Shown here: in pieces, positions 1 through 64,000 of the stretch
How positions within the stretch are numbered: position 1 is the stretch's first letter
How the letters are laid out: every line of letters starts with the position of its first letter
Assembly: GCF_025960875.1 (NCBI RefSeq)
Contig: NZ_JAODLR010000018.1
Coordinates: 1-64,000 of the forward strand
Source of the DNA: Crystallibacter permensis
GTDB lineage: Bacteria; Actinomycetota; Actinomycetes; Actinomycetales; Micrococcaceae
Direction of reading: 5' to 3'
DNA: 64,000 bases
Notes under the pieces: generated by a model
Told to the model about the DNA's origin: nothing
What the model saw: only the letters and a program-made list of their open reading frames with translations
Databases searched by the model: none
Position numbers and translations under genes: made by a program

Positions 1-81
1 CGCGTCCTGAAGGAACTGCAAAGCCTTCTCGCCGCATGGCTCGGTTACTGCCCCCACTGCCGACAACGCGCCCCGACCTAA
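1..81 (+). CDS. Partial 3' end of an unrecognised gene
   Basis: An open frame runs in from the left edge and stops at TAA 79-81, giving the last 26 residues. The tail contains a CPHC cysteine pair followed by a basic stretch. This is too little to assign a family. The DNA just downstream is a decayed amidase fragment, so this reading frame may itself be debris rather than a live gene. Only sequence to the left of the window can decide. Confidence 0.3.
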   Translation, partial: RVLKELQSLLAAWLGYCPHCRQRAPT

Positions 82-96
82 CTAAGTACTACTAGG

Positions 97-279
97 ACCG
101 CGCCCTTCAATATCAACAACCGCTGCCCGGTGCTCGCCGTACCCAGCAGACTGTCCGACGTCGGTGTACCTACCGGAGTGCAGATCGTCGGCTACCCCTA
201 CGATGACCTCACAGTCTTCCGCATCGGCGCCGCGGTGGAGCAGGCCCGCCCCTCGGCGGGAAAGCTGCCGCCGCTGTAG
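97..279 (+). pseudogene. Amidase (amidase-signature family) C-terminal remnant
   Basis: The frame from 97 to the TAG at 277-279 encodes about 60 residues typical of the C-terminus of amidase-signature enzymes: TAPFNINNRCPVLAVPS, then GVPTGVQIVG, then a PYDD segment and a final FRIGAAVEQARP helix. An in-frame TAG at 94-96 lies directly upstream and no start codon or catalytic Ser-Ser-Lys region is present, so only the last part of a normally 450-500 residue protein survives. Position 280-515 downstream holds no convincing coding sequence. The similarity is my recognition of the family; the truncation is visible directly. Confidence 0.7.
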
Positions 280-515
280 GGCCGCCCCCGCAGGAGCGAT
301 CAGAGGGTGAGCAGCTGAAACTGCTCGCCAGCTGGGCAGTTCCCGGACGCACAACGGCAAACCCCCAACAACGACTACGGCAGAAGTAACACCCGCTGAC
401 GGACGCTGCCGTAGCTGCTCCGGCCGAGCGGAGCAGATGCTACTCGTGTTGTTTACATCACATGCGAAGCATGCTTACATTGATTACACGTTCCATGTGG
501 GGGAGGGGGACAGCC

Positions 516-1721
516 GTGGGATACCGCCTTGCGAAGCCAGCTGCTGTCTCTGCCCGTGTTTTCCTCGCCGCCGGTCTCGGCGCTCTCGGATGGACGTTCT
601 TTTCAGCAACGACGGCGGTTGCCTCCGACGAATCCGCGGGTCTACAGGCGCTTGAAGTGACGCTTCAATTAGTGGAAACCCCGGCCGCAGAATTGACCGA
701 CCCCGCAGCTGCAGCCGTCGACGCAGTGGTCGGACATGCCGCTTCTGGTCTGACGGAGGCTGTGGCGCCTGCGGCCCAGCCCGCTCCGGCTGATCTTGGT
801 GCAGTTCAGCAAATAGGGACTGTCGTCGAGGACGTCGCACCTGTTGTGGAGGCCCCGGCGGCGAAAGTAGTCCAAACGGTGGTGCCGGCAACGGAAGTCG
901 TCCGAACCGTGATGCCGACAGCGGAGTCCGTGGTCCAGGAACTAGATGCCGCAGTGCAGCACCTCGACGCTGCGGTGCAGGACGCGGGGCTGCCCGTCGT
1001 CCTGCCAGAGGAGCCCCTTGCGACCGTCACTGACGTCGTCGTCGGCCAGTTGGATGAAGCCGTTGACGTTGTCACCGCCCCCATCGACGCCGTCACTGCT
1101 CCTGTTGAGCAGGTGCTTGAACCGGTGACTGACACACTCCGCCCCGCTGTCCCGATTCTGCCGGAGTCTCCGGCAGCTCCGGCCACGGACTCGGAGCCCG
1201 CCCCCGCAGAGCCGGCACCGACCGAGCCTGCAGCCGAGCCGCTGCCTACCCAAGCAGAACTTGCGTCGCCGGTTGCTGAGACGACACCGACCGTAGCCGC
1301 GGCGAACCCGAAGGAGCACTTTGGCTCGGTTGGCGTCGAAGAGGCGCCCGTCCCATCGGATGGTCCAGAGGAATTCGTTGCGACTGTGGAGGCCGTGGAT
1401 CTGCAAGCTCAGCCTCCCGGACAAGGCCAGTCTCCAAGCTTGGAGATCATGCAGCTCCCGGCACCCGTCGGTGCTGCCAGCATTAGCCGGGCCACTGAAA
1501 TTCCTTCCCCAACGGCAGGACCAATTTCGGTGTCTTCGTTCCCGATCACGAACGGTGGTTCGTCCGGAGGTGGCGGCGGTGGATCTGCCGGCCACGGATC
1601 GGCGGATGCCTACTTGGCCGGCGGGCAGTATGAGTGGCTTGTCGGAGCCTTGGCTCTGTTGGCCGAGTCCACAGCTCTGCCCGCGTCGCCGGTGTTTGAT
1701 CCCGGCTCCACGCCTGACTGA
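516..1721 (+). CDS. Secreted Pro/Ala/Val-rich low-complexity protein
   Basis: About 401 residues from a GTG at 516, chosen because a strong GGGGGAGGGGGA ribosome-binding stretch ends a few bases upstream; in-frame ATGs at 462, 471 and 495 would place extra charged residues before the signal. A signal peptide is evident: basic start, hydrophobic ARVFLAAGLGALGWTFFSA core, and AVA-S cleavage region near residue 37. The mature part is a long repeat-like series of acidic, Val/Ala/Pro-rich segments (many VTAPIDAVTAPVEQ-type units), then a Pro-Ala-Glu-rich region, then a Gly-rich linker (about residues 348-360). There is no LPXTG sorting signal or catalytic motif. Likely an exported, wall-associated or spacer-like protein of unknown role. 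Confidence 0.65.
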   Translation: MGYRLAKPAAVSARVFLAAGLGALGWTFFSATTAVASDESAGLQALEVTLQLVETPAAELTDPAAAAVDAVVGHAASGLTEAVAPAAQPAPADLGAVQQIGTVVEDVAPVVEAPAAKVVQTVVPATEVVRTVMPTAESVVQELDAAVQHLDAAVQDAGLPVVLPEEPLATVTDVVVGQLDEAVDVVTAPIDAVTAPVEQVLEPVTDTLRPAVPILPESPAAPATDSEPAPAEPAPTEPAAEPLPTQAELASPVAETTPTVAAANPKEHFGSVGVEEAPVPSDGPEEFVATVEAVDLQAQPPGQGQSPSLEIMQLPAPVGAASISRATEIPSPTAGPISVSSFPITNGGSSGGGGGGSAGHGSADAYLAGGQYEWLVGALALLAESTALPASPVFDPGSTPD

Positions 1722-2067
1722 TCTGCTTCCTGCTGCGCCGGGCTTTCCGGCGGCCGGTTTCTGCAGCGCGGTCCCTCGCGCCCGATTGCATGCCGTCGCC
1801 CCAACCGGCCTGAGCAGCTGAACCTCCTTCTTTTGGCGGCGCTTGTAGAAGCCCTGGATACCCATCAGTGGCTACGTCGTGCCGACACCGCCTCTGGGCT
1901 ACAGCCGTACCGGCCGTCTGCCTGAAGCGCTTGCGTGGCATTCGATTCTCGTCCGCGTCTTGAAGCGGACCCCTCAAAACATTTCACGGGATATCGTCCG
2001 CGGTCTCCCGGGACTCCTCGAAAGGGTGAATTCAGATGACTAAAGCTTGGGATTGGTGAAAACAAAC
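1722..2067. other. Gene-poor interval between convergent genes
   Basis: About 345 bases between the stop of the secreted protein gene and the terminator of the minus-strand aminotransferase gene. I see no ribosome-binding site with a plausible coding frame, no RNA gene and no clear repeat. Open frames crossing it lack initiation signals and recognisable protein character. Confidence 0.5.
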
Positions 2068-2108
2068 CAGCACCGCGTTCCGCGCATACCGTGCGGAATG
2101 CGGTGCTG
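2060..2108 (-). terminator. Rho-independent terminator of the aminotransferase gene
   Basis: An inverted repeat spans 2068-2108: arm CAGCACCGC at the left pairs with GCGGTGCTG at the right, and an inner TTCCGC/GCGGAA arm extends the stem. Read on the minus strand the hairpin sits immediately after the aminotransferase stop and is followed by a T-rich run (complement of the AAAACAAA at 2060-2066). Confidence 0.75.
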
Positions 2109-2109
2109 C

Positions 2110-3339
2110 CTATCCGCCCGCCTCCTCGATAACAGTGCGGAAGATCGGCAGGCTGCGTTCGATCATGTCTTCGTTTGCCGTCAGGGATATCCGGAAGAAT
2201 CCCGGTGTCTCGAACATGGTGCCCGGAAGGCAAAAGACATCCTTGGCGGCCAAGCTCTCAATGAAAGCCAGGTCGTCGGGCACAGGGGATTCCATGTAGA
2301 GGTAAAAGGATCCTTCCGACCTCTTCGCCTTGTACCCCATCCCCGCCAAGGCATCCACCAGAACATCGCGTTTGCGTTGCAACCGGCCGACGTCGATGGA
2401 GAACGTTTCCAGCTGGGGCAGCGCATATTGCAGGGTGGCGTTGGGATAGACCCAGCCCGTCGCCAATTGCAGTGCCTGGATGACAGCCTGGAGCTGGTCC
2501 CGGTTGGGCATCGTGGGCGGAAGAGCGAGGTAGCCGATCCGCTCGCCGGGCGCGAGGTGGGTCTTGCCATACGAATAGGCCAGCAGCGTGAACGGGTAGA
2601 ACTCCACCGGACTGTGAAAGCACAGGCCGTCGTAGACAATCCGGTTGTAGGCCTCGTCGGAGACAAGGTAGATGCGGCGGGAGTTCCGTGCCGAGGCCTC
2701 CTCCAGCAGCGCGGCCAGCCTGGCCAGCAGTTCCGGCGGGTAAATGCGGCCGGTGGGATTGTTGGGCGAGTTGACGATCACCACACGGGTCCGTGGTGTG
2801 ATGGCCGCGGCGATCGCGTCCAGGTCGAGGTCGAAGGTCTCGGTGTTGATCTTGACCTTCACCGGTGTCAGGCCGGACTCCACGAGGATCGGTTCATAGC
2901 AGAACCACGGCGGCAGGCTATAGATGACCTCGTCGCCCGGATCGGTTACGGCCTTCAGCGCCAACGCGATGGCGGTGAAGCCTCCTGTGGAGAGGTAGAT
3001 GTGCTCGGGTTCAAACGGCACATCGAGGAGCCGCTGCAGCGAAGCCGCCGCAGCATCCTGCGCCTCCGGCAGGTTGGTCTTGTACGCGAACCATTCGTTG
3101 TTCCGGGGTGTCAGTACGTCCCGCAGCGCGGTCACGTACTCGCCCTGGGGCATCTGGTGGGGATTGCCGAAGCCGAAATCGCAGGCGGTCGGCTCGAATT
3201 TGCGGCGCGCGTAAAGCGAGTTATTCAGGAACGTGTTGATCAATTGGTACGACGGAATGGCTGCGATGGCCGCGGCGCGTTGCGAAGCTGCAGTTCCCGG
3301 TGCCCCGGAAGCTTGTACTCCGGATTGTGTGGTGGTCAT
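2110..3339 (-). CDS. PLP-dependent class I/II aminotransferase
   Basis: A 409-residue fold-type I aminotransferase that should transfer an amino group between an amino acid and a keto acid in the cytoplasm. Visible motifs are the NSPNNPTG loop (about residue 190), the DEAYNRIVYD segment carrying the PLP-contacting Asp and Tyr, and YGKTHLAPGERIGY with the PLP-binding Lys (about residue 260). Its length is normal for the family. An AAGGA ribosome-binding site precedes the ATG. It lies 143 bp downstream of the MocR-type regulator on the same strand. The natural substrate cannot be read from the sequence; co-orientation with an aminotransferase-fold regulator makes regulation by an amino-compound plausible. 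Confidence 0.85.
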   Translation of the reverse strand: MTTTQSGVQASGAPGTAASQRAAAIAAIPSYQLINTFLNNSLYARRKFEPTACDFGFGNPHQMPQGEYVTALRDVLTPRNNEWFAYKTNLPEAQDAAAASLQRLLDVPFEPEHIYLSTGGFTAIALALKAVTDPGDEVIYSLPPWFCYEPILVESGLTPVKVKINTETFDLDLDAIAAAITPRTRVVIVNSPNNPTGRIYPPELLARLAALLEEASARNSRRIYLVSDEAYNRIVYDGLCFHSPVEFYPFTLLAYSYGKTHLAPGERIGYLALPPTMPNRDQLQAVIQALQLATGWVYPNATLQYALPQLETFSIDVGRLQRKRDVLVDALAGMGYKAKRSEGSFYLYMESPVPDDLAFIESLAAKDVFCLPGTMFETPGFFRISLTANEDMIERSLPIFRTVIEEAGG

Positions 3340-3482
3340 GGGATTGTCCTTCGAGGCCGTGCCGATCAGGTCGGCGGACTGATGACTTCCCGTGCCGGAG
3401 CCCCCAGCGGCGGCGGTACGTTATATGTTCCTCCGGACCCTCCGTGCGCACAACGCAGTCCCGCACCTGAAGAACTTCCGGA

Positions 3483-4901
3483 TCAGGCCACCTCGTGCCA
3501 GGCTGCTACGATGCCGGGAATGGCCCGTTCGAGTTCCTCGTGCGGAAGCGCAAACGGGGTGCGGATCCAGTGCTCCAGTCCATGGTCTTCGACGGCGAAC
3601 ACAGAGCCGGGAGCCAGCAGGACTCCGCGCCGTGCGGCGGCCTCGGCCAAGGCGGTCGATCGGGGCGCCGGCAGGTTCCACCATAGCGACAGCCCACCGG
3701 CCGGCAGGTTCGCCTTCCAACCGGGAAGCTGGTCTGTGAGCGTGGCATGAAGCCAATTCCGTTCGGTGCGGATACGGGTACGGGACTCCTCCGGCAACCC
3801 GTTTCCGGTCTGCAGCATCCGGGTGAGGACCAGCTGTTCGAGCACAGGCGCGCCGAGGTCCAGCGAGGTGCGCATGCTGGTCACTGCGCCCTGCAAGGAT
3901 CTGGGGCAGCGGATCCAGCCCAGCCGCAGACCTCCCCAATGGGATTTGCTGGCGCTGCCGATGGAGACGATGCGATCCGAGTAAACGGTCATCGGTTTAA
4001 CGCCGGGCTCGGTGTCCCACCAGAGATCCACCGCGGTCTCATCGACGATGCCCACGGTCTTGGCAGCATCCAGTTGCCGTGCCCAGCGTTCGCGGCCTTC
4101 GTTGTCCAGCAGGGTTCCGGTGGGGTTGTGGAAATCGGGAAGGCAGAGCATCGCCGCCGGTTGGACCCGCCGCAGCGCCTGGCCCACCGCCTCCAGGTCC
4201 GTTCCGTCCGGGCCGATGGGAACAGCGGATACCCGCGCGCCGTGGTGCCGCAGCGATGCGATGGTGTTGGGATAGCTGGGACTTTCCGCCAGCACCCGGG
4301 AGCCGGGAGGCAGCACCGCGCGGATCACGGCGGCGAAGCCGGCCAGAGCACCGTTGGTAACGACAATCTGGTCCGGCGAGGTCTCCAGTCCGCGCCGCCG
4401 GTACATCTGGGCAATCTCGCTGCGCAGCTCGGGCAAACCCAGCGGGAAGTAGCCCATGCCGGAAATGTAGGCAGGCAGCTGGGCCATGGCCGCTTCGTAG
4501 TGCTCCACCATGCCAACAGGGGCGGACGGTGCGGCACAGGTCAGATCCACAGCGTGGCGGCCGGCTGCTTCCAGCTCGATCCCGCCGTCGGGCATCGGTT
4601 CCTGGCCGCCCGACGCCGGGCCGCCGGGAACCGTGATGACGGTGCCGGAACCCTGGCGTGCGGTAGCGAAGCCGCGGTCCCGCAATTCGGAGTAGGCCCG
4701 CGAAACCGTGGTGCGGCTCAGGCCCAGTTCCGCGACCAGTTCGCGCTCGCTCGGAAGGACGGTTCCATGGAGCATCCGCCCATTGGCCACCAACCGGCGG
4801 ATGCCGCGGGCCAGCGAAGCATAGGCAGGTCCTTCCTCCGCCAGCGGGCCGATCATCGAGTGCAGCCGCGTGGCGGAGACCCGCCGGTTCTGTACATCCA
4901 T
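3483..4901 (-). CDS. MocR-family regulator (GntR HTH fused to aminotransferase fold)
   Basis: About 472 residues from the ATG at 4901, preferred over upstream codons because the family's N-terminal helix begins here. Residues 20-90 form a GntR winged helix (LPSERELVAELGLSRTTVSRAYSELRDRGF). The rest is a class I aminotransferase-like effector domain with FHNPTG and the probable PLP lysine in SASKSHWGG. MocR proteins bind PLP or amino compounds and act as activators or repressors. The gene is divergent from the YczE-type membrane protein gene, with repeats in the 52-bp gap that look like its operator. MocR-YczE neighbours are a known recurring pair, so yczE is the most likely target; the aminotransferase gene downstream is a second candidate. 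Confidence 0.88.
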   Translation of the reverse strand: MDVQNRRVSATRLHSMIGPLAEEGPAYASLARGIRRLVANGRMLHGTVLPSERELVAELGLSRTTVSRAYSELRDRGFATARQGSGTVITVPGGPASGGQEPMPDGGIELEAAGRHAVDLTCAAPSAPVGMVEHYEAAMAQLPAYISGMGYFPLGLPELRSEIAQMYRRRGLETSPDQIVVTNGALAGFAAVIRAVLPPGSRVLAESPSYPNTIASLRHHGARVSAVPIGPDGTDLEAVGQALRRVQPAAMLCLPDFHNPTGTLLDNEGRERWARQLDAAKTVGIVDETAVDLWWDTEPGVKPMTVYSDRIVSIGSASKSHWGGLRLGWIRCPRSLQGAVTSMRTSLDLGAPVLEQLVLTRMLQTGNGLPEESRTRIRTERNWLHATLTDQLPGWKANLPAGGLSLWWNLPAPRSTALAEAAARRGVLLAPGSVFAVEDHGLEHWIRTPFALPHEELERAIPGIVAAWHEVA

Positions 4902-4942
4902 GTGGCCATTCTCTCGCAATTGGCTATTTTTTTGAAGGCCAC
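4902..4942. promoter_or_regulatory. Candidate MocR operator with two direct and one inverted repeat
   Basis: In the divergent intergenic gap I see GTGGCCATT (4902-4910), TTGGCTATT (4920-4928, same orientation, 18 bp apart) and GAAGGCCAC (4934-4942, the inverse of the first: GTGGCCTTC). Two spaced direct repeats plus an inverted copy are the kind of arrangement MocR dimers are known to bind. The first copy abuts the regulator's start codon and the last sits just before the yczE ribosome-binding site, so binding could control both genes. Confidence 0.55.
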
Positions 4943-4953
4943 TTTGGAGGAGT

Positions 4954-5715
4954 ATGGATGTCATGAGCACGGAAGCAAGTCCCGACACCACCACTGATCA
5001 AGATAACCAGCCAACGACGACGACGGCCGCAGCCAAGCGGCGCTTCGGGGGCGGCAACATTGAGCTCAGCAACCTGAGCCCGCTGGAGCAGCTCAAGGCG
5101 GGGCGCCTGCCGCGCCGCTTGGTGCAGCTGTTCATCGGCCTGAGCCTTTACGGTCTGGCGATGGCGGCATTTGTCCGGGCCGGCGTCGGGCTGGATCCCT
5201 GGGACGTCTTCCACTACGGCATCGCGGAGCGGGTCAACCTCAGCCTCGGCACCGTGGTCATTATCGTGGGCTTCCTGGTCCTGCTGCTCTGGATCCCGCT
5301 GAAGCAATGGCCGGGTCTCGGTACCGTCGCCAACGTCGTCTGGATCGGTGTGGCCACGGACGTAGGCCTGTACTTCATTCCCGCCGCAGATCATCCCGCC
5401 AGCCAGTGGGGCCTGTTCGCAGTGGCGTTGGTGTTCAACGGACTGGCAGGAGCGCTCTACATCGGCAGCCAGTTTGGCCCCGGACCGCGCGACGGGCTCA
5501 TGACCGGATTGCACCAGCGCACCGGACTCAGCTTGCGGCTGGTCCGCACCGGCATCGAACTTGCCGTCCTTGGCGCCGGTTGGCTGCTCGGCGGCATCGT
5601 TGGTTTCGGCACCCTGGCCTACGCACTCCTGATCGGACCGTTCACGCAGTTCTTCATGCGCTGGTCCATCGTGCACTTGGACCGTCCGGTCCCCGAGCCC
5701 GCGGCGAAGCAGTAG
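4954..5715 (+). CDS. YczE/YitT-type integral membrane protein
   Basis: A 253-residue protein (250 if the ATG at 4963 is used). The first ATG lies 3 bases after GGAGG and the second 12 bases after, so the start is ambiguous. After a Thr-rich hydrophilic N-terminus (about 45 residues) there are five or six hydrophobic segments, beginning with LVQLFIGLSLYGLAMAAFVRAGVGLDPWDVFHYG, a signature of YczE-like proteins. The function of this family is not established; it is probably a transporter or membrane component controlled by the adjacent MocR regulator. It converges on the nuclease gene across a shared hairpin. Confidence 0.8.
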   Translation: MDVMSTEASPDTTTDQDNQPTTTTAAAKRRFGGGNIELSNLSPLEQLKAGRLPRRLVQLFIGLSLYGLAMAAFVRAGVGLDPWDVFHYGIAERVNLSLGTVVIIVGFLVLLLWIPLKQWPGLGTVANVVWIGVATDVGLYFIPAADHPASQWGLFAVALVFNGLAGALYIGSQFGPGPRDGLMTGLHQRTGLSLRLVRTGIELAVLGAGWLLGGIVGFGTLAYALLIGPFTQFFMRWSIVHLDRPVPEPAAKQ

Positions 5716-5725
5716 CCTCGCTGCC

Positions 5726-5748
5726 GGTTTGAGGCTTCGGCCTAAACC
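5726..5748. terminator. Bidirectional hairpin between convergent genes
   Basis: GGTTT-G-AGGC, a TTCG loop, then GCCT-AAACC form a compact stem with one bulge. It lies right after the yczE-type gene and overlaps the last codons of the minus-strand nuclease gene, as expected for a shared terminator. No long T-run is present. Confidence 0.5.
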
Positions 5749-6395
5749 TTGGTGACGGTGATGGTTGTCGCGGCGCAGGAATCGGCGTACCTGATCAGGG
5801 CCTTTTTCTCGGTGCTGTCCACCTTGAGCCCCCAGCGGACCTTCATCGCAACCCAGTCCGCCACGTACTTGCAGCGGTTCTTCGGCGGCATCCAGGCTTC
5901 CGGCCCATTGGCTTGTTTGGCAGAATTAAGAGCGGACGTCTGGGCGCTGAGTGCCCGGCCGTCGCCGAGGTCGTTGTAGAAGGCGACACGACGGGACTGG
6001 GACCAGTAACGTGCCCCGGATCCCCAGGCTTCATGCACCGGGACGAGGTGGTCGATCTGGACTGCCGACGCCGAGTAGTGCGTGCGGTTGTCCCAGTTGG
6101 TTACCCATTTTCCCGTGCGGACCGTGCACCCTTTGGATGAGGTGTACTTTGTCCGCACCTTGGACTCCTGGATCAGGACCTCGGCCCTGGTGTTCTCGCA
6201 GTCCCGGTTCGTGTCCTTCCAGGAGCCGAAGTAGCGGTCCCGGTCATAGCCGGTGTTCCGTTCCACGGCCACCGGCAGCGCACGTGCAGCCGATCGCAGT
6301 GACGCCTTATAGACAGTGGCTGCCTCGGCCGGAACGGAGAGTCCTGCAACCAGAAGAAGGGCTGCCACAACGGCAGCAAGAAGTTTCCCCAACAT
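5742..6395 (-). CDS. Secreted HNH-type nuclease (DUF1524/GmrSD C-terminal-like)
   Basis: About 217 residues from the ATG at 6395, chosen because it opens a classic signal peptide (MLGKLLAAVVAALLLVAGLSVPAEAA, cleavage near residue 26) behind a GGGGAC ribosome-binding site. The mature enzyme carries the family pattern: YDRDRYFGSW, DCENTRAEVL, then the catalytic QIDHLVPVHEAWGSGA (Asp-His), FYNDLGDGRAL, the SALNSAKQANGPEAWMPP region with metal-binding Asn, and CKYVADWVAMK. Four or more cysteines suit an exported, disulfide-stabilised protein. The likely role is extracellular DNA or RNA degradation for nutrition. It is transcribed alone and toward the yczE-type gene. Confidence 0.82.
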   Translation of the reverse strand: MLGKLLAAVVAALLLVAGLSVPAEAATVYKASLRSAARALPVAVERNTGYDRDRYFGSWKDTNRDCENTRAEVLIQESKVRTKYTSSKGCTVRTGKWVTNWDNRTHYSASAVQIDHLVPVHEAWGSGARYWSQSRRVAFYNDLGDGRALSAQTSALNSAKQANGPEAWMPPKNRCKYVADWVAMKVRWGLKVDSTEKKALIRYADSCAATTITVTKV

Positions 6396-6511
6396 AACAA
6401 GTCCCCAAACTTGATAACCCCAAATGCACGTGATGCGTGCGGTTATACGATACACGCCAGGGACGGATTGCGATATGCCTAGCCGAGGACCAATCCGCTG
6501 GCTTCCTGCCC

Positions 6512-7384
6512 TCAGCTGTAGTCGTACCAGCCCCGGCCTGACTTTCGGCCGAGGCGGCCTTGCGCGACCAAGTCCGTGACGGCGGGGTCCGGGCGGTCGG
6601 CGTCGTCGTTGGTTTCTGCGTAAGTAGCCTGGGCGATGAAGTCGATGACGTCCAGACCCACCATGTCCATGAGCTCGAAAGGCCCCATGGGGTGGCCGAG
6701 GGCGGTCTTGGCGGTGGTGTCGATGTCCTCGAGGGTGGCGATGCCGGCGGCGTGCAGGGCGAGTGCTTCCTTCTGGATGGCGCCCATAAGGCGGTTGGCA
6801 ACGAAGCCGGGGATCTCACGGTTGATCAGGACGGGTTCCTTGCCGAAGCGCCGGGCGAGTTCAAGGGTGGTGTCCACGGTGGCCTGCGACGTTGCCTCGT
6901 TCCGCACGACTTCCACGCACTTCATCACCAGGGCCGGGTTGAAGAAGTGCATGTTGCAGACCTGCTCGGGCCGGCCGCTGGCTTCGGCAACCTTTGAGGA
7001 GCCGAGGGTGGACGAGTTGGTGGCGAGGATGGCGTGGACCGGTGTGAGTTCGCCGAGCTGGGTGAAGATGTGCTGCTTGAGCTCGAGCCGTTCGGTGGCG
7101 GCCTCGATGACGAAGTCGGCATCCGCGGCCGATGCGGCGAGGTCGGTGCTGAAGGAGAGCCGGCCGAGTGCGGCGTCGGCGTCCGCCTGGCTGGCGCGGC
7201 CCTTGGCCACGTTGGCCTGCATCCGCGAGGTCAACTGTTCCTTGGCACGGGCAAGCATGTCTTCGGCGATGTCCTGGACGGTGACGCGGTAGCCGGCGAG
7301 GGCGGCGACCATGCCGATCTGCGAGCCCATGGCGCCGGAGCCAATGACCAGGATGTGCTGGATGTTCTCGATCGAGGGGTTCAT
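6512..7384 (-). CDS. 3-hydroxyacyl-CoA (3-hydroxybutyryl-CoA) dehydrogenase
   Basis: A 290-residue NAD-dependent dehydrogenase oxidising (S)-3-hydroxybutyryl-CoA to acetoacetyl-CoA. The Rossmann motif is at the N-terminus (ILVIGSGAMGSQIGMVAALAGY), followed by the ATNSSTLGSS segment, the HFFNPALVMKCVEVV active-site stretch (His near residue 140) and GFVANRLMGAIQKEA. Its length is standard. It is the last gene of the minus-strand run aminotransferase, glutaryl-CoA dehydrogenase-like, aldehyde dehydrogenase, with a 7-bp gap to the latter. In that context it would complete glutaryl-CoA breakdown after crotonyl-CoA hydration. No enoyl-CoA hydratase lies in the run, so that step must come from elsewhere. 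Confidence 0.9.
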   Translation of the reverse strand: MNPSIENIQHILVIGSGAMGSQIGMVAALAGYRVTVQDIAEDMLARAKEQLTSRMQANVAKGRASQADADAALGRLSFSTDLAASAADADFVIEAATERLELKQHIFTQLGELTPVHAILATNSSTLGSSKVAEASGRPEQVCNMHFFNPALVMKCVEVVRNEATSQATVDTTLELARRFGKEPVLINREIPGFVANRLMGAIQKEALALHAAGIATLEDIDTTAKTALGHPMGPFELMDMVGLDVIDFIAQATYAETNDDADRPDPAVTDLVAQGRLGRKSGRGWYDYS

Positions 7385-7391
7385 AAGTTCC

Positions 7392-8861
7392 TTAGACTCC
7401 GGCCGTTCCGCCGCGCAGGTAGACGGTGGTGGTGTGGGTGAAGAATTCCTTGGCGGCGGCGCCCTGTTCCTTGGGGCCGTAGCCCGACTTCTTCGCGCCG
7501 CCGAAGGGCACGTGCGGGTCGGCGCCGGCGGATTCGGAGTTCACATGCAGGATGCCGACGTCCAGATCGTCGATTGCGTCCAGTGCGCGGGTGACGTCCT
7601 GGGTGAACAGGGCGGCGGAGAGCCCGAACTCGCTGTCGTTGGCCAGCTCGAAGGCCTGCTCGACCGTGGCGGCCCGGCGAACCGCCAGCACGGGACCGAA
7701 GAGCTCCTCGCGCCAGACGTCGAGCTCCCGATCCGCGGGGAGCTCCAGGATGGTCGGCGGGACGAAGTAACCGTTGGCGAGGTCGGCGTCGTCGTACTTC
7801 TGGCCGCCGGCGATCAGCCGCGCACCCTGCGAGAGTGCGGTGTCGATGCCGTCGCTGATGGACTTGCGGGCGCCGTCGTTGACCACCGGGCCCATCTGCA
7901 CGGCGGGGTCAGCCGGGTTGCCGACCGCCAGCGCGTTGGCACGCTCGGCCAGGGTGGCGAGGAATTCGTCGGCGATGGCCTCGGCCACGATGAGCCGCGA
8001 GGTGGCGGTGCATTTTTGCCCGGTGGAGCGGAACGCGCCGAGCATGACCTGTTCGGCGGCGAGCTCCAGGTCGGCGTCGGCGAGGACGACGGCGGCGTTC
8101 TTGCCGCCCATTTCGGCCTGCACCGGAACGCCCCGCCCGGCTGCCTCGGCGGCCAGGCGGCGGCCCACGCCGGTGGAACCGGTGAAGGTCAGCCCATCCA
8201 GCGCCGGGTGTTCCACGATGGAGTTGCCCATCGAACCCGGGCCGATCAGCAGGTTCAGCACGCCGGCCGGCAGCCCCGCGGAATCCAGCGCCTGGGCGAG
8301 CCGCAGCGCCAGCAGCGGCACGGTGCTCGCGGGCTTCCAGACCACGGTGTTGCCGTAGGCCAGGGCCGGGGCGATCTTCCACGCGGGGATGGCGATAGGG
8401 AAGTTGAACGGGGTGACCACGCCGACCACGCCGAGCGGCTTACGCGTGATGAGGATCTTCTCGCCGCGCCGCGGGGAGGAGAAAATCTCGCCGGCGGTAC
8501 GGTCGCCGTCGTTCCCGTAGTAACGGAAGATCTGCGCCGCCCGCAGCACTTCGCCCTGGCCCTCGGCCCGGGTCTTGCCCTCCTCGCGGGCGAGCTCCAG
8601 TCCCCAGGCTTCCGCGTTTTGCTCAATAACGACGGCGGCGCGGAGCAGCACGGCGCCGCGCTGGTGCGCCGGGGTGCGTGCCCACTCGCGCTTGGCGGCC
8701 ACGGCTGCGGTCATGGCCTGCTGCACCTCGGCCGGTCCGGCCTGCAGGCCCTGCGCGACGACCTCGTCCGGGCGGGCCGGGTTGTAGCTGGTGACGGGGG
8801 AGCCGGCGCCGGGAACCCAGGCGCCGTCGATGTAGTGCTGAAGCTGTACCGGGGAGGTCAT
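7392..8861 (-). CDS. NAD(P)-dependent aldehyde dehydrogenase (probable semialdehyde dehydrogenase)
   Basis: About 489 residues from the ATG at 8861, behind an AAGGAG site. ALDH motifs are complete: the N-anchor VVTPFNFPIAIPAWK, the FTGSTGVGRRL nucleotide loop, catalytic Glu in QAEMGGKNAAVV, catalytic Cys in STGQKCTATSR, and the late EELFGPVLAV with FGGAKKSGYGPKEQG. The CTATSR surrounding resembles semialdehyde dehydrogenases of the succinate/2-oxoglutarate semialdehyde type. Next to a GabT-like aminotransferase and a glutaryl-CoA dehydrogenase-like enzyme, glutarate semialdehyde is the most consistent substrate, with succinate semialdehyde as the alternative. Confidence 0.87.
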   Translation of the reverse strand: MTSPVQLQHYIDGAWVPGAGSPVTSYNPARPDEVVAQGLQAGPAEVQQAMTAAVAAKREWARTPAHQRGAVLLRAAVVIEQNAEAWGLELAREEGKTRAEGQGEVLRAAQIFRYYGNDGDRTAGEIFSSPRRGEKILITRKPLGVVGVVTPFNFPIAIPAWKIAPALAYGNTVVWKPASTVPLLALRLAQALDSAGLPAGVLNLLIGPGSMGNSIVEHPALDGLTFTGSTGVGRRLAAEAAGRGVPVQAEMGGKNAAVVLADADLELAAEQVMLGAFRSTGQKCTATSRLIVAEAIADEFLATLAERANALAVGNPADPAVQMGPVVNDGARKSISDGIDTALSQGARLIAGGQKYDDADLANGYFVPPTILELPADRELDVWREELFGPVLAVRRAATVEQAFELANDSEFGLSAALFTQDVTRALDAIDDLDVGILHVNSESAGADPHVPFGGAKKSGYGPKEQGAAAKEFFTHTTTVYLRGGTAGV

Positions 8862-8920
8862 GCGCGCTCCTTGAAGTAGCGGGAGGGGAATCAGGGAATG
8901 GAGGCTGCGAAGGGTGAGAA

Positions 8921-8950
8921 GGTTGCCCGGGCAGTGGAGCCCGGGCAACC
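8921..8950 (-). terminator. Strong intergenic hairpin inside the catabolic operon
   Basis: A perfect 12-bp stem, GGTTGCCCGGGC with GCCCGGGCAACC and a 6-base loop, fills the 99-bp gap between the acyl-CoA dehydrogenase and aldehyde dehydrogenase genes. It lacks a U-tract on the minus strand, so it may stabilise the upstream mRNA or partly terminate rather than end the operon. Confidence 0.5.
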
Positions 8951-8960
8951 AGAGCGGAGG

Positions 8961-10121
8961 TTACCGGAAGGCCGGGAGGCCGGTGATCTTCTGGCCCAGG
9001 ATGAGGGTGTGGACCTCGTCCGTGCCTTCGTAGGTGCGCACCGACTCGAGGTTGTTGGCGTGGCGCAGCGGCGAGTAGTCCAGGGTGATGCCGTTGCCGC
9101 CGAGGATGGAGCGGCATTCGCGGGCGATCTCGATGGCCTCGCGGCAGTTGTTCAGCTTGCCCACTGAGATCTGGTGCGGCTGCAGCTGCCCGGCGTCCTT
9201 GAGCCGGCCTAGGTGCAGGGCGAGCAGGAAGCCCTTGTTGATCTCCAGTGCCATGTTGACCAGTTTTTCCTGGGTGAGCTGGTAGCCGGCCAGCGGCTTG
9301 TCGAACTGCAGGCGTTCCTTGGAGTAGTCCACAGCGGCTTGCCAGGCATCGCGGGCCGCGCCCATGGCGCCCCAGATGATGCCGTAGCGGGCCTCGTTCA
9401 GGCATTCGAACGGGCCGCGCAGCCCCTTCGCGTCCGGCAGGACCGCGTCGGCGGGGAGCCGGACGTCGGTCAGTTCGATGTCGCACTGGATGGAGGCGCG
9501 CATGGAGAGCTTGGGCTCGATCGGGGTGGCCTTGAACCCGGCGGTTTCGGTGGGGACCACAAAGCCGCGCACGCCCTCGTCGGTCTGGGCCCAGATGATG
9601 GCGACCTTGGCCACGGAGGCGAGTCCGATCCAGCGCTTGGAGCCGTTGAGGATCCAGTCTTCGCCGTCGCGGCGGGCGAAGGTCTTCATGCTGGAGGGGT
9701 CCGAGCCGGCGGTGGGTTCGGTGAGGCCAAAGCAACCGATCGCTTCACCGGCGGCCATCTGCGGCAGCCACTCCTGCTTCTGCGCTTCGGAGCCGTGCTT
9801 GTAGATGGCGCTCATGGCCAGCGAACCCTGAACGGAGACGAACGTCCGCAGGCCGGAGTCGCCGGCTTCGAGTTCGGCGCCGGCGATGCCGTATTCCACC
9901 GCGGAGCGCCCGGCGCAGCCGTAGCCCTTCAGGTGCATGCCGAGCAGGCCGAGCTTGGCCATCTCCGGCACGATTTCCAGCGGGAAGACGGCCTTCTCGT
10001 ACCAGCCGGCGATGTTGGGCTTGATCGCCGAGTCCACGAAGGAGCGGACGTTCTTCTGCAGCAGCCGCTCCTCCTCGGTCAGCAGGGAGTCGAGGGCAAT
10101 CAGGTCATGATCCTGGGACAT
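8961..10121 (-). CDS. Glutaryl-CoA dehydrogenase-like acyl-CoA dehydrogenase
   Basis: A 386-residue flavoprotein of the acyl-CoA dehydrogenase family. The glutaryl-CoA dehydrogenase subgroup is suggested by its end, TYEGTDEVHTLILGQKITGLPAFR, where the Glu of YEGT is the catalytic base, and by CFGLTEPTAGSDPSSMKT and RSILGGNGITLDYSPLRHANNLESV. Such enzymes oxidise and decarboxylate glutaryl-CoA to crotonyl-CoA and CO2. The flanking aminotransferase, aldehyde dehydrogenase, CoA-transferase and hydroxyacyl-CoA dehydrogenase fit this exactly. A related dicarboxylyl-CoA substrate cannot be excluded. It starts 46 bp after the aminotransferase gene. Confidence 0.88.
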   Translation of the reverse strand: MSQDHDLIALDSLLTEEERLLQKNVRSFVDSAIKPNIAGWYEKAVFPLEIVPEMAKLGLLGMHLKGYGCAGRSAVEYGIAGAELEAGDSGLRTFVSVQGSLAMSAIYKHGSEAQKQEWLPQMAAGEAIGCFGLTEPTAGSDPSSMKTFARRDGEDWILNGSKRWIGLASVAKVAIIWAQTDEGVRGFVVPTETAGFKATPIEPKLSMRASIQCDIELTDVRLPADAVLPDAKGLRGPFECLNEARYGIIWGAMGAARDAWQAAVDYSKERLQFDKPLAGYQLTQEKLVNMALEINKGFLLALHLGRLKDAGQLQPHQISVGKLNNCREAIEIARECRSILGGNGITLDYSPLRHANNLESVRTYEGTDEVHTLILGQKITGLPAFR

Positions 10122-10167
10122 GGTTTTCCTTTTTTAATCAGAGTCTAGGGACTAACGACGGCGGGGG

Positions 10168-11598
10168 TTAGGCGAGTGCCGGGGCGGCGGCTTCCGTGGT
10201 GGTTGCGTCGCGGCCGGCAGCGACGTCGACGATGGCCTGGCGCAGAACCGCCAGTCCGTCGCGGAACAGCTCGTCGCCGATGACCAGGGGCGGCAGCAGC
10301 CGGATGACGTTGCCGTGGGTGCCGCAGGTCAGGGTCAGCACGCCCTGGGCGTGGCAGCGGGCGGAGATCTCCTTGGCCAGGTCGGCCCGCGGCTCCAGCG
10401 TGCCGCGGTCGGCGAACTCGAGGGCCAGCATGGCGCCGCGGCCACGGAACTCGGCGACCACGTCGGTCTCCGCGACCAGCGGTTCGAGCACCTCGCGGGC
10501 CGTGGCTTCGATGGAACGGGCGTTGGCCAGCAGTGTGCCGTCCTCGAACGCCTCGAATACGGCCAGCGCCGCTTCGCAGGCCAGCGGGTTGCCGGCGTAG
10601 GTGCCGCCGAGCCCGCCGGCGTGGACCGCGTTCATCAGGTCAGCGCGGCCAGTGACCGCGCTGAGGGGGACGCCGTCGGCCAGGGCCTTGGCGCTGAGCG
10701 TCATGTCGCCGGCGATGCCCTCGTGCTCGCTGGCGAAGAGCGTGCCGGTGCGGCCCATGCCGGCCTGGATCTCGTCGATCACCAGCACAATGCCGTGCTT
10801 CGTGGCGATCTCGCGCAGACCTTTCAGGAAGCCGGGGGCGGGGACAATGAAGCCGCCCTCGCCTTGGATGGGCTCGATGACCATGGCTGCGAAGCTCTCC
10901 GGGCCGTGCTCGGCCAGCGTTGCTTCGACGGAGGCGAGTGCCGCGGCGGCGACGTCCGCGCCCGAGGCGGGAACGCCGTCGTTGTTGGTTGTTGCGGTTG
11001 TAGCGGTGGCGGGGCGGAGTGGATTGGCCGAGGCTGCGCGGACCACCTCCGTGGGGAACGGGCCGAAGTTGAGCCGGTACGGGTTCTCCTTGGCGGTCAT
11101 CGCCATGGTCATCAGCGAGCGGCCGTGGTAGGCCTCGTCGAAGACCAGAACCTTGCTGCGGCCGGTGGCGGAGCGGGCGATCTTGACTGCGTTCTCTACG
11201 GCCTCGGCGCCGGTGGAGAAGAGTGCGGTGCGCTTCTCGAAGTCGCCAGGCGTGTGCTCGTTGAGCCACTTGGCCACCTGCGTGAAGGACTCGTACTCGG
11301 TGACCATGAAGCAGGTGTGGGTGAAGCGCTCCAACTGCGCGGCAACGCGCTCGCGGACCCGCGGGTTGCTGGCGCCGATGCTGGTCACCGCGATGCCCGA
11401 GGCGAAATCGATCAGCCGGTTGCCGTCCACGTCCTGCAGGATGCCGCCGTCGGCGCGGTCGATGAAGACCGGCAGGGCGATGCCGAAGCCGTCGGTCACG
11501 TGGGCCTGGCGTTCGGCATGCAGGGCCTGCGAACGGGGGCCGGGAATGGCCGTGGCCAGGTGGCGGGACTGGGGGAGCGGAGTGAGGCTGGAAGTCAT
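10168..11598 (-). CDS. Class III omega-aminotransferase (GabT-like)
   Basis: A 476-residue PLP enzyme converting an omega-amino acid to its semialdehyde, with 2-oxoglutarate as the usual acceptor. Motifs: FASGIAVTSIGASNPRV near the N-terminus, the EAVENAVKIAR helix, FDEAYHGRSLM, VIDEIQAGMGRTGTLFASE with the PLP-contacting Asp, and the Schiff-base Lys in LSAKALADGVPLSAVTGR. It is the first gene of the minus-strand catabolic run and is divergent from the PucR regulator gene. 4-aminobutyrate and 5-aminovalerate are the usual substrates of this family; the glutaryl-CoA dehydrogenase downstream favours 5-aminovalerate. A short Ala/Thr-rich insertion around residues 195-215 is specific to this copy. 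Confidence 0.87.
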   Translation of the reverse strand: MTSSLTPLPQSRHLATAIPGPRSQALHAERQAHVTDGFGIALPVFIDRADGGILQDVDGNRLIDFASGIAVTSIGASNPRVRERVAAQLERFTHTCFMVTEYESFTQVAKWLNEHTPGDFEKRTALFSTGAEAVENAVKIARSATGRSKVLVFDEAYHGRSLMTMAMTAKENPYRLNFGPFPTEVVRAASANPLRPATATTATTNNDGVPASGADVAAAALASVEATLAEHGPESFAAMVIEPIQGEGGFIVPAPGFLKGLREIATKHGIVLVIDEIQAGMGRTGTLFASEHEGIAGDMTLSAKALADGVPLSAVTGRADLMNAVHAGGLGGTYAGNPLACEAALAVFEAFEDGTLLANARSIEATAREVLEPLVAETDVVAEFRGRGAMLALEFADRGTLEPRADLAKEISARCHAQGVLTLTCGTHGNVIRLLPPLVIGDELFRDGLAVLRQAIVDVAAGRDATTTEAAAPALA

Positions 11599-11632
11599 GG
11601 GACAAAACTAGTCACTCGCGGCATGCGGTTCA

Positions 11633-11648
11633 TTGGACAAACTATCCA
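11633..11648. promoter_or_regulatory. Candidate PucR operator TTGGA-N7-TCCA
   Basis: TTGGACAAACTATCCA lies in the 121-bp divergent region between the aminotransferase and pucR-like genes. The same architecture occurs at 16115-16130 upstream of the permease gene. A related half site, ACTATCCAAT, lies at about 11671-11680. A shared element at two promoters of one pathway suggests a common regulator, most simply the adjacent PucR protein. Confidence 0.5.
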
Positions 11649-11719
11649 GAAACCCGGATTCTATAGTCACTACTATCCAATCTCGGCCGCGTTGGCGAGC
11701 CCGGGCCGAAGGGAGCACC

Positions 11720-13288
11720 GTGATCAGTCTGGCGCAGCTGTGCGGGCAGCTGGGAAACGACCTGGTGCCGGAAGGCGGCGGAGCCGTGCCGCGGCGGCAG
11801 ATTTCCGGCGTCCACATTTCAGAGCTTGACGACCCCACGCCGTATCTGGAAGGCGGGGAGCTGCTGCTGACCACCGGTATTCCGGTCTCGGCCGGAGCGG
11901 AAAAGACCCGCGCCTACGTCCGGCGGCTGGTGCAGCGGAACGTGGCCGCGCTGGGCCTGGGCCTGGGCGCCGGTGTCGACGAGGTTCCGGAACCGCTCGC
12001 CGAAACGTGTGCCGAGGCAGGGCTGGCGCTGCTGCTGGTTCCGGACGGCACCCCGTTCATGAACGTCTCGCGCGCCTACTGGGATCTGGTGGGCAAGGGC
12101 GGGCAGGCGGACCTGGCGGCGAGCCTGGGCACGCAGACTGCGTTGGCCCGCGCTGCTACCCGGCCGGACGCGTTGGCCTCCGTGGTCAAGGCGCTTGCGC
12201 AGGCGCTCGGCGGCTGGGTGGTTTACCTGCCGGCGGATGGGGGAGCGGAAACGCTGTGGCCGGATACGGTCAGCGGCGTGGTCCCGCAGTTGCGCGAAGA
12301 AACCGCCCGATTCAACATGGCCGGAACCCAGTCCGCCGCGACCTTCCAGCTGTACGGCACGGACGTGGTGGAATACCCGGTGCTGGTAGGTCGGCGCACC
12401 GCGGGGTACCTGGCGATCGGCGCAGGCCGGAAGCTGGGCAAGACGGACCGGCAGATCATCCTGACCGTCTGCGTGCTGCTCTCGCTCAAGGCGCAGCAGG
12501 ACCAGGAGGCATCCGGCGCGTCGGCGATGATGGGGGCGGCCGTGGCCAAGCTGGTGCTGAAAGGGTACGTGGACGCGGCGCGCGCCCTCGCCGCAGACCT
12601 GGAGCTTGACGGCATGCCGGGACAGGTCCGCTTGCTGGTCCTGCGCGGAAGCCGGCCGGAATCCGGGGGGCCGGGCGACGCCGCGGCGGCCGTGACGGCG
12701 CTGCGCGAGGAGGAACCGTGGCCAGGGCTGGCAGCGGCCGTCCGGAACTGCAGCCTGCGCTACACCGCCGACGGGCTCACCTATTTCCTGCTCGACGCCG
12801 GCGCCCGAAGTGACACGGAAGATGGCCGGGGCGTCGACGCCGGTAGCGAGGCCGGACGGGAGGGCCGGACCGGCAGCCAAGCCGTGTCCGGCACTTCATC
12901 CGGTTCACGGGAGGCGCCACCCGAAGGGATGTCCGCCGCGATCAGTCTGCCGTTGCCGTTGGAGCAGGCTTCCACCGCCGTGGCCGAGGTGGCCGCTGCG
13001 GCGCGGCGTGCCGACGATGGCGTGCTCGCCCAGGTGAAGGGCGGGCTCGATGCCCGGGCCGAAGCCTGGGTTGCCGCGCTCGCCGGCTACGCCCGTGCAG
13101 ATCTGGTCCAAACGGTCCGCTCCTATCTGCGGCACCGCGGCCAATGGGAGATCACCGCGCGCGATCTGAACCTGCACCGCAACTCGCTGCGGCACCGGAT
13201 CTCGATCGCGGCCAAGCTGATCGACGCCGACTTGGATGATCCTGACGTGGCGGCCAACCTCTGGCTGGCCCTGCGCCGCACGGGCTGA
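11720..13288 (+). CDS. PucR-family transcriptional regulator
   Basis: About 522 residues from a GTG at 11720, with AAGGGAG just upstream; an in-frame ATG at 11633 would overlap the putative operator and has no ribosome-binding site. The N-terminal PucR domain (about residues 1-120, ISLAQLCGQLGNDLVPEGGG to ELLLTTGIPVS) is followed by a GGDEF-related central domain and a C-terminal helix-turn-helix (ITARDLNLHRNSLRHRISIAAKLI). A Ser/Gly/Arg-rich insert sits near residues 370-400. Related regulators respond to purine breakdown products, GABA or other amino compounds. The divergent arrangement with the aminotransferase gene points to control of the 5-aminovalerate/GABA block. Confidence 0.87.
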   Translation: MISLAQLCGQLGNDLVPEGGGAVPRRQISGVHISELDDPTPYLEGGELLLTTGIPVSAGAEKTRAYVRRLVQRNVAALGLGLGAGVDEVPEPLAETCAEAGLALLLVPDGTPFMNVSRAYWDLVGKGGQADLAASLGTQTALARAATRPDALASVVKALAQALGGWVVYLPADGGAETLWPDTVSGVVPQLREETARFNMAGTQSAATFQLYGTDVVEYPVLVGRRTAGYLAIGAGRKLGKTDRQIILTVCVLLSLKAQQDQEASGASAMMGAAVAKLVLKGYVDAARALAADLELDGMPGQVRLLVLRGSRPESGGPGDAAAAVTALREEEPWPGLAAAVRNCSLRYTADGLTYFLLDAGARSDTEDGRGVDAGSEAGREGRTGSQAVSGTSSGSREAPPEGMSAAISLPLPLEQASTAVAEVAAAARRADDGVLAQVKGGLDARAEAWVAALAGYARADLVQTVRSYLRHRGQWEITARDLNLHRNSLRHRISIAAKLIDADLDDPDVAANLWLALRRTG

Positions 13289-13311
13289 AAACTAGGCGGG
13301 CTGAAACCAGA

Positions 13312-13344
13312 ACGACGACGGCGGGTGGCGCCCGCCGTCGTCGT
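13312..13344. terminator. Bidirectional terminator hairpin
   Basis: ACGACGACGGCGGG and its exact complement CCCGCCGTCGTCGT flank a TGGCG loop, a 14-bp perfect stem placed between the convergent PucR and CoA-transferase genes. It has no long T-run on either side, but its strength and position fit a two-way terminator. Confidence 0.65.
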
Positions 13345-13363
13345 CCTTGGGTTTGATAGGAGG

Positions 13364-14548
13364 TTAGTTCTCCGCGAGCCAGGCCCGGACGGAGTCGTCG
13401 TGTTCGCCCAGCTGGGGCGGCGCGGCGGTGCGCGGCGGCAGCGGGGGAGTCCAGGTGGCTGGGTGGCGGACCTGGCGGCCCACCGGAGTGCCGTCCGGCG
13501 TGTGCACTTCGATGGTCGGATTCAGGCCCAGGGACTCGGCGAACTGCAGCCCGTCGTCGATCCCGGCCACGTGGCCGGCCGGGACGCCGGCACTGTTGAG
13601 CTTGTCCTGCCAGATCTGCGCTCCGGCGGTGGCGAGGGCTGCCTCCAGGACGGTGATCAGTTCCTCGCGGTGGGCCACGCGGGCGCTGTTGGTGGCGAAC
13701 CTTTCGTCGTCGGCGATTCCGGGGGAACCGATCACGGCGGCGAGCTTCCGGAACTGGCCGTCGTTGCCGCACGCCACCGCCAGCGGCCCGTCCTCGCACT
13801 GGAGCAGCTGGTAGGGAACGATGGACGGGTGCCCGTTGCCCATCCGGCCGGGGACCTTGCCCGCTCCGAGGTACGCCTGGGCCTGGTTGGCCAGCGCGCC
13901 CTGTAGGCTGGAGAGCAGATTCAGCTCCAAATGCGCCCCGCGCCCGGTGGCAGCCCTGGCATTCAGCGCCGCCAGCACGCCGATGGTCGTGTCCTTCGCC
14001 GTGAGCACGTCCACCAGGGCAACGCCGGCCTTCATCGGTCCGCCGTCCGCCTCGCCGGTGATGCTCATGAGCCCGCCGAGCGCCTGGACAATGAAGTCGT
14101 AGCCGAGCAGGTCCGCGCCGCCGCTGCTGCCGAACCCGGTGATGGAGGCGTAGATCAGCCCGGGGTTTTCGCGGCTCAGTTCTTCATAGCCGAGCCCGAG
14201 TTTATCCATCCCGCCGGGCTTGAAGTTCTCCACCAGGACGTCGGCCCGCGCGGCGAGCTTCCGCGCCAGCACGCGGTCGCCGTCGTCGGTCAGGTCGAGG
14301 CAGACGGACTCCTTGTTCCGGTTCACGCTCTCGAAGTATGTGGCTCCCGTAGCCGAGTACGGCGGCCCCCATTTACGGGTGTCGTCCCCGGCACCGGGCC
14401 GTTCCACCTTGATCACCCTGGCGCCGAGGTCCGCCAGGGTCATGGTGGCCAGCGGGCCGGCGAGGACGCGGGAGAAGTCCGCGACGACGATCCCGTCGAG
14501 GGGCAGCTTGCCGGATGTAGTGGGGTCGGGGGAGCCGGTGGTATTCAT
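13364..14548 (-). CDS. Family III (CaiB/BaiF) CoA-transferase
   Basis: About 394 residues from the ATG at 14548, behind AAGGA. The family hallmarks are GIVVADFSRVLAGPLATMTLADLGARVIKVERPG at the N-terminus, NRNKESVCLDL, NFKPGGMDKLGLGYEEL, the PG-IYASITGFG segment, and the catalytic Asp in GYDFIVQALGGLMSITG. These enzymes move CoA between carboxylic acids. Within this block, activation of glutarate from succinyl-CoA is the most economical role, like mammalian succinyl-CoA:glutarate CoA-transferase, which belongs to the same family. It lies 56 bp downstream of the permease gene on the same strand. Confidence 0.85.
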   Translation of the reverse strand: MNTTGSPDPTTSGKLPLDGIVVADFSRVLAGPLATMTLADLGARVIKVERPGAGDDTRKWGPPYSATGATYFESVNRNKESVCLDLTDDGDRVLARKLAARADVLVENFKPGGMDKLGLGYEELSRENPGLIYASITGFGSSGGADLLGYDFIVQALGGLMSITGEADGGPMKAGVALVDVLTAKDTTIGVLAALNARAATGRGAHLELNLLSSLQGALANQAQAYLGAGKVPGRMGNGHPSIVPYQLLQCEDGPLAVACGNDGQFRKLAAVIGSPGIADDERFATNSARVAHREELITVLEAALATAGAQIWQDKLNSAGVPAGHVAGIDDGLQFAESLGLNPTIEVHTPDGTPVGRQVRHPATWTPPLPPRTAAPPQLGEHDDSVRAWLAEN

Positions 14549-14604
14549 GAAGTTCCTTCTGCCGGGGCGGCGGTAGGTCTGGTATCGGGAGCCAACCGTG
14601 CAGG

Positions 14605-16056
14605 TCAGCGACGGCCTGCGGCCAGCCTTGCGTGCAGTTCGTCTTCGGCGTTCGGGCCGCCTTTGATGCCGGCCGGAATGCGGAACAGGAAGATGGCACC
14701 GAGAACCCACCATAGGCCGAACAACGTCCACGGGGCGCCGCCGATAGCAGCGGGCATGCCTGGGATGTACAGGCTCAGCAGCCCGGCACACAGCAGTACG
14801 GAGGCGCCGCCGATCCAGATGCCGCCGTTGCGCTTTCCGCCGACACGCAGCGGCCGGTCCATCTGCGGCTCTTTCCGGCGCAGGATGACAAAGGCGATGC
14901 CGACCAGCAGGTACGCGATGACAATGCTGGGGGAGCCGGAGTCAACCAGCCAGCCGAGCATCGCCGTGCCGAAGAACGGGGCCAGGACGGAGAGGCCGCC
15001 GATGAAGAGCAGCGCGTTGACCGGAGTACGGAACTTCGGATGGAGCTTGCCGAACCAGGCCGGCAGCATGCCCGAGTTCGCCATGGCGTAGAGCAGTCGG
15101 GATGCGCCCATCAGCAGCGAGTTCCAGGAGGTCAGGATGCCGGCGATGCCGCCGGCAATGAGGACCTTGGCCATGAGATCGGAGTTGAACAGGGCGCCCA
15201 TGGCGTCCGCCGTGGCCAGTTCCGTTGCGGCCAGTTCGGACGCGGGCATCGCCGACGAGGTGGTCAGGATGACGGCGACGTACCAGACGGCCGCGATCAG
15301 CACCGAGATGACCACCAGCTTGCCGACCTTCTTCGCCGGAATGTTCACTTCCTCGGCGGACTGCGGAATCACGTCGAAGCCCACAAACATGAACGGCACA
15401 ATGACCAGGACGGCGAAGAACCCGGCCCAACCGTTGTTGAAGAACGGTTCCATGTTCTCCGTGCTGCCGCCCGTGGTGGAGCCGAACAGGAGCAGGGCGC
15501 CCACCGCGAAGAGGAACAGGATGACGAACAGCTGGACCGTGCCGGCGATCTTGACGCCCAGGATGTTGATGGCCGTAATAACGACGGCGGCAACCACGCC
15601 TACCAGCGCCCAGCTGAGATAGACCTCGGCGCCGGCAACTTCCCAGAGACGGACCTTGTTCAGCTCCGGAAAGAGATACAGCGCGGTCCGCGGGAGCGCC
15701 ACCGCCTCGAACGCGACAATGGTGATGTAGCCGCCCGTGATCGCCCAGGATCCGATGAAGGACCAGCGCGCGCCCATCGACCGGAGCAGATAGTTGTGCT
15801 CGCCGCCCGCAAATGGCATGGCGGCGACGAGTTCGGCGTAGGTCAGCCCGACGACGGCCATGATGATGCCGCCGGCCAGCATTGCGGCCGCCGCGCCGAA
15901 CGTGCCGGCCCCCTCAATCCAGCCGCCGGTCAGGACCACCCAGCCGAAGCCGATCATCGCGCCCACGCCGATGGCCAAGGTATCCCAGTGGCTGAGGACG
16001 CGCTTGAGCTTGGCTTCCGGAGCCCGTGCTGTTTTGCTAACCAGCTGTTCGGTCAT
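14605..16056 (-). CDS. APC-superfamily amino acid permease
   Basis: A 483-residue membrane transporter with about twelve hydrophobic segments. The first carries the APC signature (LAIGVGAMIGFGWVVLTGGWIEGAG), followed by MPFAGGEHNYLLRSMG, a typical helix 2-3 stretch. The C-terminal 20 residues are hydrophilic. It is co-directional with and upstream of the CoA-transferase gene, and its promoter region holds a copy of the putative PucR operator. It probably imports the amino acid or amine degraded by this block, for example 5-aminovalerate or GABA; specificity is inferred from context only. Confidence 0.87.
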   Translation of the reverse strand: MTEQLVSKTARAPEAKLKRVLSHWDTLAIGVGAMIGFGWVVLTGGWIEGAGTFGAAAAMLAGGIIMAVVGLTYAELVAAMPFAGGEHNYLLRSMGARWSFIGSWAITGGYITIVAFEAVALPRTALYLFPELNKVRLWEVAGAEVYLSWALVGVVAAVVITAINILGVKIAGTVQLFVILFLFAVGALLLFGSTTGGSTENMEPFFNNGWAGFFAVLVIVPFMFVGFDVIPQSAEEVNIPAKKVGKLVVISVLIAAVWYVAVILTTSSAMPASELAATELATADAMGALFNSDLMAKVLIAGGIAGILTSWNSLLMGASRLLYAMANSGMLPAWFGKLHPKFRTPVNALLFIGGLSVLAPFFGTAMLGWLVDSGSPSIVIAYLLVGIAFVILRRKEPQMDRPLRVGGKRNGGIWIGGASVLLCAGLLSLYIPGMPAAIGGAPWTLFGLWWVLGAIFLFRIPAGIKGGPNAEDELHARLAAGRR

Positions 16057-16114
16057 GGTTCCATCCTTTTGTTTTGACTGCGCCCAAGCCTAGTGACCTG
16101 AAACACAGGCCGAA

Positions 16115-16130
16115 TTGGATGAATTGTCCA
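16115..16130. promoter_or_regulatory. Second copy of the TTGGA-N7-TCCA element
   Basis: TTGGATGAATTGTCCA lies 59-74 bp upstream of the permease start and has the same arms and spacing as the element at 11633-11648. It also lies upstream of the divergent hypothetical gene that begins at 16165, so it could affect both. Confidence 0.5.
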
Positions 16131-16164
16131 GCGTGCTGGTCAGACTGTCCGAGGGGCTAGGATT

Positions 16165-17061
16165 TTGCCCATGCAGGACGCGCAGGTTCCTCCTGATTGT
16201 GCGGGCCGGCTGGACGGGGCGGATGCAGAAAGCCTTGCCGCGCAGGCCATCCTGGCGCGCCTGCAGGACCTGGCGTCGCTGCTGGGCAGGGACACGGACG
16301 GCGACCGCATTGAGCCCAAGTCCCCGTTGTTCCTGCTCGACGAGCGGTTCGCCCCCTCGCACAGTGTCAGCCGCATAGTCCGGCAGTCGCTCGCCGCCGT
16401 GACGGACAACGCCAACGCGCTGCGGCGGCTAGTGTTCGTCGAAGATCCTGGCGGACCAGCTTATTACCGGCAGAATACCCATGCGCCCTACTCGCTGGTG
16501 CGCACCATCATCGAGTGCGCGACGACAGTGCTCTGGGCGCTGCTGCCGGAAGACGGGCGCGAACGTTCCCGCCGGAGCCTGGTGCTCATCGCCCGGGAAG
16601 TCTTCAATGCCTCGTCCTTCTGGGACGCTTACCTCGAAGAGTTCCGTCCCGGGGAGCATGCCCGTGCCGTGGAGTATTTTGACGCGCTGCGCCAAGCGGT
16701 CAATGAAGCGGCGCAGTCGATGCTGCTGCCGCCGGTCTTCAGCCGGAAGGCGAGCGGTAACTGGGGCTATGCCACGAAGAACCGCACCCAGACGGCCATC
16801 CTGAAGGACCTGCGTTCCGACGGCGATGTGCCGGCCGAGCTGATCTTTGTCTGGCAATTCTGCAGCGGGTACTCTCACGGGCTGGAATGGGCTGCTTCCA
16901 TCGGGAACAGCTATCCCGACCCCGGCCGTGAGGCTGACCCGGAGCAGCTTCCCGCCGGGAGCATGGAGCAGCTCCGCCGGATCTGTGACGCCGCCTTCGA
17001 CCTCGTTCCCCGGGCCTGGGAAGCCTACGATCTGAGCCGCCGCGCCTGGCCGCTGCTCTAG
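16165..17061 (+). CDS. Hypothetical protein, no family recognised
   Basis: A 298-residue protein from a TTG at 16165, or 296 residues from the ATG at 16171. GAGGGG at 16151-16156 is spaced 8 bases from the TTG and 14 from the ATG, favouring the TTG. The protein appears largely helical and soluble, without signal peptide or clear membrane segment. Features: a possible helical core YSLVRTIIECATTVLWALLPEDGRERSRRSL (about residues 110-140), several Trp, and a YSHGLEW motif near residue 235. It is divergent from the permease gene across the putative PucR operator, and a terminator follows. I cannot assign a function. Confidence 0.7.
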   Translation: MPMQDAQVPPDCAGRLDGADAESLAAQAILARLQDLASLLGRDTDGDRIEPKSPLFLLDERFAPSHSVSRIVRQSLAAVTDNANALRRLVFVEDPGGPAYYRQNTHAPYSLVRTIIECATTVLWALLPEDGRERSRRSLVLIAREVFNASSFWDAYLEEFRPGEHARAVEYFDALRQAVNEAAQSMLLPPVFSRKASGNWGYATKNRTQTAILKDLRSDGDVPAELIFVWQFCSGYSHGLEWAASIGNSYPDPGREADPEQLPAGSMEQLRRICDAAFDLVPRAWEAYDLSRRAWPLL

Positions 17062-17087
17062 GGATCATGCAGCGATAAACAGAAATA

Positions 17088-17106
17088 CTTCGGAAGCGAA
17101 GCTTTT
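17088..17106 (+). terminator. Terminator of the hypothetical gene
   Basis: A short CTTCG-GAAG-CGAAG hairpin begins 26 bp after the stop codon of the preceding gene and runs into CTTTT. The stem is short, so confidence is moderate. Confidence 0.5.
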
Positions 17107-17229
17107 CAGCGGGCCAACGTGGGCTGCGGCGCACATCTTTTTCTGCGCCTTCGCCTCGGAAATTCCTGTGATTCCGAGCAGAAGGAACCCCCTTGCTTCT
17201 GTCTCAGTCGAAGGCGCGCGACTCACCCC

Positions 17230-17292
17230 TTGCCAGAATAAACATTCATTAGTAGAGTTTTTCAGTGATCGCGGTCACGTGATGTGCATCAC
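17230..17292 (+). promoter_or_regulatory. Promoter with two abutting CRP/GlxR-like sites upstream of the P450 operon
   Basis: TTGCCA (17230-17235), a 17-bp spacer and TAGAGT (17253-17258) make a plausible vegetative promoter. Just downstream, GTGATCGCGGTCAC (17265-17278) and GTGATGTGCATCAC (17279-17292) are two directly abutting GTGA-N6-TCAC palindromes, the half-site arrangement of CRP-family regulators (GlxR in Actinobacteria). If the -10 is right they overlap the transcription start, so repression is likelier than activation. The full gap 17062-17375 contains no gene; other than these sites and the terminator it holds a GGCGCA/TGCGCC hairpin near 17132-17155. Confidence 0.6.
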
Positions 17293-17375
17293 GAAGGGAC
17301 ATGGGGGTTCCGCGTTGGGGTACAGACCGCTTCCATCCGACTTACTGCTTTGACTCACCGTTGAGAAGGAGAGCA

Positions 17376-18890
17376 ATGTCTGCCGAAATGACGAAGCCCG
17401 CTGGAGAGACCGGCATCGATGAAGATGCCGCACACCTCGCCAGCCTCGGTTACTCGTACGATCAGCAATTCAAGCGCGAAATGACGTTCTGGGGGAATGT
17501 GTCCCTAGGCTTCACCTATCTGTCCCCCGTTGTTGGTATCTATTCGCTGTTCGCAGCCTCGCTCGGAATTGCCGGGCCGCCTATGTTTTGGTCGCTGATC
17601 ATTGTCGGCGTCGGCCAGCTGCTGGTCGCCACGGTCTTTGGGGAAGTTGTTTCCAACTACCCGGTGGCCGGCGGGGTGTACCCGTGGTCCCGCCGACTGT
17701 GGGGCCGCAAGTGGGGCTGGATGAACGGTTGGGTGTACCTGTGCGCACTGCTGGCAACCATTGCCAGCGTTGCCTACGGCTCCGGCCCCTTCCTCAGCTC
17801 CCTGCTGGGGATGGAGAGCAGTGTCAACTCCGTGATCATGGCTGCCTTGGCCGTCATCCTGCTGGCGACCTTGCTGAATCTTGGCGGCACCAAAGTCCTG
17901 AACAAGGTCGCCATGCTCGGCCTGCTCGCCGAGCTGGGCGGCGCTTTGGTGGTCGGTATCTGGCTGATGGTCGCGGCCCGCGAACACGATCTGGGCGTAC
18001 TGTTCCAGAGCTTCGGGGCAGGCGAAGGCAGCAACTACTTCATCGCCTTTGCGGCGGCGGGACTGATCGGCATCTACCAGTACTACGGGTTCGAGGCCTG
18101 CGGCGACGTGGCTGAAGAGGTCCCGAACCCCGGACGCACCATCCCGAAGGCTATGCGGATGACCATCTACATTGGTGGCTTCGCGGCGATGTTCGTTTGC
18201 CTGTCCCTGATCCTTGCCGTTCCCGATTTCGGCGCAGTGATCAGCGGCGCCGACGCCGATCCGGTCGGCAACGTGCTGCTCTCGGCTTTCGGACCTGTCG
18301 GCTTCAAGGTAGTGCTCGCCGTCGTGCTCATCTCTTTTGTTTCCTGCGTTCTGAGCCTGCAGGCGGCGTCCTCCCGCCTGGCCTACTCCATGGCCCGCGA
18401 CGGCATTCTTCCCGCCAGCAAACTGCTCAGCAAGTTCAGCGAAACCCGCCACGTTCCGCCGTATGCCCTGCTGCTGGCCGGCCTGGTTCCGGCACTGATC
18501 GTGATCGGATCCAAGGTTTCCGAGGATGCCCTGATCACCATCATTTCCTTCGCCGCCATGGGTATGTACATGGGCTTCCAGATGGTGGTGCTCGCCGCGC
18601 TGCGTGCACGGCTCAAGGGCTGGAAGCCGCGCGGTGCCTTCCAGCTGGGCGCCTGGGGCACCCCCATCTACGTAGCGGCACTGGCCTGGGGCGTGCTCGG
18701 CATGGTCAACATGGCCTGGCCTCGGACCCCGGAAGCCGGCTGGTTCTCCAACTACATCGTGTTGATCTCGGCGGTCGGCGTCGTCGTTATTGGTTTGGTC
18801 TACATGGCATGGAAGAAGCCCTACCTCAAGGGTGACGCACCCCACGGGGACGCGGTTCCTTCCGCGCCGGCACATTCCCTCAAGCCCTAA
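17376..18890 (+). CDS. APC-family amino acid/amine permease
   Basis: About 504 residues from the ATG at 17376, directly behind AGAAGGAGA. It has roughly twelve membrane segments and the features of the APC subgroup that includes GABA, choline and polyamine permeases: an N-terminal LGYSYDQQFKREMTFWGNVSLGFTYLSPVVGIYSLF, GGVYPWSRRLWGRKWGWMNGWVY, and a GFEACGDVAEEVPNPGRTIPKAM loop. It is the first gene of an operon with P450, ferredoxin, reductase, glutamine-synthetase-like ligase and gamma-glutamyl hydrolases, so it probably imports the nitrogenous substrate of that pathway. Confidence 0.88.
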   Translation: MSAEMTKPAGETGIDEDAAHLASLGYSYDQQFKREMTFWGNVSLGFTYLSPVVGIYSLFAASLGIAGPPMFWSLIIVGVGQLLVATVFGEVVSNYPVAGGVYPWSRRLWGRKWGWMNGWVYLCALLATIASVAYGSGPFLSSLLGMESSVNSVIMAALAVILLATLLNLGGTKVLNKVAMLGLLAELGGALVVGIWLMVAAREHDLGVLFQSFGAGEGSNYFIAFAAAGLIGIYQYYGFEACGDVAEEVPNPGRTIPKAMRMTIYIGGFAAMFVCLSLILAVPDFGAVISGADADPVGNVLLSAFGPVGFKVVLAVVLISFVSCVLSLQAASSRLAYSMARDGILPASKLLSKFSETRHVPPYALLLAGLVPALIVIGSKVSEDALITIISFAAMGMYMGFQMVVLAALRARLKGWKPRGAFQLGAWGTPIYVAALAWGVLGMVNMAWPRTPEAGWFSNYIVLISAVGVVVIGLVYMAWKKPYLKGDAPHGDAVPSAPAHSLKP

Positions 18891-18945
18891 CGCGCCTGCC
18901 GCGCCCTTCAGTTCCATCAGCAAAGAAAGAAACAGGTTCCACATC

Positions 18946-20145
18946 ATGAGTACGCCTACCGTCCAAGTTCCCTACCTGAATATCTCGGATCCATCGTTCG
19001 CTATGCAGTCCGAAGAGCTGCGGGCAGCCCGGGAGCAGAGCTGGTACGCACGGACCAATTACGGCATCGCGGTGCTGCGGTATGACGAGGTCAGCAAGCT
19101 GCTTAAGAGTCCCAAGCTCTCGCAGGGCAGCGCCAAGTGGCCGGCGCACAACGGCGTCCACGGCGGGCTTTTCTACGACTGGTGGACCAAGAACCTGCTG
19201 GTACTGGAGGGCGAGGACCACCACCGGATCCGGCGCCTGCTCAACCCGGCCTTCTCGCCGAGGCTGATCAAGGACCTGGTGCCGCGCTTCCAGGCGCTGG
19301 CAAACGAGTTGATCGACGCCTTCATCGACAAGGGTGAATGCGAGTTCATCCGGGACTTCGCCGAACCCTATGCCACGCGGGTGCTGACCATCCTGCTGGG
19401 CATTCCGGAAAGCGAATGGCCGACGATCGCCCGGCTGGCCTCCACGGTAGGACTGGCACTAGGCGTCACCTTCAAGCAGGACTTGGACAAGGTGGACGCC
19501 GCCGTCGCCGAGCTCTACGAATACGCCGAGGGACTGATCAAGGACCGCCAGGCCAATCCGGGCGAAGACTTCGTCAGCCGCCTGGTACTGGCCAACCGGG
19601 ACGGAGACCGGCTCAGCGACGAGGAGCTGCGCAACGCGCTGGTGCTTCTGATCTTTGGCGGCATGGACACCACGCGCAACCAGCTTGGACTGGCCATGCA
19701 GTCCTTCATGCACAACCCGGAGCAGTGGGAGCTGCTCGCTGAACGCCCGGATCTGGGCGGCAAGGCCGTCGAGGAAGTCATGCGGATCAACCCTACCGTC
19801 ACGTGGGTGACCCGGGAAGCAGTCGAGGACTTCACCTACCAGGACCTCTTCGTCGAAAAAGGCACCACGGTCCACCTGTTCACGCAGTCATCGGGCACCG
19901 ACCCGAAGGCTTTCCCCAACCCGGAAATGGACCTGCTCGGCGAGCATGCTCCGCACTACGGGTTCGGCGGCGGAGTCCACCACTGCCTGGGGCACTTCGT
20001 GGCCCGTGCGGATATGAGCGAGGCGTTGCCGCTGCTGGCCAGCCGCATCGCCAACCCGCACTTGACGGGCGGGGACGAGTGGCTGCCGGACTCGGGCAAC
20101 ACCGGTCCGATCCGGCTGCCCATCGGTTTCACCAAGCGGTCCTAG
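18946..20145 (+). CDS. Cytochrome P450 (class I bacterial monooxygenase)
   Basis: A 399-residue soluble P450 from the ATG at 18946; the 55-bp gap upstream carries AAAGAAAGAAACAGG. Diagnostic regions are the I-helix LIFGGMDTTRNQ with the oxygen-activating Thr pair, the ExxR motif in EEVMRINPTVTW, and the heme loop FGGGVHHCLGHFVARAD with the thiolate Cys. It is followed by its own ferredoxin and reductase, so electrons should flow NAD(P)H to reductase to ferredoxin to P450. The gene order recalls the P450-ferredoxin-reductase operons (mor/pip) used by mycobacteria to open secondary cyclic amines, but I cannot assign the CYP family from sequence alone. Confidence 0.92.
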   Translation: MSTPTVQVPYLNISDPSFAMQSEELRAAREQSWYARTNYGIAVLRYDEVSKLLKSPKLSQGSAKWPAHNGVHGGLFYDWWTKNLLVLEGEDHHRIRRLLNPAFSPRLIKDLVPRFQALANELIDAFIDKGECEFIRDFAEPYATRVLTILLGIPESEWPTIARLASTVGLALGVTFKQDLDKVDAAVAELYEYAEGLIKDRQANPGEDFVSRLVLANRDGDRLSDEELRNALVLLIFGGMDTTRNQLGLAMQSFMHNPEQWELLAERPDLGGKAVEEVMRINPTVTWVTREAVEDFTYQDLFVEKGTTVHLFTQSSGTDPKAFPNPEMDLLGEHAPHYGFGGGVHHCLGHFVARADMSEALPLLASRIANPHLTGGDEWLPDSGNTGPIRLPIGFTKRS

Positions 20146-20185
20146 CGGCCCAGAACACAGCAATACTTTAGGAAGGACAACACTG

Positions 20186-20377
20186 ATGAAGACCATCGAC
20201 GTAGACCGCACCCTCTGCGACAACCACGGCCAGTGCGCTATCGCCGCGCCGGACGTTTTCCGGATGAATGCCGACGGCGAGCTCGAGTACGAGGCAACTT
20301 TCGACGACGCGCTGCTGGACGTGGTGGAGGAAGCCATCGACGTCTGCCCGGTCCAGGCTATCTTCCTCAAGGACTGA
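20186..20377 (+). CDS. 3Fe-4S-type ferredoxin, P450 redox partner
   Basis: A 63-residue acidic ferredoxin with Cys11-x2-His14-x2-Cys17 and a distal Cys54-Pro. The missing second cysteine (His14 in its place) is the mark of the single-cluster 3Fe-4S or hybrid ferredoxins that serve actinobacterial P450s. AGGAAGGA precedes the ATG. It lies between the P450 gene and the reductase gene and is separated from the latter by one base, so the two are probably translated together. Confidence 0.92.
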   Translation: MKTIDVDRTLCDNHGQCAIAAPDVFRMNADGELEYEATFDDALLDVVEEAIDVCPVQAIFLKD

Positions 20378-20378
20378 C

Positions 20379-21632
20379 ATGAGCCGCAGAATAGTCATCG
20401 CCGGAGCCTCGATGGGAGGACTGCGCGCCGCCGAACAGTTGCGCGCGGCCGGCTGGGAGGAAGAGATCGTCGTCGTTGGCGATGAGATCCACCCGCCCTA
20501 TAACCGACCGCCGCTGTCCAAGGACCTGCTCGCCGCACCCGGATCCCAAGAGGAGGCGCTTGCCGCGGTACAGCTTCGGCAACGCCGCACGGCCACCGAT
20601 ATTCAATGGCGGCTCGGATCCGCGGTTGCTGCGGCAGATCTGGCGGCCCGCACGCTGACGTTGGACAGCGGCGAAGAACTTGCCTACGACGGACTGGTGA
20701 TTGCCACCGGGCTCCGACCCAGGCGAGTACCCGTTCCGGGACCCACCGCCGGACGCCACGTGATCCGCCGTCTCGAGGACACTCTGGCCTTGCACAGCGA
20801 GCTGACGTCCAGGTCCAAGGTGGCGGTCATCGGCGCCGGTTTCATCGGATGCGAGGCGGCCGCGACAGCTGCCGCCCTCGGCTGTAAGGTCACGCTCATC
20901 GAGGGGGCCGGCGGTCCGATGGAGCGCCCGCTCGGTCACGAACTGAGCGCGGGCATCCGGACCTTCCTGCAGACGCACGGCATTGACTGTGTGGCCGGCA
21001 AACGGGTCAACGAGTTCCTGGACGTGCCCGGAACCTACACCGAAGGCGCCGGGCGCTGTGCAGGTGTCCGGCTCGAGGACGGTACGGAAGTAGCCGCTGA
21101 CGTCGTTATTGAGGCCGTCGGCTCGCTGCCGAACGTCGAGTGGCTGGCGGGAAACGGGCTGGACCTCAGCGACGGAGTGCTCTGCAACGAACACCTCCAG
21201 GTGCTCGGCGCGGAACATGTGGTTGCGGTGGGCGACGTAGCCCGGTATCCGGACCGTCGCGCCGGCGGACCTGCCCGCCGCGTCGAGCATTGGGCCACTC
21301 CGGCCGATACGGCTAAAATCGCCGCGCCGGCGCTCGTGGCGGGCCTCAAGGGCGACGTTGTTCCCGAGCCGGCGGCACCGTTGCCGTCTTTCTGGACCGA
21401 CATCTTCAAGACCCGAATCCAAGGAGTGGGTAGCCCCGCTCTGGCCGACACCATCGAGGTTCTCGAAGGCGACCCTTCCCGCCCTTGGGAGGGAACCGCC
21501 CTGGCTTACTACCGCGACGGCCGGCTGATCGGCGCGGTGACCGCCGCCCTGCTGGCTGACCGCCAACTGCACTACCGCAAGCTCGTGAACGAATCCGGCA
21601 TCCCCGCCGGCGCCGACCTGGCTGCCGTCTGA
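20379..21632 (+). CDS. Ferredoxin reductase (FAD/NAD-dependent)
   Basis: About 417 residues from the ATG at 20379, one base after the ferredoxin stop. Two Rossmann motifs are visible: VIAGASMGGLRAAEQLRAAGW at the N-terminus for FAD, and VAVIGAGFIGCEAAATAAALG (about residue 148) for NAD(P)H. PPYNRPPLSKDLL, LVIATGLRPRRVPVPG and VVAVGDVARYPD are typical of the putidaredoxin-reductase family. It should reduce the preceding ferredoxin for the P450. The length is normal and the C-terminal reductase domain is complete. Confidence 0.92.
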   Translation: MSRRIVIAGASMGGLRAAEQLRAAGWEEEIVVVGDEIHPPYNRPPLSKDLLAAPGSQEEALAAVQLRQRRTATDIQWRLGSAVAAADLAARTLTLDSGEELAYDGLVIATGLRPRRVPVPGPTAGRHVIRRLEDTLALHSELTSRSKVAVIGAGFIGCEAAATAAALGCKVTLIEGAGGPMERPLGHELSAGIRTFLQTHGIDCVAGKRVNEFLDVPGTYTEGAGRCAGVRLEDGTEVAADVVIEAVGSLPNVEWLAGNGLDLSDGVLCNEHLQVLGAEHVVAVGDVARYPDRRAGGPARRVEHWATPADTAKIAAPALVAGLKGDVVPEPAAPLPSFWTDIFKTRIQGVGSPALADTIEVLEGDPSRPWEGTALAYYRDGRLIGAVTAALLADRQLHYRKLVNESGIPAGADLAAV

Positions 21633-21666
21633 CCGGCATCGCACACTGACGAGAAAGAAGTCCATC

Positions 21667-23100
21667 ATGACACTCACCCCCGTACGGCCCGAGCTGGCCG
21701 CCATCGACCTGCAGCAATCCCTCAAGGACCGCGACGCCTTCGCGCGGCACCAGGAGCGCAACCTGCGTCCCGAGACCGTGCGCGACCTCGGTCGCAAGAT
21801 CGAGGAAGCAGGCGTCGAGTACGTGTACTACGCGCTGCCGACCATCGGCTCCCGCATGGTGGCCAAAATGGTCCCGGCCAACCACTTCAAGCGGAATCTG
21901 GAAAAGGGCATCTGCTTCCACCGGACGGCGCTGTCCGACCTGCAGAATGACCGCCACGGCAACCTGATTGGCGGCGGCATCGAGGCCCGCGAGTTCTGGG
22001 CGCTGCCGGAGCCGGATACATTTGTGGTGCTGCCCTGGGATACCTCGGTGGCGCGGATCTTCTGCACCGCCTACGAGCCCCCGCACCTGCCGGAGGTCGG
22101 CGGGCGCCTGCTGCCGATCGACACCCGCTCGCTGCTGATCCGCTCGCATGAAGCCTTCACCGCCCGCACCGGCTTCGAGGTCCGCTCCGGAACCGAACCG
22201 GAGATGACCTGGGAAGGCCCCGGCCTCGAGGTGGTCAAGAAGCCCGGCACCAGCCCCGCCTACCAGGTGGAGAACCTGGAGCGCATGCGTCCGATCTACA
22301 AGAAGCTGGTCACCTACGCCAAGGCCATGGGCCTGGACATGATCGAGGGCGACTACGAAGACGATGGTCAGCTTGAGCTCAACTGGATGTACGACAGGGT
22401 GGAAAACACCGCAGACCGGCTGGTCACCTACCGCCAGATCTGCAAGCAGGTGGCCCGCGAATTCGGCGTCACCGCCAGCTTCATGCCCAAGCCCTACAAC
22501 GGCCAGATGGGCAATGGCTGCCACCACAACCTGAGCCTCTGGGACGGCGACACCAACGTCATCGAGGACGCCGGAAGGGTGGAACTGCACGTTTCCGAGA
22601 CGGCCAGGCACGCCATCGGCGGTCTGCTCACGCATGCCCCCGGTTCGATGGCGGTCATGGCCAGCACCGTCAACTCCTACAAACGGTTCTGGGACGCCGG
22701 CCAGTTCGCCCCCAGCACGGCAAACTGGGGCTTGGACAGCCGCGGCTGCCTGGTGCGCATCTCCTCGAACGGCCGGATGGAATACCGGGTACCGGACGCC
22801 GCCGTGAACCCCTACCTGTCGCACACGCTGCTCATTGCCGCGATGGAGGACGGACTGAACCGCCGGCTGGATCCCGGTATGGCCGACGACGGCGATGCGG
22901 ACGTTCCAGCCCTCGGCGGCCAGTTGCCGCTCACCTTGGGCGACGCGATCGACGCCTTCGTCTCGGATACCTACCTCACCTCGGCGCTGCCGGCGGACCT
23001 GGTATCGATCTACACCCAGCTGAAGCAGGAGGAATGGGCCCGTTATTGCGGCGCCATCACCGAATGGGACCGCGAGATGTACTGGGAGACCATTCCGTGA
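21667..23100 (+). CDS. Glutamine-synthetase-like gamma-glutamyl-amine ligase
   Basis: A 477-residue member of the glutamine synthetase fold. Catalytic features: EGDYEDDGQLELNW (metal-binding Glu), the GQMGNGCHHNLSLWDG loop with the nucleotide/metal His, an NSYKRFW segment, and RISSNGRMEYRVPDAAVNPYL. The absence of housekeeping features such as the GlnA adenylylation loop, and its place between a P450 system and two gamma-glutamyl hydrolases, point to ATP-dependent gamma-glutamylation of an amine, as in PuuA, IpuC or the aniline enzyme AtdA1. Its 3' end overlaps the next gene, so translation is coupled. The amine is unknown. Confidence 0.87.
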   Translation: MTLTPVRPELAAIDLQQSLKDRDAFARHQERNLRPETVRDLGRKIEEAGVEYVYYALPTIGSRMVAKMVPANHFKRNLEKGICFHRTALSDLQNDRHGNLIGGGIEAREFWALPEPDTFVVLPWDTSVARIFCTAYEPPHLPEVGGRLLPIDTRSLLIRSHEAFTARTGFEVRSGTEPEMTWEGPGLEVVKKPGTSPAYQVENLERMRPIYKKLVTYAKAMGLDMIEGDYEDDGQLELNWMYDRVENTADRLVTYRQICKQVAREFGVTASFMPKPYNGQMGNGCHHNLSLWDGDTNVIEDAGRVELHVSETARHAIGGLLTHAPGSMAVMASTVNSYKRFWDAGQFAPSTANWGLDSRGCLVRISSNGRMEYRVPDAAVNPYLSHTLLIAAMEDGLNRRLDPGMADDGDADVPALGGQLPLTLGDAIDAFVSDTYLTSALPADLVSIYTQLKQEEWARYCGAITEWDREMYWETIP

Positions 23101-23825
23101 GCCGCGTCGAGACGCTTTCAGCTGGCATCCTGCGTTTGGCCTGTATCGACTCCGAGGCGCCGCCGCTGTTCAACCTGGCCGACGACGACGGCAACCGCCG
23201 CGGGTACGAGCCGGAGGCGGCAGAGCTGGTCGCCTCCGTGCTGGGCCTACGCATCGAGTGGACGTACCTGGACTGGGACGACATGCTCCCCGCCGTGCGC
23301 GACCACCGCGTGGATGCAGTTTGGTGCGGCCAGGGCATCATCCCGGAACGCCAGGCCGTGGTGAACTTTACCGACCCGTACGCCGTGTTCGACGAGACCG
23401 TGCTGGTGCGCAAGGGCGATCCGGCCCGCTCGCCGGAGGACTTGGTTGGCTACAAGGTCGCGGCGATCGAGGGCAGCGCCAACATGAAACTGGCTGTCAC
23501 CTTCGAGGGAGCCGAACCGGTCGCCTTCAACGGTGCGGACGTGTTCGGGGACATGCTGGCGGCCCTGCGCAACGGTGAGGTGGATGCCATGGTGGACGAC
23601 GACGTCGTGACCGTGCCGCTGGGTGAAGACCCCGCGTACGATGTCGCCTTCACGCACCCCACGGGCAACCGGTGGGGGATCGGGGTGGCCAAGGACAACC
23701 CGTTCCTGCTGGCCGAGCTCAACGCGGCACTGGCAACGGTGGTGGCGGACGGGCGGCTGGAGCGGATCTGGACCAAGTGGATGCCGCACCTGCCGTACCC
23801 GCTGGCGGCGGAGGTAGCCGTATGA
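23097..23825 (+). CDS. Cytosolic solute-binding-fold protein (SBP family 3-like, no signal peptide)
   Basis: About 242 residues from the GTG at 23097, which overlaps the ligase stop. The fold matches polar amino acid ABC-binding proteins: GYEPEAAELVASVLGLRIEW, the ligand-carboxylate Arg in PERQAVVNFTDPYAVFDETVLVRKGD (Arg85), the hinge IEGSANMKL, and NGEVDAMVDDD. Unlike normal binding proteins it begins straight at the first strand, with no signal peptide or lipobox, and no ABC permease or ATPase gene is nearby. It ends in an ATGA overlap with the first hydrolase gene. It may bind the gamma-glutamyl intermediate or the substrate in the cytoplasm as a chaperone or sensor; that role is inference. 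Confidence 0.72.
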   Translation: MSRVETLSAGILRLACIDSEAPPLFNLADDDGNRRGYEPEAAELVASVLGLRIEWTYLDWDDMLPAVRDHRVDAVWCGQGIIPERQAVVNFTDPYAVFDETVLVRKGDPARSPEDLVGYKVAAIEGSANMKLAVTFEGAEPVAFNGADVFGDMLAALRNGEVDAMVDDDVVTVPLGEDPAYDVAFTHPTGNRWGIGVAKDNPFLLAELNAALATVVADGRLERIWTKWMPHLPYPLAAEVAV

Positions 23826-24556
23826 GCCGCCCCATGATCGGCGTTCCGGGCATGTGGTCCAACTCCGTCCACGGCTTGCGCTTCGATGGCGTTGCCGTGG
23901 CAGCTAAGGTGCTGCGCTGCATCGTCGCTGCCGGCGGGGAGCCGGTCGTCATGTTCCCGGGGAGCGGTGACAGCGCCGGCGAGCAGGTTGCCCGTTTCGA
24001 CGGCGTGCTGCTTCCCGGCGGTGCCGATGTGGCGCCCGAGCTCTACGGAGCGGAACCGGACGAACATTATTGGCCCACCGACTACTCTGGCCAGGACGCG
24101 TATGAAGCGGCCATCATGGCCGCCTGCATCGAAGCGGGAGTACCGCTGCTGGCGATCTGCCGCGGCCTGCAGTTGTTCAACGTATCCCGCGGCGGCACGC
24201 TGCTTCAGCATCTGGAACCGGGAACCGTGCAGCATAAGGATGCGATACATCCGGTTGCTGTTTCGGAAGGGTCATTGCTGGCAACCGTGGTCGGCAGCGG
24301 GCAGGTGGATGTCTCCTCGTACCACCACCAGGCCGTGGGTGCGCTCGGTGAAGGCCTGGAAGTGACGGCGACCGCAGCGGACGGCGTGGTGGAAGCGCTC
24401 GAAGTGCCGGGAGCTTCCATGCTCGCTGTCCAGTGGCACCCGGAAGACACCGCAGAGACCAATCCCGCCGACCACGCGCTGTTCGTCTGGGTTGTCGACG
24501 CGGCCAGGCAGCGCCGTGACGCGACTGCCGCCGCGGAAATGGCAGGTGCCCGGTGA
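23822..24556 (+). CDS. Class C26 gamma-glutamyl hydrolase, copy 1
   Basis: A 244-residue glutamine-amidotransferase-like hydrolase of the PuuD group. The nucleophile elbow is LLAICRGLQLFN (Cys113), and the catalytic His and Glu are in VQWHPED (His206, Glu208); PGGADVAPELYG is the family's oxyanion region. It should remove glutamate from a gamma-glutamyl amine or acid. It is coupled by a 4-bp overlap to both neighbours. The pairing of a ligase with such hydrolases follows the known logic of gamma-glutamyl putrescine, isopropylamine and aniline pathways. Confidence 0.87.
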   Translation: MSRPMIGVPGMWSNSVHGLRFDGVAVAAKVLRCIVAAGGEPVVMFPGSGDSAGEQVARFDGVLLPGGADVAPELYGAEPDEHYWPTDYSGQDAYEAAIMAACIEAGVPLLAICRGLQLFNVSRGGTLLQHLEPGTVQHKDAIHPVAVSEGSLLATVVGSGQVDVSSYHHQAVGALGEGLEVTATAADGVVEALEVPGASMLAVQWHPEDTAETNPADHALFVWVVDAARQRRDATAAAEMAGAR

Positions 24557-25380
24557 GTGGGCTGCGGGTCAATCCCGCGAACGTGGTTCCCGCCGCCTTC
24601 GAACACCTGCCAGCAGACGCGCCGCGCGTCGCCGTCGTTGTTTCATTGACGTTCCCGGGGATGACCCAGCAGACGCTGGAACTGATGGAGCGTTTTACTC
24701 GTGTCGCGTTTGAAACACTGCTGGAAGCGGGAGCCAGCGCCGAGCTGGTGGACAGTGCGGCCGAACACCTGACTCCCGAAGCGGAGCTGGCCAAGTACGA
24801 CGGAGTCCTCTTCTTGGGAGGCGGCGATGTGGACGCGTCGCTCTATGGCCATACCGGGCCGGTACCCAATTCCTACGGGGTGGATCTACGGGCGGATGAG
24901 TACTGCTTGGAACTGATCCGCGGTGTGCTGGAGCAGGACCAGCCGTTGCTCGCCATCTGCCGGGGATCACAACTGCTCAACGTCGCCTGCGGCGGCACGC
25001 TGATCCCTGATCTGGACCCATGGCATCTGCACCGCGGGGGACCGGGACAGCCGATGTTCCTGGACGAGAAGGTGAACCTGGCTCCGGGCTCGAAGGTGGC
25101 GGCCATCCTCGGCCGTCCAACGGTCACCGTGCGCTCGGGGCATCATCAAGCGGTGGGAACTGTGGCAGCTGAGCTGCAGGTTGCCGCTCTGGCGCAGGAC
25201 GGTGTGGTTGAAGGTACGGAGCATCCGGGCAAGACCTGGGTGGTCGGCGTGCAATGGCATCCGGAGGACTCGGACGGGGACGCGAATGATCGATCCCTGT
25301 TGTTCGAAGAGTTCGTGCGCCAGAGCAGGCTGAACCCGGCGGCGGCGACCGGCAGGCAGCAGGAGCCGGCCAACGCCTGA
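24553..25380 (+). CDS. Class C26 gamma-glutamyl hydrolase, copy 2
   Basis: A 275-residue second member of the same family, starting at a GTG that overlaps the stop of copy 1. The catalytic triad is intact (Cys136 in LLAICRGSQLLN, His236 and Glu238 in VQWHPED). It is longer at the N-terminus by about 25 residues and diverges clearly from copy 1 (for example GGGDVDASLYG and DPWHLHRGG), so this is an old paralogue rather than a recent duplication. Two hydrolases could act at different pathway steps, or one could act as a glutamine amidotransferase-like partner of the ligase. It ends at a strong hairpin. Confidence 0.85.
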   Translation: MSGLRVNPANVVPAAFEHLPADAPRVAVVVSLTFPGMTQQTLELMERFTRVAFETLLEAGASAELVDSAAEHLTPEAELAKYDGVLFLGGGDVDASLYGHTGPVPNSYGVDLRADEYCLELIRGVLEQDQPLLAICRGSQLLNVACGGTLIPDLDPWHLHRGGPGQPMFLDEKVNLAPGSKVAAILGRPTVTVRSGHHQAVGTVAAELQVAALAQDGVVEGTEHPGKTWVVGVQWHPEDSDGDANDRSLLFEEFVRQSRLNPAAATGRQQEPANA

Positions 25381-25381
25381 T

Positions 25382-25421
25382 CAGTTGATCTGCGCGGTCA
25401 TCCCGCCGCACAGATCAACTG
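25382..25421. terminator. Bidirectional terminator between hydrolase and Cache genes
   Basis: CAGTTGATCTG and CAGATCAACTG form a perfect 11-bp outer stem around a GC-rich inner hairpin (GCGG/CCGC). It begins one base after the last hydrolase stop and overlaps the final codons of the minus-strand Cache gene, so it separates the two convergent transcripts. Confidence 0.7.
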
Positions 25422-26114
25422 CAGGTTCAGGTTGGGGACGTTCAACGGTATGAAGCAGAAACCTTCCGGTGCTTCCTTGATCCGTTCGCCGACAATAAAA
25501 CGTCCCGAGTTGCCCAGAATCACGCGGTGCTGGCCGTTCAAGATGGCGGCGTCCCCGGGAATCCGGCGGACAATCGGGATGAACTTGTTTTCGATGTCAC
25601 GGATCCGGATGTCGCAGCCGGTTACACCGATGAAGGTTCCGTGGACATAGGTCGGTACCGTGCAGGTCATGATGTATTCGTCGAAGCCGAGGTAGTCCAC
25701 ATAGGGGCCCGCAATGGATTGCTGGCCGGTTTTGGCGGCGATGGAAAACCATGGGAGTTGCTCATAGTCGTAAAACCGCTCACCCTCGGGAGCTAAATCA
25801 AAATCCAGCTTTTCAATATTTCCCGAATCGGTTCTGAACCACCATTCCAATACTCCCTCAGCGTCTTTGATTGCAGAGATCGAGAAGATTACTCCCGCGC
25901 CGACAACAATGTCATGGGAATTGAGGAACGCGGTGGATATTTCACGTAAACCGGTAATGTCTTTAGGTGATATTTTTATGCCTGCCGGAATTTTTGCTTC
26001 GAGCTGTTTTTCCACCGTGTGGGCAGTGTTGTACAGGTCCTGGTACAGCTCGTTAAGCCATGCCTCGATGGCCGTCGCACTGCTGATGGCGCGGGGTGAG
26101 GCGGGCGCAATCAT
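25398..26114 (-). CDS. Cytosolic Cache-domain sensor protein
   Basis: A 238-residue protein recognisable as a single PDC/Cache-type ligand-binding domain: a helical start (ATAIEAWLNELYQDLYNTAHTVEKQL), then VVGAGVIFSI, WWFRTDSGN, the YDYEQLPWFSIAAKTGQQSIAGPYVDYLGFDEYIMTCTVPTY core, and FIGVTGCDIRI. There is no signal peptide, transmembrane segment or output domain, unlike classical Cache receptors. It overlaps the GntR regulator gene by ATGA, so the two are made together. It may sense a small carboxylate or amine and act with the regulator. Base composition is more AT-rich around 25.8-26.0 kb than in its neighbours. Confidence 0.75.
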   Translation of the reverse strand: MIAPASPRAISSATAIEAWLNELYQDLYNTAHTVEKQLEAKIPAGIKISPKDITGLREISTAFLNSHDIVVGAGVIFSISAIKDAEGVLEWWFRTDSGNIEKLDFDLAPEGERFYDYEQLPWFSIAAKTGQQSIAGPYVDYLGFDEYIMTCTVPTYVHGTFIGVTGCDIRIRDIENKFIPIVRRIPGDAAILNGQHRVILGNSGRFIVGERIKEAPEGFCFIPLNVPNLNLQLICAAG

Positions 26115-26872
26115 GAGATCTCCTCTTCATCGCCTACATGGGCAAGCGTGAGCTTGGTGTCAATGAGGTGGTAAGTGTTCCGCCGGATATGTTCGACAAC
26201 CAAACGCTGGGCGTTGTCTGGTTCGTCCGCCCTGATCGCATCCACGATCCGCACATGCTCACGGGCAGCCGTAGCGGGGTCGAACACACCGGCGATCGGG
26301 CTCCACAAAAGCTGGCCGACCTCGGATTGCAGGCGGATCTCAAGGCTTGTGAGCCGCGGAGACTGGGCGACCACCGCCAGCTCTATGTGGAAGCGGCTGT
26401 CTGATCTCGCCTGTGTTTCGGGGGAATCGGCGCTGGCCAGTGCCTTGGCCAGCTGTTCCAGCCGGTCCAGATCCTTCGGATGGGCGCGGTCACATGCCAG
26501 CCGGGCAGCTGCTGCGGCCACGGCAGTTTGCTCGTCGCCGAGATCCCGCAGGTCCGCAATGGAAGTGTCCCGAAGGTACTTCCGCAGCTGTTGCTCCTGG
26601 GCCTGCGGGGACTTGACCACAAACGTTCCGCCATTGCGGCCGCGCCGTGTTTCAACCACCCCGCGTTCCCTTAGTTCAGCGAGGGCTTCACGAAGGGTGG
26701 CTCCAGCTACGCCGAACATGTCGGAAAGCTCGGATTCCACGGGCAGGCGCTCGCCGACACGGAGCATGCCCAGGGCAACCGCGGTGGATATCCTCTGGAC
26801 TATCGCCTCGGACCGTTCCTTTTCGGGCAGGGAGCGATAAATCTGGGACTGCAACGCCGGGGGTGAGGCCAC
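26111..26872 (-). CDS. FadR-type GntR transcriptional regulator
   Basis: A 253-residue regulator from a GTG at 26872 preceded by GAAGGGAG. The N-terminal winged helix (about residues 20-85, GERLPVESELSDMFGVAGATLREALAELRERGVVETRRGRNGGTF) is followed by an FCD ligand domain with the metal-binding pattern (FHIELAVVAQ, EHVRIVDAI, VEHI). FCD regulators usually bind organic acids. The coupled Cache gene and the convergent P450/gamma-glutamyl operon suggest it controls that operon or a neighbouring lost pathway; no operator is evident to me. The 165-bp region upstream is unusually AT-rich. Confidence 0.85.
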   Translation of the reverse strand: MASPPALQSQIYRSLPEKERSEAIVQRISTAVALGMLRVGERLPVESELSDMFGVAGATLREALAELRERGVVETRRGRNGGTFVVKSPQAQEQQLRKYLRDTSIADLRDLGDEQTAVAAAAARLACDRAHPKDLDRLEQLAKALASADSPETQARSDSRFHIELAVVAQSPRLTSLEIRLQSEVGQLLWSPIAGVFDPATAAREHVRIVDAIRADEPDNAQRLVVEHIRRNTYHLIDTKLTLAHVGDEEEIS

Positions 26873-27037
26873 GATTTTCTCCCTTCTACTGGGCGACAGT
26901 TGGACGTCGGGTTTCCGGCGAATCGCTTATGAAGCATTCTACTTTATGGTTGCTGCCATATATCATCAAATTGTCACGACGACATATCAAGAAATGTCTG
27001 AAATTCGCTGGATATACCTGCCGATATTTTTGAGAGC

Positions 27038-27232
27038 ATGACTTACTACAAGAGTATAAATCCTGCGACCGGCGAAACGCTGCAGGAATTCGCAGCTGCC
27101 AGCGATGAAGAAATTTCCGGGGCACTCAAGAAACACAGGCGGCCTATGATTCATGGCGGCAAAGTGCTGTTCCGGAGCGAGCCGCCGTCCTGCTGCGCGT
27201 AGCCGAACTCTACCGGGACCGTCGCGAGGGCA
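27038..27232 (+). pseudogene. Frameshifted N-terminal remnant of an aldehyde dehydrogenase
   Basis: ATG 27038 opens a frame typical of succinate-semialdehyde dehydrogenases (YYKSINPATGETL then ASDEEI-ALKK). After codon 32 (27133) the frame breaks; the next one, from 27136, continues the family sequence QAAYDSWRQSAVPERAAVLL followed by RVAELYRDRRE. A one-base deletion therefore split it, and the remaining 400-odd residues are missing after about 27230. It is divergent from the GntR gene and may be the relic of a target of that regulator. Confidence 0.75.
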
Positions 27233-27283
27233 ACGGTCCAGCGTCCAGCTGGAGCATTGCCCTCGGCAGGCACAGTGCTGTTC

Positions 27284-28243
27284 TCAGGAGTCCAGTGCTG
27301 CTTCGAGCTTGTCGATGTTTCCGCTCATCCACTCCACGTAGGAGACATCCTCGGGAAGCGTTTCGGTGAAGTCGACGACCGGCACACCCGTCTCATTGGC
27401 CATGGACTTCAGGCTCTCTGACTGCGGACCTTCCACCTGGCTGTTGTAGGCCAGCAGGACGACGTTTCCTGAGGCCAGGAGGTCCTGCGTTTCCTTGAGC
27501 TCGGCCGGGGGAGCGTCGTTCCCGGCTTCGATCGCGGCAATGAACCCCTCCGGCGTCTTGTCGACAAGCCCGATGTCAGTGAGGAGATGCTCGGCCAGCG
27601 GCGCGGTGGCGGCGATGGCACTGCCCTCATGCTCCTTGCGTAGATCGGCCATGCGACCTTCAAGGGCTCCGAGATCATCGGTGAACGCCGCCGCGTTGGA
27701 CTCGTATGTGGAAGCATTCTCGGGGTCCAACTCGGCTAGCTGCGCGGCAATCTCATCGGCGATCCTGGAAACGGCCGGGAGTGAATACCAGACGTGCTCG
27801 TCGGCCTGTTCGGCAGCGGGCTCATCTTCGTGCGCCTGCGCCTCATCCTCATGGGCGGCATCGAGTCCCGATACTTCGAAAGCGTCGACCACCGCTGCGA
27901 CATCCGCGTCTCACGCGAGCTGTTCCATGAACGGGTCGAAGCCACCCCCGTTGCGGATGACCAGATCAGCCTCGGACAAAGCAAGACGATCCCTGGCTGT
28001 GCCCTCGTAGGAGTGCGGGTCCTGGCTAATGCTGTCGATGATCGCCGTGGCCGACACCTTCCCGCCGCCGACGGATTCCGCGATGTCGCTGTACATGTTC
28101 GTGGATGTGACAATGCTGATCTTGTCACTGGATGCTGCGGTCGCCTGGGTGCCCGCTTCGGATTGGGATCCGGCGCAAGACGTCAGGGCGACGGCCAGGA
28201 CTGCTGTTCCGGCTAGTGCCGATCGGCGGAGTTTGGAGTGCAT
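27284..28243 (-). pseudogene. ZnuA-like zinc ABC-transporter lipoprotein with an internal stop
   Basis: Two segments in the same frame, 28243-27911 (110 codons) and 27910-27284, are separated by a single TGA at 27913-27911. Together they encode a normal-length (about 313 residue) metal-binding protein: signal with lipobox (ALTSCAG), VTSTNMYSDIAESVGG, DPHSYEGTARD, NGGGFDPFM before the stop, then a His/Glu-rich loop, HVWYSLPAV, HEGSAIAATAPLAEHLL and a NSQVEGPQSESL-type end. Reading through the stop preserves the family alignment, so this is a recent nonsense mutation or a sequencing error. No znuB or znuC lies downstream. It shares the strand and probably the transcript of the zinc-starvation genes upstream. 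Confidence 0.8.
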
Positions 28244-28306
28244 ACCTATTTACCTCGGTGGTTGGGACTGCCTGTTGTCTGGGGGAATGGTGGACCGGCT
28301 GATGCT

Positions 28307-28429
28307 TCAGCCCTGACGGGCTTTCATCCGCGGGTTCCTCTTGTTGATGACGAACGTGCGGCCGCGTCGGCGGACAACCTGCGCACCGGGTATCTTCTTC
28401 AACGCCCGAAGGGAGTTACGTACTTTCAT
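28307..28429 (-). CDS. rpmJ: Ribosomal protein bL36, zinc-independent paralogue
   Basis: A 40-codon gene from ATG 28429 to TGA 28307. The product begins [19 protein letters not shown], continues [14 protein letters not shown] and ends RMKARQG, which matches the bL36 paralogue lacking the zinc-ribbon cysteines of the ordinary form. Such C-minus paralogues replace zinc-containing ribosomal proteins when zinc is scarce and are usually under Zur control. Its start overlaps the stop of the COG0523 gene by ATGA, and the znuA-like gene follows 63 bp later, so it belongs to a zinc-starvation operon behind the Zur-like box at 29586. Confidence 0.92.
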
Positions 28430-29583
28430 TTTCTTCTTTGCTCCATTTCCGCTGCTCCTGTGGATTCGCTGGTATCCAGCCCGAAGGGGTCCGGAAACCC
28501 GCCGGAGTGCTGGGCGGTTTCGGCTGGCGTCAGCGCGCAGCCATCGAGAAGTTCTTGGATTTCGTCTGGCCGGATATCTTCGCCGGTGACGGCTATGACC
28601 GTCGCCCTGTCACCGGATTCGGGATTCCAGTCCAGGACGGCATCCGTGCTTCCGGCCGGGTGGTTGCTGACGGCATCGGGCAGATCCGCCGCCCAGGGGC
28701 CGGTGTTCTCGAGCAATACACGCGGACCGATGCCTTGGATCGCGATCCTGCAGGTTGGCGCCGAAGCCATCCACAGACGCCCACGCAACCAGACGCACCC
28801 TTCGGCCAGTTGGGGCAGAGCTTGCCGGAAGCGCCCGGGATGCAGCGGCCTGCGGACCCGGTGCAGAACGGTAGTGAACAGGGTGGAAGTGTCCGCAGCC
28901 GGAATCCGCACCGTACCGGGCACGGACCGCGCCCGGGCCTCGGCAGCATCGTGCCGAGCCGGGGAGCGAGTTGATCCTGCTTCGATCAGGGTGGAGTGCG
29001 GCGCGAGTTCGCGGAGCAGCAACAAACCTCTGCCTCGGTGGTTCCCTGCGCTGGAGGGGAAAGGGCCGGCCAGAAAGACCGTGTCGCTGAAGCTCAGTTC
29101 CTCCAGGAGAAATTCGCCCGCGGTTCGGTCCTCTTTGCGGGCGGCGGTGTAGCCGGAGCCAAAGAGTGTGTGGCGGTCCCACATCTGATCTTCCAGGGAC
29201 GAAGGATCGCACGCCAGGACGACTGTCCCGATGGTAAAGGGACTCTTCACCCCCTGCGTGATTCCGTGGACCGCCATGGACGCCGCCATAGTGGGCGGCA
29301 GTCCCATGATGATGTGCTCGTAGCCATCGGCAAGCAGGCGCTCAACCGTCGGTGCCACATCCAACCTCACCGTGCAGCTGAGGCAGCCGTGCTCCAGCAG
29401 GTTTTCATGTCGCTCCAGCAGTCGGCCGTCATGGAAAACCTGCCGCACCACGGTGCCGTTTTCCAGCAGGTCATGGATGACGACGGCGGTATCCACCCTG
29501 CCGCTGGAGAGGTGATCGAGTGCCGGGGCGCGGCACAGTGCGTCCAAAGAACTGACGAGTGTGATGTGCATGCCAGCCAGCAT
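28426..29583 (-). CDS. COG0523/CobW-like zinc-starvation protein lacking the P-loop
   Basis: A 385-residue protein (381 from the second ATG at 29571, which fits the family's first strand better). It has the COG0523 motif GCLSCTVR (Cys67, Cys70) following HENLLEHG, and the C-terminal CobW-like half ([35 protein letters not shown]). The N-terminus, however, reads [16 protein letters not shown] with no GxxxxGKT, so it should not hydrolyse GTP in the usual way. Actinobacterial relatives include the mycobacterial hibernation factor partner Mrf, also encoded with zinc-free ribosomal proteins. A likely role is zinc sensing or ribosome remodelling in zinc limitation. Confidence 0.8.
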
Positions 29584-29585
29584 AC

Positions 29586-29602
29586 ATGAGAATCATTCTC
29601 AT
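29586..29602. promoter_or_regulatory. Zur-like operator
   Basis: ATGAGAATCATTCTCAT is a perfect 8-1-8 palindrome of the actinobacterial Zur type (consensus close to TGAAAATCATTTTCA). It lies immediately upstream of the COG0523 gene start, so Zur binding would block the operon with bL36 and the znuA-like gene when zinc is sufficient. Confidence 0.8.
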
Positions 29603-29672
29603 TACAGTGAGTGGGCCTGCAACCTCAAGCCTTTTGCCGAGCCCAGATCCGAAAGTCGGTCGCGGACATAGG

Positions 29673-29712
29673 AAAACGGCCGGCGATGCTGGTGCACCAG
29701 CTACGCCGACCG
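29673..29712 (-). terminator. Rho-independent terminator after the NCS1 permease gene
   Basis: CGG-C-CGGCG pairs with CGCCG-A-CCG, and an inner CTGGT/ACCAG arm completes the hairpin (29677-29712). On the minus strand it follows the permease stop by 27 bp and is followed by TTTT, a good intrinsic terminator. Confidence 0.75.
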
Positions 29713-29739
29713 TCCTCCGCCACTCGTCTGTCTGGCGGA

Positions 29740-31074
29740 TTACCCCTGCGCCTGCAGCGCCCGGTTACTGCTCGTTAGCCGGATGCTGGCATAAATGGCG
29801 GCAGCGAGAAGCGGCGTGACAAGCGTTCCCGCCGTCGATCCCCAAGCCAATCCGGACTGGACCAGCCCGATGCCGACGACCGCCGAAACACACCACGCGG
29901 CGACGCCGGCAGCGTTCACCTTCGGGAACGAACTGTCGGGCAGGTGGCCGGGCTCAACGGGCCTGCCGGAGCGTCGGTCCAGCGCAATGTGCGTCAGGGC
30001 GATCGCCACCCAACCGGTGACCAGGGCACCCTGCCAGGACAGAGCCACCAGCAGGTACTGCACCACGGGCAGCAGCATCAGCAGGAAGATGATGCCGGCG
30101 CCGAGGAGGTTCCAGACAATTCGTGGCAGCTTCGCCTTGAATGCGCGCTCGCCGAATTCCCGCAGGTTTGAGATGCCCAGTGCATAGTTGGCGGTGTTGA
30201 TCCGCGTTTGCGAAACAAAGACCACCAGGAGGCCGAACAGGCCCATGAGCGAGACCAGCCCGCCTGCCACTCCTGTCTCGGTGGCTTCAAGGCCCGGGAT
30301 GGTGAAGGTCAGGAAGATCCCTATCAGGGCGTTTGCGCCGAAGGCCAGCGCGTAGAACAGCCAGCCGAAGGTGTACGTTTTGTGGAATTTCTCGTCCCGG
30401 GGCCGGCCCAGCGCAGCGAAGTCCATGGTGTACATCATGAGGATCCAGACACCCATGAAGGCGGCAAAGGTACCGAGCCAACCCGGACCGCCCTCGGCGA
30501 GCCCGAGCACCGGCACCGAGTGGGTGAGCCAGTCATCGGAGAAACCGTGGGCAGTTCCGGCCCAGATGACGGCGGCAATCAGACCGCCCCAATACACAGG
30601 CAGCAACCAGCCGTTGATCTTGTCCAGCCAGCGCTGGATTCCGCCGGCGACCAAGGGCAGGGTGTACAAAACGACGACGGCGTACCAGAGTGCCATCGGT
30701 CCGCCGAACTGTGCCTGGAACGCGAATGCGAGGATGGCGCCTTCGAAGACCGCGTAATAGATCGCCGTGGCCGCAAAGATGATGGTCGCCAGCAGCGCAC
30801 CCGTGCGGCCGAGGAGGCTGCGGGAGAACTGGGCGACGGTCAGGCCGTTGCGCAGTGCATAGCCGGCCAGGACGCGGTTGATGAGGCCGTAGCTGAGGAT
30901 GGTCAGGCCCAGGCCGATCAAGGCGTCCCGGGTGCCGTAGGCCTGGGCGAGTGCGGCGCCGATGTAGACGAAGAACATTGCGCTGACCAACCCGTACCAG
31001 GCCATGGTGAGTGAGCCGCGGCTCATACGGGTTGAATTGCTGGTTTCCTGAGGTAGTGCTTCGGTTGATGACAC
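29740..31074 (-). CDS. NCS1-family nucleobase/hydantoin permease (cytosine permease-like)
   Basis: A 444-residue transporter with about twelve membrane segments. The N-terminal SRGSLTMAWYGLVSAMFFVYIGAALAQAYGTRDALIGLGLTI and the helix 3 region with GLTVAQFSRSLLGRTGALLATIIF resemble the CodB/PucI group of NCS1 carriers, which take up nucleobases, allantoin and hydantoins by cation symport. It is the last gene of the minus-strand HyuA-HyuB-permease operon, which makes a hydantoin, a cyclic imide or a related ring compound the probable cargo. A long hairpin lies in the 89-bp gap before it. Confidence 0.87.
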   Translation of the reverse strand: MSSTEALPQETSNSTRMSRGSLTMAWYGLVSAMFFVYIGAALAQAYGTRDALIGLGLTILSYGLINRVLAGYALRNGLTVAQFSRSLLGRTGALLATIIFAATAIYYAVFEGAILAFAFQAQFGGPMALWYAVVVLYTLPLVAGGIQRWLDKINGWLLPVYWGGLIAAVIWAGTAHGFSDDWLTHSVPVLGLAEGGPGWLGTFAAFMGVWILMMYTMDFAALGRPRDEKFHKTYTFGWLFYALAFGANALIGIFLTFTIPGLEATETGVAGGLVSLMGLFGLLVVFVSQTRINTANYALGISNLREFGERAFKAKLPRIVWNLLGAGIIFLLMLLPVVQYLLVALSWQGALVTGWVAIALTHIALDRRSGRPVEPGHLPDSSFPKVNAAGVAAWCVSAVVGIGLVQSGLAWGSTAGTLVTPLLAAAIYASIRLTSSNRALQAQG

Positions 31075-31093
31075 GGTTGTCTCCCGTAAGCGG

Positions 31094-31129
31094 GCATGGC
31101 GTCAGGAACAGACGTCCCTGACGCCATGC
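31094..31129 (-). repeat. Long perfect hairpin between hyuB and the permease gene
   Basis: GCATGGCGTCAGG and CCTGACGCCATGC form a 13-bp perfect stem. No U-tract follows on the minus strand. It could set the relative expression of the enzyme and transporter genes by partial termination or by protecting the upstream mRNA. Confidence 0.55.
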
Positions 31130-31163
31130 GTGAGGATGGATTAGGGCCTTTTGGCCGGGTGGT

Positions 31164-33170
31164 TTACTGCCAGTGGGCGGAGGAGCGCCGGCCCATCAGC
31201 TCGCGGTACTGCTCTGTTGTGGTGGGATAAAGCTCGCCGGTTCCCCAATCGAGAATGACGCCGTAACGCCGGATTACGTCGAGCATGTGCAGTTCGCCGC
31301 TGCGGTACTTTTCGGCGATAGCGGTTGCGTCTTCGGTCAACCATCCAAGGCGCTGGCTACGGATGTTGGCGCGGAGCTCATCGCTTGCTGTTTCGTCGAT
31401 CTCGAACTGGTCCAGCTCGGCGTCGATCTCATGGATGACGACGCCGTAGTCCGCCGCCGCACGCTCGATGGAAACGTAGCCGTCGATGACATCTTCGACC
31501 ACCTCCGCATATGGACGCTCCAGCGGGTCCCCGTAGCCGCCGCCACCTGCGGACGGCCGGGTGAACGAGTCGCCCGACTGAATCGGTACTGAAGAGAAAT
31601 TGGAGCCGAGGAAACGTTCGTCGGCCGTGCCCTTGTTAAGCCAGACGCCGTGCGGGATGGAAGGCAGGCCGCCTTCTATGCCCCAGGTGATGGAACGGGC
31701 GCGGTCACAGCAGTAGCTCATCACGGTACTGGTGGCGTCGGTGAGGGTGCCGCCCTTTTCAATGCCGAGCCCGCCCCGGAAGCGTCCGGGCCCGCCGGAA
31801 TCAACGGCAATCTGGTGGACGGTGGTGAGGACGGGGGAGAGGCGCTCCTGCCCTTCCACCGGCTGCACAGCGAGTCCCGGGCCGAAGACCGGCGCCGTGG
31901 CGCTGGCGCCGTCCTTGCTGGCCCTGCCGCCCCAGCCGCCGGCCATCCAGTCGTACCACATGAAGTAGGGGTTGTCGGAGGTGCGGTTGTCCCGCCCGCC
32001 GACCAGCAGATACTCAAGGTTGAAGGCACAAGCCATGGCACGCTCAGGCATGATCTGGGACCACAGTTCGAAAATGCCGTTCATGAGCTTTTCATACGGG
32101 CCGGAACAGAAACCCGTGACGGCGTAGGGCCAGCCGGCGTTGACCACGGTTCCTTCCGGTCCGATCTCCGCGTCCACGGCCGCGTAGAAGCCGGAGTTGA
32201 GCGGAACGTCCGGGAAGAACGTCTTGGTTCCCGCATAGATGGCGGAGTGCGTGGTGCCGTAGCCGGAATTGAGGAACGTCTCCACGGCCGGGGCCGACCC
32301 GGTGAGGTCGTAGTGGATGCCCTTGCCATCGAGCGTCAGCTTGATGTGGATCGGGACCAGTCCTTCGCCCTTGCCGGGGTCGAAATCGATGTAGTCCACG
32401 GTTTCCCACTGGCCCTGCGGCAGGGTCTCGAGCCGCCGGCGGACAATCCGTTCCACGTAGTCCTGCGTCTCCTGCATGGCCGCCACGACGGTGTCTTTGG
32501 AGTACTTGTCCACCAGGCGCAGCACCTCGCGCTCGCAGACCGCTGTCGCCTCGGACTGGGCCTGGAGATCGCCCATGGCCTGCTGCGGCGCCCTCGTATT
32601 GGAAACCAGCAGCTGGGCCACATCGTGGAGGAAGATGCCTTTGCTCCACACGCGGACCGGCGTGATGCGCAGGCCCTCGCCGAAATGTTCCTTCGCATTG
32701 ACGTCGAACGATCCGGGGACGTTGCCGCCGATATCGGCCCAGTGGCCCTTGTTCTGGGCGAAGGCAATCACTTCGCCTTCGGAAAACACCGGCCTGATAA
32801 AGCTCACGTCGTTGAAGTGGGTGCCGCCGCGGTAAGGGTCGTTGATGGCGAAGACGTCCCCGGGGTGGATGTCCGTACCGAACTCCTCGAGGATGGCCTT
32901 GCACTGGAAGTGCAAGGTTCCCACGTGGACGGCGATGTCCCCGCTGCCTTGCATCACGGTATTGCCTTGGGCGTCGCAGAGCGCGGAGGAAAAGTCGCGG
33001 GAGTAGATGACAAAGGAATAGCAGGTGCGCAGGATCTGCTCGCTCATGAGGTCCACGCTGGTGGCGAAGGCGTTCTTGAGGACCTCGAATGTGACAGGAT
33101 CCAGGCCCGAAGCCAGGCGGGCAGCGGAATGCGCGGAATGCGTGTCGGGTGCCAGTACCGTGTCGGTCAT
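31164..33170 (-). CDS. HyuB-type hydantoinase/oxoprolinase beta subunit
   Basis: About 668 residues from the ATG at 33170, which overlaps the HyuA stop by one base (TAATG). The family pattern is clear: DPVTFEVLKNAFATSVDLMSEQILRTCYS, IYSRDFSSALCDAQGN, DVFAINDPYRGGTHFNDVSFIRPVF, NKGHWADIGGNVPGS, and SGDSFTRPSAGGGGYGDPLERP near the C-terminus. With HyuA it forms an ATP-dependent N-methylhydantoinase or 5-oxoprolinase-like complex that opens cyclic amide rings. The C-terminal 110 residues extend past the glycine-rich motif and are acidic, a normal variant in this family. Confidence 0.9.
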   Translation of the reverse strand: MTDTVLAPDTHSAHSAARLASGLDPVTFEVLKNAFATSVDLMSEQILRTCYSFVIYSRDFSSALCDAQGNTVMQGSGDIAVHVGTLHFQCKAILEEFGTDIHPGDVFAINDPYRGGTHFNDVSFIRPVFSEGEVIAFAQNKGHWADIGGNVPGSFDVNAKEHFGEGLRITPVRVWSKGIFLHDVAQLLVSNTRAPQQAMGDLQAQSEATAVCEREVLRLVDKYSKDTVVAAMQETQDYVERIVRRRLETLPQGQWETVDYIDFDPGKGEGLVPIHIKLTLDGKGIHYDLTGSAPAVETFLNSGYGTTHSAIYAGTKTFFPDVPLNSGFYAAVDAEIGPEGTVVNAGWPYAVTGFCSGPYEKLMNGIFELWSQIMPERAMACAFNLEYLLVGGRDNRTSDNPYFMWYDWMAGGWGGRASKDGASATAPVFGPGLAVQPVEGQERLSPVLTTVHQIAVDSGGPGRFRGGLGIEKGGTLTDATSTVMSYCCDRARSITWGIEGGLPSIPHGVWLNKGTADERFLGSNFSSVPIQSGDSFTRPSAGGGGYGDPLERPYAEVVEDVIDGYVSIERAAADYGVVIHEIDAELDQFEIDETASDELRANIRSQRLGWLTEDATAIAEKYRSGELHMLDVIRRYGVILDWGTGELYPTTTEQYRELMGRRSSAHWQ

Positions 33171-35224
33171 TACTTGGCCTCCTCGTTCTTGAATTCGGTC
33201 AGGTGGATGCGGATGTTCAGCCATTCATCGATCTCGGCGGTTGTCCGCGGCGGGACCACGGTGGTGGAGTCCAGCTGGTCGATGATGGCGGGCCCGATGA
33301 ACGTGGCGCCGGCAGGCAGAGCCGAGCGGTCGAACACCGGGGTCTGGACCCAGCCGTCTGCGCCGAAGTAGACGGGCCGCACGGATTCCGGTTTGCCCGG
33401 GTCTGCCAGGAGTTCTTTCTCCGGGGCGAACGAGGGCTTGGGGGTCTTGCCGATCGCAGACAACTGCAGCTGGTAAATCTCCACCGGCTGGTTGTCCTGC
33501 CGGAACGCGAACTCGCGCTCGTGCTCCTGGTGGAAAGTCTGGATGGCTTCCTCAAGGGCGCCCTTGCCGGAGCCCATGGGAACGGCGAGCGAGCGCCACT
33601 GGCCCTGGTAACGCATCGAGATGACCCGCTGCAGCACCGAGTTCTCCTCGTCGACTCCCTCATGGCGCAGCCGCGCGGTGGCCTCGGTTTCCAGGTTCAG
33701 GAACTGGGCTTCCAGATCCTCGGGATCGGCTTCGGACGCCAGGGCCGTATACATGGCGGACAGGTCGTGGCGGATGTCCACGAGCAGGCAGCCCATGGCC
33801 GAGGTAACACCGGGGTTCGGAGGTACGACGACGGTGGGAATGTTCAGCTCGCGGGCCACCTCGGCGCCGTGCAGGGCTCCGGCGCCGCCGAAGGCGATGA
33901 GCGCAAAGTCCCGCGGATCGTAGCCGCGGCGGATGGAGATCAGCCGGACCGCGTCGGCCATGTTGGCGTTGGCGACCTGCAGGATGGCTTGGGCAGCCTC
34001 TTCATCGCTCATGCCCAGGGGGCCGGCGATGACGCGGTTGACGGCTTCCTGAGCGAGGCCGCGGTCCAGGTTCTTGGCGCCGCCGGCCAGCGTAGTGCCC
34101 AGACGGTTGAGCACCAGATTCGCATCGCAGTTAGTCGGCTGGTCGCCACCGGTGCTGTAGCAGGCCGGCCCGGGATCCGCACCGGCCGACTGCGGTCCGT
34201 TGCGGAGGGAACCTGCGATGTCGATGTGCGCCAGAGAGCCGCCGCCGGCTCCGATGGTCAGTACTTCGATGCTGGGGAAGACAATCGGATGGCCGTATTC
34301 GACCTGCCATTCCTTGGTGATGCGCAGTTCACCCCCGGATACCAGCGCAATGTCCGTTGAGGTGCCGCCCATGTCGAGGCCGACGGCGTTCTCGTAGCCG
34401 CACTGCTGCGCCACGTGCTTGGCTGCAATGGCGCCGGCGGCGATCCCCGAAGCGGCCAGCCTCACCGGATAGCGCTTGACCATACGCGGTGTCATGGATC
34501 CGCCACCGGAGTGCAGCAGTAGCAGGTCTCCGGCGTAGCCGCCGCCCTTGAGCTCATCCGCCAACCGGTTGACGTAGCCGGAAACCAGCGGGGCGAGCAC
34601 CGCATTGGAGACGGCGGTATTGAAGCGGTCGTGCTCGAAGATCTCGGGCAGGATCTCGGCTGATGTCGAAACCGTGGCCTCGGGCAGTTCCTCTTCCAGG
34701 ATCTTGCGCATGCGCACTTCATTCTCGGCGTTGGCATACGAGTTGATGAAGCAGACCGCGATGGTGGTGACACCGCGCTTGCGCAGCAGGGCAGCAAGGC
34801 GGCGGGCATCGTCTTCATCCAGCGGCGTGATTACGTTGCCTGCATAATCTATACGCTCGGTGACCTCAAAGCGGTCGCGGCGGCGGATGTAGGGGCCGGT
34901 GACGTCGTTGTAGGCATCCCACAGGTCGTCTTTGGTTCCGTCGCGGATTTCGATCACGTCGCGGAAACCCCGGGTGGTGACCATGGCCGCCGTCGGGAAG
35001 TTGCGGGTAATGAGCGCGTTCGTGGCAACGGTTGTCCCGTGCGAGAAGAGCGAGACATCGGCCAGATTGATCTCGGCACGCTTGACGCCGTTCATCACGG
35101 CCAGCATCGGATCCTCAGGCGTGGAGGGTACCTTCGTGACCCGCATGCGTTGTGTTTCTTCGTCGAAGATGCAGACGTCGGTGAACGTCCCACCAACGTC
35201 GACGGCGACTCGGACATTAGCCAT
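33170..35224 (-). CDS. HyuA-type ATP-dependent hydantoinase/oxoprolinase alpha subunit
   Basis: About 684 residues from the ATG at 35224 behind GGAGGAATCACAAG. The ATP-grasping actin-like fold starts with VRVAVDVGGTFTDVCIFDE and continues with FSHGTTVATNALITRN, TRGFRDVIEIRDGTK, LLLLHSGGGSMTP, VGLDMGGTSTDIALVSGG, IGAGGGSLAHID and ALIAFGGAGALHGAEVAREL. It is translationally coupled to HyuB. Substrate choice among N-methylhydantoin, hydantoin, 5-oxoproline and acetophenone-type carboxylation cannot be made from motifs; the NCS1 permease and PucR regulator favour a heterocyclic amide. Confidence 0.9.
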   Translation of the reverse strand: MANVRVAVDVGGTFTDVCIFDEETQRMRVTKVPSTPEDPMLAVMNGVKRAEINLADVSLFSHGTTVATNALITRNFPTAAMVTTRGFRDVIEIRDGTKDDLWDAYNDVTGPYIRRRDRFEVTERIDYAGNVITPLDEDDARRLAALLRKRGVTTIAVCFINSYANAENEVRMRKILEEELPEATVSTSAEILPEIFEHDRFNTAVSNAVLAPLVSGYVNRLADELKGGGYAGDLLLLHSGGGSMTPRMVKRYPVRLAASGIAAGAIAAKHVAQQCGYENAVGLDMGGTSTDIALVSGGELRITKEWQVEYGHPIVFPSIEVLTIGAGGGSLAHIDIAGSLRNGPQSAGADPGPACYSTGGDQPTNCDANLVLNRLGTTLAGGAKNLDRGLAQEAVNRVIAGPLGMSDEEAAQAILQVANANMADAVRLISIRRGYDPRDFALIAFGGAGALHGAEVARELNIPTVVVPPNPGVTSAMGCLLVDIRHDLSAMYTALASEADPEDLEAQFLNLETEATARLRHEGVDEENSVLQRVISMRYQGQWRSLAVPMGSGKGALEEAIQTFHQEHEREFAFRQDNQPVEIYQLQLSAIGKTPKPSFAPEKELLADPGKPESVRPVYFGADGWVQTPVFDRSALPAGATFIGPAIIDQLDSTTVVPPRTTAEIDEWLNIRIHLTEFKNEEAK

Positions 35225-35269
35225 CTTGTGATTCCTCCAAGGAAGTGGTTTCGCGTAGCCACTACGATC

Positions 35270-35339
35270 CAGTGTGACCCAGCTCTCTGTCACTGGAGGA
35301 ACTGAAATACCATGGAAGTGCAATTGTAGTTTTTACAAT
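35270..35339. promoter_or_regulatory. Divergent control region of hyuAB and pucR-like gene
   Basis: The 170-bp gap contains two inverted repeats. CCAGTG-T-GAC and GTC-ACTGG flank a 10-base spacer at about 35270-35297, and ATTGTA-N5-TACAAT lies at 35323-35339. Either could be the operator of the adjacent PucR regulator. Neither resembles the TTGGA-N7-TCCA element of the other PucR block, in keeping with a different ligand and regulon. Confidence 0.5.
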
Positions 35340-35395
35340 CACCGCCCGGTGGCTTTGCAATCGGCACCGACGGCAGATTTTCAAGGATGTATTCG

Positions 35396-36976
35396 ATGGA
35401 CGCACAACCCGCCCTTTCGCTCTCCGATGTCGTCGGGCAAGACGGTTTGGGACTGCAGGCGGTCGTGCCGGGGGACCCGAACGCCGTCGTTATTGGAGCG
35501 CATACCAGCGAGATCCATGACCCGGCGAAGTGGTTTGAGCCGGAAACCGTCATGCTGACCACGGGACTGCGTTTTGTCGGAGCTGAGAGCGATTCGGCGC
35601 TGGCAGACAAGCTGGTCGCGGAATTGAAGTCGGCCAAGGTGGCGGCGCTGTTTTTCGGGGTGGGAGTGTATTTCCGGGAAGTGCCCCGCACGCTCACGGC
35701 TGCGTGTAAACGGGCGAACTTCCCGTTGTACACGGTGGCGGCGGAAGTGCCCTTCCACCACATCGAGAATTTCATCAACCAGTCCAAAATCTCGCCGGAC
35801 TCCTACGTCCTCAAGCGCGCCATGCGGCTGACCAACGACCTGCTGCAAAGCGTTTCCGCCGAGAACCCGGTCCAGGCGCTGATCGCCAGGCTCGGTTCGG
35901 TCTGCCGGGGAACCGCAGTGCTTTATGAGGACTCCGGCCGGATTATTGAATCAACGGGCGAAGGCCCGACTCATCTGATCTGGAACGAACTGCGGGATCA
36001 AAAGCAGGTGTCGGACCGGATTTCCATTGGCCGCTGGGAGGTCATGGCCCGCCCGCTGGTGCTGCGCGGGAACGGCTACTGGCTCGCAATCGCGAGTAGG
36101 AACACCGGGGTGATCGATGAACTGGGGGAGATGCTGCTGGAGACCACCCAGCGTCTGCTCGGGGCGATCAACGGCATCAGCCAGTTCTCCGTTTCGAAGG
36201 AACGCCATGAAAACGCCCAGTTGCTCAGTATGCTCCAGGACGGCATTCCGGTGGCAAGGGAATACCGGCACTGGGAACGGATGCGCCCGTTTCGGTTTGT
36301 GCCCTATGAGCGGGTTCGCGCCGTCGCCGCAGCAAATCTGGAGCAGGAGCCGATTCCCGCTCCACTGGTGGAAAGACTCCTGCAAAGGGCTTCGGTCAGC
36401 GGTTTGGGTCTGCTGCTGGCGGAAAACGGCCGGACGCCGGAGAGCCCGCCGGGATTCCATGCACTGGTTTCTGACACCGCAGCGCTCGAGGCCTGGCTGG
36501 GATTGGCGGAGGATGTGTTCATTGGGCTTTCCGAACCCTATTCGGATCTTGCCACCACACCGGACGCCTTCCGGGAGGCCGAAACGGCCGCTGGAATCGC
36601 TGGCCGGAGAGCGCGGGCAGCAGGCGCGAACGGATCCGGCGGCCGGTGGATCGTTCGGTTGGACGAGGTGGACCCGGCGACCTGGCTGCTGGCCAGGCGG
36701 CAGTCGCCGCAGGATTCGGACAAGCTGGGCAAGTTCGTCCAGGGGCTTGACCGGGACACGGAGCTCAGGCAGACGGTCCTGTGGTACCTGGCCCGGAACC
36801 TGGACATAGCGCAGGTTGCCAAGGTGCTCTTCGTCCACCCGAACACCGTCCGGTACCGATTGAAGAAAGCCGAGGATCTCATCGGCGGCCCGCTCTCCAG
36901 CTCGCGGATCATCGCGAATCTGTACCTGGCCTATCACGAGGACATCCTCGCGCTGGAAGAGACCGACCTGGTGTGA
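35396..36976 (+). CDS. PucR-family transcriptional regulator of the hydantoinase operon
   Basis: About 526 residues from the ATG at 35396, 8 bases after AAGGA; the ATG at 35387 would put that site inside the gene. The N-terminal PucR domain is residues 1-125 (LSLSDVVGQDGLGLQAVVPG, WFEPETVMLTTGLRFVG, ALFFGVGVYFREVP) and a C-terminal helix-turn-helix is at the end (LDIAQVAKVLFVHPNTVRYRLKKAEDLIGGPL). The middle half contains a variable GGDEF-like domain. Divergent from hyuA, it probably activates the hydantoinase-permease operon in response to the ring compound or its breakdown product. Confidence 0.87.
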   Translation: MDAQPALSLSDVVGQDGLGLQAVVPGDPNAVVIGAHTSEIHDPAKWFEPETVMLTTGLRFVGAESDSALADKLVAELKSAKVAALFFGVGVYFREVPRTLTAACKRANFPLYTVAAEVPFHHIENFINQSKISPDSYVLKRAMRLTNDLLQSVSAENPVQALIARLGSVCRGTAVLYEDSGRIIESTGEGPTHLIWNELRDQKQVSDRISIGRWEVMARPLVLRGNGYWLAIASRNTGVIDELGEMLLETTQRLLGAINGISQFSVSKERHENAQLLSMLQDGIPVAREYRHWERMRPFRFVPYERVRAVAAANLEQEPIPAPLVERLLQRASVSGLGLLLAENGRTPESPPGFHALVSDTAALEAWLGLAEDVFIGLSEPYSDLATTPDAFREAETAAGIAGRRARAAGANGSGGRWIVRLDEVDPATWLLARRQSPQDSDKLGKFVQGLDRDTELRQTVLWYLARNLDIAQVAKVLFVHPNTVRYRLKKAEDLIGGPLSSSRIIANLYLAYHEDILALEETDLV

Positions 36977-37057
36977 GGGAGGCACTGGGGCGTTCGGAAA
37001 GCGTCCGCGGTGTAGCTTGGGGATAGCCAATGACAGTTTCCGAGGGGAGCCCTGACC

Positions 37058-37624
37058 ATGACCGATCTTTATCTGTCCGGAGATCCGGTTGCTGATGATC
37101 TGCTGAATGCCAATCCGTTCGCCCTGCTCACGGGCATGCTGCTCGATCAGCAGATCCCGATGGAAGTAGCCTTCAGCGGTCCGGCGAAAATGGCCGACCG
37201 CCTTGGCGGGCTGGACGCGCAGCAGGTCGCACAGCTGGATCCCGAAGAGTTCCTCGAAGTATTCCGGCAGAAACCCGCCGTCCATAGATTCCCGAAGTCC
37301 ATGGCCGGCCGGGTGCAGGACCTCGCGCGGTCAATCGTGGACGATTACGACGGCGACGCGTCGGGCATCTGGACCGCAGGAAATCCGAGTGGCGCCGAGG
37401 TGCTTGCCCGGCTGAAAGCGCTGCCCGGGTTCGGCGAGCAGAAGGCCAAGATCTTCCTGGCGCTGCTGGGTAAGCAGTTTGGGCTGGAGGCCCCGGGCTG
37501 GCGGGAGGCAGCAGGGGACTACGGGCGTAGCGATGTCGCGATGTCGATCGCCGACGTCACCGGCCCGGAGTCTCTTGTCGCAGTGCGCGAATACAAGCAG
37601 CAGCAGAAGGCCAAGAAGAAGTAG
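37058..37624 (+). CDS. HhH-GPD-type base excision DNA repair protein
   Basis: A 188-residue protein behind GAGGGGAG. The helix-hairpin-helix is LKALPGFGEQKAKIFLALLGKQFG (about residues 125-150), typical of DNA glycosylases of the HhH-GPD superfamily; the N-terminus has LLTGMLLDQQIPMEVAFSGP, resembling this actinobacterial subgroup. It is shorter than AlkA or Nth and has no iron-sulfur cysteines. It ends with a Lys-rich tail. Probably removes damaged bases; the lesion is unknown. It stands alone, unrelated to neighbouring operons. Confidence 0.83.
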   Translation: MTDLYLSGDPVADDLLNANPFALLTGMLLDQQIPMEVAFSGPAKMADRLGGLDAQQVAQLDPEEFLEVFRQKPAVHRFPKSMAGRVQDLARSIVDDYDGDASGIWTAGNPSGAEVLARLKALPGFGEQKAKIFLALLGKQFGLEAPGWREAAGDYGRSDVAMSIADVTGPESLVAVREYKQQQKAKKK

Positions 37625-37661
37625 CGGTAGCTCCGACCTTGCCCTGAGGTCGACTTCGTCG

Positions 37662-38216
37662 TCAGTTAAGATTTTCGCCAAGCAGACCATATTTCATGAT
37701 CACGTTGCCCTTGCTGGTGATTTGGGAGTCCTGCAGGAACAGTCGAGTTGTCGGATCCTCTGGTTCGAACAGGTGCTTGCCCTTGCCTGCGATGACCGGA
37801 TGCTGCATCAGTGTCAATGAGTCGAGCAGCCCGGCGAACAGCAGCTGGCGCACAATCGAGATGCTGCCGCAGACGGCAATATCGTCGCCGTCGCCCTTCT
37901 TGAGCTCCCGCACGAACTCTTCCAGTCCGCCGTCGATCAGCCGGGAGTTCTGCCACTTGAGGTCGCTGCTGAGCGTCCGGGAGGCGACAAACTTCTCGAT
38001 CGGGTTGATGAAGTCGCCGAACGGGTCAGTGGCGGCGGGCCAGTAGCCGGCCCACTGTTCGTAGGTCACCCGGCCGAGGATCACTGTGGACGTGCTGTTG
38101 ATGAAGTCGCCCATGCCGGCGCCGAGTTCATCATCGAAACTGTCGAACTGCCACTGGTCCGGGGATTCAACCACGCCGTCGACAGAGTGGAAAAGGCCTG
38201 AGGTTACTTTCCGCAT
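37662..38216 (-). CDS. Dihydrofolate reductase/RibD C-terminal family protein
   Basis: A 184-residue NADPH-dependent reductase-like protein. The start MRKVTSGLFHSVDGVVESPDQWQF, the STVILGRVTYEQWAGYWP loop, VASRTLSSDLKWQNSRLIDG, and DDIAVCGSISIVRQLLFAGLLDSLTLMQHPVIAGKGKHLF are characteristic of the family widespread in Actinobacteria. The true substrate is not known; annotation as riboflavin reductase is probably wrong because no riboflavin genes are near. It is convergent with the HhH-GPD gene across a small CGACCT/AGGTCG hairpin at about 37636-37654. Confidence 0.83.
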   Translation of the reverse strand: MRKVTSGLFHSVDGVVESPDQWQFDSFDDELGAGMGDFINSTSTVILGRVTYEQWAGYWPAATDPFGDFINPIEKFVASRTLSSDLKWQNSRLIDGGLEEFVRELKKGDGDDIAVCGSISIVRQLLFAGLLDSLTLMQHPVIAGKGKHLFEPEDPTTRLFLQDSQITSKGNVIMKYGLLGENLN

Positions 38217-38375
38217 GAGTATTCTCGTTTCTGCTGCTGGCTGCCTGGAGCGGACCGTTTGTGGAAGGTGGCTGGTCGCAGGCTAGCGGAGGCGGGTGGG
38301 AAGGACAAGAGGCCGGCGGTGCACGGAATGTGGCGTTTCAGCAAGTCGCCTTAGGACCTGGGCTAGCCTTGGGGC

Positions 38376-39071
38376 ATGACACGCCCAAATGTTTCCCCTG
38401 GAACCGTTACTGTCTTCACCGATGTCATGTGCGGCTGGTCCACACTGGCGCTGCACCGCTTTTACGAGGCGCGTGACGCGGCCGGATTGACCGGCCGTCT
38501 GCATGTTGACCTGCAACTGTTCCTGCTTGAGGACCTCAACCGCACTCCCCTCAAGACCTCGATGATCGAACCGGAGAAGCCCGCCATTAATGCGCTGGAG
38601 CCGGAACTGGGGTTCACAGAGTGGCAGCGCGATCCTTCCGAGTGGCCCGTGACCAGCTTGCCGGCCAACGAAGCGGTTCACGCAGCCAAGGCACAATCGC
38701 TCGCGGCGGCCGAGGAACTCGACATGGCGCTGCGGTTGGCGTTCTGGCGGGACAACCGCTGCATCAGCATGCGTCACGAAATTCTCGACGTCGCAACGGC
38801 CTGCAAGGAAGTCGACGTCGACAGGCTGCGCGATGCTTTCGACACGGGCCGGGCACGAGGGGCCATGATGCAGTCCTACTTTGTCCACCGCGACGACGTC
38901 CAGGGCAGCCCGCACTTCTTCCTCGCCGACGGTACGGATGTGGCCAATCCTGGGATGGAGCTGCACCAGGAAGACCGGGACGGCGCCGAGGTTCCCGTGG
39001 TCGATGACGACGATCCCGGCGTCTACGACGGTCTGGTCCGGCACGCGGCGGCAGCGGCCGGTGTCGGATAG
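38376..39071 (+). CDS. DsbA-family (FrnE-like) thioredoxin-fold protein with single cysteine
   Basis: A 231-residue thioredoxin-fold protein. The active-site strand is VTVFTDVMCGWSTLALHRFYEAR, where the usual CxxC is CGWS: only the first cysteine remains. The C-terminal region keeps the FrnE pattern (VQGSPHFFLADGTDVANPGM, with Ser-Pro as the cis-proline loop). No signal peptide, so cytoplasmic. Single-cysteine members usually act as isomerase or reductase-like proteins, or bind a substrate such as glutathione conjugates, rather than as oxidases. Not part of an evident operon. Confidence 0.78.
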   Translation: MTRPNVSPGTVTVFTDVMCGWSTLALHRFYEARDAAGLTGRLHVDLQLFLLEDLNRTPLKTSMIEPEKPAINALEPELGFTEWQRDPSEWPVTSLPANEAVHAAKAQSLAAAEELDMALRLAFWRDNRCISMRHEILDVATACKEVDVDRLRDAFDTGRARGAMMQSYFVHRDDVQGSPHFFLADGTDVANPGMELHQEDRDGAEVPVVDDDDPGVYDGLVRHAAAAAGVG

Positions 39072-39203
39072 CCGAACGGGGTCCATTGCCCACCTAACGG
39101 ATTGAAAACGCCCGCCGGGGTTGTGGGCCGGTGCTGAGCTTGGCAGAGTGGTAAGTGTGCTGATGGAACGGCGCAGCAGGACAATCAGGAAAGCGGGTAC
39201 ATC

Positions 39204-39431
39204 ATGCAGATCGACAAGCAGCAGATCCTCGACCTCCTCCGGTCTACGGGCGACACAGGCAAGGCCGACCAGGCGCAGCAGGAGCTGCCTGACCAGGTAG
39301 ACACCGAACGTGATTCCGGACTGCTCTCGAAGCTCGGCATCGACGTTAACGACTTGCTCAGCAAACTCCCCGGCGGATTGGGAGACAAACTGGGCGGCCT
39401 CGGAGACAAGCTCGGGGGCTTCGGCCGCTGA
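39204..39431 (+). CDS. Small hypothetical protein with Gly-Lys-Leu repeats
   Basis: 75 residues behind AGGAAAG. Residues 1-15 (MQIDKQQILDLLRSTG) resemble the N-terminus of small actinobacterial conserved proteins; the C-terminus has two tandem GDKLGGL units (about residues 60-73). Acidic overall and without membrane segments. The DNA repeat GGAGACAAACTGGGCGGCCT recurs with small changes, so the repeat number could vary between strains. Function unknown. Confidence 0.65.
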   Translation: MQIDKQQILDLLRSTGDTGKADQAQQELPDQVDTERDSGLLSKLGIDVNDLLSKLPGGLGDKLGGLGDKLGGFGR

Positions 39432-39534
39432 CCCAGCAGCCACCATCTAGATAAGCTCCGGCCCGGCACACCGCACGATAGTTGGGGGTGTCGGGCCGGC
39501 CTGTTCCCTAAAGCTTCCACGCGGAGGAGTCGCC

Positions 39535-39768
39535 ATGCTGATCCTGTTCGGCTTCAGCCGGAAGCCGCGAGTGCTGGCCACCCGGCCGGGAGCGTGCCCG
39601 TTCTGCGGTGTGAGCGGGCCGCAGCGTATCATTGAGGAAGCCGGCAAATTCTCGATCTTCTTCATCCCGGTATTCACCACCAGCCGCCGCTATTACTCGG
39701 AATGCCTGAACTGCGGGCGCCAAAACGAGATCTCCCGGCAGCAAAAGGACGCCATGTTGCAGTCCTAG
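39535..39768 (+). CDS. Small zinc-ribbon protein
   Basis: 77 residues behind GGAGGAG. Two CxxC knuckles, ACPFCGV (Cys22, Cys25) and CLNCGRQ (Cys59, Cys62), are separated by a hydrophobic strand FSIFFIPVF, a layout of the zinc-ribbon-15 type. This looks like a small structural or nucleic-acid-binding protein. No operon partner is evident. Confidence 0.75.
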   Translation: MLILFGFSRKPRVLATRPGACPFCGVSGPQRIIEEAGKFSIFFIPVFTTSRRYYSECLNCGRQNEISRQQKDAMLQS

Positions 39769-39877
39769 CCGGACGCGCACCGACTTCGGAAATAGGCGTA
39801 GTGCACCGGCTTCCGCGGCACGTTTTCTACGCTGGCTACGAGGGGCGAGAGTTCTGCGCCCGGGTTGCTATTGTCGC

Positions 39878-40225
39878 TCAAGCGTCGAGCAGGCGCCGGG
39901 CATAGACCTTGTCCTCGAGGCGCGCCTTGGCATCTTCAGTCAACGGCTGAGCTTCGAGGGCCATCGTCCACGCGATCTTTCGAACCTCTTGGGCGGCCTG
40001 TTCCCGAATGGCCAACATTTCCTGCTCGGGAAGGGTGTCGATAACAAAAGTGATGCGCGTCTTGCCCATCGCGGACAATGCCCGATCGACCGTAGCGGTT
40101 TTCGCTACGCCGCGATCCTCGTTCAACTCAAGGGTGGATACGGAAGCCGTGCCAATTCCCAGTTTCTCAGCGAGTTGTTTTTGGCTCCAGCCCAGCGCAG
40201 TCCGGTATCTCCTAATCAGCGACAT
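39878..40225 (-). CDS. XRE-type HTH protein resembling mobile mystery protein A
   Basis: About 115 residues from the ATG at 40225 (AAGGA six bases upstream; the ATG at 40231 is too close to it). Residues 5-60 form an XRE helix-turn-helix (YRTALGWSQKQLAEKLGIGTASVSTLELNE). The C-terminal half, with EQEMLAIREQAAQEVRKIAWTMALEAQPLT, resembles the protein family called mobile mystery protein A, which normally precedes a Fic-domain partner. No Fic gene follows here. A 26-bp palindrome directly upstream is a likely autoregulatory operator. Assignment to the family is from memory and tentative. Confidence 0.7.
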   Translation of the reverse strand: MSLIRRYRTALGWSQKQLAEKLGIGTASVSTLELNEDRGVAKTATVDRALSAMGKTRITFVIDTLPEQEMLAIREQAAQEVRKIAWTMALEAQPLTEDAKARLEDKVYARRLLDA

Positions 40226-40234
40226 TGCCATTCC

Positions 40235-40260
40235 TTAGTATCGTAGTACTACAATACTAA
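40235..40260. promoter_or_regulatory. 26-bp near-perfect palindrome, probable operator of the HTH gene
   Basis: The segment reads TTAGTATCGTAGTAC followed by TACAATACTAA. It equals its own reverse complement except at one base pair. It lies 10 bp upstream of the HTH gene start and is far more AT-rich than the surroundings, as expected for a promoter-operator that the HTH protein itself would bind. Confidence 0.7.
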
Positions 40261-40281
40261 CTCTTTATGGACAACTAGTTG

Positions 40282-40926
40282 CTATCTCGCTGAGCCGTTC
40301 CGAAGGGTGGCGGTGGCGGTGGCGGTTCCAATGACCAGCGGGTTGAGCGGCTGCCATTTCGGCCCGATGAAGAACTCTTCGTCCAGCTTTACGGTAAAAC
40401 CGGCAGCCGCGATGGCTGCAACTGTATCGCGGTTGGGATTGCAGCCCTGCGCGGCAAAGTGCCAGACCGGGCGCACCAGATCCTGGACCTTGGCATGCGC
40501 GCCGAACCCGCGGACGTGCTCAAGGAACAGCAGTTTCCCGCCCGGCTTGAGCACCCGCCGTGCCTCGGCCAAAGCGGACGCCTGGTCCGGCACCGTGCAG
40601 AGCACCAGCGTGTAGACAACGGCATCAACGCTGGAATCCGCTGCGGGCAGCCGGGCCGCTTCGCCGTCGTCGATCGTCACGTCAGTCCTCGCGGTGCCGA
40701 TCTTCGCTTCCAGCCGATTGCGCATATTCGCGTCCGGTTCCACCGCAACAACAGAGCACGACGGCGGGAAATACGGCAGGTTCGCGCCGGTCCCGGCACC
40801 GACATCGATCACCCTGCCCTGCAGGCCGGACAGAAGCGCCGCCCGGCGCTGGCTGAGGACCTGGGTCTCGGCGAAGCGCGTGGCGGAGTCGTAGCGTGCG
40901 GCAAAGAACGCGCTTTTCAGCCCCAC
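40282..40926 (-). CDS. Class I SAM-dependent methyltransferase
   Basis: A 214-residue Rossmann-fold methyltransferase. Motif I is VIDVGAGTGANLPYFPPSCSVVAVEPD (about residues 37-63), followed by the acidic loop VTIDDGEAARLPAADSSVDAVVYTLVLCTVPD and the post-motif EARRVLKPGGKLLFLEHVRG. The last third (QDLVRPVWHFAAQGCNPNRDTVAAI) resembles the small-molecule methyltransferases annotated as phospholipid or ubiquinone-type, but no substrate can be named. It is upstream of and same-strand with the HTH gene, separated by the palindrome. Confidence 0.83.
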   Translation of the reverse strand: MGLKSAFFAARYDSATRFAETQVLSQRRAALLSGLQGRVIDVGAGTGANLPYFPPSCSVVAVEPDANMRNRLEAKIGTARTDVTIDDGEAARLPAADSSVDAVVYTLVLCTVPDQASALAEARRVLKPGGKLLFLEHVRGFGAHAKVQDLVRPVWHFAAQGCNPNRDTVAAIAAAGFTVKLDEEFFIGPKWQPLNPLVIGTATATATLRNGSAR

Positions 40927-40962
40927 GGTTTACCTGCTTCCCGCCCGGCAGCTGCCCCAGGC

Positions 40963-41739
40963 TCAGTAGTCATCGTCGCGAACATCTTCGTCCCGGTCCG
41001 CATCATTTTCGGCTTCGTCGTCCTGGGCCCCTCCGGGAGCGGGACCGAGCGCGGCGAGGACTTCCTTGGCCACGGCCTCGCTGGACTGCGGGTTCTGCCC
41101 GCTGATGAGGTTGCCGTCGAGGACCACGTTGCTGGCCCACGCCGGACCTGCCTGAACAATCGCGCCGTTGGCCCGCAGCGTCGACTCCACCAGCCAGGGC
41201 GTGTTGTCGCCGGTGCCGCCGCCGAGTTCCTCCTCGTCCGTGAAAACGGTCAGACGTCTGCCCGCGAAGGCGAACTCGCCGTCGTCGTTCCTTGCGCTGA
41301 GCAGTCCGGCGGGGCCGTGGCAGAACGGCGCGATGATGATTTCCGCGCGGTCCGCCTCGGCCAGCAGCCGGCCCAGGTCCGAATCCGTGGCGAGGTCGGC
41401 CATGGGGCCGTGGCCGCCGGGCAGCACAATCGCGTTGTAGTACGTCGGGTCGACCTCGGAGAGCACAAAGGGGTGCGAAAGCTCGGCGTCGATCTCCTCC
41501 AGATAGGCGGTGAAATCGTCGGCCTTCTGCTGGCTGCCGGCCGATTCCGCGGTGAGGCTGACGGCGTCCACCGTGGGCTTCCTGCCGCCGGGCGTGGCGA
41601 TATTGACGGTGTGGCCGGCCTCGCTCAGTAGCCGGTGGGAGACCACCAGCTCCTCGGCCCAGTAGCCGGTGGGGTGCTGGGTGCCGTCCTTCATCGTGAG
41701 CGAGTCTGCGGCCGAAACGACCATAAGGATCCGTGCCAT
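40963..41739 (-). CDS. DJ-1/PfpI-family protein (Hsp31/glyoxalase III-like)
   Basis: About 258 residues from the ATG at 41739. The nucleophile is in IIAPFCHGPAGLLSA, with VLPGGHGPMADLA upstream supplying the acidic part of the site, a pattern of the Hsp31-like group that includes a cap insert (DDFTAYLEEIDAELSHPF). The C-terminal 25 residues are a highly acidic Asp/Glu tail, not usual for the family. A glutathione-independent glyoxalase or chaperone/protease-like role in carbonyl stress is plausible. Divergent from the F420-dependent oxidoreductase gene. Confidence 0.83.
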   Translation of the reverse strand: MARILMVVSAADSLTMKDGTQHPTGYWAEELVVSHRLLSEAGHTVNIATPGGRKPTVDAVSLTAESAGSQQKADDFTAYLEEIDAELSHPFVLSEVDPTYYNAIVLPGGHGPMADLATDSDLGRLLAEADRAEIIIAPFCHGPAGLLSARNDDGEFAFAGRRLTVFTDEEELGGGTGDNTPWLVESTLRANGAIVQAGPAWASNVVLDGNLISGQNPQSSEAVAKEVLAALGPAPGGAQDDEAENDADRDEDVRDDDY

Positions 41740-41887
41740 GCTAAATGCTCCTTGCGCCGGGATGGATACATCCACCGTGCCACAGCGGCCGCCGCAGGAA
41801 CAGGGTGCGAGGGCCCGGCCGTAAATCTGTTCCACGGCGGAAGCGGCACTATTGTTTTCCCCAACGTGCCAGTGGAAGTATTCGTTC

Positions 41888-42892
41888 ATGACTACGTCAC
41901 TGACTATCGGTTATGCCGCGATGCTCGAGCAGTTCCACCCTCGCGAGGCGGTTGAGTTCTCCGAGTATGCCGAGCAGAAGGGCTTCTCCGGTGTGATGGC
42001 GGCAGACCACTTTCAGCCGTGGGTTCCTGCCCAAGGTGAATCAGCCTTCGTCTGGAATGTGCTCTCCGCCCTGGGGGAGCGGACCAAGGGGGATATCGGG
42101 CCCGGCGTCACCTGCCCTACTTTCCGCTGGCATCCGGCGATGGTGGCGCAGGCCTCGGCGACGCTGGCCGCCATGTATCCGGGCCGGCACTGGCTGGGGC
42201 TGGGGTCGGGGGAGGCGCTGAACGAGCACATCACCGGGCAGTACTGGCCGGAACCGCCGGAGCGGATCAACCGGATGTTCGAGGCGATCGAGATCATCAA
42301 CAAACTCTTCACCAACTCGCTGGCGGGCAAGGACGTCCGGCACAACGGCGCCTACTACAAGATGGAGTCCACCCGCTTGTGGACCATGCCCGAGGTGCCG
42401 CCGGAAATCCTGGTGGCGACCGCGGGCCCGGTCACGGCCAAGCGAGCGGGCAAGCATGCCGGCGGGCTGATTACCGTGGGGGCGCCGTTGGATAAAGTGT
42501 CGATGCTCTTCGACCGGTTCGACGCCGGCGCCAAGGAAGCGGGCAAGGATCCGTCCCGCATGCCGAAGGTACTCCAGCTGCATCTGAGCTGGGCCCCGAC
42601 CCACGAGGAAGCGCTGTCCAATGCCATGACCGAGTGGCCCAACGGCGGGATGAAGTTCCCTAAGGGGGATATCCGGTCTCCGTTCGAGCTGGAGCAAATG
42701 GCCAAGCTGGTCCGGCCGGAAGACTTCGAGGGCAGGCTGGTCATCTCCGAAGATCCGGACGTGCACCGCGCCTACATCCAGAAGTTCGCGGACCTGGGGT
42801 TCGACCGGATCTACCTGCACAATGTGGGCCGCAACCAGCGCGAGTGGATCGATGTGTTCGGCGCAAAAGTCCTCCCGGCGCTGACCCGATGA
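41888..42892 (+). CDS. F420-dependent LLM-class oxidoreductase (TIGR03557-like)
   Basis: About 334 residues from the ATG at 41888. The luciferase-like TIM barrel shows [83 protein letters not shown], and the [27 protein letters not shown] region, which match F420-dependent glucose-6-phosphate dehydrogenase relatives. The gene overlaps cofE by ATGA, so cofactor maturation and enzyme are made together, and the F420-0 transporter is next door. The substrate is not known. Confidence 0.87.
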
Positions 42893-43875
42893 GCCGGCGC
42901 GTGCTGTCCGTCTTCGCCGTCGAGGGCATCGGCGAAATCACCGCGGGCGATGATCTGGCAGCCATCATTCATGAGGCCGTGGGCGGGGAACTTCGGGACG
43001 GGGACATTCTTGCGGTCACTTCCAAAATCCTGTCCAAGGCGGAGGGCCGCATACGGCCGGCGGCGGACCGCGAGGAAGCGATAACGGCGGAAACGGTGCG
43101 GGTTGTCGCCACGCGCGCGCACGCGAACGGCTTGACCCGGATCGTGGAGAACCGGCTGGGCATCATCTCCGCCGCGGCCGGGGTGGACGCCAGCAATACG
43201 CCGGAGGGGACCGTCCTCCTGCTGCCCGTTGATCCGGACGGCTCGGCGCACCGGCTCCGCGCCGAACTGCACCGGCGCTGCGGCGTGAACGTCGCCGTCG
43301 TCATCACGGATACCCTCGGCAGGCCCTGGCGGAACGGGCAGACGGACGTGGCGATCGGCGTTGCTGGCTTGTCACCGCTGGCCGATCTGCGCGGTTCAGT
43401 GGACAGCGCCGGCCGCCGGTTGTCCGCCACGGTCACCGCCGTGGCGGACGAGATCGCTGCGGCGGCGGACCTGGTCAAAGGCAAGACCAGCGGCTGTCCC
43501 GTTGCCGTGGTGCGCGGGTTGGCCAACCTGGTTTCGGTTCCAAATAACGACGACGACGGCGCCCACCCTGGCCACGAGGGTGCGGCTGCGCTGATCCGCT
43601 CGGCCGAACAGGACATGTTCCGGCTGGGCACGGCGGAAGCCATGGAAGCGGGCCGGGCTGAAGGTCTCGAAACCGGCCGCCGCGAGGGTCTAGAAGCTGG
43701 CCGCCGCGAGGGGTTCGACGCCGGTCGGCGGGAAGGCTACCGGCAGGGTTATGAAGCAGGACGGGAGGCGGGACTGGCCGAAGCAGCTCGCGCCGCAGCA
43801 TCCGACAATTGGCTGAAGGCCACCAGCGGCCTGCCCGTGAGCGGGTGCTCCAACACCACGGCGTCCACCCCGTAG
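42889..43875 (+). CDS. cofE: Coenzyme F420-0:L-glutamate ligase with repeat-rich C-terminal tail
   Basis: 328 residues. Residues 1-245 are a complete CofE ligase: [101 protein letters not shown] and [14 protein letters not shown]. It adds glutamate to F420-0. Instead of the FbiB nitroreductase domain of mycobacteria, residues 253-295 carry four octapeptides of the form EAGRREGL followed by GxxxG-like residues, then an unrelated 30-residue end. The last 127 bp overlap the convergent ABC ATPase gene. It is coupled to the F420-dependent oxidoreductase gene upstream. Confidence 0.9.
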
Positions 43876-44669
43876 ACCCGGCGGATCAGGCCCGGCGTCA
43901 GGACCTCGGTGGTGGGACCGGCCGCTACAACTTTGCCCTCCTGCAGGACGATCACCTGGTCGCAGTAGGCGGCGGCGATGTTGATGTCGTGCAGTGCGGC
44001 GAGGACCGCCACTCCGCCGGCCGCCAGGTTCCGGACCAGCTCCATGGTGGCTAGCTGGGCGTTGACGTCCAGATGGTTGGTCGGCTCATCGAGCAACAGG
44101 ACTTCCGGCTCCTGGGCGAGGGCTTTGGCCAGCTGGACCCGCTGTCGCTCGCCGCCGGACAAGGTGCTGTACCTACGCTCCGTGAAGCCGTCGAGGCCTA
44201 CCGCCGTGAGGCTGCGGCGGGCAACGCCCAGGTCCTCGTCACTGGTGCCTGCCAGCAGGGAACGGTAGGGCAGCCTGCCCAGCAGCACCACATCCAGCAC
44301 GGTCAGCGGCAGGTCGGTGTCGGCACTTTGCTCCACGAAGGCCAGTTGGCGGGCGCGCTCCTTGCGCCGCAGGGCGTGGAGGTTGGAACCGGCCAGCTGG
44401 ACGGAGCCGGCGTGGGGTTTGGCGACGGCGCCCAGCAGCCGCAGCAGGCTCGATTTTCCCGCCCCGTTGGGACCCAGCAGTCCGGCCACGGTGCCTGCCG
44501 GGACGTGGCAGTCCACGCCGTCGAGAATGAGCTTGCCGCCTGCACGGTAGCCGAGGCCGAGCCCTTGTAGCGAAACGCCGGGCGGCGGGGCGGACGTAGC
44601 CGGCGTGGCGGGCTGGCCGGAATGCGGGCTTGAGGTCAAGGGCTGTGTAGCGCTGGTTGTCGGATTCAT
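43749..44669 (-). CDS. F420-0-type ABC transporter ATP-binding protein
   Basis: A 306-residue ATPase of the iron-siderophore/cobalamin importer class. Walker A is [18 protein letters not shown], signature [15 protein letters not shown], Walker [13 protein letters not shown]. With the permease and binding protein it forms a three-gene cassette which, beside cofE in Actinobacteria lacking other F420 genes, has been proposed to import F420-0 (TIGR03868/03869/03873 families). The stop of the upstream permease gene overlaps its start by ATGA. Its 3' end overlaps cofE convergently by 127 bp. Confidence 0.85.
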
Positions 44670-45760
44670 GAGGCGTTCCTCCAGCGCCAGAGCATGATGA
44701 TGAAGACCGGTGCTCCCAGCAATGCGGTAATGATGCCCACTGGGATCTCGCGCGGGTCGAACAGTGTCCTGGCCAGAGTGTCGGCCCAGACCATGAACAG
44801 GGCTCCGGCAAGGGCAGAGAGCGGAAGCAGCGCGCGGTGCCGTGCGCCCGTCAGCAGCCGGACTGCGTGCGGCAGGATCAGGCCGACAAAGCCGATGGAA
44901 CCGCTGACCGAGACCATCGCCCCGGTCAGCACGGCCGTTCCGCCCAGCAGAAGCCAGCGGATGGCGCTCACGTTAAGCCCGAGGGCCGCTGCTGCGGTGT
45001 CGCCGAACGCGAAGCCGTCAAGGATCCGGCCGGACAGCAGCACCGGCGTTCCCGCGACGGCGAACGCGACGCCTGCGATGGCTACGGAGCCCCAGGTTGC
45101 GGCCGACAGCGAGCCCATCATCCAGCTGAGCACTTCGCGGTAGGAATCGCCTTGCGCGGAGAAGAAGATGATGAACGAGGTCAGTGCGGAAGCCAGCGCG
45201 GAGACCGCCAGCCCGGCGAGCACCGTGCGGGTGGGGGTGATGACGCCCAGGGCCGAAGCCAGTCCGAGGGTGAGCGCCATCGCCGCCATCGCCCCGGCGA
45301 ACGCGGCCACCGGCAGCAATACGGCGGCGCCCAGCAGGAGGACCGCGACGGCGCCGAGCGACGCGCCGGAGCTCAGGCCCAGCAGGTAGGGATCGGCCAG
45401 CGGATTGCGCGTGAGTGCCTGCATGACCGCGCCGCTGACGGCCAGGCCGGCTCCGACCAGCGCAGCCGTGAGCAGCCGGGGCAGCCGCAGTTCCCACACA
45501 ATGCCGTCCTGGATGGCGGTCAGCCCGACGGGAACGCCAAAGCTCTCCGGGCGGAGGCCCAGATGCCGGAGGACGGAGGCGAGTACCTGCAGCGGCGACA
45601 GGTTGGCGGGGCCGATCGAGACGGCGATCAGCACCGAGGCGACGAGCGCTATCAGCAGGACCGCGCCCCACAACACCCCGGACATCGGCCGCCGGCCGGC
45701 AACGGTGGCGGGCGACGTCGTCGTCGTTATTTTTTGCCCGGAGTGTTCGCGCAGGCTCAT
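44666..45760 (-). CDS. F420-0-type ABC transporter permease (FecCD fold)
   Basis: A 364-residue permease with about nine or ten membrane segments. It has the FecCD pattern LSPLQVLASVLRHLG, LRLPRLLTAALVGAGLAVSGAVMQALTRNPLADPYLLGLSSGASLGA, GGTAVLTGAMVSVSGSIGFVGLILPHAVRLLTGARHR and FDPREIPVGIITALLGAPVF. Long, weakly conserved first 25 residues include one copy of the dispersed CGTCGTTATT motif. It is coupled to the ATPase gene and separated from the binding protein gene by 2 bp. Confidence 0.85.
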   Translation of the reverse strand: MSLREHSGQKITTTTSPATVAGRRPMSGVLWGAVLLIALVASVLIAVSIGPANLSPLQVLASVLRHLGLRPESFGVPVGLTAIQDGIVWELRLPRLLTAALVGAGLAVSGAVMQALTRNPLADPYLLGLSSGASLGAVAVLLLGAAVLLPVAAFAGAMAAMALTLGLASALGVITPTRTVLAGLAVSALASALTSFIIFFSAQGDSYREVLSWMMGSLSAATWGSVAIAGVAFAVAGTPVLLSGRILDGFAFGDTAAAALGLNVSAIRWLLLGGTAVLTGAMVSVSGSIGFVGLILPHAVRLLTGARHRALLPLSALAGALFMVWADTLARTLFDPREIPVGIITALLGAPVFIIMLWRWRNAS

Positions 45761-45762
45761 GG

Positions 45763-46779
45763 TTAATCCAGCTCCGCCAGCTGCTCCACCAGGGACTGGA
45801 CCGTTTCGACGCTGCGGACGCCGGCTTCGGAAGCGGCGAAGGGGACCACCAGGTACCGGCCCTCCTTGACCGCGTCCAGCTGCGAGATCACCGGGTGCGC
45901 CTCCAGCACGCCGATCTTCTTCTCGGTGCTGCCCCAGCTGGAATCCACCAGCACAATGACGTCCGGATTCCGCTCCGCGACAACTTCCCAGGACAGCGGG
46001 GACCAGGCCTGGTCCACATCCGCGGCCACGTTCGTCAGGCCCGCCGCCTCCATGACCAGCTGGGGAGCGCCGCTGCCGCCGCCGACAAACGGGGTGTCGG
46101 AGCCGGAGCTGTACCAGAGCGCGGAGAGCTCCCGGCCGTGCGGCTCTATTGCGTCGAGTTGCGCCCGCTGTCCGGCGACGAGTTGCTCAGCCGCGGTGCC
46201 GGCGTCGAAAATCCGGCCCATCTCCCGGATGCCCGCGAAGATGTGCTCGAAGATCAGCGGAGCCGGCCGGTAGCCCGGCTGCTGGCACGCCGCAGGCGAG
46301 ACGTACGTGTTGACGCCGAGCTTGGCCAGGGCCTCGCGCTCGCCGGCGCCGTCCGCGGAGAAGTTCGATTCCCACCCGGCGTAGACGAAGTCCGGCTCCA
46401 GCGCCAGCACCGGTTCCTGGGCCGGCAGCTGTTCGGAGATCACGGGGATGTCGTGCTGCCACCGCTCGGGCACCGGGCCGTCCGCGAAGGCCGTTCCCAC
46501 CATCCGCTCGCCCAGGCCGAGGGCGAGCAGCAGTTCCGTGCTGGTGGACTTGATCGTGACGGCACGCTGCGGCGGCGCCGTGAAGGTGACCTTGGTGCCG
46601 CAGTTATCCACCGTGAACGGAAAGCCCGACGGCGGTGCGGAGCCAGCCGAAGCGGGGCCAACCGGAGCGGAGCCTGCCGGAACGGAGCCGGCCGGTGCTG
46701 CGCCGCCGCACCCGGCGAGCAGCAGCGAAGCCGCGGCCACCAGGGGCAAAACGGAGCGTAACGAGGCGGAGTTGCGCAT
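45763..46779 (-). CDS. F420-0-type ABC transporter substrate-binding lipoprotein
   Basis: A 338-residue binding protein with signal and lipobox (LLLAGCGG, Cys24). A low-complexity Gly/Ala/Ser/Pro linker (about residues 25-52) built of AGSAP-like units tethers the domain. The FecB/BtuF fold is shown by RAVTIKSTSTELLLALGLGERMVGTAFADGP, PDFVYAGWESNF, NVAADVDQAWSPLSWEVVAERNPDVIVLVDSSWG and the end VRSVETVQSLVEQL. It should capture F420-0 or a related deazaflavin outside the cell. No riboswitch was found in the 277-bp upstream gap. Confidence 0.83.
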   Translation of the reverse strand: MRNSASLRSVLPLVAAASLLLAGCGGAAPAGSVPAGSAPVGPASAGSAPPSGFPFTVDNCGTKVTFTAPPQRAVTIKSTSTELLLALGLGERMVGTAFADGPVPERWQHDIPVISEQLPAQEPVLALEPDFVYAGWESNFSADGAGEREALAKLGVNTYVSPAACQQPGYRPAPLIFEHIFAGIREMGRIFDAGTAAEQLVAGQRAQLDAIEPHGRELSALWYSSGSDTPFVGGGSGAPQLVMEAAGLTNVAADVDQAWSPLSWEVVAERNPDVIVLVDSSWGSTEKKIGVLEAHPVISQLDAVKEGRYLVVPFAASEAGVRSVETVQSLVEQLAELD

Positions 46780-47056
46780 GGGACCTCGGTTCGTCAGCCA
46801 GGCGCAGTGGTGTTTGCAGCCAGCGCGCCGGGGCGCTGTTCAAATGAACCGGCGACAGCCGGTGACCGGCGGCCCAATTCCAGGCCGTGGGGGCCGGTCA
46901 TACGCAACCGGTGGGTCCGAGACCGAGTATAGGCCCCATTTAAACTCCGTTGGAGGTTTCGGACTTCGGACCATGGTTTTCCAAGCACGGTGCGGCTATC
47001 GTTTCAGGCACGTGACGGACGTTAGGCCCAGTCTTAAGGCATATCGGAGGCAGTCG
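46780..47056. promoter_or_regulatory. Divergent intergenic region of F420-0 transporter and pyrimidine/hydantoin genes
   Basis: A 277-bp gap between two divergent operons that presumably carries both promoters. It contains a CCGGC/GCCGG-rich dyad around 46850-46880 and a GGAGG ribosome-binding site for the plus-strand gene at about 47046-47050. I looked for a cobalamin or other riboswitch and saw no convincing conserved core. Confidence 0.4.
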
Positions 47057-47905
47057 ATGACAACGGTTAGGGCAGCACTCACTCAGACCACCTGGACCGG
47101 GGACGAAGAGTCCATGGTCAGGAAACACGAAGACTTTGTGCGCAAGGCAGCGGCCGAGGGCACCCAGGTGATCTGCTTCCAGGAACTGTTCCACGGACCC
47201 TACTTCGGCATCGTCCAGGACAGCAAGTACTACGACTTCGCGCAGCAGGTGCCGGGGCCGTTGACGGAACGCTTCGCCAAGCTCGCGGCCGAGCACCACA
47301 TGGTCATCATCCTTCCCATCTATGAAGAGGAGCAGCCCGGCATCTACTACAACACGGCGGCGGTGATCGACGCGGACGGGACCTATTTGGGCAAGTACCG
47401 CAAGAACCACCTGCCGCATGTGGAGAAGTTCTGGGAGAAGTTCTACTTCCGGCCCGGGAACCTCGGCTGGCCGATCTTCGACACCGCCGTGGGCAAGGTC
47501 GGCTTGAACATCTGCTACGACCGGCACTTCCCGGAAAGCTGGCGGGTGCTCGGCCTCAACGGCGCCCACCTGGTCTTCAACCCGAACGCCTCCAAGCCCG
47601 GCCTTTCCAACCGCCTGTGGGAGCTGGAACAGCCTACCGCCGCGGCCGCCAACGGCTACTACGTGGTGGTGCCCAACCGTGTGGGATCGGAAGCCAACGA
47701 GTTCGGCGACGAGGCGGTGAACTTTTACGGCACCTCCTATGTTGTGGACCCGCAGGGGAACTACGTGGGCGAACTCGGCAGCGGCAGCGAAGAGGAATTG
47801 CTGATCCGCGACCTGGACATGGACCTGGTGCGCACCGCCCGCAACAGCTGGCAGTTCTACCGCGACCGCCGCCCGGATGCCTATGGGCCGATCGTCGCGC
47901 CGTAA
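47057..47905 (+). CDS. Nitrilase-superfamily carbon-nitrogen hydrolase (beta-ureidopropionase/N-carbamoylputrescine-amidase-like)
   Basis: About 282 residues from the ATG at 47057. The catalytic triad of the superfamily is complete: Glu in VICFQELFHGPYFG, Lys in GKYRKNHLPHVEKFWEKFYF, Cys in GLNICYDRHFPESWR. These enzymes hydrolyse N-carbamoyl compounds to amine, CO2 and ammonia. Followed by a dihydropyrimidinase-type gene, it fits the third step of reductive pyrimidine or hydantoin breakdown (N-carbamoyl-beta-alanine or N-carbamoyl-amino acid). Confidence 0.87.
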   Translation: MTTVRAALTQTTWTGDEESMVRKHEDFVRKAAAEGTQVICFQELFHGPYFGIVQDSKYYDFAQQVPGPLTERFAKLAAEHHMVIILPIYEEEQPGIYYNTAAVIDADGTYLGKYRKNHLPHVEKFWEKFYFRPGNLGWPIFDTAVGKVGLNICYDRHFPESWRVLGLNGAHLVFNPNASKPGLSNRLWELEQPTAAAANGYYVVVPNRVGSEANEFGDEAVNFYGTSYVVDPQGNYVGELGSGSEEELLIRDLDMDLVRTARNSWQFYRDRRPDAYGPIVAP

Positions 47906-47941
47906 GCCGCCCGGCCCCGAGAACTTGGCAGGAGAAACCCG

Positions 47942-49363
47942 ATGTCTACAACCCTGATTACCGGCGGGACCGTGGTCAGCTCGACGGGCCGCAGCGAAGC
48001 GGACGTGCTGATCGACGGCGAAAAGATCGTGGCCGTAATGGCCCCCGGCTCCACCCTGCTGGGCCATGACCTGAAGTCTTCGGTGGACACCGTGCTGGAC
48101 GCCGCCGGCAAATACGTTGTCCCCGGCGGGATCGACGCACACACCCACATGCAGATGCCCTTCGGCGGCACCGAAGCGAGCGACACTTTCGAAACCGGTA
48201 CGCGTGCCGCGGCCTGGGGAGGCACGACGACGATCGTGGACTTCGCGATCCAAAAGTACGGCGAGCGGGTGATGGACGCGCTGACTGCCTGGCACGACAA
48301 GGCGTCCGGCGAATGCGCCATCGACTACGGCTTCCACCAGATCATCGGCGACGTGAACGACGATTCGCTCAAGGCCATGGAGGGCCTGATCGACGAGGGG
48401 ATCTCCAGCTACAAGCTGTTCATGGCGTACCCCGGGGTCTTCTACAGCGACGACGCGCAGATCTTCAAGGCGATGCGCGTCGGCGCTGACACCGGGTTGA
48501 TGACCATGATGCACGCCGAGAACGGCCCGGCCATCGACGCCATGGTGGCCGAACTGCTGGCCAAGGGCAAAACCGATCCGTACTACCACGGAGTGGCCCG
48601 GGCGTGGCAGATGGAGGAGGAAGCCACCCACCGCGCCATCATGCTGGCCAATCTCACCGGCGCCCCGCTGTACGTTGTCCACGTCTCGGCCAAGCAGGCC
48701 GTGGCCCAGCTGGCGGCAGCCCGGCACAACGGCCAGAACGTCTTCGGCGAAACCTGCCCGCAGTACCTGTACCTCTCGCTGGAAGACCAGCTGGGCGCGC
48801 CGGGCTTCGAAGGGGCCAAATGGGTGTGCTCCACGCCCTTGCGGTCCAAGCTCGAGCATCACCAGGACCACATGTGGCAGGCGCTGCGGACCAACGATCT
48901 CCAGATGGTCTCCACCGACCACTGCCCGTTCTGCATGAAGGGGCAGAAGGACATGGGCGTGGGGGACTTCTCCAAGATCCCCAACGGCATCGGCGGCGTG
49001 GAGCACCGGATGAACCTGATCTACCAGGGCGTGGTGGACGGCAAGATCCCGCTGGAGCGCTGGGTGGAAATCACCAGCACCACCCCTGCACGGATGTTCG
49101 GCATGTACGGACGCAAGGGCGTCATCACCCCCGGTGCCGATGCCGACGTCGTTATTTACAACCCGCAAGGGCACACGTCGATCGGGTTGGAGAAGACCCA
49201 CCACATGAACATGGACTACTCCGCGTGGGAAGGCTTCGAAATTGACGGCCACGTGGATACCGTCCTGTCCCGCGGCCGCGTCATTGTCGACGACAACCAG
49301 TACCTGGGCAGCAAGACGCATGGGCAGTACCTTCGGCGTGCTCCCAGCCAGTACCTGATCTAG
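47942..49363 (+). CDS. Dihydropyrimidinase/D-hydantoinase
   Basis: A 473-residue cyclic amidohydrolase. GIDAHTHMQMPFGG holds the first metal-binding HxH, SSYKLFMAYPGVFYSDD the carboxylated Lys, YVVHVSAKQAV and ENVFGETCPQYLYLS-like regions the later His ligands, and VSTDHCPF the Asp/His. It hydrolyses dihydrouracil or 5-substituted hydantoins to N-carbamoyl acids. The 36-bp gap after the carbon-nitrogen hydrolase gene and 7-bp gap before the LLM gene make a three-gene operon. Confidence 0.92.
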   Translation: MSTTLITGGTVVSSTGRSEADVLIDGEKIVAVMAPGSTLLGHDLKSSVDTVLDAAGKYVVPGGIDAHTHMQMPFGGTEASDTFETGTRAAAWGGTTTIVDFAIQKYGERVMDALTAWHDKASGECAIDYGFHQIIGDVNDDSLKAMEGLIDEGISSYKLFMAYPGVFYSDDAQIFKAMRVGADTGLMTMMHAENGPAIDAMVAELLAKGKTDPYYHGVARAWQMEEEATHRAIMLANLTGAPLYVVHVSAKQAVAQLAAARHNGQNVFGETCPQYLYLSLEDQLGAPGFEGAKWVCSTPLRSKLEHHQDHMWQALRTNDLQMVSTDHCPFCMKGQKDMGVGDFSKIPNGIGGVEHRMNLIYQGVVDGKIPLERWVEITSTTPARMFGMYGRKGVITPGADADVVIYNPQGHTSIGLEKTHHMNMDYSAWEGFEIDGHVDTVLSRGRVIVDDNQYLGSKTHGQYLRRAPSQYLI

Positions 49364-49370
49364 GAGCGCC

Positions 49371-50429
49371 ATGGAATTCGGAACAGTACTCCAGTGCAAC
49401 CCGCCAGCCGCGCGCACCGTGGCGTTGGCGAAGAAGGCCGAAGAGCACGGGTTCGACTACGTTTGGACCTTCGATTCGCACCTGCTGTGGCAGGAGCCGT
49501 ACGTGATCTACAGCCAGATCCTGGCCGAGACCCGCACCATCAAAGTTGGCCCCATGGTTACCAACCCGGCCACGCGCGACTGGACCGTCACGGCGTCCAC
49601 CTTCGCCACCCTGAACCAGATGTACGGCAACCGGACGGTGTGCGGAATCGGCCGCGGCGACTCGGCCGTGCGGGTGATCAACGGCGCGCCGACAACCCTG
49701 AAGACATTGCGCCAGGCCATCCACGTGATCCGCGAACTGGCCAACTCGCGCCCGGTCGAATACAACGGGGCCACCCTCCAGTTCCCCTGGAGTACAGGAT
49801 CCGAGCTGGAGGTATGGGTTGCCGCCTACGGCCCGCTGGCGCTGAAGCTGGCCGGCGAAGTGGGCGATGGCTTCATCCTGCAACTGGCCGATGTGGACAT
49901 TGCGGAATGGATGATCCAGACCGTGCGCCAGGCCGCAGCCAACGCCGGACGGGACCCCCAGGCCGTCAAGTTCTGCGTGGCCGCGCCGATGTACGTGGGC
50001 CAGGACTGGGAACATATGCGCGACCAGTGCCGCTGGTTCGGCGGAATGGTGGGCAACCACGTGGCGGACATTGTGGCCAAGTACGGCTCGGACTCCGCGG
50101 TGCCGCAGGCCCTGACCGATTACATTGCCGGCCGCGACAGCTATGACTACAACGAGCACGGCCGTGCCGGCAACACCCATACGTCTTTTGTTCCGGACGA
50201 GATTGTCGACCGGTTCTGCGTGCTTGGCACGGCGGAGCAGCACATCGAGAAGCTGAAAAAGCTCAAGGCGCTTGGCGTCACCCAGTTCGCCGGCTATCTG
50301 CAGCACGACAACAAAGAAGAGACCTTGCGGGTCTACGGCGAGACCATCATGCCCGCGCTCCGTGAGCACGTGGTGGCCAAGGCAGAAGCGGACCTCACCG
50401 ACCGGACGCGGCAACCGACCTCCACGTAG
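49371..50429 (+). CDS. F420-type LLM-class oxidoreductase (TIGR03842-like)
   Basis: A 352-residue luciferase-like TIM-barrel enzyme: MEFGTVLQCNPPAARTVALAKKAEEHGFDYVWTFDSHLLWQEPYVI, GPMVTNPATRDWTVTASTFATLNQMYGNRTVCGIGRGDSAVRVI, and WVAAYGPLALKLAGEVGDGFILQLADV. It resembles the LLM subgroup that often accompanies hydantoinase genes in Actinobacteria. One possibility is that it supplies the reductive or dehydrogenase step of the pyrimidine/hydantoin route using F420H2; the role is not established. F420 supply would come from the adjacent cofE and F420-0 cassette. Confidence 0.85.
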   Translation: MEFGTVLQCNPPAARTVALAKKAEEHGFDYVWTFDSHLLWQEPYVIYSQILAETRTIKVGPMVTNPATRDWTVTASTFATLNQMYGNRTVCGIGRGDSAVRVINGAPTTLKTLRQAIHVIRELANSRPVEYNGATLQFPWSTGSELEVWVAAYGPLALKLAGEVGDGFILQLADVDIAEWMIQTVRQAAANAGRDPQAVKFCVAAPMYVGQDWEHMRDQCRWFGGMVGNHVADIVAKYGSDSAVPQALTDYIAGRDSYDYNEHGRAGNTHTSFVPDEIVDRFCVLGTAEQHIEKLKKLKALGVTQFAGYLQHDNKEETLRVYGETIMPALREHVVAKAEADLTDRTRQPTST

Positions 50430-50510
50430 CGGCGGCAACCAAAGTACGACTGTGGGCGCACGTCTCAGTGGCGATGGTTTCCAATGCCTGTCTCTACCGC
50501 GCCGGGCCGG

Positions 50511-51701
50511 CTAGACGAGCCGGGCCAGCTCCCTCAACAGGTCCTTGACCCGGGTGTCCTGGTTTTCGGCCAGCATCTCGTTGGTCAGGAACGAGAAGCC
50601 CACGTTCCTGTCCGGCCAGGCTCCGTGCAGGCCGCCGCCGGCGCCGGAGTGGCCGAAGGCCGGCTCCACCGGGCCATAAGTCCCGATGGGGTCGGCCAGC
50701 TCGTAGCCGAGCCCGAACCTCAAGGGGCGGTCGTTGATGGCATCGAGTCCTTCGGACCATGTCCTGGTCGCTTCCGCCAATGATGCCGCAGAGACCAGTC
50801 CGCCGTCCGGATCCGCCAAACGGGAGTAGAGGCTGGCCATGGCATCCGCCGTGGCAATGCCGCCGCCGGCTGCCATCTGGCCGCGGTGCATTTCGGGGGA
50901 GTTGAAGTGGTCTTTCTCCCCGGTGAGTAATTGCCCGTACATCCGTTCCACGATCTTGCGCCGCTCCGGATCCTGCAGATAGGTGCTGATCACGTAGGAA
51001 TCGGAACGGAAAATGGTGGCGAGCCGCGGGTCCAATTCCTCGGGCAACCCGAGGTAGATTTCCAGCCCGAGCGGCGTGCTGATCAGTTCGGAAAGCAGCT
51101 GGCTAACGGACTTGCCGGTGACGCGGCGGAACAGTTCTGTCAGCAGGTAGCCGTAGGTGATGGCGTGGTAGGCCACCTTGCTGCCCGGTTCCCATAACGG
51201 GACCTGGGCGGCGAGGACCTCAGCGTTCGCCGCGTTGTCGTGGAAGCTGTCCTCGCCCGCGGGGTCCGGATCCACGTACGGCAGGCCCACCGTGTGGTTG
51301 AGCAACTGGTAGACCGGCACCCCTTCCTTGCCGCCGGCCGCGAACTCCGGCCAGTAATCCGCGACGGGCCTTCGGACATCGAGCAGCCCGCGCTCCACCA
51401 GCATGGCGGCCAGCGTGGCGACCACTCCCTTGGTACCGGAGAACATAACCGCCAACGTCTTCGGGCCCCAGCTTTCAGCCCCGTCAGCCCCGTCAGCCCA
51501 GTCGGCCCAGTTGGCCCCGGCGGCGGGGCGCCGGGTGGTGCTGCCGCCGTAGAAGCGGGCCAACGGCTCGCCGTTGCGGTAGACGCAGAACGCCATGCCG
51601 CCCTGCGCTTGCTGCAGGTGGTGCCCGAAGACCCGCTGGAGGTTCTTGAAACCCTCGTCCGGCAGGCCGCCGTCGTTATGACTTTCGAAGGGGACAGTCA
51701 A
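50511..51701 (-). CDS. Serine hydrolase of the beta-lactamase/esterase family
   Basis: A 396-residue class C beta-lactamase-like hydrolase without signal peptide. The nucleophile is in FSGTKGVVATLAAMLVERG (SxxK), the Tyr in YHAITYGYLLTELF, and HSGAGGG near the C-terminus matches the KTG-like box (HxG form typical of EstB esterases). A short tandem repeat (four 9-bp units, 51483-51518) encodes the residues WADWADGADGAE near position 65-75. It lies 9 bp from the ABC ATPase gene on the same strand, so it may hydrolyse esters or amides imported by that transporter. Confidence 0.83.
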   Translation of the reverse strand: MTVPFESHNDGGLPDEGFKNLQRVFGHHLQQAQGGMAFCVYRNGEPLARFYGGSTTRRPAAGANWADWADGADGAESWGPKTLAVMFSGTKGVVATLAAMLVERGLLDVRRPVADYWPEFAAGGKEGVPVYQLLNHTVGLPYVDPDPAGEDSFHDNAANAEVLAAQVPLWEPGSKVAYHAITYGYLLTELFRRVTGKSVSQLLSELISTPLGLEIYLGLPEELDPRLATIFRSDSYVISTYLQDPERRKIVERMYGQLLTGEKDHFNSPEMHRGQMAAGGGIATADAMASLYSRLADPDGGLVSAASLAEATRTWSEGLDAINDRPLRFGLGYELADPIGTYGPVEPAFGHSGAGGGLHGAWPDRNVGFSFLTNEMLAENQDTRVKDLLRELARLV

Positions 51702-51709
51702 GGTGCTCC

Positions 51710-53425
51710 TTAGAAGGTGGGGACGTTGGCCAGCAGTTCGCGCGTGTAGTCGTGCTGCGGATTTTCCAGCACGTCCTCGGTGCTGCCCAGATCCACAATC
51801 CGGCCCTTCTGCAGGACGGCCATGCGCTGCGAGATGTGCCGGGCCAGGGCGATGTTGTGGGTAACGAACAGCATGGACATGCCGGTGTCGGTCTGCAGCG
51901 ACCGCAGCAGGTCGATGATGGAGGCCTGCACGGAGACGTCCAGCGCGGAGGTGACTTCGTCGCAGACCAGCAGCGACGGCGCGTTGACCAGTGCGCGGGC
52001 GATGGCGGCCCGCTGGCGCTCGCCGCCGCTGAGGTCGCCCGGACGGCGGTCCAGGTAGCTGTCGCCCAGACGCACCTGGTCCAGTGCTTCGCGGACCCGG
52101 AGCCGGCGTTCCTTGCGGCTCATCTTGCCGGACATCTGCAGGGGAACCTCGACGGATTCACAGATGGTCCGGCGCGGGTTCAGCGAGGAGAACGGGCTTT
52201 GAAACACGTACTGGACCTGCTGGCGCTGTTCGGCGCTGCGGGCACGGGTGCCCGGAGCCAGCTCCGCGCCGTCCAGGCACACGGTGCCGTTGTAGTCGTC
52301 GTTGAGGCCCGCGATGCAGCGCGAGAGGGTGGTCTTGCCGGAGCCGGATTCGCCCAGCAGCATCATCGACTCGCCCTGCCCCAGCTTGAAGTCGATGCCG
52401 TCCAGCACCTGGTTCTCGCCGTAGGCCAGACGCAGTCCGGAGACTTCGAGCAGGCTGCGGTGGGCCGCCGGCGCCGGGGTGGGCGCAGCTGGGTGGCGGT
52501 CCGCCGTCGTTATTTGAGCGGCGTGGCTCGCGCTGCCGTCCTGCGGCACAGCCGCCTGCTCGCCGGTGATGGCCGCGACGCTGCCCACCCGGCGCTTGCC
52601 GGCCAGGTCCGGAACCGCGTTGAGCAGTTTGCGCGTGTAGTGGTGCTGCGGCCGGTAGAGCACCTGGGCTGTGGGGCCGTGTTCCACCACGTCGCCGGAG
52701 AGCATGACAACGACGTCGTCCGCCACCTTGGCCACGACCGCCAGGTCATGCGTGATGTAGAGCCCGGCAACGCTGTGCCGCTCCGCCAGCTGGTCGATGG
52801 TCTGCAGCACCAAGGCCTGCGTGGTGACATCGAGGCCGGTGGTGGGCTCGTCGAGCACCATCACCGCGGGCCGGCAGGCGAAGGCCATGGCGATGCCCAC
52901 CCGCTGCTGCTGGCCGCCGGAGAGCTGGTGCGGATAGCGGCCCAAGTAGGCCCGGTCATTCTCCAAGCCGACCTCGGCCAACACCTCTGCGGCGCGGCCG
53001 CGGCGCTCTGCGTCCGAGTCCCCGTAGCGGTGCACCCGCAGGACTTCCATGATCTGCTCGCCGATCCGCATGGCGGGGTTCAGCGAGAGGGCCGGATCCT
53101 GCGGGACATAGGAGATGGCGCCGCCGCGGAGTTTGCGGCGTTCGGACTCCGGCAGGTCCAGAATGCTGCCGTCCTGGCCGGAACCGGCCAGGTGGATTTC
53201 GCCGCCGGTGTGCTCCAGGCCCTGGCGGAAGTGCCCCAGGCAGGCCAGCCCGGCGGTGGTTTTGCCGGAGCCGGATTCGCCCACCAGGGCAAGGATCTTG
53301 CCCGGCTGGAGCTCGAAGGAGACCCCGTGCAGGATTTCCTCGCCCGCCGTGGTGGCGACCCGCAGCCCGTCGGCGCTGAGCACCGGCGTGGCTGTGGTGG
53401 TGTTTTCCGAGATGGACGTGCTCAT
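51710..53425 (-). CDS. Fused Dpp/Opp-type ABC transporter ATPase (DppD-DppF)
   Basis: About 571 residues with two ATPase domains. Domain 1 (about residues 10-265) has GESGSGKTTAGL, LSGGQQQRVGIAMAF and VMVLDEPTTGLD; domain 2 (about 310-565) has [29 protein letters not shown] and LLVCDEVTSALD. They correspond to DppD and DppF fused head to tail, with a low-complexity linker that includes one CGTCGTTATT copy at 52505. It energises the coupled permeases. It overlaps dppC by ATGA. Confidence 0.87.
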   Translation of the reverse strand: MSTSISENTTTATPVLSADGLRVATTAGEEILHGVSFELQPGKILALVGESGSGKTTAGLACLGHFRQGLEHTGGEIHLAGSGQDGSILDLPESERRKLRGGAISYVPQDPALSLNPAMRIGEQIMEVLRVHRYGDSDAERRGRAAEVLAEVGLENDRAYLGRYPHQLSGGQQQRVGIAMAFACRPAVMVLDEPTTGLDVTTQALVLQTIDQLAERHSVAGLYITHDLAVVAKVADDVVVMLSGDVVEHGPTAQVLYRPQHHYTRKLLNAVPDLAGKRRVGSVAAITGEQAAVPQDGSASHAAQITTADRHPAAPTPAPAAHRSLLEVSGLRLAYGENQVLDGIDFKLGQGESMMLLGESGSGKTTLSRCIAGLNDDYNGTVCLDGAELAPGTRARSAEQRQQVQYVFQSPFSSLNPRRTICESVEVPLQMSGKMSRKERRLRVREALDQVRLGDSYLDRRPGDLSGGERQRAAIARALVNAPSLLVCDEVTSALDVSVQASIIDLLRSLQTDTGMSMLFVTHNIALARHISQRMAVLQKGRIVDLGSTEDVLENPQHDYTRELLANVPTF

Positions 53426-54309
53426 TTGGTTGCTCCCACGTTCACGTTGGCCGATGCCCGCGCCAAGGAATCGGTGATCAGGTTGGTGCCGACCGTCAGC
53501 ACGGCGATCGCCAGGACGGGCAGGATGACGCCCCAGGGCTGGACCACCAGGGCAATGCGGTTCTCGTTGATCATCAAGCCCCAGTCCGCGGTGGGCGGCT
53601 GCATGCCCAGGCCCAGGAAGGACAGCGAGGCCACCGCGCCGATGGAGTACGTCATCCGCAGTCCCAGCTCCACCATCAGGGGGCCGGTGATGTTGGGCAG
53701 CACGTCCTTGACCAGGATCTTCCATTTGGGCACCGCATACATCTCCGCGGCGCGGATGAAGTCCTCGGTGATGACTTCCACGGTGGCGGAGCGGGTGACC
53801 CGGGCGATGCGCGGCGCGTGGGTAATGCCGATGACCACCACGAGCACCCAGCCCTGCGGACCCAGCACGGTGATGGCCAGCAGCGCGAAGACCAGCTGCG
53901 GCAGGGCCAGCATGACATCGTTGGCGCGCATGATGATGCTGTCCACCCAGCCGCCCTGGTAGGCGGCGACCATGCCGGTCAGTCCGCCAAGCACCATGCC
54001 CAGCAGCGTGGCCAGCGCGGCGTAGATCAGCAGGCGCAGGCCGCCGTCGAGGAACCGGCTGAGGACGTCGCGGCCCAGGTTGTCCGTGCCGAACAAACCG
54101 TCCGCTTGGAACGGGCGGCCGGCGAACTGGGTACTGGTGTAGCCGGTGGCCCAGGGCAGCAGCAAAGGTCCCAGCACGGCCAGGAGGACAACGACACCGG
54201 TCAGCGCGATGCCGATCTTTGCCTGCCGCTGGCGGACCAGCCGCCGCAGCAAACCTGGCGGGGTCTCGACTTCCCGGGCGATGTCCTGGGGTGAATCAAT
54301 GACGCTCAT
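53422..54309 (-). CDS. Dpp/Opp-type ABC transporter permease, DppC-like
   Basis: A 295-residue permease with an N-terminal hydrophilic start, six membrane segments and the oligopeptide-permease loop (EDFIRAAEMYAVPKWKILVKDVLPNITGPLMVELGLRM), preceded by LFGTDNLGRDVLSRFLDGG, typical of DppC. It is coupled to both neighbours by ATGA overlaps. Substrate is inferred only from the operon: carnitine, an acylcarnitine or another quaternary or peptide-like compound. Confidence 0.88.
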   Translation of the reverse strand: MSVIDSPQDIAREVETPPGLLRRLVRQRQAKIGIALTGVVVLLAVLGPLLLPWATGYTSTQFAGRPFQADGLFGTDNLGRDVLSRFLDGGLRLLIYAALATLLGMVLGGLTGMVAAYQGGWVDSIIMRANDVMLALPQLVFALLAITVLGPQGWVLVVVIGITHAPRIARVTRSATVEVITEDFIRAAEMYAVPKWKILVKDVLPNITGPLMVELGLRMTYSIGAVASLSFLGLGMQPPTADWGLMINENRIALVVQPWGVILPVLAIAVLTVGTNLITDSLARASANVNVGATK

Positions 54310-55262
54310 CGGGTGCCCCCCGTGCGTAGTTTCGGATTAGTCAGGATGCCGACCATGTCGGCCAGCAGGTTGACGATGATGTAGACCGCGGCGATCAGGA
54401 TGGACAACGCCTGGACCACCTGCACGTCCCGGTTGGCTACCGCATCCACCAGGGCCTGGCCGATGCCGGGATAGCGGAAGAGGAATTCGACAACGACGAC
54501 GCCGCCGGCCATCCACGCGAGCTGGATGGCGACCACCTGGGCCACCGGCGACAGCGCGTGGGGGAGCGCATGGCGCAGGATGACCTGGCGTTCAGGCACA
54601 CCCTTCAGCCGGGCCATCTCCACATAGCCCGAGTCCAGTACCTCCAGCATGGTGGCCCGCATCATGCGCGTGATGTAGGGGGTGACCACCAGCACCAGGG
54701 TCAGGGTGGGCAGGACCAGCTGCAGCGGGTAGTTCCAGACCGCTTCGCCAGGCGGGGCCATGGTGACCGAGGGCAGGATGGGGAAAACGGTGGTGGAGAA
54801 CAAGGTGATCAGCGCGATGCCGATGACGAATTCAGGCAGCGCCGCCAGTACCAGGCTGACGCCGGTGGTCACATGGTCGCCGGTCCGGCCGCGGCGGAGG
54901 GCGCTGTACGTTCCCACGAGGAAGCCCACGGGCAGGCTGATGAGGCTGGCCGCGACCAGCAGCACCAGGGAGGCGCCGATGCGTTCACCCAGCAGCGCGC
55001 TGACCGGGCCGCCGGAGGCCGCCGAAATTCCGAGGTCGCCGACGAAAAGGCCGCCGAGCCAACTGAAGTAGCGCTGCAAGACTGGGTCGTTGAGGTTCAT
55101 CTGCTCGCGGAGGGCCGCCAGCCTTTCCGGCGTGGCCTGCTGGCCCAGGATCGCCTGGGCCGGGTCGCCCGGCAGCAGCAGGGTCGCCACGAAAACCATG
55201 ACGGACACCGCCAGCAGGATCAGCACACTGGTAGCCAGCCGGCGCAAAATAATCGGCATCAT
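54306..55262 (-). CDS. Dpp/Opp-type ABC transporter permease, DppB-like
   Basis: A 318-residue permease starting MPIILRRLATSVLILLAVSVMVFVATLLLPGDPAQAILGQQATPERL, the standard DppB opening, with six membrane segments and the EAA-like loop (GYVEMARLKGVPERQVILRHALPHALSPVAQVVAIQ). It overlaps the binding protein gene and dppC at ATGA junctions, so the whole importer is translated as a coupled unit. Confidence 0.88.
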   Translation of the reverse strand: MMPIILRRLATSVLILLAVSVMVFVATLLLPGDPAQAILGQQATPERLAALREQMNLNDPVLQRYFSWLGGLFVGDLGISAASGGPVSALLGERIGASLVLLVAASLISLPVGFLVGTYSALRRGRTGDHVTTGVSLVLAALPEFVIGIALITLFSTTVFPILPSVTMAPPGEAVWNYPLQLVLPTLTLVLVVTPYITRMMRATMLEVLDSGYVEMARLKGVPERQVILRHALPHALSPVAQVVAIQLAWMAGGVVVVEFLFRYPGIGQALVDAVANRDVQVVQALSILIAAVYIIVNLLADMVGILTNPKLRTGGTR

Positions 55263-56866
55263 GATAAGTCTCCTCCCAGCCAGACGCGGCGGAACTCAAA
55301 GCCGGACAGCGCCAGGCCGGTGCGGTTGGGCACCAGACCCGCCACGTATTGCTGGTAGGCGTCCGCCTGGTTCGGGTGGCCCCAGATGATGTAGCCGCCC
55401 TCGTTGTACTCGATCTCCTGCGCTGCGGCGATGAGCTCGTTGCGTTTGTCCGGATCCAAGGTGCCCTTGGCCTGGGCGACCAGCTCGTTGAACTCCGGGT
55501 GGTCCCAATGGGTCTCGTTGTAGGGTGCGGTGGGCAGCGAGCTGTTGTTGACCTGCGGCAGGAAGTTCCGGGTGTACCAGAAGTCCTGCGCGAAGTCCCA
55601 CTGCAGATAACCGTCGCCGAAGAAAGTGGTGGTATCCACCCGGCGGATCTTTACGTCGATCCCGGCGGCCGCCGCCTGTTGCGCGAATACTTGGGCCGCT
55701 TCCACGGCGCCTGCCTGGATCGGAGCGGTGACCAGTTCGACGCTCAGTCCGTCCGGGTAGCCCGCATCGGCCAGCAGCTCCTTGGCACGGGCGATGTCCT
55801 GCACACGCTGGGGCAGCTTGGAGGCATAGCCGGGGTCGAACGGGGAATAGAGGTCGTTACCGATGCTGCCGTTGCCGCTGAGTACCTGTTCGATCATCTG
55901 TTCCCGGTCCACCGCCAGGCGGAAGGCCTGGCGGACCCGGTTGTCGTCGAAGGGCGGCTTGTCCACCCGCATGGTGAACGGCATCCACATACCGGTTTCG
56001 GAGTTGAGGATACTGATGCGCGGATCCGCATCGATCACCTCGAGCAGGGCCAGCGGGATCTGGCCAACGGCGTCCACTTGGGTGGAGAGCAGCGCATTGA
56101 TGAGCGCGTCGTCGTCGTCGAAATTCAGGATCGACAGCTCGTCCAGGTACGGTTCGTTGTCGCGCCAGTAGTTCTCGTTGCGGACAAACAGGCTGCTGCG
56201 TCCGGGGGTGAAGGACTGGTACTTGAAGGGTCCGGTGCCTATCGGCGTGGCCGGGTCGTAGTCTTCGGGCACAATGCCCAGGGCGTACTGGCCGAGGGAA
56301 TCGTCGAAGGTGGCGGCAGCGGTGTTGAGCCGGAACTCCACCCGGTGGTCGTTGATAACGGCCACCTCGTCCAGGACGGAGAGCGAGGACGCGCCTGTCT
56401 TGGGATCGTCCGGATCGGTGATCCGTTTGAACGTTGCCGCCACATCCCGGCCGGTAAGGGGCCGGCCGTCGTGGAAGGTCACGCCCTTGCGCAGGTCTAC
56501 CGTCCAGACCAGCGCGTCGGCCGACGGCGTGGCGCTGACGGCGAGCAGCGGCTGCAGTTCATAGTTCTCGTCGCGGTAGAGCAGCGATTCGTAGAGGTTA
56601 ACCACCCGGGCGATGTCCGTGGTGCTCACGGGGGAGTGGGCGTCGAGACTGTCCGCGGCGCCGCCGCCGGAGAGACCCACACGGAGCGTGCCGCCGGATT
56701 GCGGCGGACCCTCGGGGCTGGCCAGGACATCGGGCTGGCCACCACTGCAGGCGGCGAGGAAGCCGCCCAGTCCCAGGGCGAGGCCGGTGCCGAGCAGCCG
56801 TCGGCGGGTCAGCTGCAGGGCAGAGGTATCCGGCAGCCGCAGTCTAGAGGAAGTTGCTGGTTCCAC
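55259..56866 (-). CDS. Dpp/Opp-type ABC transporter substrate-binding lipoprotein, Tat-type signal
   Basis: About 535 residues from a GTG at 56866 with GAAGGAACA upstream. The signal has a twin-arginine start (LTRRRLLGTGLALGLGGFLAAC) and a lipobox Cys. The family 5 fold is shown by TLRVGLSGGGAADSLDAHSP, NLYESLLYRDENYELQPLLAVS, VWTVDLRKGVTFHDGRPLTGRDVAATFKRI, PIGTGPFKYQSFTPGRSSLFVRNENYW and VRQAFRLAVDREQMI. A folded Tat cargo is possible. The coupled carnitine-type enzymes suggest a cationic or zwitterionic ligand rather than a peptide, but this is not visible in the sequence. Confidence 0.87.
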   Translation of the reverse strand: MEPATSSRLRLPDTSALQLTRRRLLGTGLALGLGGFLAACSGGQPDVLASPEGPPQSGGTLRVGLSGGGAADSLDAHSPVSTTDIARVVNLYESLLYRDENYELQPLLAVSATPSADALVWTVDLRKGVTFHDGRPLTGRDVAATFKRITDPDDPKTGASSLSVLDEVAVINDHRVEFRLNTAAATFDDSLGQYALGIVPEDYDPATPIGTGPFKYQSFTPGRSSLFVRNENYWRDNEPYLDELSILNFDDDDALINALLSTQVDAVGQIPLALLEVIDADPRISILNSETGMWMPFTMRVDKPPFDDNRVRQAFRLAVDREQMIEQVLSGNGSIGNDLYSPFDPGYASKLPQRVQDIARAKELLADAGYPDGLSVELVTAPIQAGAVEAAQVFAQQAAAAGIDVKIRRVDTTTFFGDGYLQWDFAQDFWYTRNFLPQVNNSSLPTAPYNETHWDHPEFNELVAQAKGTLDPDKRNELIAAAQEIEYNEGGYIIWGHPNQADAYQQYVAGLVPNRTGLALSGFEFRRVWLGGDLS

Positions 56867-56894
56867 TGTTCCTTCTTTCTGGAGGGAAATACGG

Positions 56895-57362
56895 CTAAGC
56901 AGAGACTTTCCGTCCGATCCAATCCGGCGCCGGACCAGCCGCGCGCCCAAAGGCATCGATGTTCCCCGTGATGGCCGCAGGGAAGGCTTCGCTGCGGCCG
57001 GACTGCTGGTTGACGTGAAGTGCCAGCAGCTCTTCGGTGGCAATAAGGCGGCCACCGGCGTGCATCTCATGGGCCAGATGAAGCTTCTTCGGGCCGGAGC
57101 CCGCAATCGCCGTCGTAATTTCCAGCTCGGCGCCGAGTCCCGTTTCGGCCAGGTACCTGACGTGGGCTTCGACGGTGTAGAGGGAGTTGCCCGTCTGCTT
57201 GCGGTACGGCTCGTCCAGGCCCAACTGGTCCATGACATGGTCGGTGGCAAAGCCGAACGCCAGGACGTAGAAGGCTTCGGACATGTGGCCGTTGTAGTCG
57301 ATCCACTCCGGCAGGACCGTGCAGCGGTAAGCGGCGAGTTCGCCGGCCGCAGCGCGGTTCAT
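56895..57362 (-). CDS. Hotdog-fold thioesterase (betainyl-CoA thioesterase-like)
   Basis: About 155 residues from the ATG at 57362, which overlaps the dehydrogenase stop by ATGA. The hotdog motif is VLPEWIDYNGHMSEAFYVLAFGFATDHVM (Asp/Asn-Gly-His-Met of the 4HBT family), with the helix-to-strand core and HVNQQSGRSEAFP at the end. Beside a BKACE and a carnitine-dehydrogenase-like enzyme it corresponds to the role of CdhB of Pseudomonas, hydrolysing betainyl-CoA to glycine betaine. Confidence 0.83.
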   Translation of the reverse strand: MNRAAAGELAAYRCTVLPEWIDYNGHMSEAFYVLAFGFATDHVMDQLGLDEPYRKQTGNSLYTVEAHVRYLAETGLGAELEITTAIAGSGPKKLHLAHEMHAGGRLIATEELLALHVNQQSGRSEAFPAAITGNIDAFGRAAGPAPDWIGRKVSA

Positions 57363-58327
57363 CTCTCCGCCTTCACCGCGGCGATGGCGTTCCGGATGGC
57401 GATGATCGCCTCGTCGCGTGCGGCCACCAGTTCCGGGACGGTCCGCCCGGCGGCTTCCTCGTCGCAGCCGGCGATCACGGCGTCGCGCAGTTCCGGTGTC
57501 AGTTCCGGGGCATCCAACCGGGTCCACGGGGACTTCAAGGACGGGCCGAAATGGTCCAGCATGTGGGCCATGCCGCCCTCGCCGCCGGCCAGGTGGAAGG
57601 TGAGCATGGGGCCCTGCAGCGGCCAGCGCAGGCCGGGGCCGTCCGTGATGGCCAGGTCGATCTGCTCCACCGTGGCCTCGCCGTTGTCCACCATGTGCAG
57701 CGCCTCGCGCCAGAGCGCTTCCTGCAGCCGGTTGGCGATGAAGCCGGGGACTTCGCGGTCCATGGTGATCACGGACTTGCCGATGTGCTCGTACCAGGCC
57801 GAAGCCCACTTCACGGCGGCCGTGGAGGTCTGCTCGCCGCCGACAACCTCCACCAGGGGGATGAGGTACGGCGGGTTGAACGGATGCCCGACCACCAGCC
57901 GCGACGGGTTGGCGGCCTCGGTAGCCATCTCCGTCATACCGTAGCCGGATGTGGAGGAGGCAATTACGACGTCGGGGGCCGTCACAGCGTCGATCTGGGC
58001 CAGCAGCGACTGCTTGAGTTCCAAGACCTCGGGTGCGCTTTCCTGCACGAAACCGACGCCGGCCACGGCCTCTGCCAGGTCAGAGTGGACGGTGAAATTG
58101 TCCTTCGAGGCGTTCGGCGCAAGGCCCAGCTTCGTCAGGGCCGGCCAGGCGGCGTCGATGAGGCGGCGCAGCTTCGGCTCCGCATCGGGGGAGGGGTCCC
58201 AGGCCTGGACGCGGTAACCGCGGGCCAGGAAGTAGGCGGCCCAGCCGCCGCCGATGGTGCCGACGCCCACGCAGGCGACAGTGCCGACGTCGTTCATGTC
58301 CAAGGGGGTGAAATCTGTGGTGGTCAT
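57359..58327 (-). CDS. L-carnitine dehydrogenase-like 3-hydroxyacyl-CoA dehydrogenase family enzyme
   Basis: About 322 residues from the ATG at 58327. Rossmann motif VACVGVGTIGGGWAAYFLARGYRVQAWDPSP, then IASSTSGYGMTEMATEAANPSRLVVGHPFNPPYLIPLVEVVGGEQT and FIANRLQEALWREALHMVDNGEATVEQID. Length and motif match L-carnitine dehydrogenase, which makes 3-dehydrocarnitine from L-carnitine with NAD. The position between a BKACE and a thioesterase gene supports this over a fatty-acid role. A related hydroxy acid remains possible. Confidence 0.85.
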   Translation of the reverse strand: MTTTDFTPLDMNDVGTVACVGVGTIGGGWAAYFLARGYRVQAWDPSPDAEPKLRRLIDAAWPALTKLGLAPNASKDNFTVHSDLAEAVAGVGFVQESAPEVLELKQSLLAQIDAVTAPDVVIASSTSGYGMTEMATEAANPSRLVVGHPFNPPYLIPLVEVVGGEQTSTAAVKWASAWYEHIGKSVITMDREVPGFIANRLQEALWREALHMVDNGEATVEQIDLAITDGPGLRWPLQGPMLTFHLAGGEGGMAHMLDHFGPSLKSPWTRLDAPELTPELRDAVIAGCDEEAAGRTVPELVAARDEAIIAIRNAIAAVKAER

Positions 58328-58331
58328 AGGT

Positions 58332-59219
58332 TCAGGCCTTCTTCTCGAGCTTGAGGATTTCGCGGGCTTCGTCGGGCGTGGCCACCGACGAGCCGAGGTC
58401 GTGGACAATCTGGATGGCGCGTTCGGTCAACTGCGCGTTGGTGGCCTTGACACCCTTGCTGAGGTAGAGATTGTCTTCCAGCCCCACCCGGACGTGGCCG
58501 CCGAGCAGCACGGACTGGGCCACCCACGGCAGCTGGTCGCGGCCGATGGCGAAGGAGGTCCACTGTGCGCCCTCGGGCAGCATGTTGACCATGGCGTGCA
58601 GCAGGCCCGCGTCGACGGGGGCGCCGTAGGGGATACCCATGCACAGCTGGTACAGCGGCGGCGGGGCAATGAGGCCTTCTTCCACCATCACGTTCGCGAA
58701 CCAGAGGTTGCCGGTATCGAAGATCTCCATCTCCGGCTTCACTCCCAGCTGCTTGATGCGCTCGGCGCCCTCGCGCAGCATGTCGGGGGTGCTGATATAG
58801 ACCTGGCTGCCTTCGCCGAAGTTCAGCGAGCCGCAGTCGATGGTGCAGATTTCCGGCCGCAGCTCCTCCACGTGGGCCAGGCGCTCCAGCCCGCTGACTA
58901 GGTCCGTGCCGGGCAGCTGCTTGGTGGGGTGGCCCGGGTCCAGCACCAAGTCGCCGCCCATGCCGGCCGTGAGGTTGATGACCGGGTCCACGTCGCTTTC
59001 CCGCACCAGACGGACAACTTCGCGGTACAAGGCCACATCGCGTGAACCCTGCCCGGTTTCGACGTCGCGGACATGGATGTGGACCACGGAAGCTCCGGCA
59101 CGCGCCGCGGCGATGGCATCAGCCGCGATCTGCTCAGGGGTGACGGGTACGTGCTCGCTCTTGCCGGTGGTGTCGCCGGCGCCGGTGAGTGCGCAGGTGA
59201 CGATAACCTTGCGGTTCAT
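58332..59219 (-). CDS. Beta-keto acid cleavage enzyme (BKACE, DUF849), 3-dehydrocarnitine cleavage-like
   Basis: About 295 residues from the ATG at 59219. The zinc ligands are in [10 protein letters not shown] (His-x-His) and the family motifs [62 protein letters not shown] and [14 protein letters not shown] are all present. BKACEs react a beta-keto acid with acetyl-CoA to give acetoacetate and an acyl-CoA. With the neighbours, 3-dehydrocarnitine cleavage to betainyl-CoA is the best prediction. Confidence 0.88.
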
Positions 59220-60091
59220 TGGGGACTCCCTTGTGGTTTGACAATATTGCGGTCTACAAAACTTTGGATGTGGCTGAACATCTGATCGGAAGTCAGCATG
59301 CCGGTCAGGACCTTGATGCCGAGTCCGTCCATCAGGCTGGTCAGGTCCATGGCCAGCTCCCCGGAGGGCGCATCGACGAAGACACCGGACTGCTGCCCGT
59401 GGAGGATGGTGTCCTCCATGGTCTGGTACCAGCGGCGGTAACCCTGGGCGTGGTTCTCCTTGCCGGACTCGTCCACGGCGACGTCGGCCCAGGTCTGCAG
59501 CCAGATGGACCACTCTGCGTGGCCCCGGTCTCCTGCGGGCAGCTGCAATTCGATCAACCGCTTAAGCCGGTCCACCGGATCCGAAATCGTGTGCAGCTCG
59601 GCGATCTGGCGGTCAAAGGCCAGCTTGACAGAGTAGCGCAGGGCCTCGGCGAAGATCTCCCGCTTGGTGGAGAAGTAGTAGTGCACGGTTGCGCTGCTCA
59701 TCTCGCAAACGTAGGCAATGTCCGCAATTCGTACCGCGGAGTAGCCGCGGCGGGCCAGCAGCCACCATGCCGCTTCGATGATCGCGCGCCGCTTCAGCGC
59801 CTGTTCGTTGTTTTCGCGGTGGCGCGTCGGCAGAACCTTGGCCGGCGGCGGCACTGACGGACCCTGGCTTTGATCGGAACCGGAGATCAGCCAGTTCACC
59901 GTAACGCCGGTGACATCCGCGAGATTGGTCAACTCCGCCGGCAGGAAGCGCCGCGTGCCTTTGAGGGCCTTGGAGAGTTTGGTTTCATCCAGGCCAATGT
60001 GCCGTGCCACCTCCCGTTGGGCGAGGCCGGAATTCCGGATGGAGACGCGGGCTCGTTCTGCTAGTCCCGCGTGATCTGCTGCCGATGCCAT
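59216..60091 (-). CDS. XRE-TetR fusion transcriptional regulator
   Basis: A 291-residue regulator with two DNA-binding domains: an XRE-type helix-turn-helix at residues 10-65 ([26 protein letters not shown]) and, after a linker, a TetR helix-turn-helix at about 95-145 ([49 protein letters not shown]), followed by a TetR ligand domain. Its stop overlaps the BKACE start by ATGA, so the regulator is the first gene of the carnitine operon and probably autoregulated by the upstream palindrome. The fusion is unusual; most TetR proteins have only one HTH. Confidence 0.87.
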
Positions 60092-60111
60092 CCCCAGACG
60101 TTATCCCTTGA

Positions 60112-60128
60112 CTTGCGATCTTGGCAAG
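60112..60128. promoter_or_regulatory. Candidate autoregulatory palindrome of the carnitine operon
   Basis: CTTGCGATCTTGGCAAG is an inverted repeat of CTTGC and GCAAG around a 7-base spacer, 21 bp upstream of the regulator gene start. It is embedded in a plausible minus-strand promoter (TTGCCA, 17 bp, ATAACG). Confidence 0.45.
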
Positions 60129-60266
60129 ACCGTCGATTAAAAATCAGTCAGAGTTGCGAATTTGTGACGTGAGACACGTGAGTGGGGGTTGGGGAAAGTG
60201 CGAGGCAGTAATGCCGCACGCCACAATGGTAGGCAAGAGGACGGACGGCGTCGTTGTTATTCAGAC

Positions 60267-61376
60267 CTAAGGCGTCACAACGGTCATGGTGCCGTCGCTT
60301 GCCATGCCGATCGTGGTGCCGAAACTGCTGCTGGCGTCGCCGAGCACGCGGTGCAGCCAGACGGCATCATCCCTTGCCGCCCGTTCCAGCCGCATGCGTC
60401 GGGAGCGCATGGCCACAAGGCGCAGTTCGCGCAGGTCCTGAGAGGCCGCGTCCATGGTGACGAAGTACAGCAGGCGGAGGTCGTTACGGAACTTTTCATA
60501 ACCGCTGATGCCCTCGTAGTCGTTGATCAGGTCGCCGCAGCCGTACAGGATCAGCCGGCCGCGGTAAATCTCGATCGGACGCGGATGGTGGGACGAGTGG
60601 CCGTGCACTATGTCGATGCCGCCATCGATCAGCCAGTGGGCAAGCTGGACCTGGCCGCGGGGAACGTTGTAGCCCCAGTTCGAGCCCCAATGCAGGGAGG
60701 CCACGGCTAGGTCGCCGTCCCGCTTGGCCACGTGGACGCGCTCGATGATCAGCGCTGCGCTAGCCTCGGACAGATCCGGCAGCAAGGCCACGCCCGGCCG
60801 GTTGTTACCGGCGGCATTGGCGAAGGAGACGCCGCTCGACTCAAGGCCGGCTGACCAGACAAGCACCCTCCCGTAACCGGTGCTCAGCACCGCCGGGTTC
60901 CACGCTTTCGCGGCGTTCCGCCCTGCACCAGCGGTTCGGATACCTACCCCGTGCAGCACGTCCACCGTGTCAGTAAGGCCAGGGATGCCGAAGTCCAGCA
61001 CGTGGTTGTTCGCCAACACGCAGACATCGATGCCGGCGATGGTGAGACAAGCGATGTTGTCCGGGCGCATGCGGTAATGGATGCCCTTGCCAGGGGCGAA
61101 ATCGCCGTCGTCGGTAATGCTGGTTTCGAGATTGATAACCCGCGCATCGGGCGCGGCTTCGCCGATGACCTTCAGCGCGTCTCCCCACGGCCAATCCGGT
61201 TCAACAGGTCGGGGAATCGGGCCATTGGCTGCTTCCGCCAGCGCAACGTAATCCCGGGCGTCGCGGACGTACCCCTCCCGCAGCTTCGGCGAGCCAGGGC
61301 TGGGCAGGATCTGGTCCACACCCCGGCCGGTCATCACATCCCCGGCGAGGAACAGCTTGATTGTTTCGGAAGCCAT
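60267..61376 (-). CDS. CapA-family poly-gamma-glutamate-type metallophosphoesterase
   Basis: About 369 residues from the ATG at 61376. CapA pattern: KLFLAGDVMTGRGVDQ, VINLETSITDDGDF, DVCVLANNHVLDFG, then SLHWGSNWGYNVPRGQVQLAHWLIDGGIDIVHGHSSHHPRPIEIYRGRLILYGCGDLINDYEG with the metal-binding His. No signal peptide or membrane segment is seen, unlike the capsule-linked version, so it is a soluble cytoplasmic member. Its neighbours give no clue to the substrate. Confidence 0.82.
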   Translation of the reverse strand: MASETIKLFLAGDVMTGRGVDQILPSPGSPKLREGYVRDARDYVALAEAANGPIPRPVEPDWPWGDALKVIGEAAPDARVINLETSITDDGDFAPGKGIHYRMRPDNIACLTIAGIDVCVLANNHVLDFGIPGLTDTVDVLHGVGIRTAGAGRNAAKAWNPAVLSTGYGRVLVWSAGLESSGVSFANAAGNNRPGVALLPDLSEASAALIIERVHVAKRDGDLAVASLHWGSNWGYNVPRGQVQLAHWLIDGGIDIVHGHSSHHPRPIEIYRGRLILYGCGDLINDYEGISGYEKFRNDLRLLYFVTMDAASQDLRELRLVAMRSRRMRLERAARDDAVWLHRVLGDASSSFGTTIGMASDGTMTVVTP

Positions 61377-61489
61377 CAGCGCACCCGATTCATATGCCCG
61401 CTTGCAACTACTATAACGCTCTCCTTGCCGGGAAAGCACCGGCGGAAGAGGCCACATTCGGGCCGTATTTTCCCAGTCATAATAGAGGG

Positions 61490-61735
61490 ATGAAGACCGC
61501 TGTCTCCTTGCCTGATAAGACCTTTGAACGGGCCGAAGCTCTAGCTAAAGCGCAGGGTCTCGGCTGGTCCGAATTCGTATCTCGCGCCGTTGATCGTTAC
61601 GCCGACGAGCTGGAACGGTCGTCGCTGACTACCCGGATCGACGCAGCGATTGCACGATCTGGAATCGACGATGAGTCGACCATCGCTGTGGGAGCTAGTC
61701 GTTCCACCTTGTCCGCTGATGCTGAAGATTGGTAA
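61490..61735 (+). CDS. Ribbon-helix-helix antitoxin-like protein, no toxin partner
   Basis: 81 residues from the ATG at 61490 with GAGG close upstream. MKTAVSLPDKTFERAEALAKAQGLGWSEFVSRAVDRYADELE is a CopG/MazE-type ribbon-helix-helix and the C-terminus (DDESTIAVGASRSTLSADAEDW) is the acidic tail that normally wraps a toxin. The bases after the stop do not encode a MazF-like toxin; a hairpin and a minus-strand gene follow. Either the toxin has been lost or the protein works alone. Confidence 0.75.
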   Translation: MKTAVSLPDKTFERAEALAKAQGLGWSEFVSRAVDRYADELERSSLTTRIDAAIARSGIDDESTIAVGASRSTLSADAEDW

Positions 61736-61753
61736 TCGAGGCGAAACGCTTTT

Positions 61754-61790
61754 GTTCAGCCCGGCCGCTCACCGAGCAGCCGGGCTGAAC
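61754..61790. terminator. 12-bp hairpin between convergent genes
   Basis: GTTCAGCCCGGC and its complement GCCGGGCTGAAC surround a 13-base loop. It lies between the antitoxin-like gene and the minus-strand dioxygenase gene. It lacks a U-tract in either direction, so it is a probable but unproven two-way terminator. Confidence 0.55.
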
Positions 61791-61811
61791 GAATTGCCGT
61801 TCGGTCTTCGC

Positions 61812-62741
61812 TTAGGCTTCTGCTGGGGCGAGGACGATGTCGAAGCGGGTGCGGGCCCACGCCTGGGCGGCGAGGTCGCGGCCGTCGGGGGTGGGGGTGC
61901 CGGCGGGTTGCTGGTCGAATGTCTTGATCAGGGAGTCTTTGACGCCGAAAACACTGTCGCCGATCTCGATCTGCGGGTCTCCTTCGACGAAGATGTGGGT
62001 GACGAGGGTGCGCAGGTTCTGCGCGGTGACCATGAAGTGCAGGTGCGACGCACGGACGGGGGAGCGGCCGACGGCTTCGAGCATTTTGCCGACGGGCCCG
62101 TCGTGCGGAATCGGGTAAGGGGTCGGGGTAAGGCCCCAGAAACTGTAGTGCCCGTCCTCGTCGGAGTAGAGGTGGGCGCGTCCGGCGACGCGGCCGTCGG
62201 TGTACTGGACGTCGTAGAACCCGTCGTCGTCGGCTTCCCAGACCTCGATCCGCGCGTTGGGTACGGGGTTCCCGCTGGTGTCCTTCACGGTGCCTTCGAC
62301 CCAGCAGGGCTGGCCGGCGGCGCCGCCGGCGATGTCCCCGCCAATCGGGATCTCGGGCGCGTCTTCGGTGAAGAACGGCCCGAAGACGGTTGCCTCGGTT
62401 GCGTCGAGGGTTTGTTTGACGGCTTCATTGTTCACGGCGATGGTCTGCATCGAGGCGCCGAGGACGTCAGAGAGCAGGATGAATTCCTGGCGTTTGTCGT
62501 CGGTGATGTGGCCGGCGGCGGTGAGGAACTCGATGCCCTTGTTCCACTCGTCCTCGGTGAGGCGGACTTCGCGGATGAAGTTGTGCAGGTGCTTGGTAAG
62601 CGACTGCATCAACTGCTTCAACCGCGGGTCTTCAGCCTTATCGAAGGACGCGATGACGGTCTCGACGAGCTGCTGTTCAACGGCCTGCTGTTCGCTGCTG
62701 ATGCCGCCGGTTCCTGATGCAGTGGTGCTGGTTTCGGTCAT
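61812..62741 (-). CDS. Intradiol dioxygenase, hydroxyquinol 1,2-dioxygenase type
   Basis: A 309-residue nonheme iron dioxygenase. The N-terminal helical dimerisation domain ([33 protein letters not shown]) is followed by [17 protein letters not shown], the first ligand Tyr in [10 protein letters not shown], the second in [12 protein letters not shown], and the His pair in [12 protein letters not shown]. Hydroxyquinol enzymes share this N-domain and the [16 protein letters not shown] segment with chlorocatechol-type enzymes. It would cleave hydroxyquinol to maleylacetate and is followed by maleylacetate reductase, which supports the assignment. Confidence 0.87.
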
Positions 62742-62772
62742 GGTGATTCTCCTAAAACTTTGTGCGTCCCGG

Positions 62773-63837
62773 TCAGAGGCCGGGGGTGGTGCCGGCAGTG
62801 GCGGCGCGGAGCAGTTCGGTGAGGTTCTGCTCGGTGGGGGTGCGCGGGTTGGACGCGGGGATCACGGGCAGGATGATGTCGACGGCCTCGGCGATGTTGT
62901 CTTCGGCGAAGCCGTAGTCTTTCAGCGCCTTCGGGGCATCCAACGTTGCGCGGAGCCGGTTGAGTCCTTCCACGGCGTTGTCGGTGCCGAAGGCCGCGGC
63001 GATCCGGTTGGCGGCGTCTGGGGCTTCGGGGGCGTTGAACGCGAGCACATAGGGCATCACGGTGGCGTGGGTCTGGGCGTGGGGCATGTTCCAGGTCCCG
63101 CCGAGGACGTGGCAGATCTTGTGGTGCATCCCGGAACCGGCGGAGGCGAACGCGACCGCGGCCAGATACGCACCGTAGAGCGCCTGCTCGCGTCCCGCTA
63201 GATTCGCGGGATCCTGCTTGACCAGGGGAAGGCCTTGGTTGAGGGCGCGGATGCCTTCCGCGGCCAACGCCTGGTTGATCGGGTCCACCCGCGGTCCCCA
63301 CATGGAGTCTACGCAGTGCGCCAGGGCGTTCAGGCCGGAGGCGACGGACAGGTCCGCTGGCAGCGAGAGGGTCAGTTCGGCGTCGTACACCACCGTCGCA
63401 GGGAGGACGCGGTCGTCGATGCCGGTGGTCTTGCGCGCGGCCTCTGTCAGTCCCCACACATTGGTCGCTTCCGAGCCAGCGTACGTGGTGGGCACCGCGA
63501 TGATCGGCAGACCAGTGGTGAGAGCGATGGCTTTGGCCAGGCCGGTGGTGGAGCCGCCGCCGACACAGACCAGCAGATCGATGCCGTGCTCAGCTGCCGC
63601 GGCGCGGGCTTTTTCTGCCTTCTCGATCGGGACGTGCGGGGCGACGTCGTCGTAATCCAAGGCCACGCTGATGTCCGCGGTGACCCTCTTCGCGATCGGG
63701 GCCTCGAACTCCGAGGCGATCACCATGACCTTCTGTGCGCCTAGGCGGGTGACCTCGGCGCACAGGTTTTCGGCGGCTTTGCCGGAGCCGAACAGCACCC
63801 GCTGTCCCAACGTGACATGTTCAAAATTCAGGCTCAT
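62773..63837 (-). CDS. Maleylacetate reductase
   Basis: A 354-residue iron-containing alcohol dehydrogenase-fold enzyme reducing maleylacetate to 3-oxoadipate. Typical motifs: [20 protein letters not shown] at the N-terminus, [19 protein letters not shown] (nucleotide loop), [49 protein letters not shown] with the metal His. Its ATG overlaps the stop of the upstream partial monooxygenase gene, and the dioxygenase gene follows, giving the standard resorcinol/hydroxyquinol order. Confidence 0.92.
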
Positions 63838-64000
63838 GCTCGGGCTCCTCGGTTCAGGATGGCGGAAACGGTATCCAGAAGCACGGCTTCCGGGTCTGCG
63901 GGCAGGCGGTCGGCGCGCCAGCCGATGTGCTTGTCCGGGCGGACCAATACGGCACCATCTTCTTCTACGCCACGCAGTTTTGCCCAGTCGAAGTACAGGT
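63834..64000 (-). CDS. Partial FAD-dependent aromatic monooxygenase, C-terminal end
   Basis: The gene enters from the right edge and ends at TGA 63836-63834, overlapping the maleylacetate reductase start. The last 55 codons include the LVRPDKHIGWRADRL-type motif seen at the C-terminus of phenol/resorcinol FAD hydroxylases. It probably produces hydroxyquinol for the dioxygenase. Most of the gene lies outside the window. Confidence 0.72.
   Translation of the reverse strand, partial: LYFDWAKLRGVEEDGAVLVRPDKHIGWRADRLPADPEAVLLDTVSAILNRGARA

Follow-up and report, generated by a model that had tools for sequence, protein, structure and literature searches.

A probable pip/mor-type P450 operon with a predicted gamma-glutamyl ligase and a cytosolic binding-fold protein in Crystallibacter permensis

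What pathway would place, in a single operon, a cytochrome P450 with its own redox partners, a glutamine synthetase (GS)-like ligase, a solute-binding-protein (SBP) fold, and two C26 hydrolases? The question is raised by positions 17376–25380 of the window, i.e. the whole 64,000-nucleotide stretch of contig NZ_JAODLR010000018.1 analyzed here. As the initial annotation had proposed, eight genes are packed there on the plus strand; all are intact and stand in the order it gave, and family-level Pfam matches (AA_permease_2, p450, Fer4_15/Fer4_13, Pyr_redox_2, Gln-synt_C, SBP_bac_3, and Peptidase_C26 twice) support every label. The operon and the 2 genes that follow it are:

17376..18890, +, APC-superfamily amino acid/amine permease (PF13520, 147 bits)
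18946..20145, +, cytochrome P450, class I, PipA/MorA-type relative (PF00067, 95 bits)
20186..20377, +, small ferredoxin with CxxHxxC...CP pattern (PF13459/PF13370)
20379..21632, +, FAD-dependent ferredoxin reductase (PF07992, 191 bits)
21667..23100, +, GS-like ligase, predicted gamma-glutamyl-amine synthetase (PF00120, 241 bits)
23097..23825, +, cytosolic amino-acid-binding-fold protein, SBP_bac_3 without signal peptide (PF00497, 100.6 bits)
23822..24556, +, C26 gamma-glutamyl hydrolase a, PuuD-like (PF07722, 181.7 bits)
24553..25380, +, C26 gamma-glutamyl hydrolase b (PF07722, 146.7 bits)
25398..26114, -, stand-alone Cache-domain protein (PF22673, 47 bits)
26111..26872, -, GntR/FCD transcriptional regulator (PF00392 and PF07729)

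Gaps of 55, 40, 1, and 34 bp separate the first genes, followed by 4-bp overlaps at the GS/SBP, SBP/C26a, and C26a/C26b junctions. Among the matches listed, all eight proteins stay below the NCBIfam equivalog cut-offs, and neither promoter-like sites (3 vs. 1.8 ± 1.3 in shuffles) nor terminator-like sites (10 vs. 7.1 ± 2.3) are clearly more numerous than in the shuffles. The Cache and GntR genes, added here to the initial annotation, overlap by 4 bp, are convergent to the operon, lie 17 bp past the last hydrolase gene, and are conserved neighbors of the operon in relatives. The Cache protein of this copy has no strongly hydrophobic segment (maximum 19-residue hydropathy 1.44).

Conservation of gene order had been set beforehand as a test of the proposal, and of 20 loci fetched from the host's family, the Micrococcaceae, 16 have the ten-gene order (operon plus Cache/GntR); a contig end truncates 2 of the others, and the remaining 2 are without an adjacent permease. 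L054 is the most divergent of these 16 loci; identity to the window there is 54–82% for the eight operon proteins, 34% for Cache, and 42% for GntR. The same module occurs across Actinomycetota, including mycobacteria, streptomycetes, Nocardioides, and Rhodococcus. For example, a Mycolicibacterium wolinskyi locus (L078) has all ten genes, with the permease and regulators in another arrangement. P450 orthologs and the SBP-fold protein are found in an identical set of 26 Micrococcaceae genomes (245 and 240 genomes searched), although, like all our collection counts, these take in near-duplicates (e.g. the same Arthrobacter species in 2 collections) and are not independent; a 33% identical P450 (genome G225) was excluded from the counts as non-orthologous.

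The pairing of P450 and ligase is strongly conserved: among 59 full-flank P450 loci, 57 carry a GS-like ligase no more than ~10 kb away from the P450. It is kept with varied redox partners, i.e. ferredoxin/reductase, flavodoxin/XplB-like, or fused reductase, and in Gordonia KTR9 one ORF joins the ligase and an XplB-like reductase. Other parts vary more among relatives. The permease is the first gene or a divergent neighbor in 47 of 80 loci, the SBP gene directly follows the P450 and not the ligase in 5, and at the thresholds used a redox partner is not recognizable in 12, and a C26 homolog is missing in 13, of the 59 full-flank loci. Several related loci have an aldehyde dehydrogenase gene, while this operon has no dedicated gamma-glutamyl-aminoaldehyde dehydrogenase. 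Because gene order, P450–ligase pairing, and P450/SBP co-occurrence are all conserved, we reject a chance grouping; a recent local assembly is likewise unsupported, since the order is widely shared.

The proposal required a ligase other than an ordinary glutamine synthetase, and this is supported by its ammonia site and by 2 further GS matches in the same genome, both stronger than the operon ligase. Equivalents of the ammonia-site Asp50 and the flap Glu327 are lost in all 102 ligases compared. The window protein has His85 and Phe347 at these positions; across the set, the Asp50 site is His in 79, and the Glu327 site is Phe in 80, Trp in 20, and Tyr in 2. E212, E220, H269, R321, and E357 are retained in 102/102, the H210-equivalent is Asp in 102/102, and R339/R359 are Arg or Lys; the E129/E131 columns, misaligned through gaps, were left out of these counts. 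All family scores fall below their cut-offs: 213.7 for TIGR00653 (GS; 429.15), 198.5 for GGputSyn (650), and 282.6 for TIGR03105 (type III GS/GMAS; 469.6), the last still being the best-scoring family. On residues and family cut-offs together, an ordinary glutamine synthetase is rejected, i.e. such a function appears very unlikely for this protein. A phage collection yielded no ligase at E 1e-60.

The closest solved relatives are GMAS entries, the glutamate--methylamine ligases 9qur and 7cql. Operon-type ligases also resemble GlnA4, a gamma-glutamylethanolamide synthetase, and PauA7 in having an aromatic residue in place of the flap Glu, Phe in the GlnA4 model and Trp in PauA7 (PMC6529630). 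By contrast with GMAS and GlnA4, the operon has a P450 partner and shows no N-methylglutamate or ethanolamine genes, and its ligase family mostly carries His at the Asp50 site. The polyamine ligase GlnA2 retains both Asp50 and Glu327, so their loss is to be read as a sign and not as a rule.

The SBP-fold protein was described as signal-less, and its N-terminal hydropathy agrees: the window protein has no hydrophobic N-terminal stretch (0.96), and over the first 45 residues of 80 homologs hydropathy peaks at 1.56, under the threshold of 1.6. Because the N-terminus is not signal-like and the eight operon genes encode neither an ABC permease nor an ABC ATPase, an ordinary ABC uptake protein is rejected. 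The amino-acid-binding fold (AF2 model pLDDT 94.2; nearest structure 4zv1) and ligand-type residues are both present, R85 and D167/D168 being invariant in 41/41 homologs and aligning with the Arg and Asp of AncQR-type amino-acid-binding proteins. We take these to be ligand residues, as in GlnBP/LAO. Within the open-access literature searched, this cytosolic amino-acid-binding protein is apparently undescribed. Both hydrolases have a catalytic Cys-His-Glu, kept among homologs of hydrolase a (Cys113 72/72, His206 71/72, Glu208 72/72) and of hydrolase b (Cys136/His236/Glu238, 63/63), and score 95.4 and 74.9 against the PuuD equivalog (cut-off 266).

The P450 has the haem motif FGGGVHHCLG and the I-helix GGMDTT (AF2 model pLDDT 90.5; best PDB match AurH, 35%). 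Several features of pip/mor-type loci surround it: an adjoining small ferredoxin and ferredoxin reductase (20186–20377 and 20379–21632), a GS-like gene (21667–23100), and a GntR regulator (26111–26872), the last of which we presume to be typical of such loci. The ferredoxin, from its CxxHxxC...CP pattern, is presumably of the 3Fe-4S type, and in the mycobacterial pip/mor systems we take the P450 to be CYP151 and the regulator to be PipR. To our knowledge, published pip/mor descriptions cover no more than the P450 with its redox partners, a regulator, and a portion of the GS-like gene. The initial annotation knew of no described system with all these parts; this overstated the novelty, because the core formed by the P450, its redox partners, and the GS-like gene already belongs to the pip/mor type.

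The P450 shares 65% identity with its counterpart in Gulosibacter chungangensis KCTC 13959 (L144), a strain named as carrying relatives of the ON4 PipA/BioI, themselves 52–53% identical to PipA and MorA (PMC9477822); the tie to PipA/MorA is thus a chain through Gulosibacter relatives and not a direct alignment. In that paper, the Gulosibacter relatives have a P450, ferredoxin, reductase, and GS genes with neighboring locus numbers. It is the only one with such a P450–GS pair that we found among the open-licence PMC papers searched, where the full gene combination did not turn up, although this does not prove that it is undescribed. The cytosolic SBP, two C26 hydrolases, Cache protein, and glutaryl-CoA link are absent from the accessible pip/mor descriptions, and the accessible parts of PMC12866759 and PMC10820124 hold nothing on the amine substrate.

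Which amine would this locus use? A 5-aminovalerate/glutarate module that includes a glutaryl-CoA dehydrogenase, absent from the initial annotation, is located upstream of the operon:

6512..7384, -, 3-hydroxybutyryl-CoA dehydrogenase-like (NF004474, 282.7 bits; cut-off 408 not reached)
7392..8948, -, semialdehyde dehydrogenase-like (NCBIfam alpha-ketoglutaric semialdehyde dehydrogenase, 512 bits; cut-off 770 not reached)
8961..10121, -, glutaryl-CoA dehydrogenase (PDB 3swo, E 5e-163, 546 bits)
10168..11598, -, 4-aminobutyrate/5-aminovalerate aminotransferase-like (PRK06058, 613 bits vs. cut-off 639)
13364..14569, -, CaiB-type CoA-transferase, possibly for glutarate (NCBIfam succinate--glutarate CoA-transferase, 351 bits; cut-off 750 not reached)

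Among the best ten PDB sequences for the 8961..10121 product, nine are named glutaryl-CoA dehydrogenase and one acyl-CoA dehydrogenase, and no NCBIfam cut-off is reached (FadE 248.5/600; Desulfo-type glutaryl-CoA dehydrogenase 183.7/470). The aminotransferase-like gene has a 57% paralog elsewhere in the genome, with one TGA inside the matched stretch. For the CoA-transferase, an unnamed CaiB/BaiF protein and a formyl-CoA transferase outrank the succinate--hydroxymethylglutarate CoA-transferase 9br6 (E 2.5e-82) in the PDB. The module is linked to the operon in 11 of 18 Micrococcaceae loci and unlinked in 7, one of which (L170) has only the downstream side on its contig; for the others, no linkage comes from the downstream side either. 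Linkage also occurs, in differing arrangements, in 16 of 80 loci of the genome-contig collection, including mycobacteria, streptomycetes, and Rhodococcus. From its gene content, the module would most likely point to a C5 ring amine, piperidine, but because it is unlinked in many loci this assignment need not apply to every member.

The sequence itself shows the gene content and its conservation, an ammonia site that has been lost while catalytic residues are retained, and the glutaryl-CoA linkage; the substrate, the order of the ligase and P450 steps, and the role of the binding protein are what we infer. In our reading, this is probably the Arthrobacter version of a pip/mor-type cyclic-amine catabolic locus with gamma-glutamyl chemistry at its center, whichever step comes first, and within that estimate the ligase-first order by itself has about an even chance. 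The permease would import the amine, most likely piperidine, and the ligase would join it to glutamate with ATP as a gamma-glutamyl amide. The P450, with electrons via reductase and ferredoxin, would hydroxylate the carbon adjoining the nitrogen, and the resulting N-acyl hemiaminal would open to gamma-glutamyl-5-aminopentanal, re-cyclization to 1-piperideine being blocked. An aldehyde dehydrogenase would then give gamma-glutamyl-5-aminovalerate, from which a C26 hydrolase would release glutamate and 5-aminovalerate, and the upstream aminotransferase, semialdehyde dehydrogenase, CoA-transferase, and glutaryl-CoA dehydrogenase would carry the latter to crotonyl-CoA. The cytosolic binding protein may hold gamma-glutamyl intermediates, as carrier or sensor input. 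A gamma-glutamyl ligase acting before or with oxidation is known from the AtdA1/A2 aniline and Ipu isopropylamine systems, of which AtdA uses a dioxygenase and not a P450.

We lean slightly toward the gamma-glutamyl conjugate, rather than the free amine, as the P450 substrate; the gene content is fitted equally well by oxidation of the free amine followed by glutamylation. In that order, to which we give somewhat less than an even chance, the P450 would convert the free cyclic amine to a hemiaminal/amino-aldehyde, and the ligase would glutamylate the opened 5-aminopentanal or 4-aminobutanal, trapping the aldehyde before it re-cyclizes, with hydrolysis after oxidation. Free morpholine, piperidine, and pyrrolidine reportedly produce no binding spectra with P450mor, which argues against free-amine oxidation, and the ligase pairing kept despite differing redox partners suits a P450 that needs a conjugate, without being proof. 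On the other side, solved or studied ligase relatives use primary amines (e.g. methylamine, ethanolamine), the class to which the ring-opened product belongs. Moreover, morpholine oxidation by MorA and its redox pair, and induction of pipA during growth on piperidine, have been reported (PMC9477822).

The sequence glutamylate, oxidize, hydrolyze also describes the E. coli Puu pathway (PuuA/B/C/D), and the permease, gamma-glutamyl ligase, aldehyde dehydrogenase in relatives, and PuuD-like hydrolases repeat its layout. A P450 could then replace the flavin amine oxidase PuuB on gamma-glutamyl-cadaverine or gamma-glutamyl-putrescine, and cadaverine also yields 5-aminovalerate. We consider this quite improbable, given that the ligase and hydrolases score far below the GGputSyn and PuuD cut-offs and that the nearest studied P450s come from cyclic-amine users. 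Another ring amine or N-heterocycle (pyrrolidine, morpholine, azepane, or a plant alkaloid), with the glutaryl-CoA neighbor serving a separate lysine/5-aminovalerate route, would agree with the 46 of 59 full-flank loci that have fewer than two of four module markers, and with the hexamethyleneimine hydroxylation proposed for the Gulosibacter relatives (PMC9477822). The recurrent linkage of the module, in Micrococcaceae and beyond, makes this rather unlikely.

On pGKT2 of Gordonia KTR9, genes for GntR, Cache, a P450 60% identical to the one here, and the ligase immediately precede the XplA/XplB RDX locus. Proteins similar to XplB and to the flavodoxin domain of XplA are encoded next to the P450 in six other loci, while the P450 domain of XplA itself is only ~24% identical to the operon P450. 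It is a tentative and somewhat doubtful extension that the whole P450 family acts on gamma-glutamyl conjugates and not on free amines, that the SBP, co-produced with the ligase (or, in 5 loci, encoded just behind the P450), carries or presents them to the P450 and hydrolases (tag-and-carry for small amines), and that XplA/XplB were drawn from such redox partners.

If true, our reading would complete a route by which many environmental actinobacteria break down piperidine-type amines and account for the GS-like gene next to these P450s, and it would make the P450 substrate question, free amine or glutamyl conjugate, testable with 2 purified activities. It would also put a periplasmic-binding-protein fold to work in the cytosol, an apparently undescribed use, and supply a context for the RDX genes xplA/xplB.

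All eight genes that the initial annotation had placed in one operon (17376-25380) were found intact, and each label is backed by Pfam.

Operon and convergent gene pair (assigned by Pfam)
17376-18890, plus strand, permease
18946-20145, plus strand, P450
20186-20377, plus strand, ferredoxin
20379-21632, plus strand, reductase
21667-23100, plus strand, GS-like ligase
23097-23825, plus strand, solute-binding protein (SBP)-fold protein
23822-24556, plus strand, first C26 hydrolase
24553-25380, plus strand, second C26 hydrolase
25398-26114, minus strand, stand-alone Cache-domain gene
26111-26872, minus strand, GntR/FCD regulator gene

Operon genes are spaced by 55, 40, 1, and 34 bp, followed by three 4-bp overlaps. 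The convergent Cache and GntR genes overlap each other by 4 bp and lie 17 bp from the operon. Farther on, a ZnuA-like zinc-binding-protein gene (27284-28243, minus strand) is broken by a stop or frame break, leaving two open stretches (202 and 110 aa).

Besides the operon ligase (241.7 bits), the 4.95 Mb genome carries just two Gln-synt_C genes, both scoring higher (450.7 and 411 bits). As first proposed, the operon ligase is very unlikely to be an ordinary glutamine synthetase: it falls under the NCBIfam cut-offs for GS I and GS III, and the Asp50 and Glu327 sites (Salmonella GS numbering) are changed in all 102 sequences compared (the window's own ligase and 101 homologues, with near-duplicates counted). 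It also falls under the cut-off for gamma-glutamylputrescine synthetase, and among solved structures it is closest to glutamate--methylamine ligase 9qur and enzyme 7cql. The Asp50 site holds His (79), Trp (19), Thr (2), Gly (1), or Phe (1), and the Glu327 flap site Phe (80), Trp (20), or Tyr (2). E212, E220, H269, R321, and E357 are retained in all 102, the H210 site is always Asp, Ser53 survives in 1/102, and Arg/Lys occupy the R339 (58/44) and R359 (56/46) sites. An aromatic residue at E327 is shared with the GlnA4 model (Phe) and PauA7 (Trp), where the ammonium Asp50 is replaced, according to PMC6529630. Loss of both residues is a sign rather than a rule, because the polyamine ligase GlnA2 retains D50 and E327 (PMC8998196).

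The P450 was found in 27/245 Micrococcaceae genomes (E <= 1e-40), with 26 matches at 60-100% identity; the other, an outlier at 33%, was put aside as not orthologous. The SBP-fold protein occurs in 26/240 genomes at the same threshold, the same 26 that have the P450. The expected conservation of gene order holds, with all eight genes and the Cache/GntR pair in order in 16 of 20 fetched family loci; of the remainder, 2 are interrupted by contig ends and 2 have no adjacent permease. Two further loci, L061 and L062, also have no permease next to them; here flavodoxin and an XplB-like reductase replace ferredoxin and reductase, and an aldehyde dehydrogenase, ALDH, sits between the hydrolases. In a sample from the phylum the P450 is rare (3/396 genomes, the window's own included; E <= 1e-90).

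A GTDB scan used a P450 alignment led by a Gordonia sequence. Among the best 80 loci, a GS-like ligase passed threshold in 74; of the 59 loci flanked by 9 kb or more on each side, 57 have it (exceptions L097 and L141). Going by usual GS gene numbers, chance would be expected to bring a GS-like gene that near (10 kb) to only a few percent of loci. The same 80 include ferredoxin (58), SBP (58), C26 or related amidotransferase (57), GntR (55), Cache (53), reductase (49), permease (47), and ALDH (44), in hosts such as Mycolicibacterium, Nocardioides, Streptomyces, Actinomadura, Rhodococcus, and Brevibacterium. The set differs in many alphaproteobacterial loci, which carry two GS-like genes and lack the SBP; in halophilic gammaproteobacteria and a Pseudomonas, ligase and SBP lie on the strand opposite the P450. 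Three proteobacterial loci (L033, L119, and L135) encode a P450-reductase fusion in one open frame (970, 959, and 964 codons); two GS-like genes lie close by.

The SBP-fold protein, whose model is confident (pLDDT 94.2), has amino-acid-binding proteins as its closest solved relatives; these include ancestors of cyclohexadienyl dehydratase and an ancestral protein that binds arginine/glutamine. All 41 sequences compared keep R85 and D167/D168. Since R85 and D168 align with the Arg and Asp of solved amino-acid-binding relatives, the protein has probably kept the ability to bind an alpha-amino acid, a class that includes gamma-glutamyl amides, and would do so in the cytosol. The 81 N-termini inspected begin LRLACID-like or equivalent, and the sequence upstream is mostly another frame of the ligase 3' end. 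A signal peptide is unlikely, because 0/80 homologues exceed hydropathy 1.6 in residues 1-45 (top value 1.56; a crude test). Two ligases at 59% identity have an SBP homologue within 1.5 kb, and more distant ones (43-46%, seven genomes) have none; one further match (42%) was left out for want of a locus. One SBP homologue (genome G155, contig C117, 18305-18991) has an in-frame TAA, in an assembly listed at 7% contamination. The Cache protein, a sensor domain with no transmembrane part coupled to the GntR regulator, is apparently a second normally extracytoplasmic sensor fold in cytosolic use; 17/64 of its homologues have a stretch exceeding the hydropathy threshold.

A clue to the substrate lies just upstream, in a module whose genes could take 5-aminovalerate via glutarate to crotonyl-CoA.

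Upstream module
6512-7384, minus strand, 3-hydroxyacyl-CoA dehydrogenase
7392-8948, minus strand, semialdehyde dehydrogenase
8961-10121, minus strand, glutaryl-CoA dehydrogenase by its PDB relatives (3swo, E 5e-163; no NCBIfam model at cut-off)
10168-11598, minus strand, 4-aminobutyrate-type aminotransferase
13364-14569, minus strand, CaiB CoA-transferase (top NCBIfam match succinate--glutarate CoA-transferase, under cut-off; PDB relatives mixed)

Judged from these genes, the five-carbon ring amine piperidine would be the simplest source of 5-aminovalerate. At least two of four module markers are linked in 11/18 family loci (all four in ten), and in 16 of the best 80 GTDB loci (13 of the 59 fully flanked ones); mycobacteria, streptomycetes, and Rhodococcus are among these, their genes arranged differently. 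Markers number zero in 7/18 family loci, of which L170 has the downstream side only and the other downstream sides add none; loci with no linked module may serve other amines or hold its genes elsewhere.

With piperidine, the ligase would glutamylate the amine and the P450 would then hydroxylate the conjugate, or the P450 would oxidize the free amine and the ligase trap the opened amino-aldehyde. Either order would yield gamma-glutamyl-5-aminopentanal, passed to ALDH and then a C26 hydrolase. Purified P450mor reportedly shows no spectral sign of binding free cyclic amines, which argues for the ligase acting first. Oxidation by the P450 first also fits, given that MorA with its redox pair is reported to oxidize morpholine (PMC9477822), but the ligase-P450 pairing survives changes of redox partner, one open frame joins ligase and reductase, and SBP directly follows P450, rather than ligase, in 5/63 loci with both genes (L097, L111, L112, L141, and L143). 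These features give the ligase-first order a slight edge.

The joined frame (814 codons, ligase plus XplB) is in L031, Gordonia KTR9 pGKT2, where GntR, Cache, a 60%-identical P450, and ligase precede the RDX genes xplB/xplA (10476-17487). An XplB-like reductase and a flavodoxin resembling the XplA N-terminus adjoin the P450 in six other loci, which suggests that xplA/xplB originated from such neighbors. On a plasmid of Streptomyces sp. NBC_00111 (11893-14648), an ectABC-like ectoine cluster encloses a 55%-identical P450 with ferredoxin and reductase, and the 12 kb flanks show no GS-like match; this P450 may act on an N-gamma-acyl diaminobutyrate, similar to a gamma-glutamyl amide.

The initial view that no described system combines all these parts holds, in the open-licence literature searched, only for the whole. 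PMC9477822 describes P450s of Gulosibacter that share 52-53% identity with PipA and MorA; each comes with an electron-transfer partner, reductase, and glutamine synthetase gene of neighboring locus number, the last interpreted as nitrogen assimilation. The operon core appears to be of this pip/mor type. A strain named there, G. chungangensis KCTC 13959 (L144), has a P450 65% identical to the window's, then ligase, SBP, two C26 hydrolases, and ALDH. Open-licence literature gave no match for one gamma-glutamyl pathway comprising the entire set, or for a cytosolic SBP. What appears new, around a known core, is the full set read as one gamma-glutamyl pathway, together with its cytosolic SBP.
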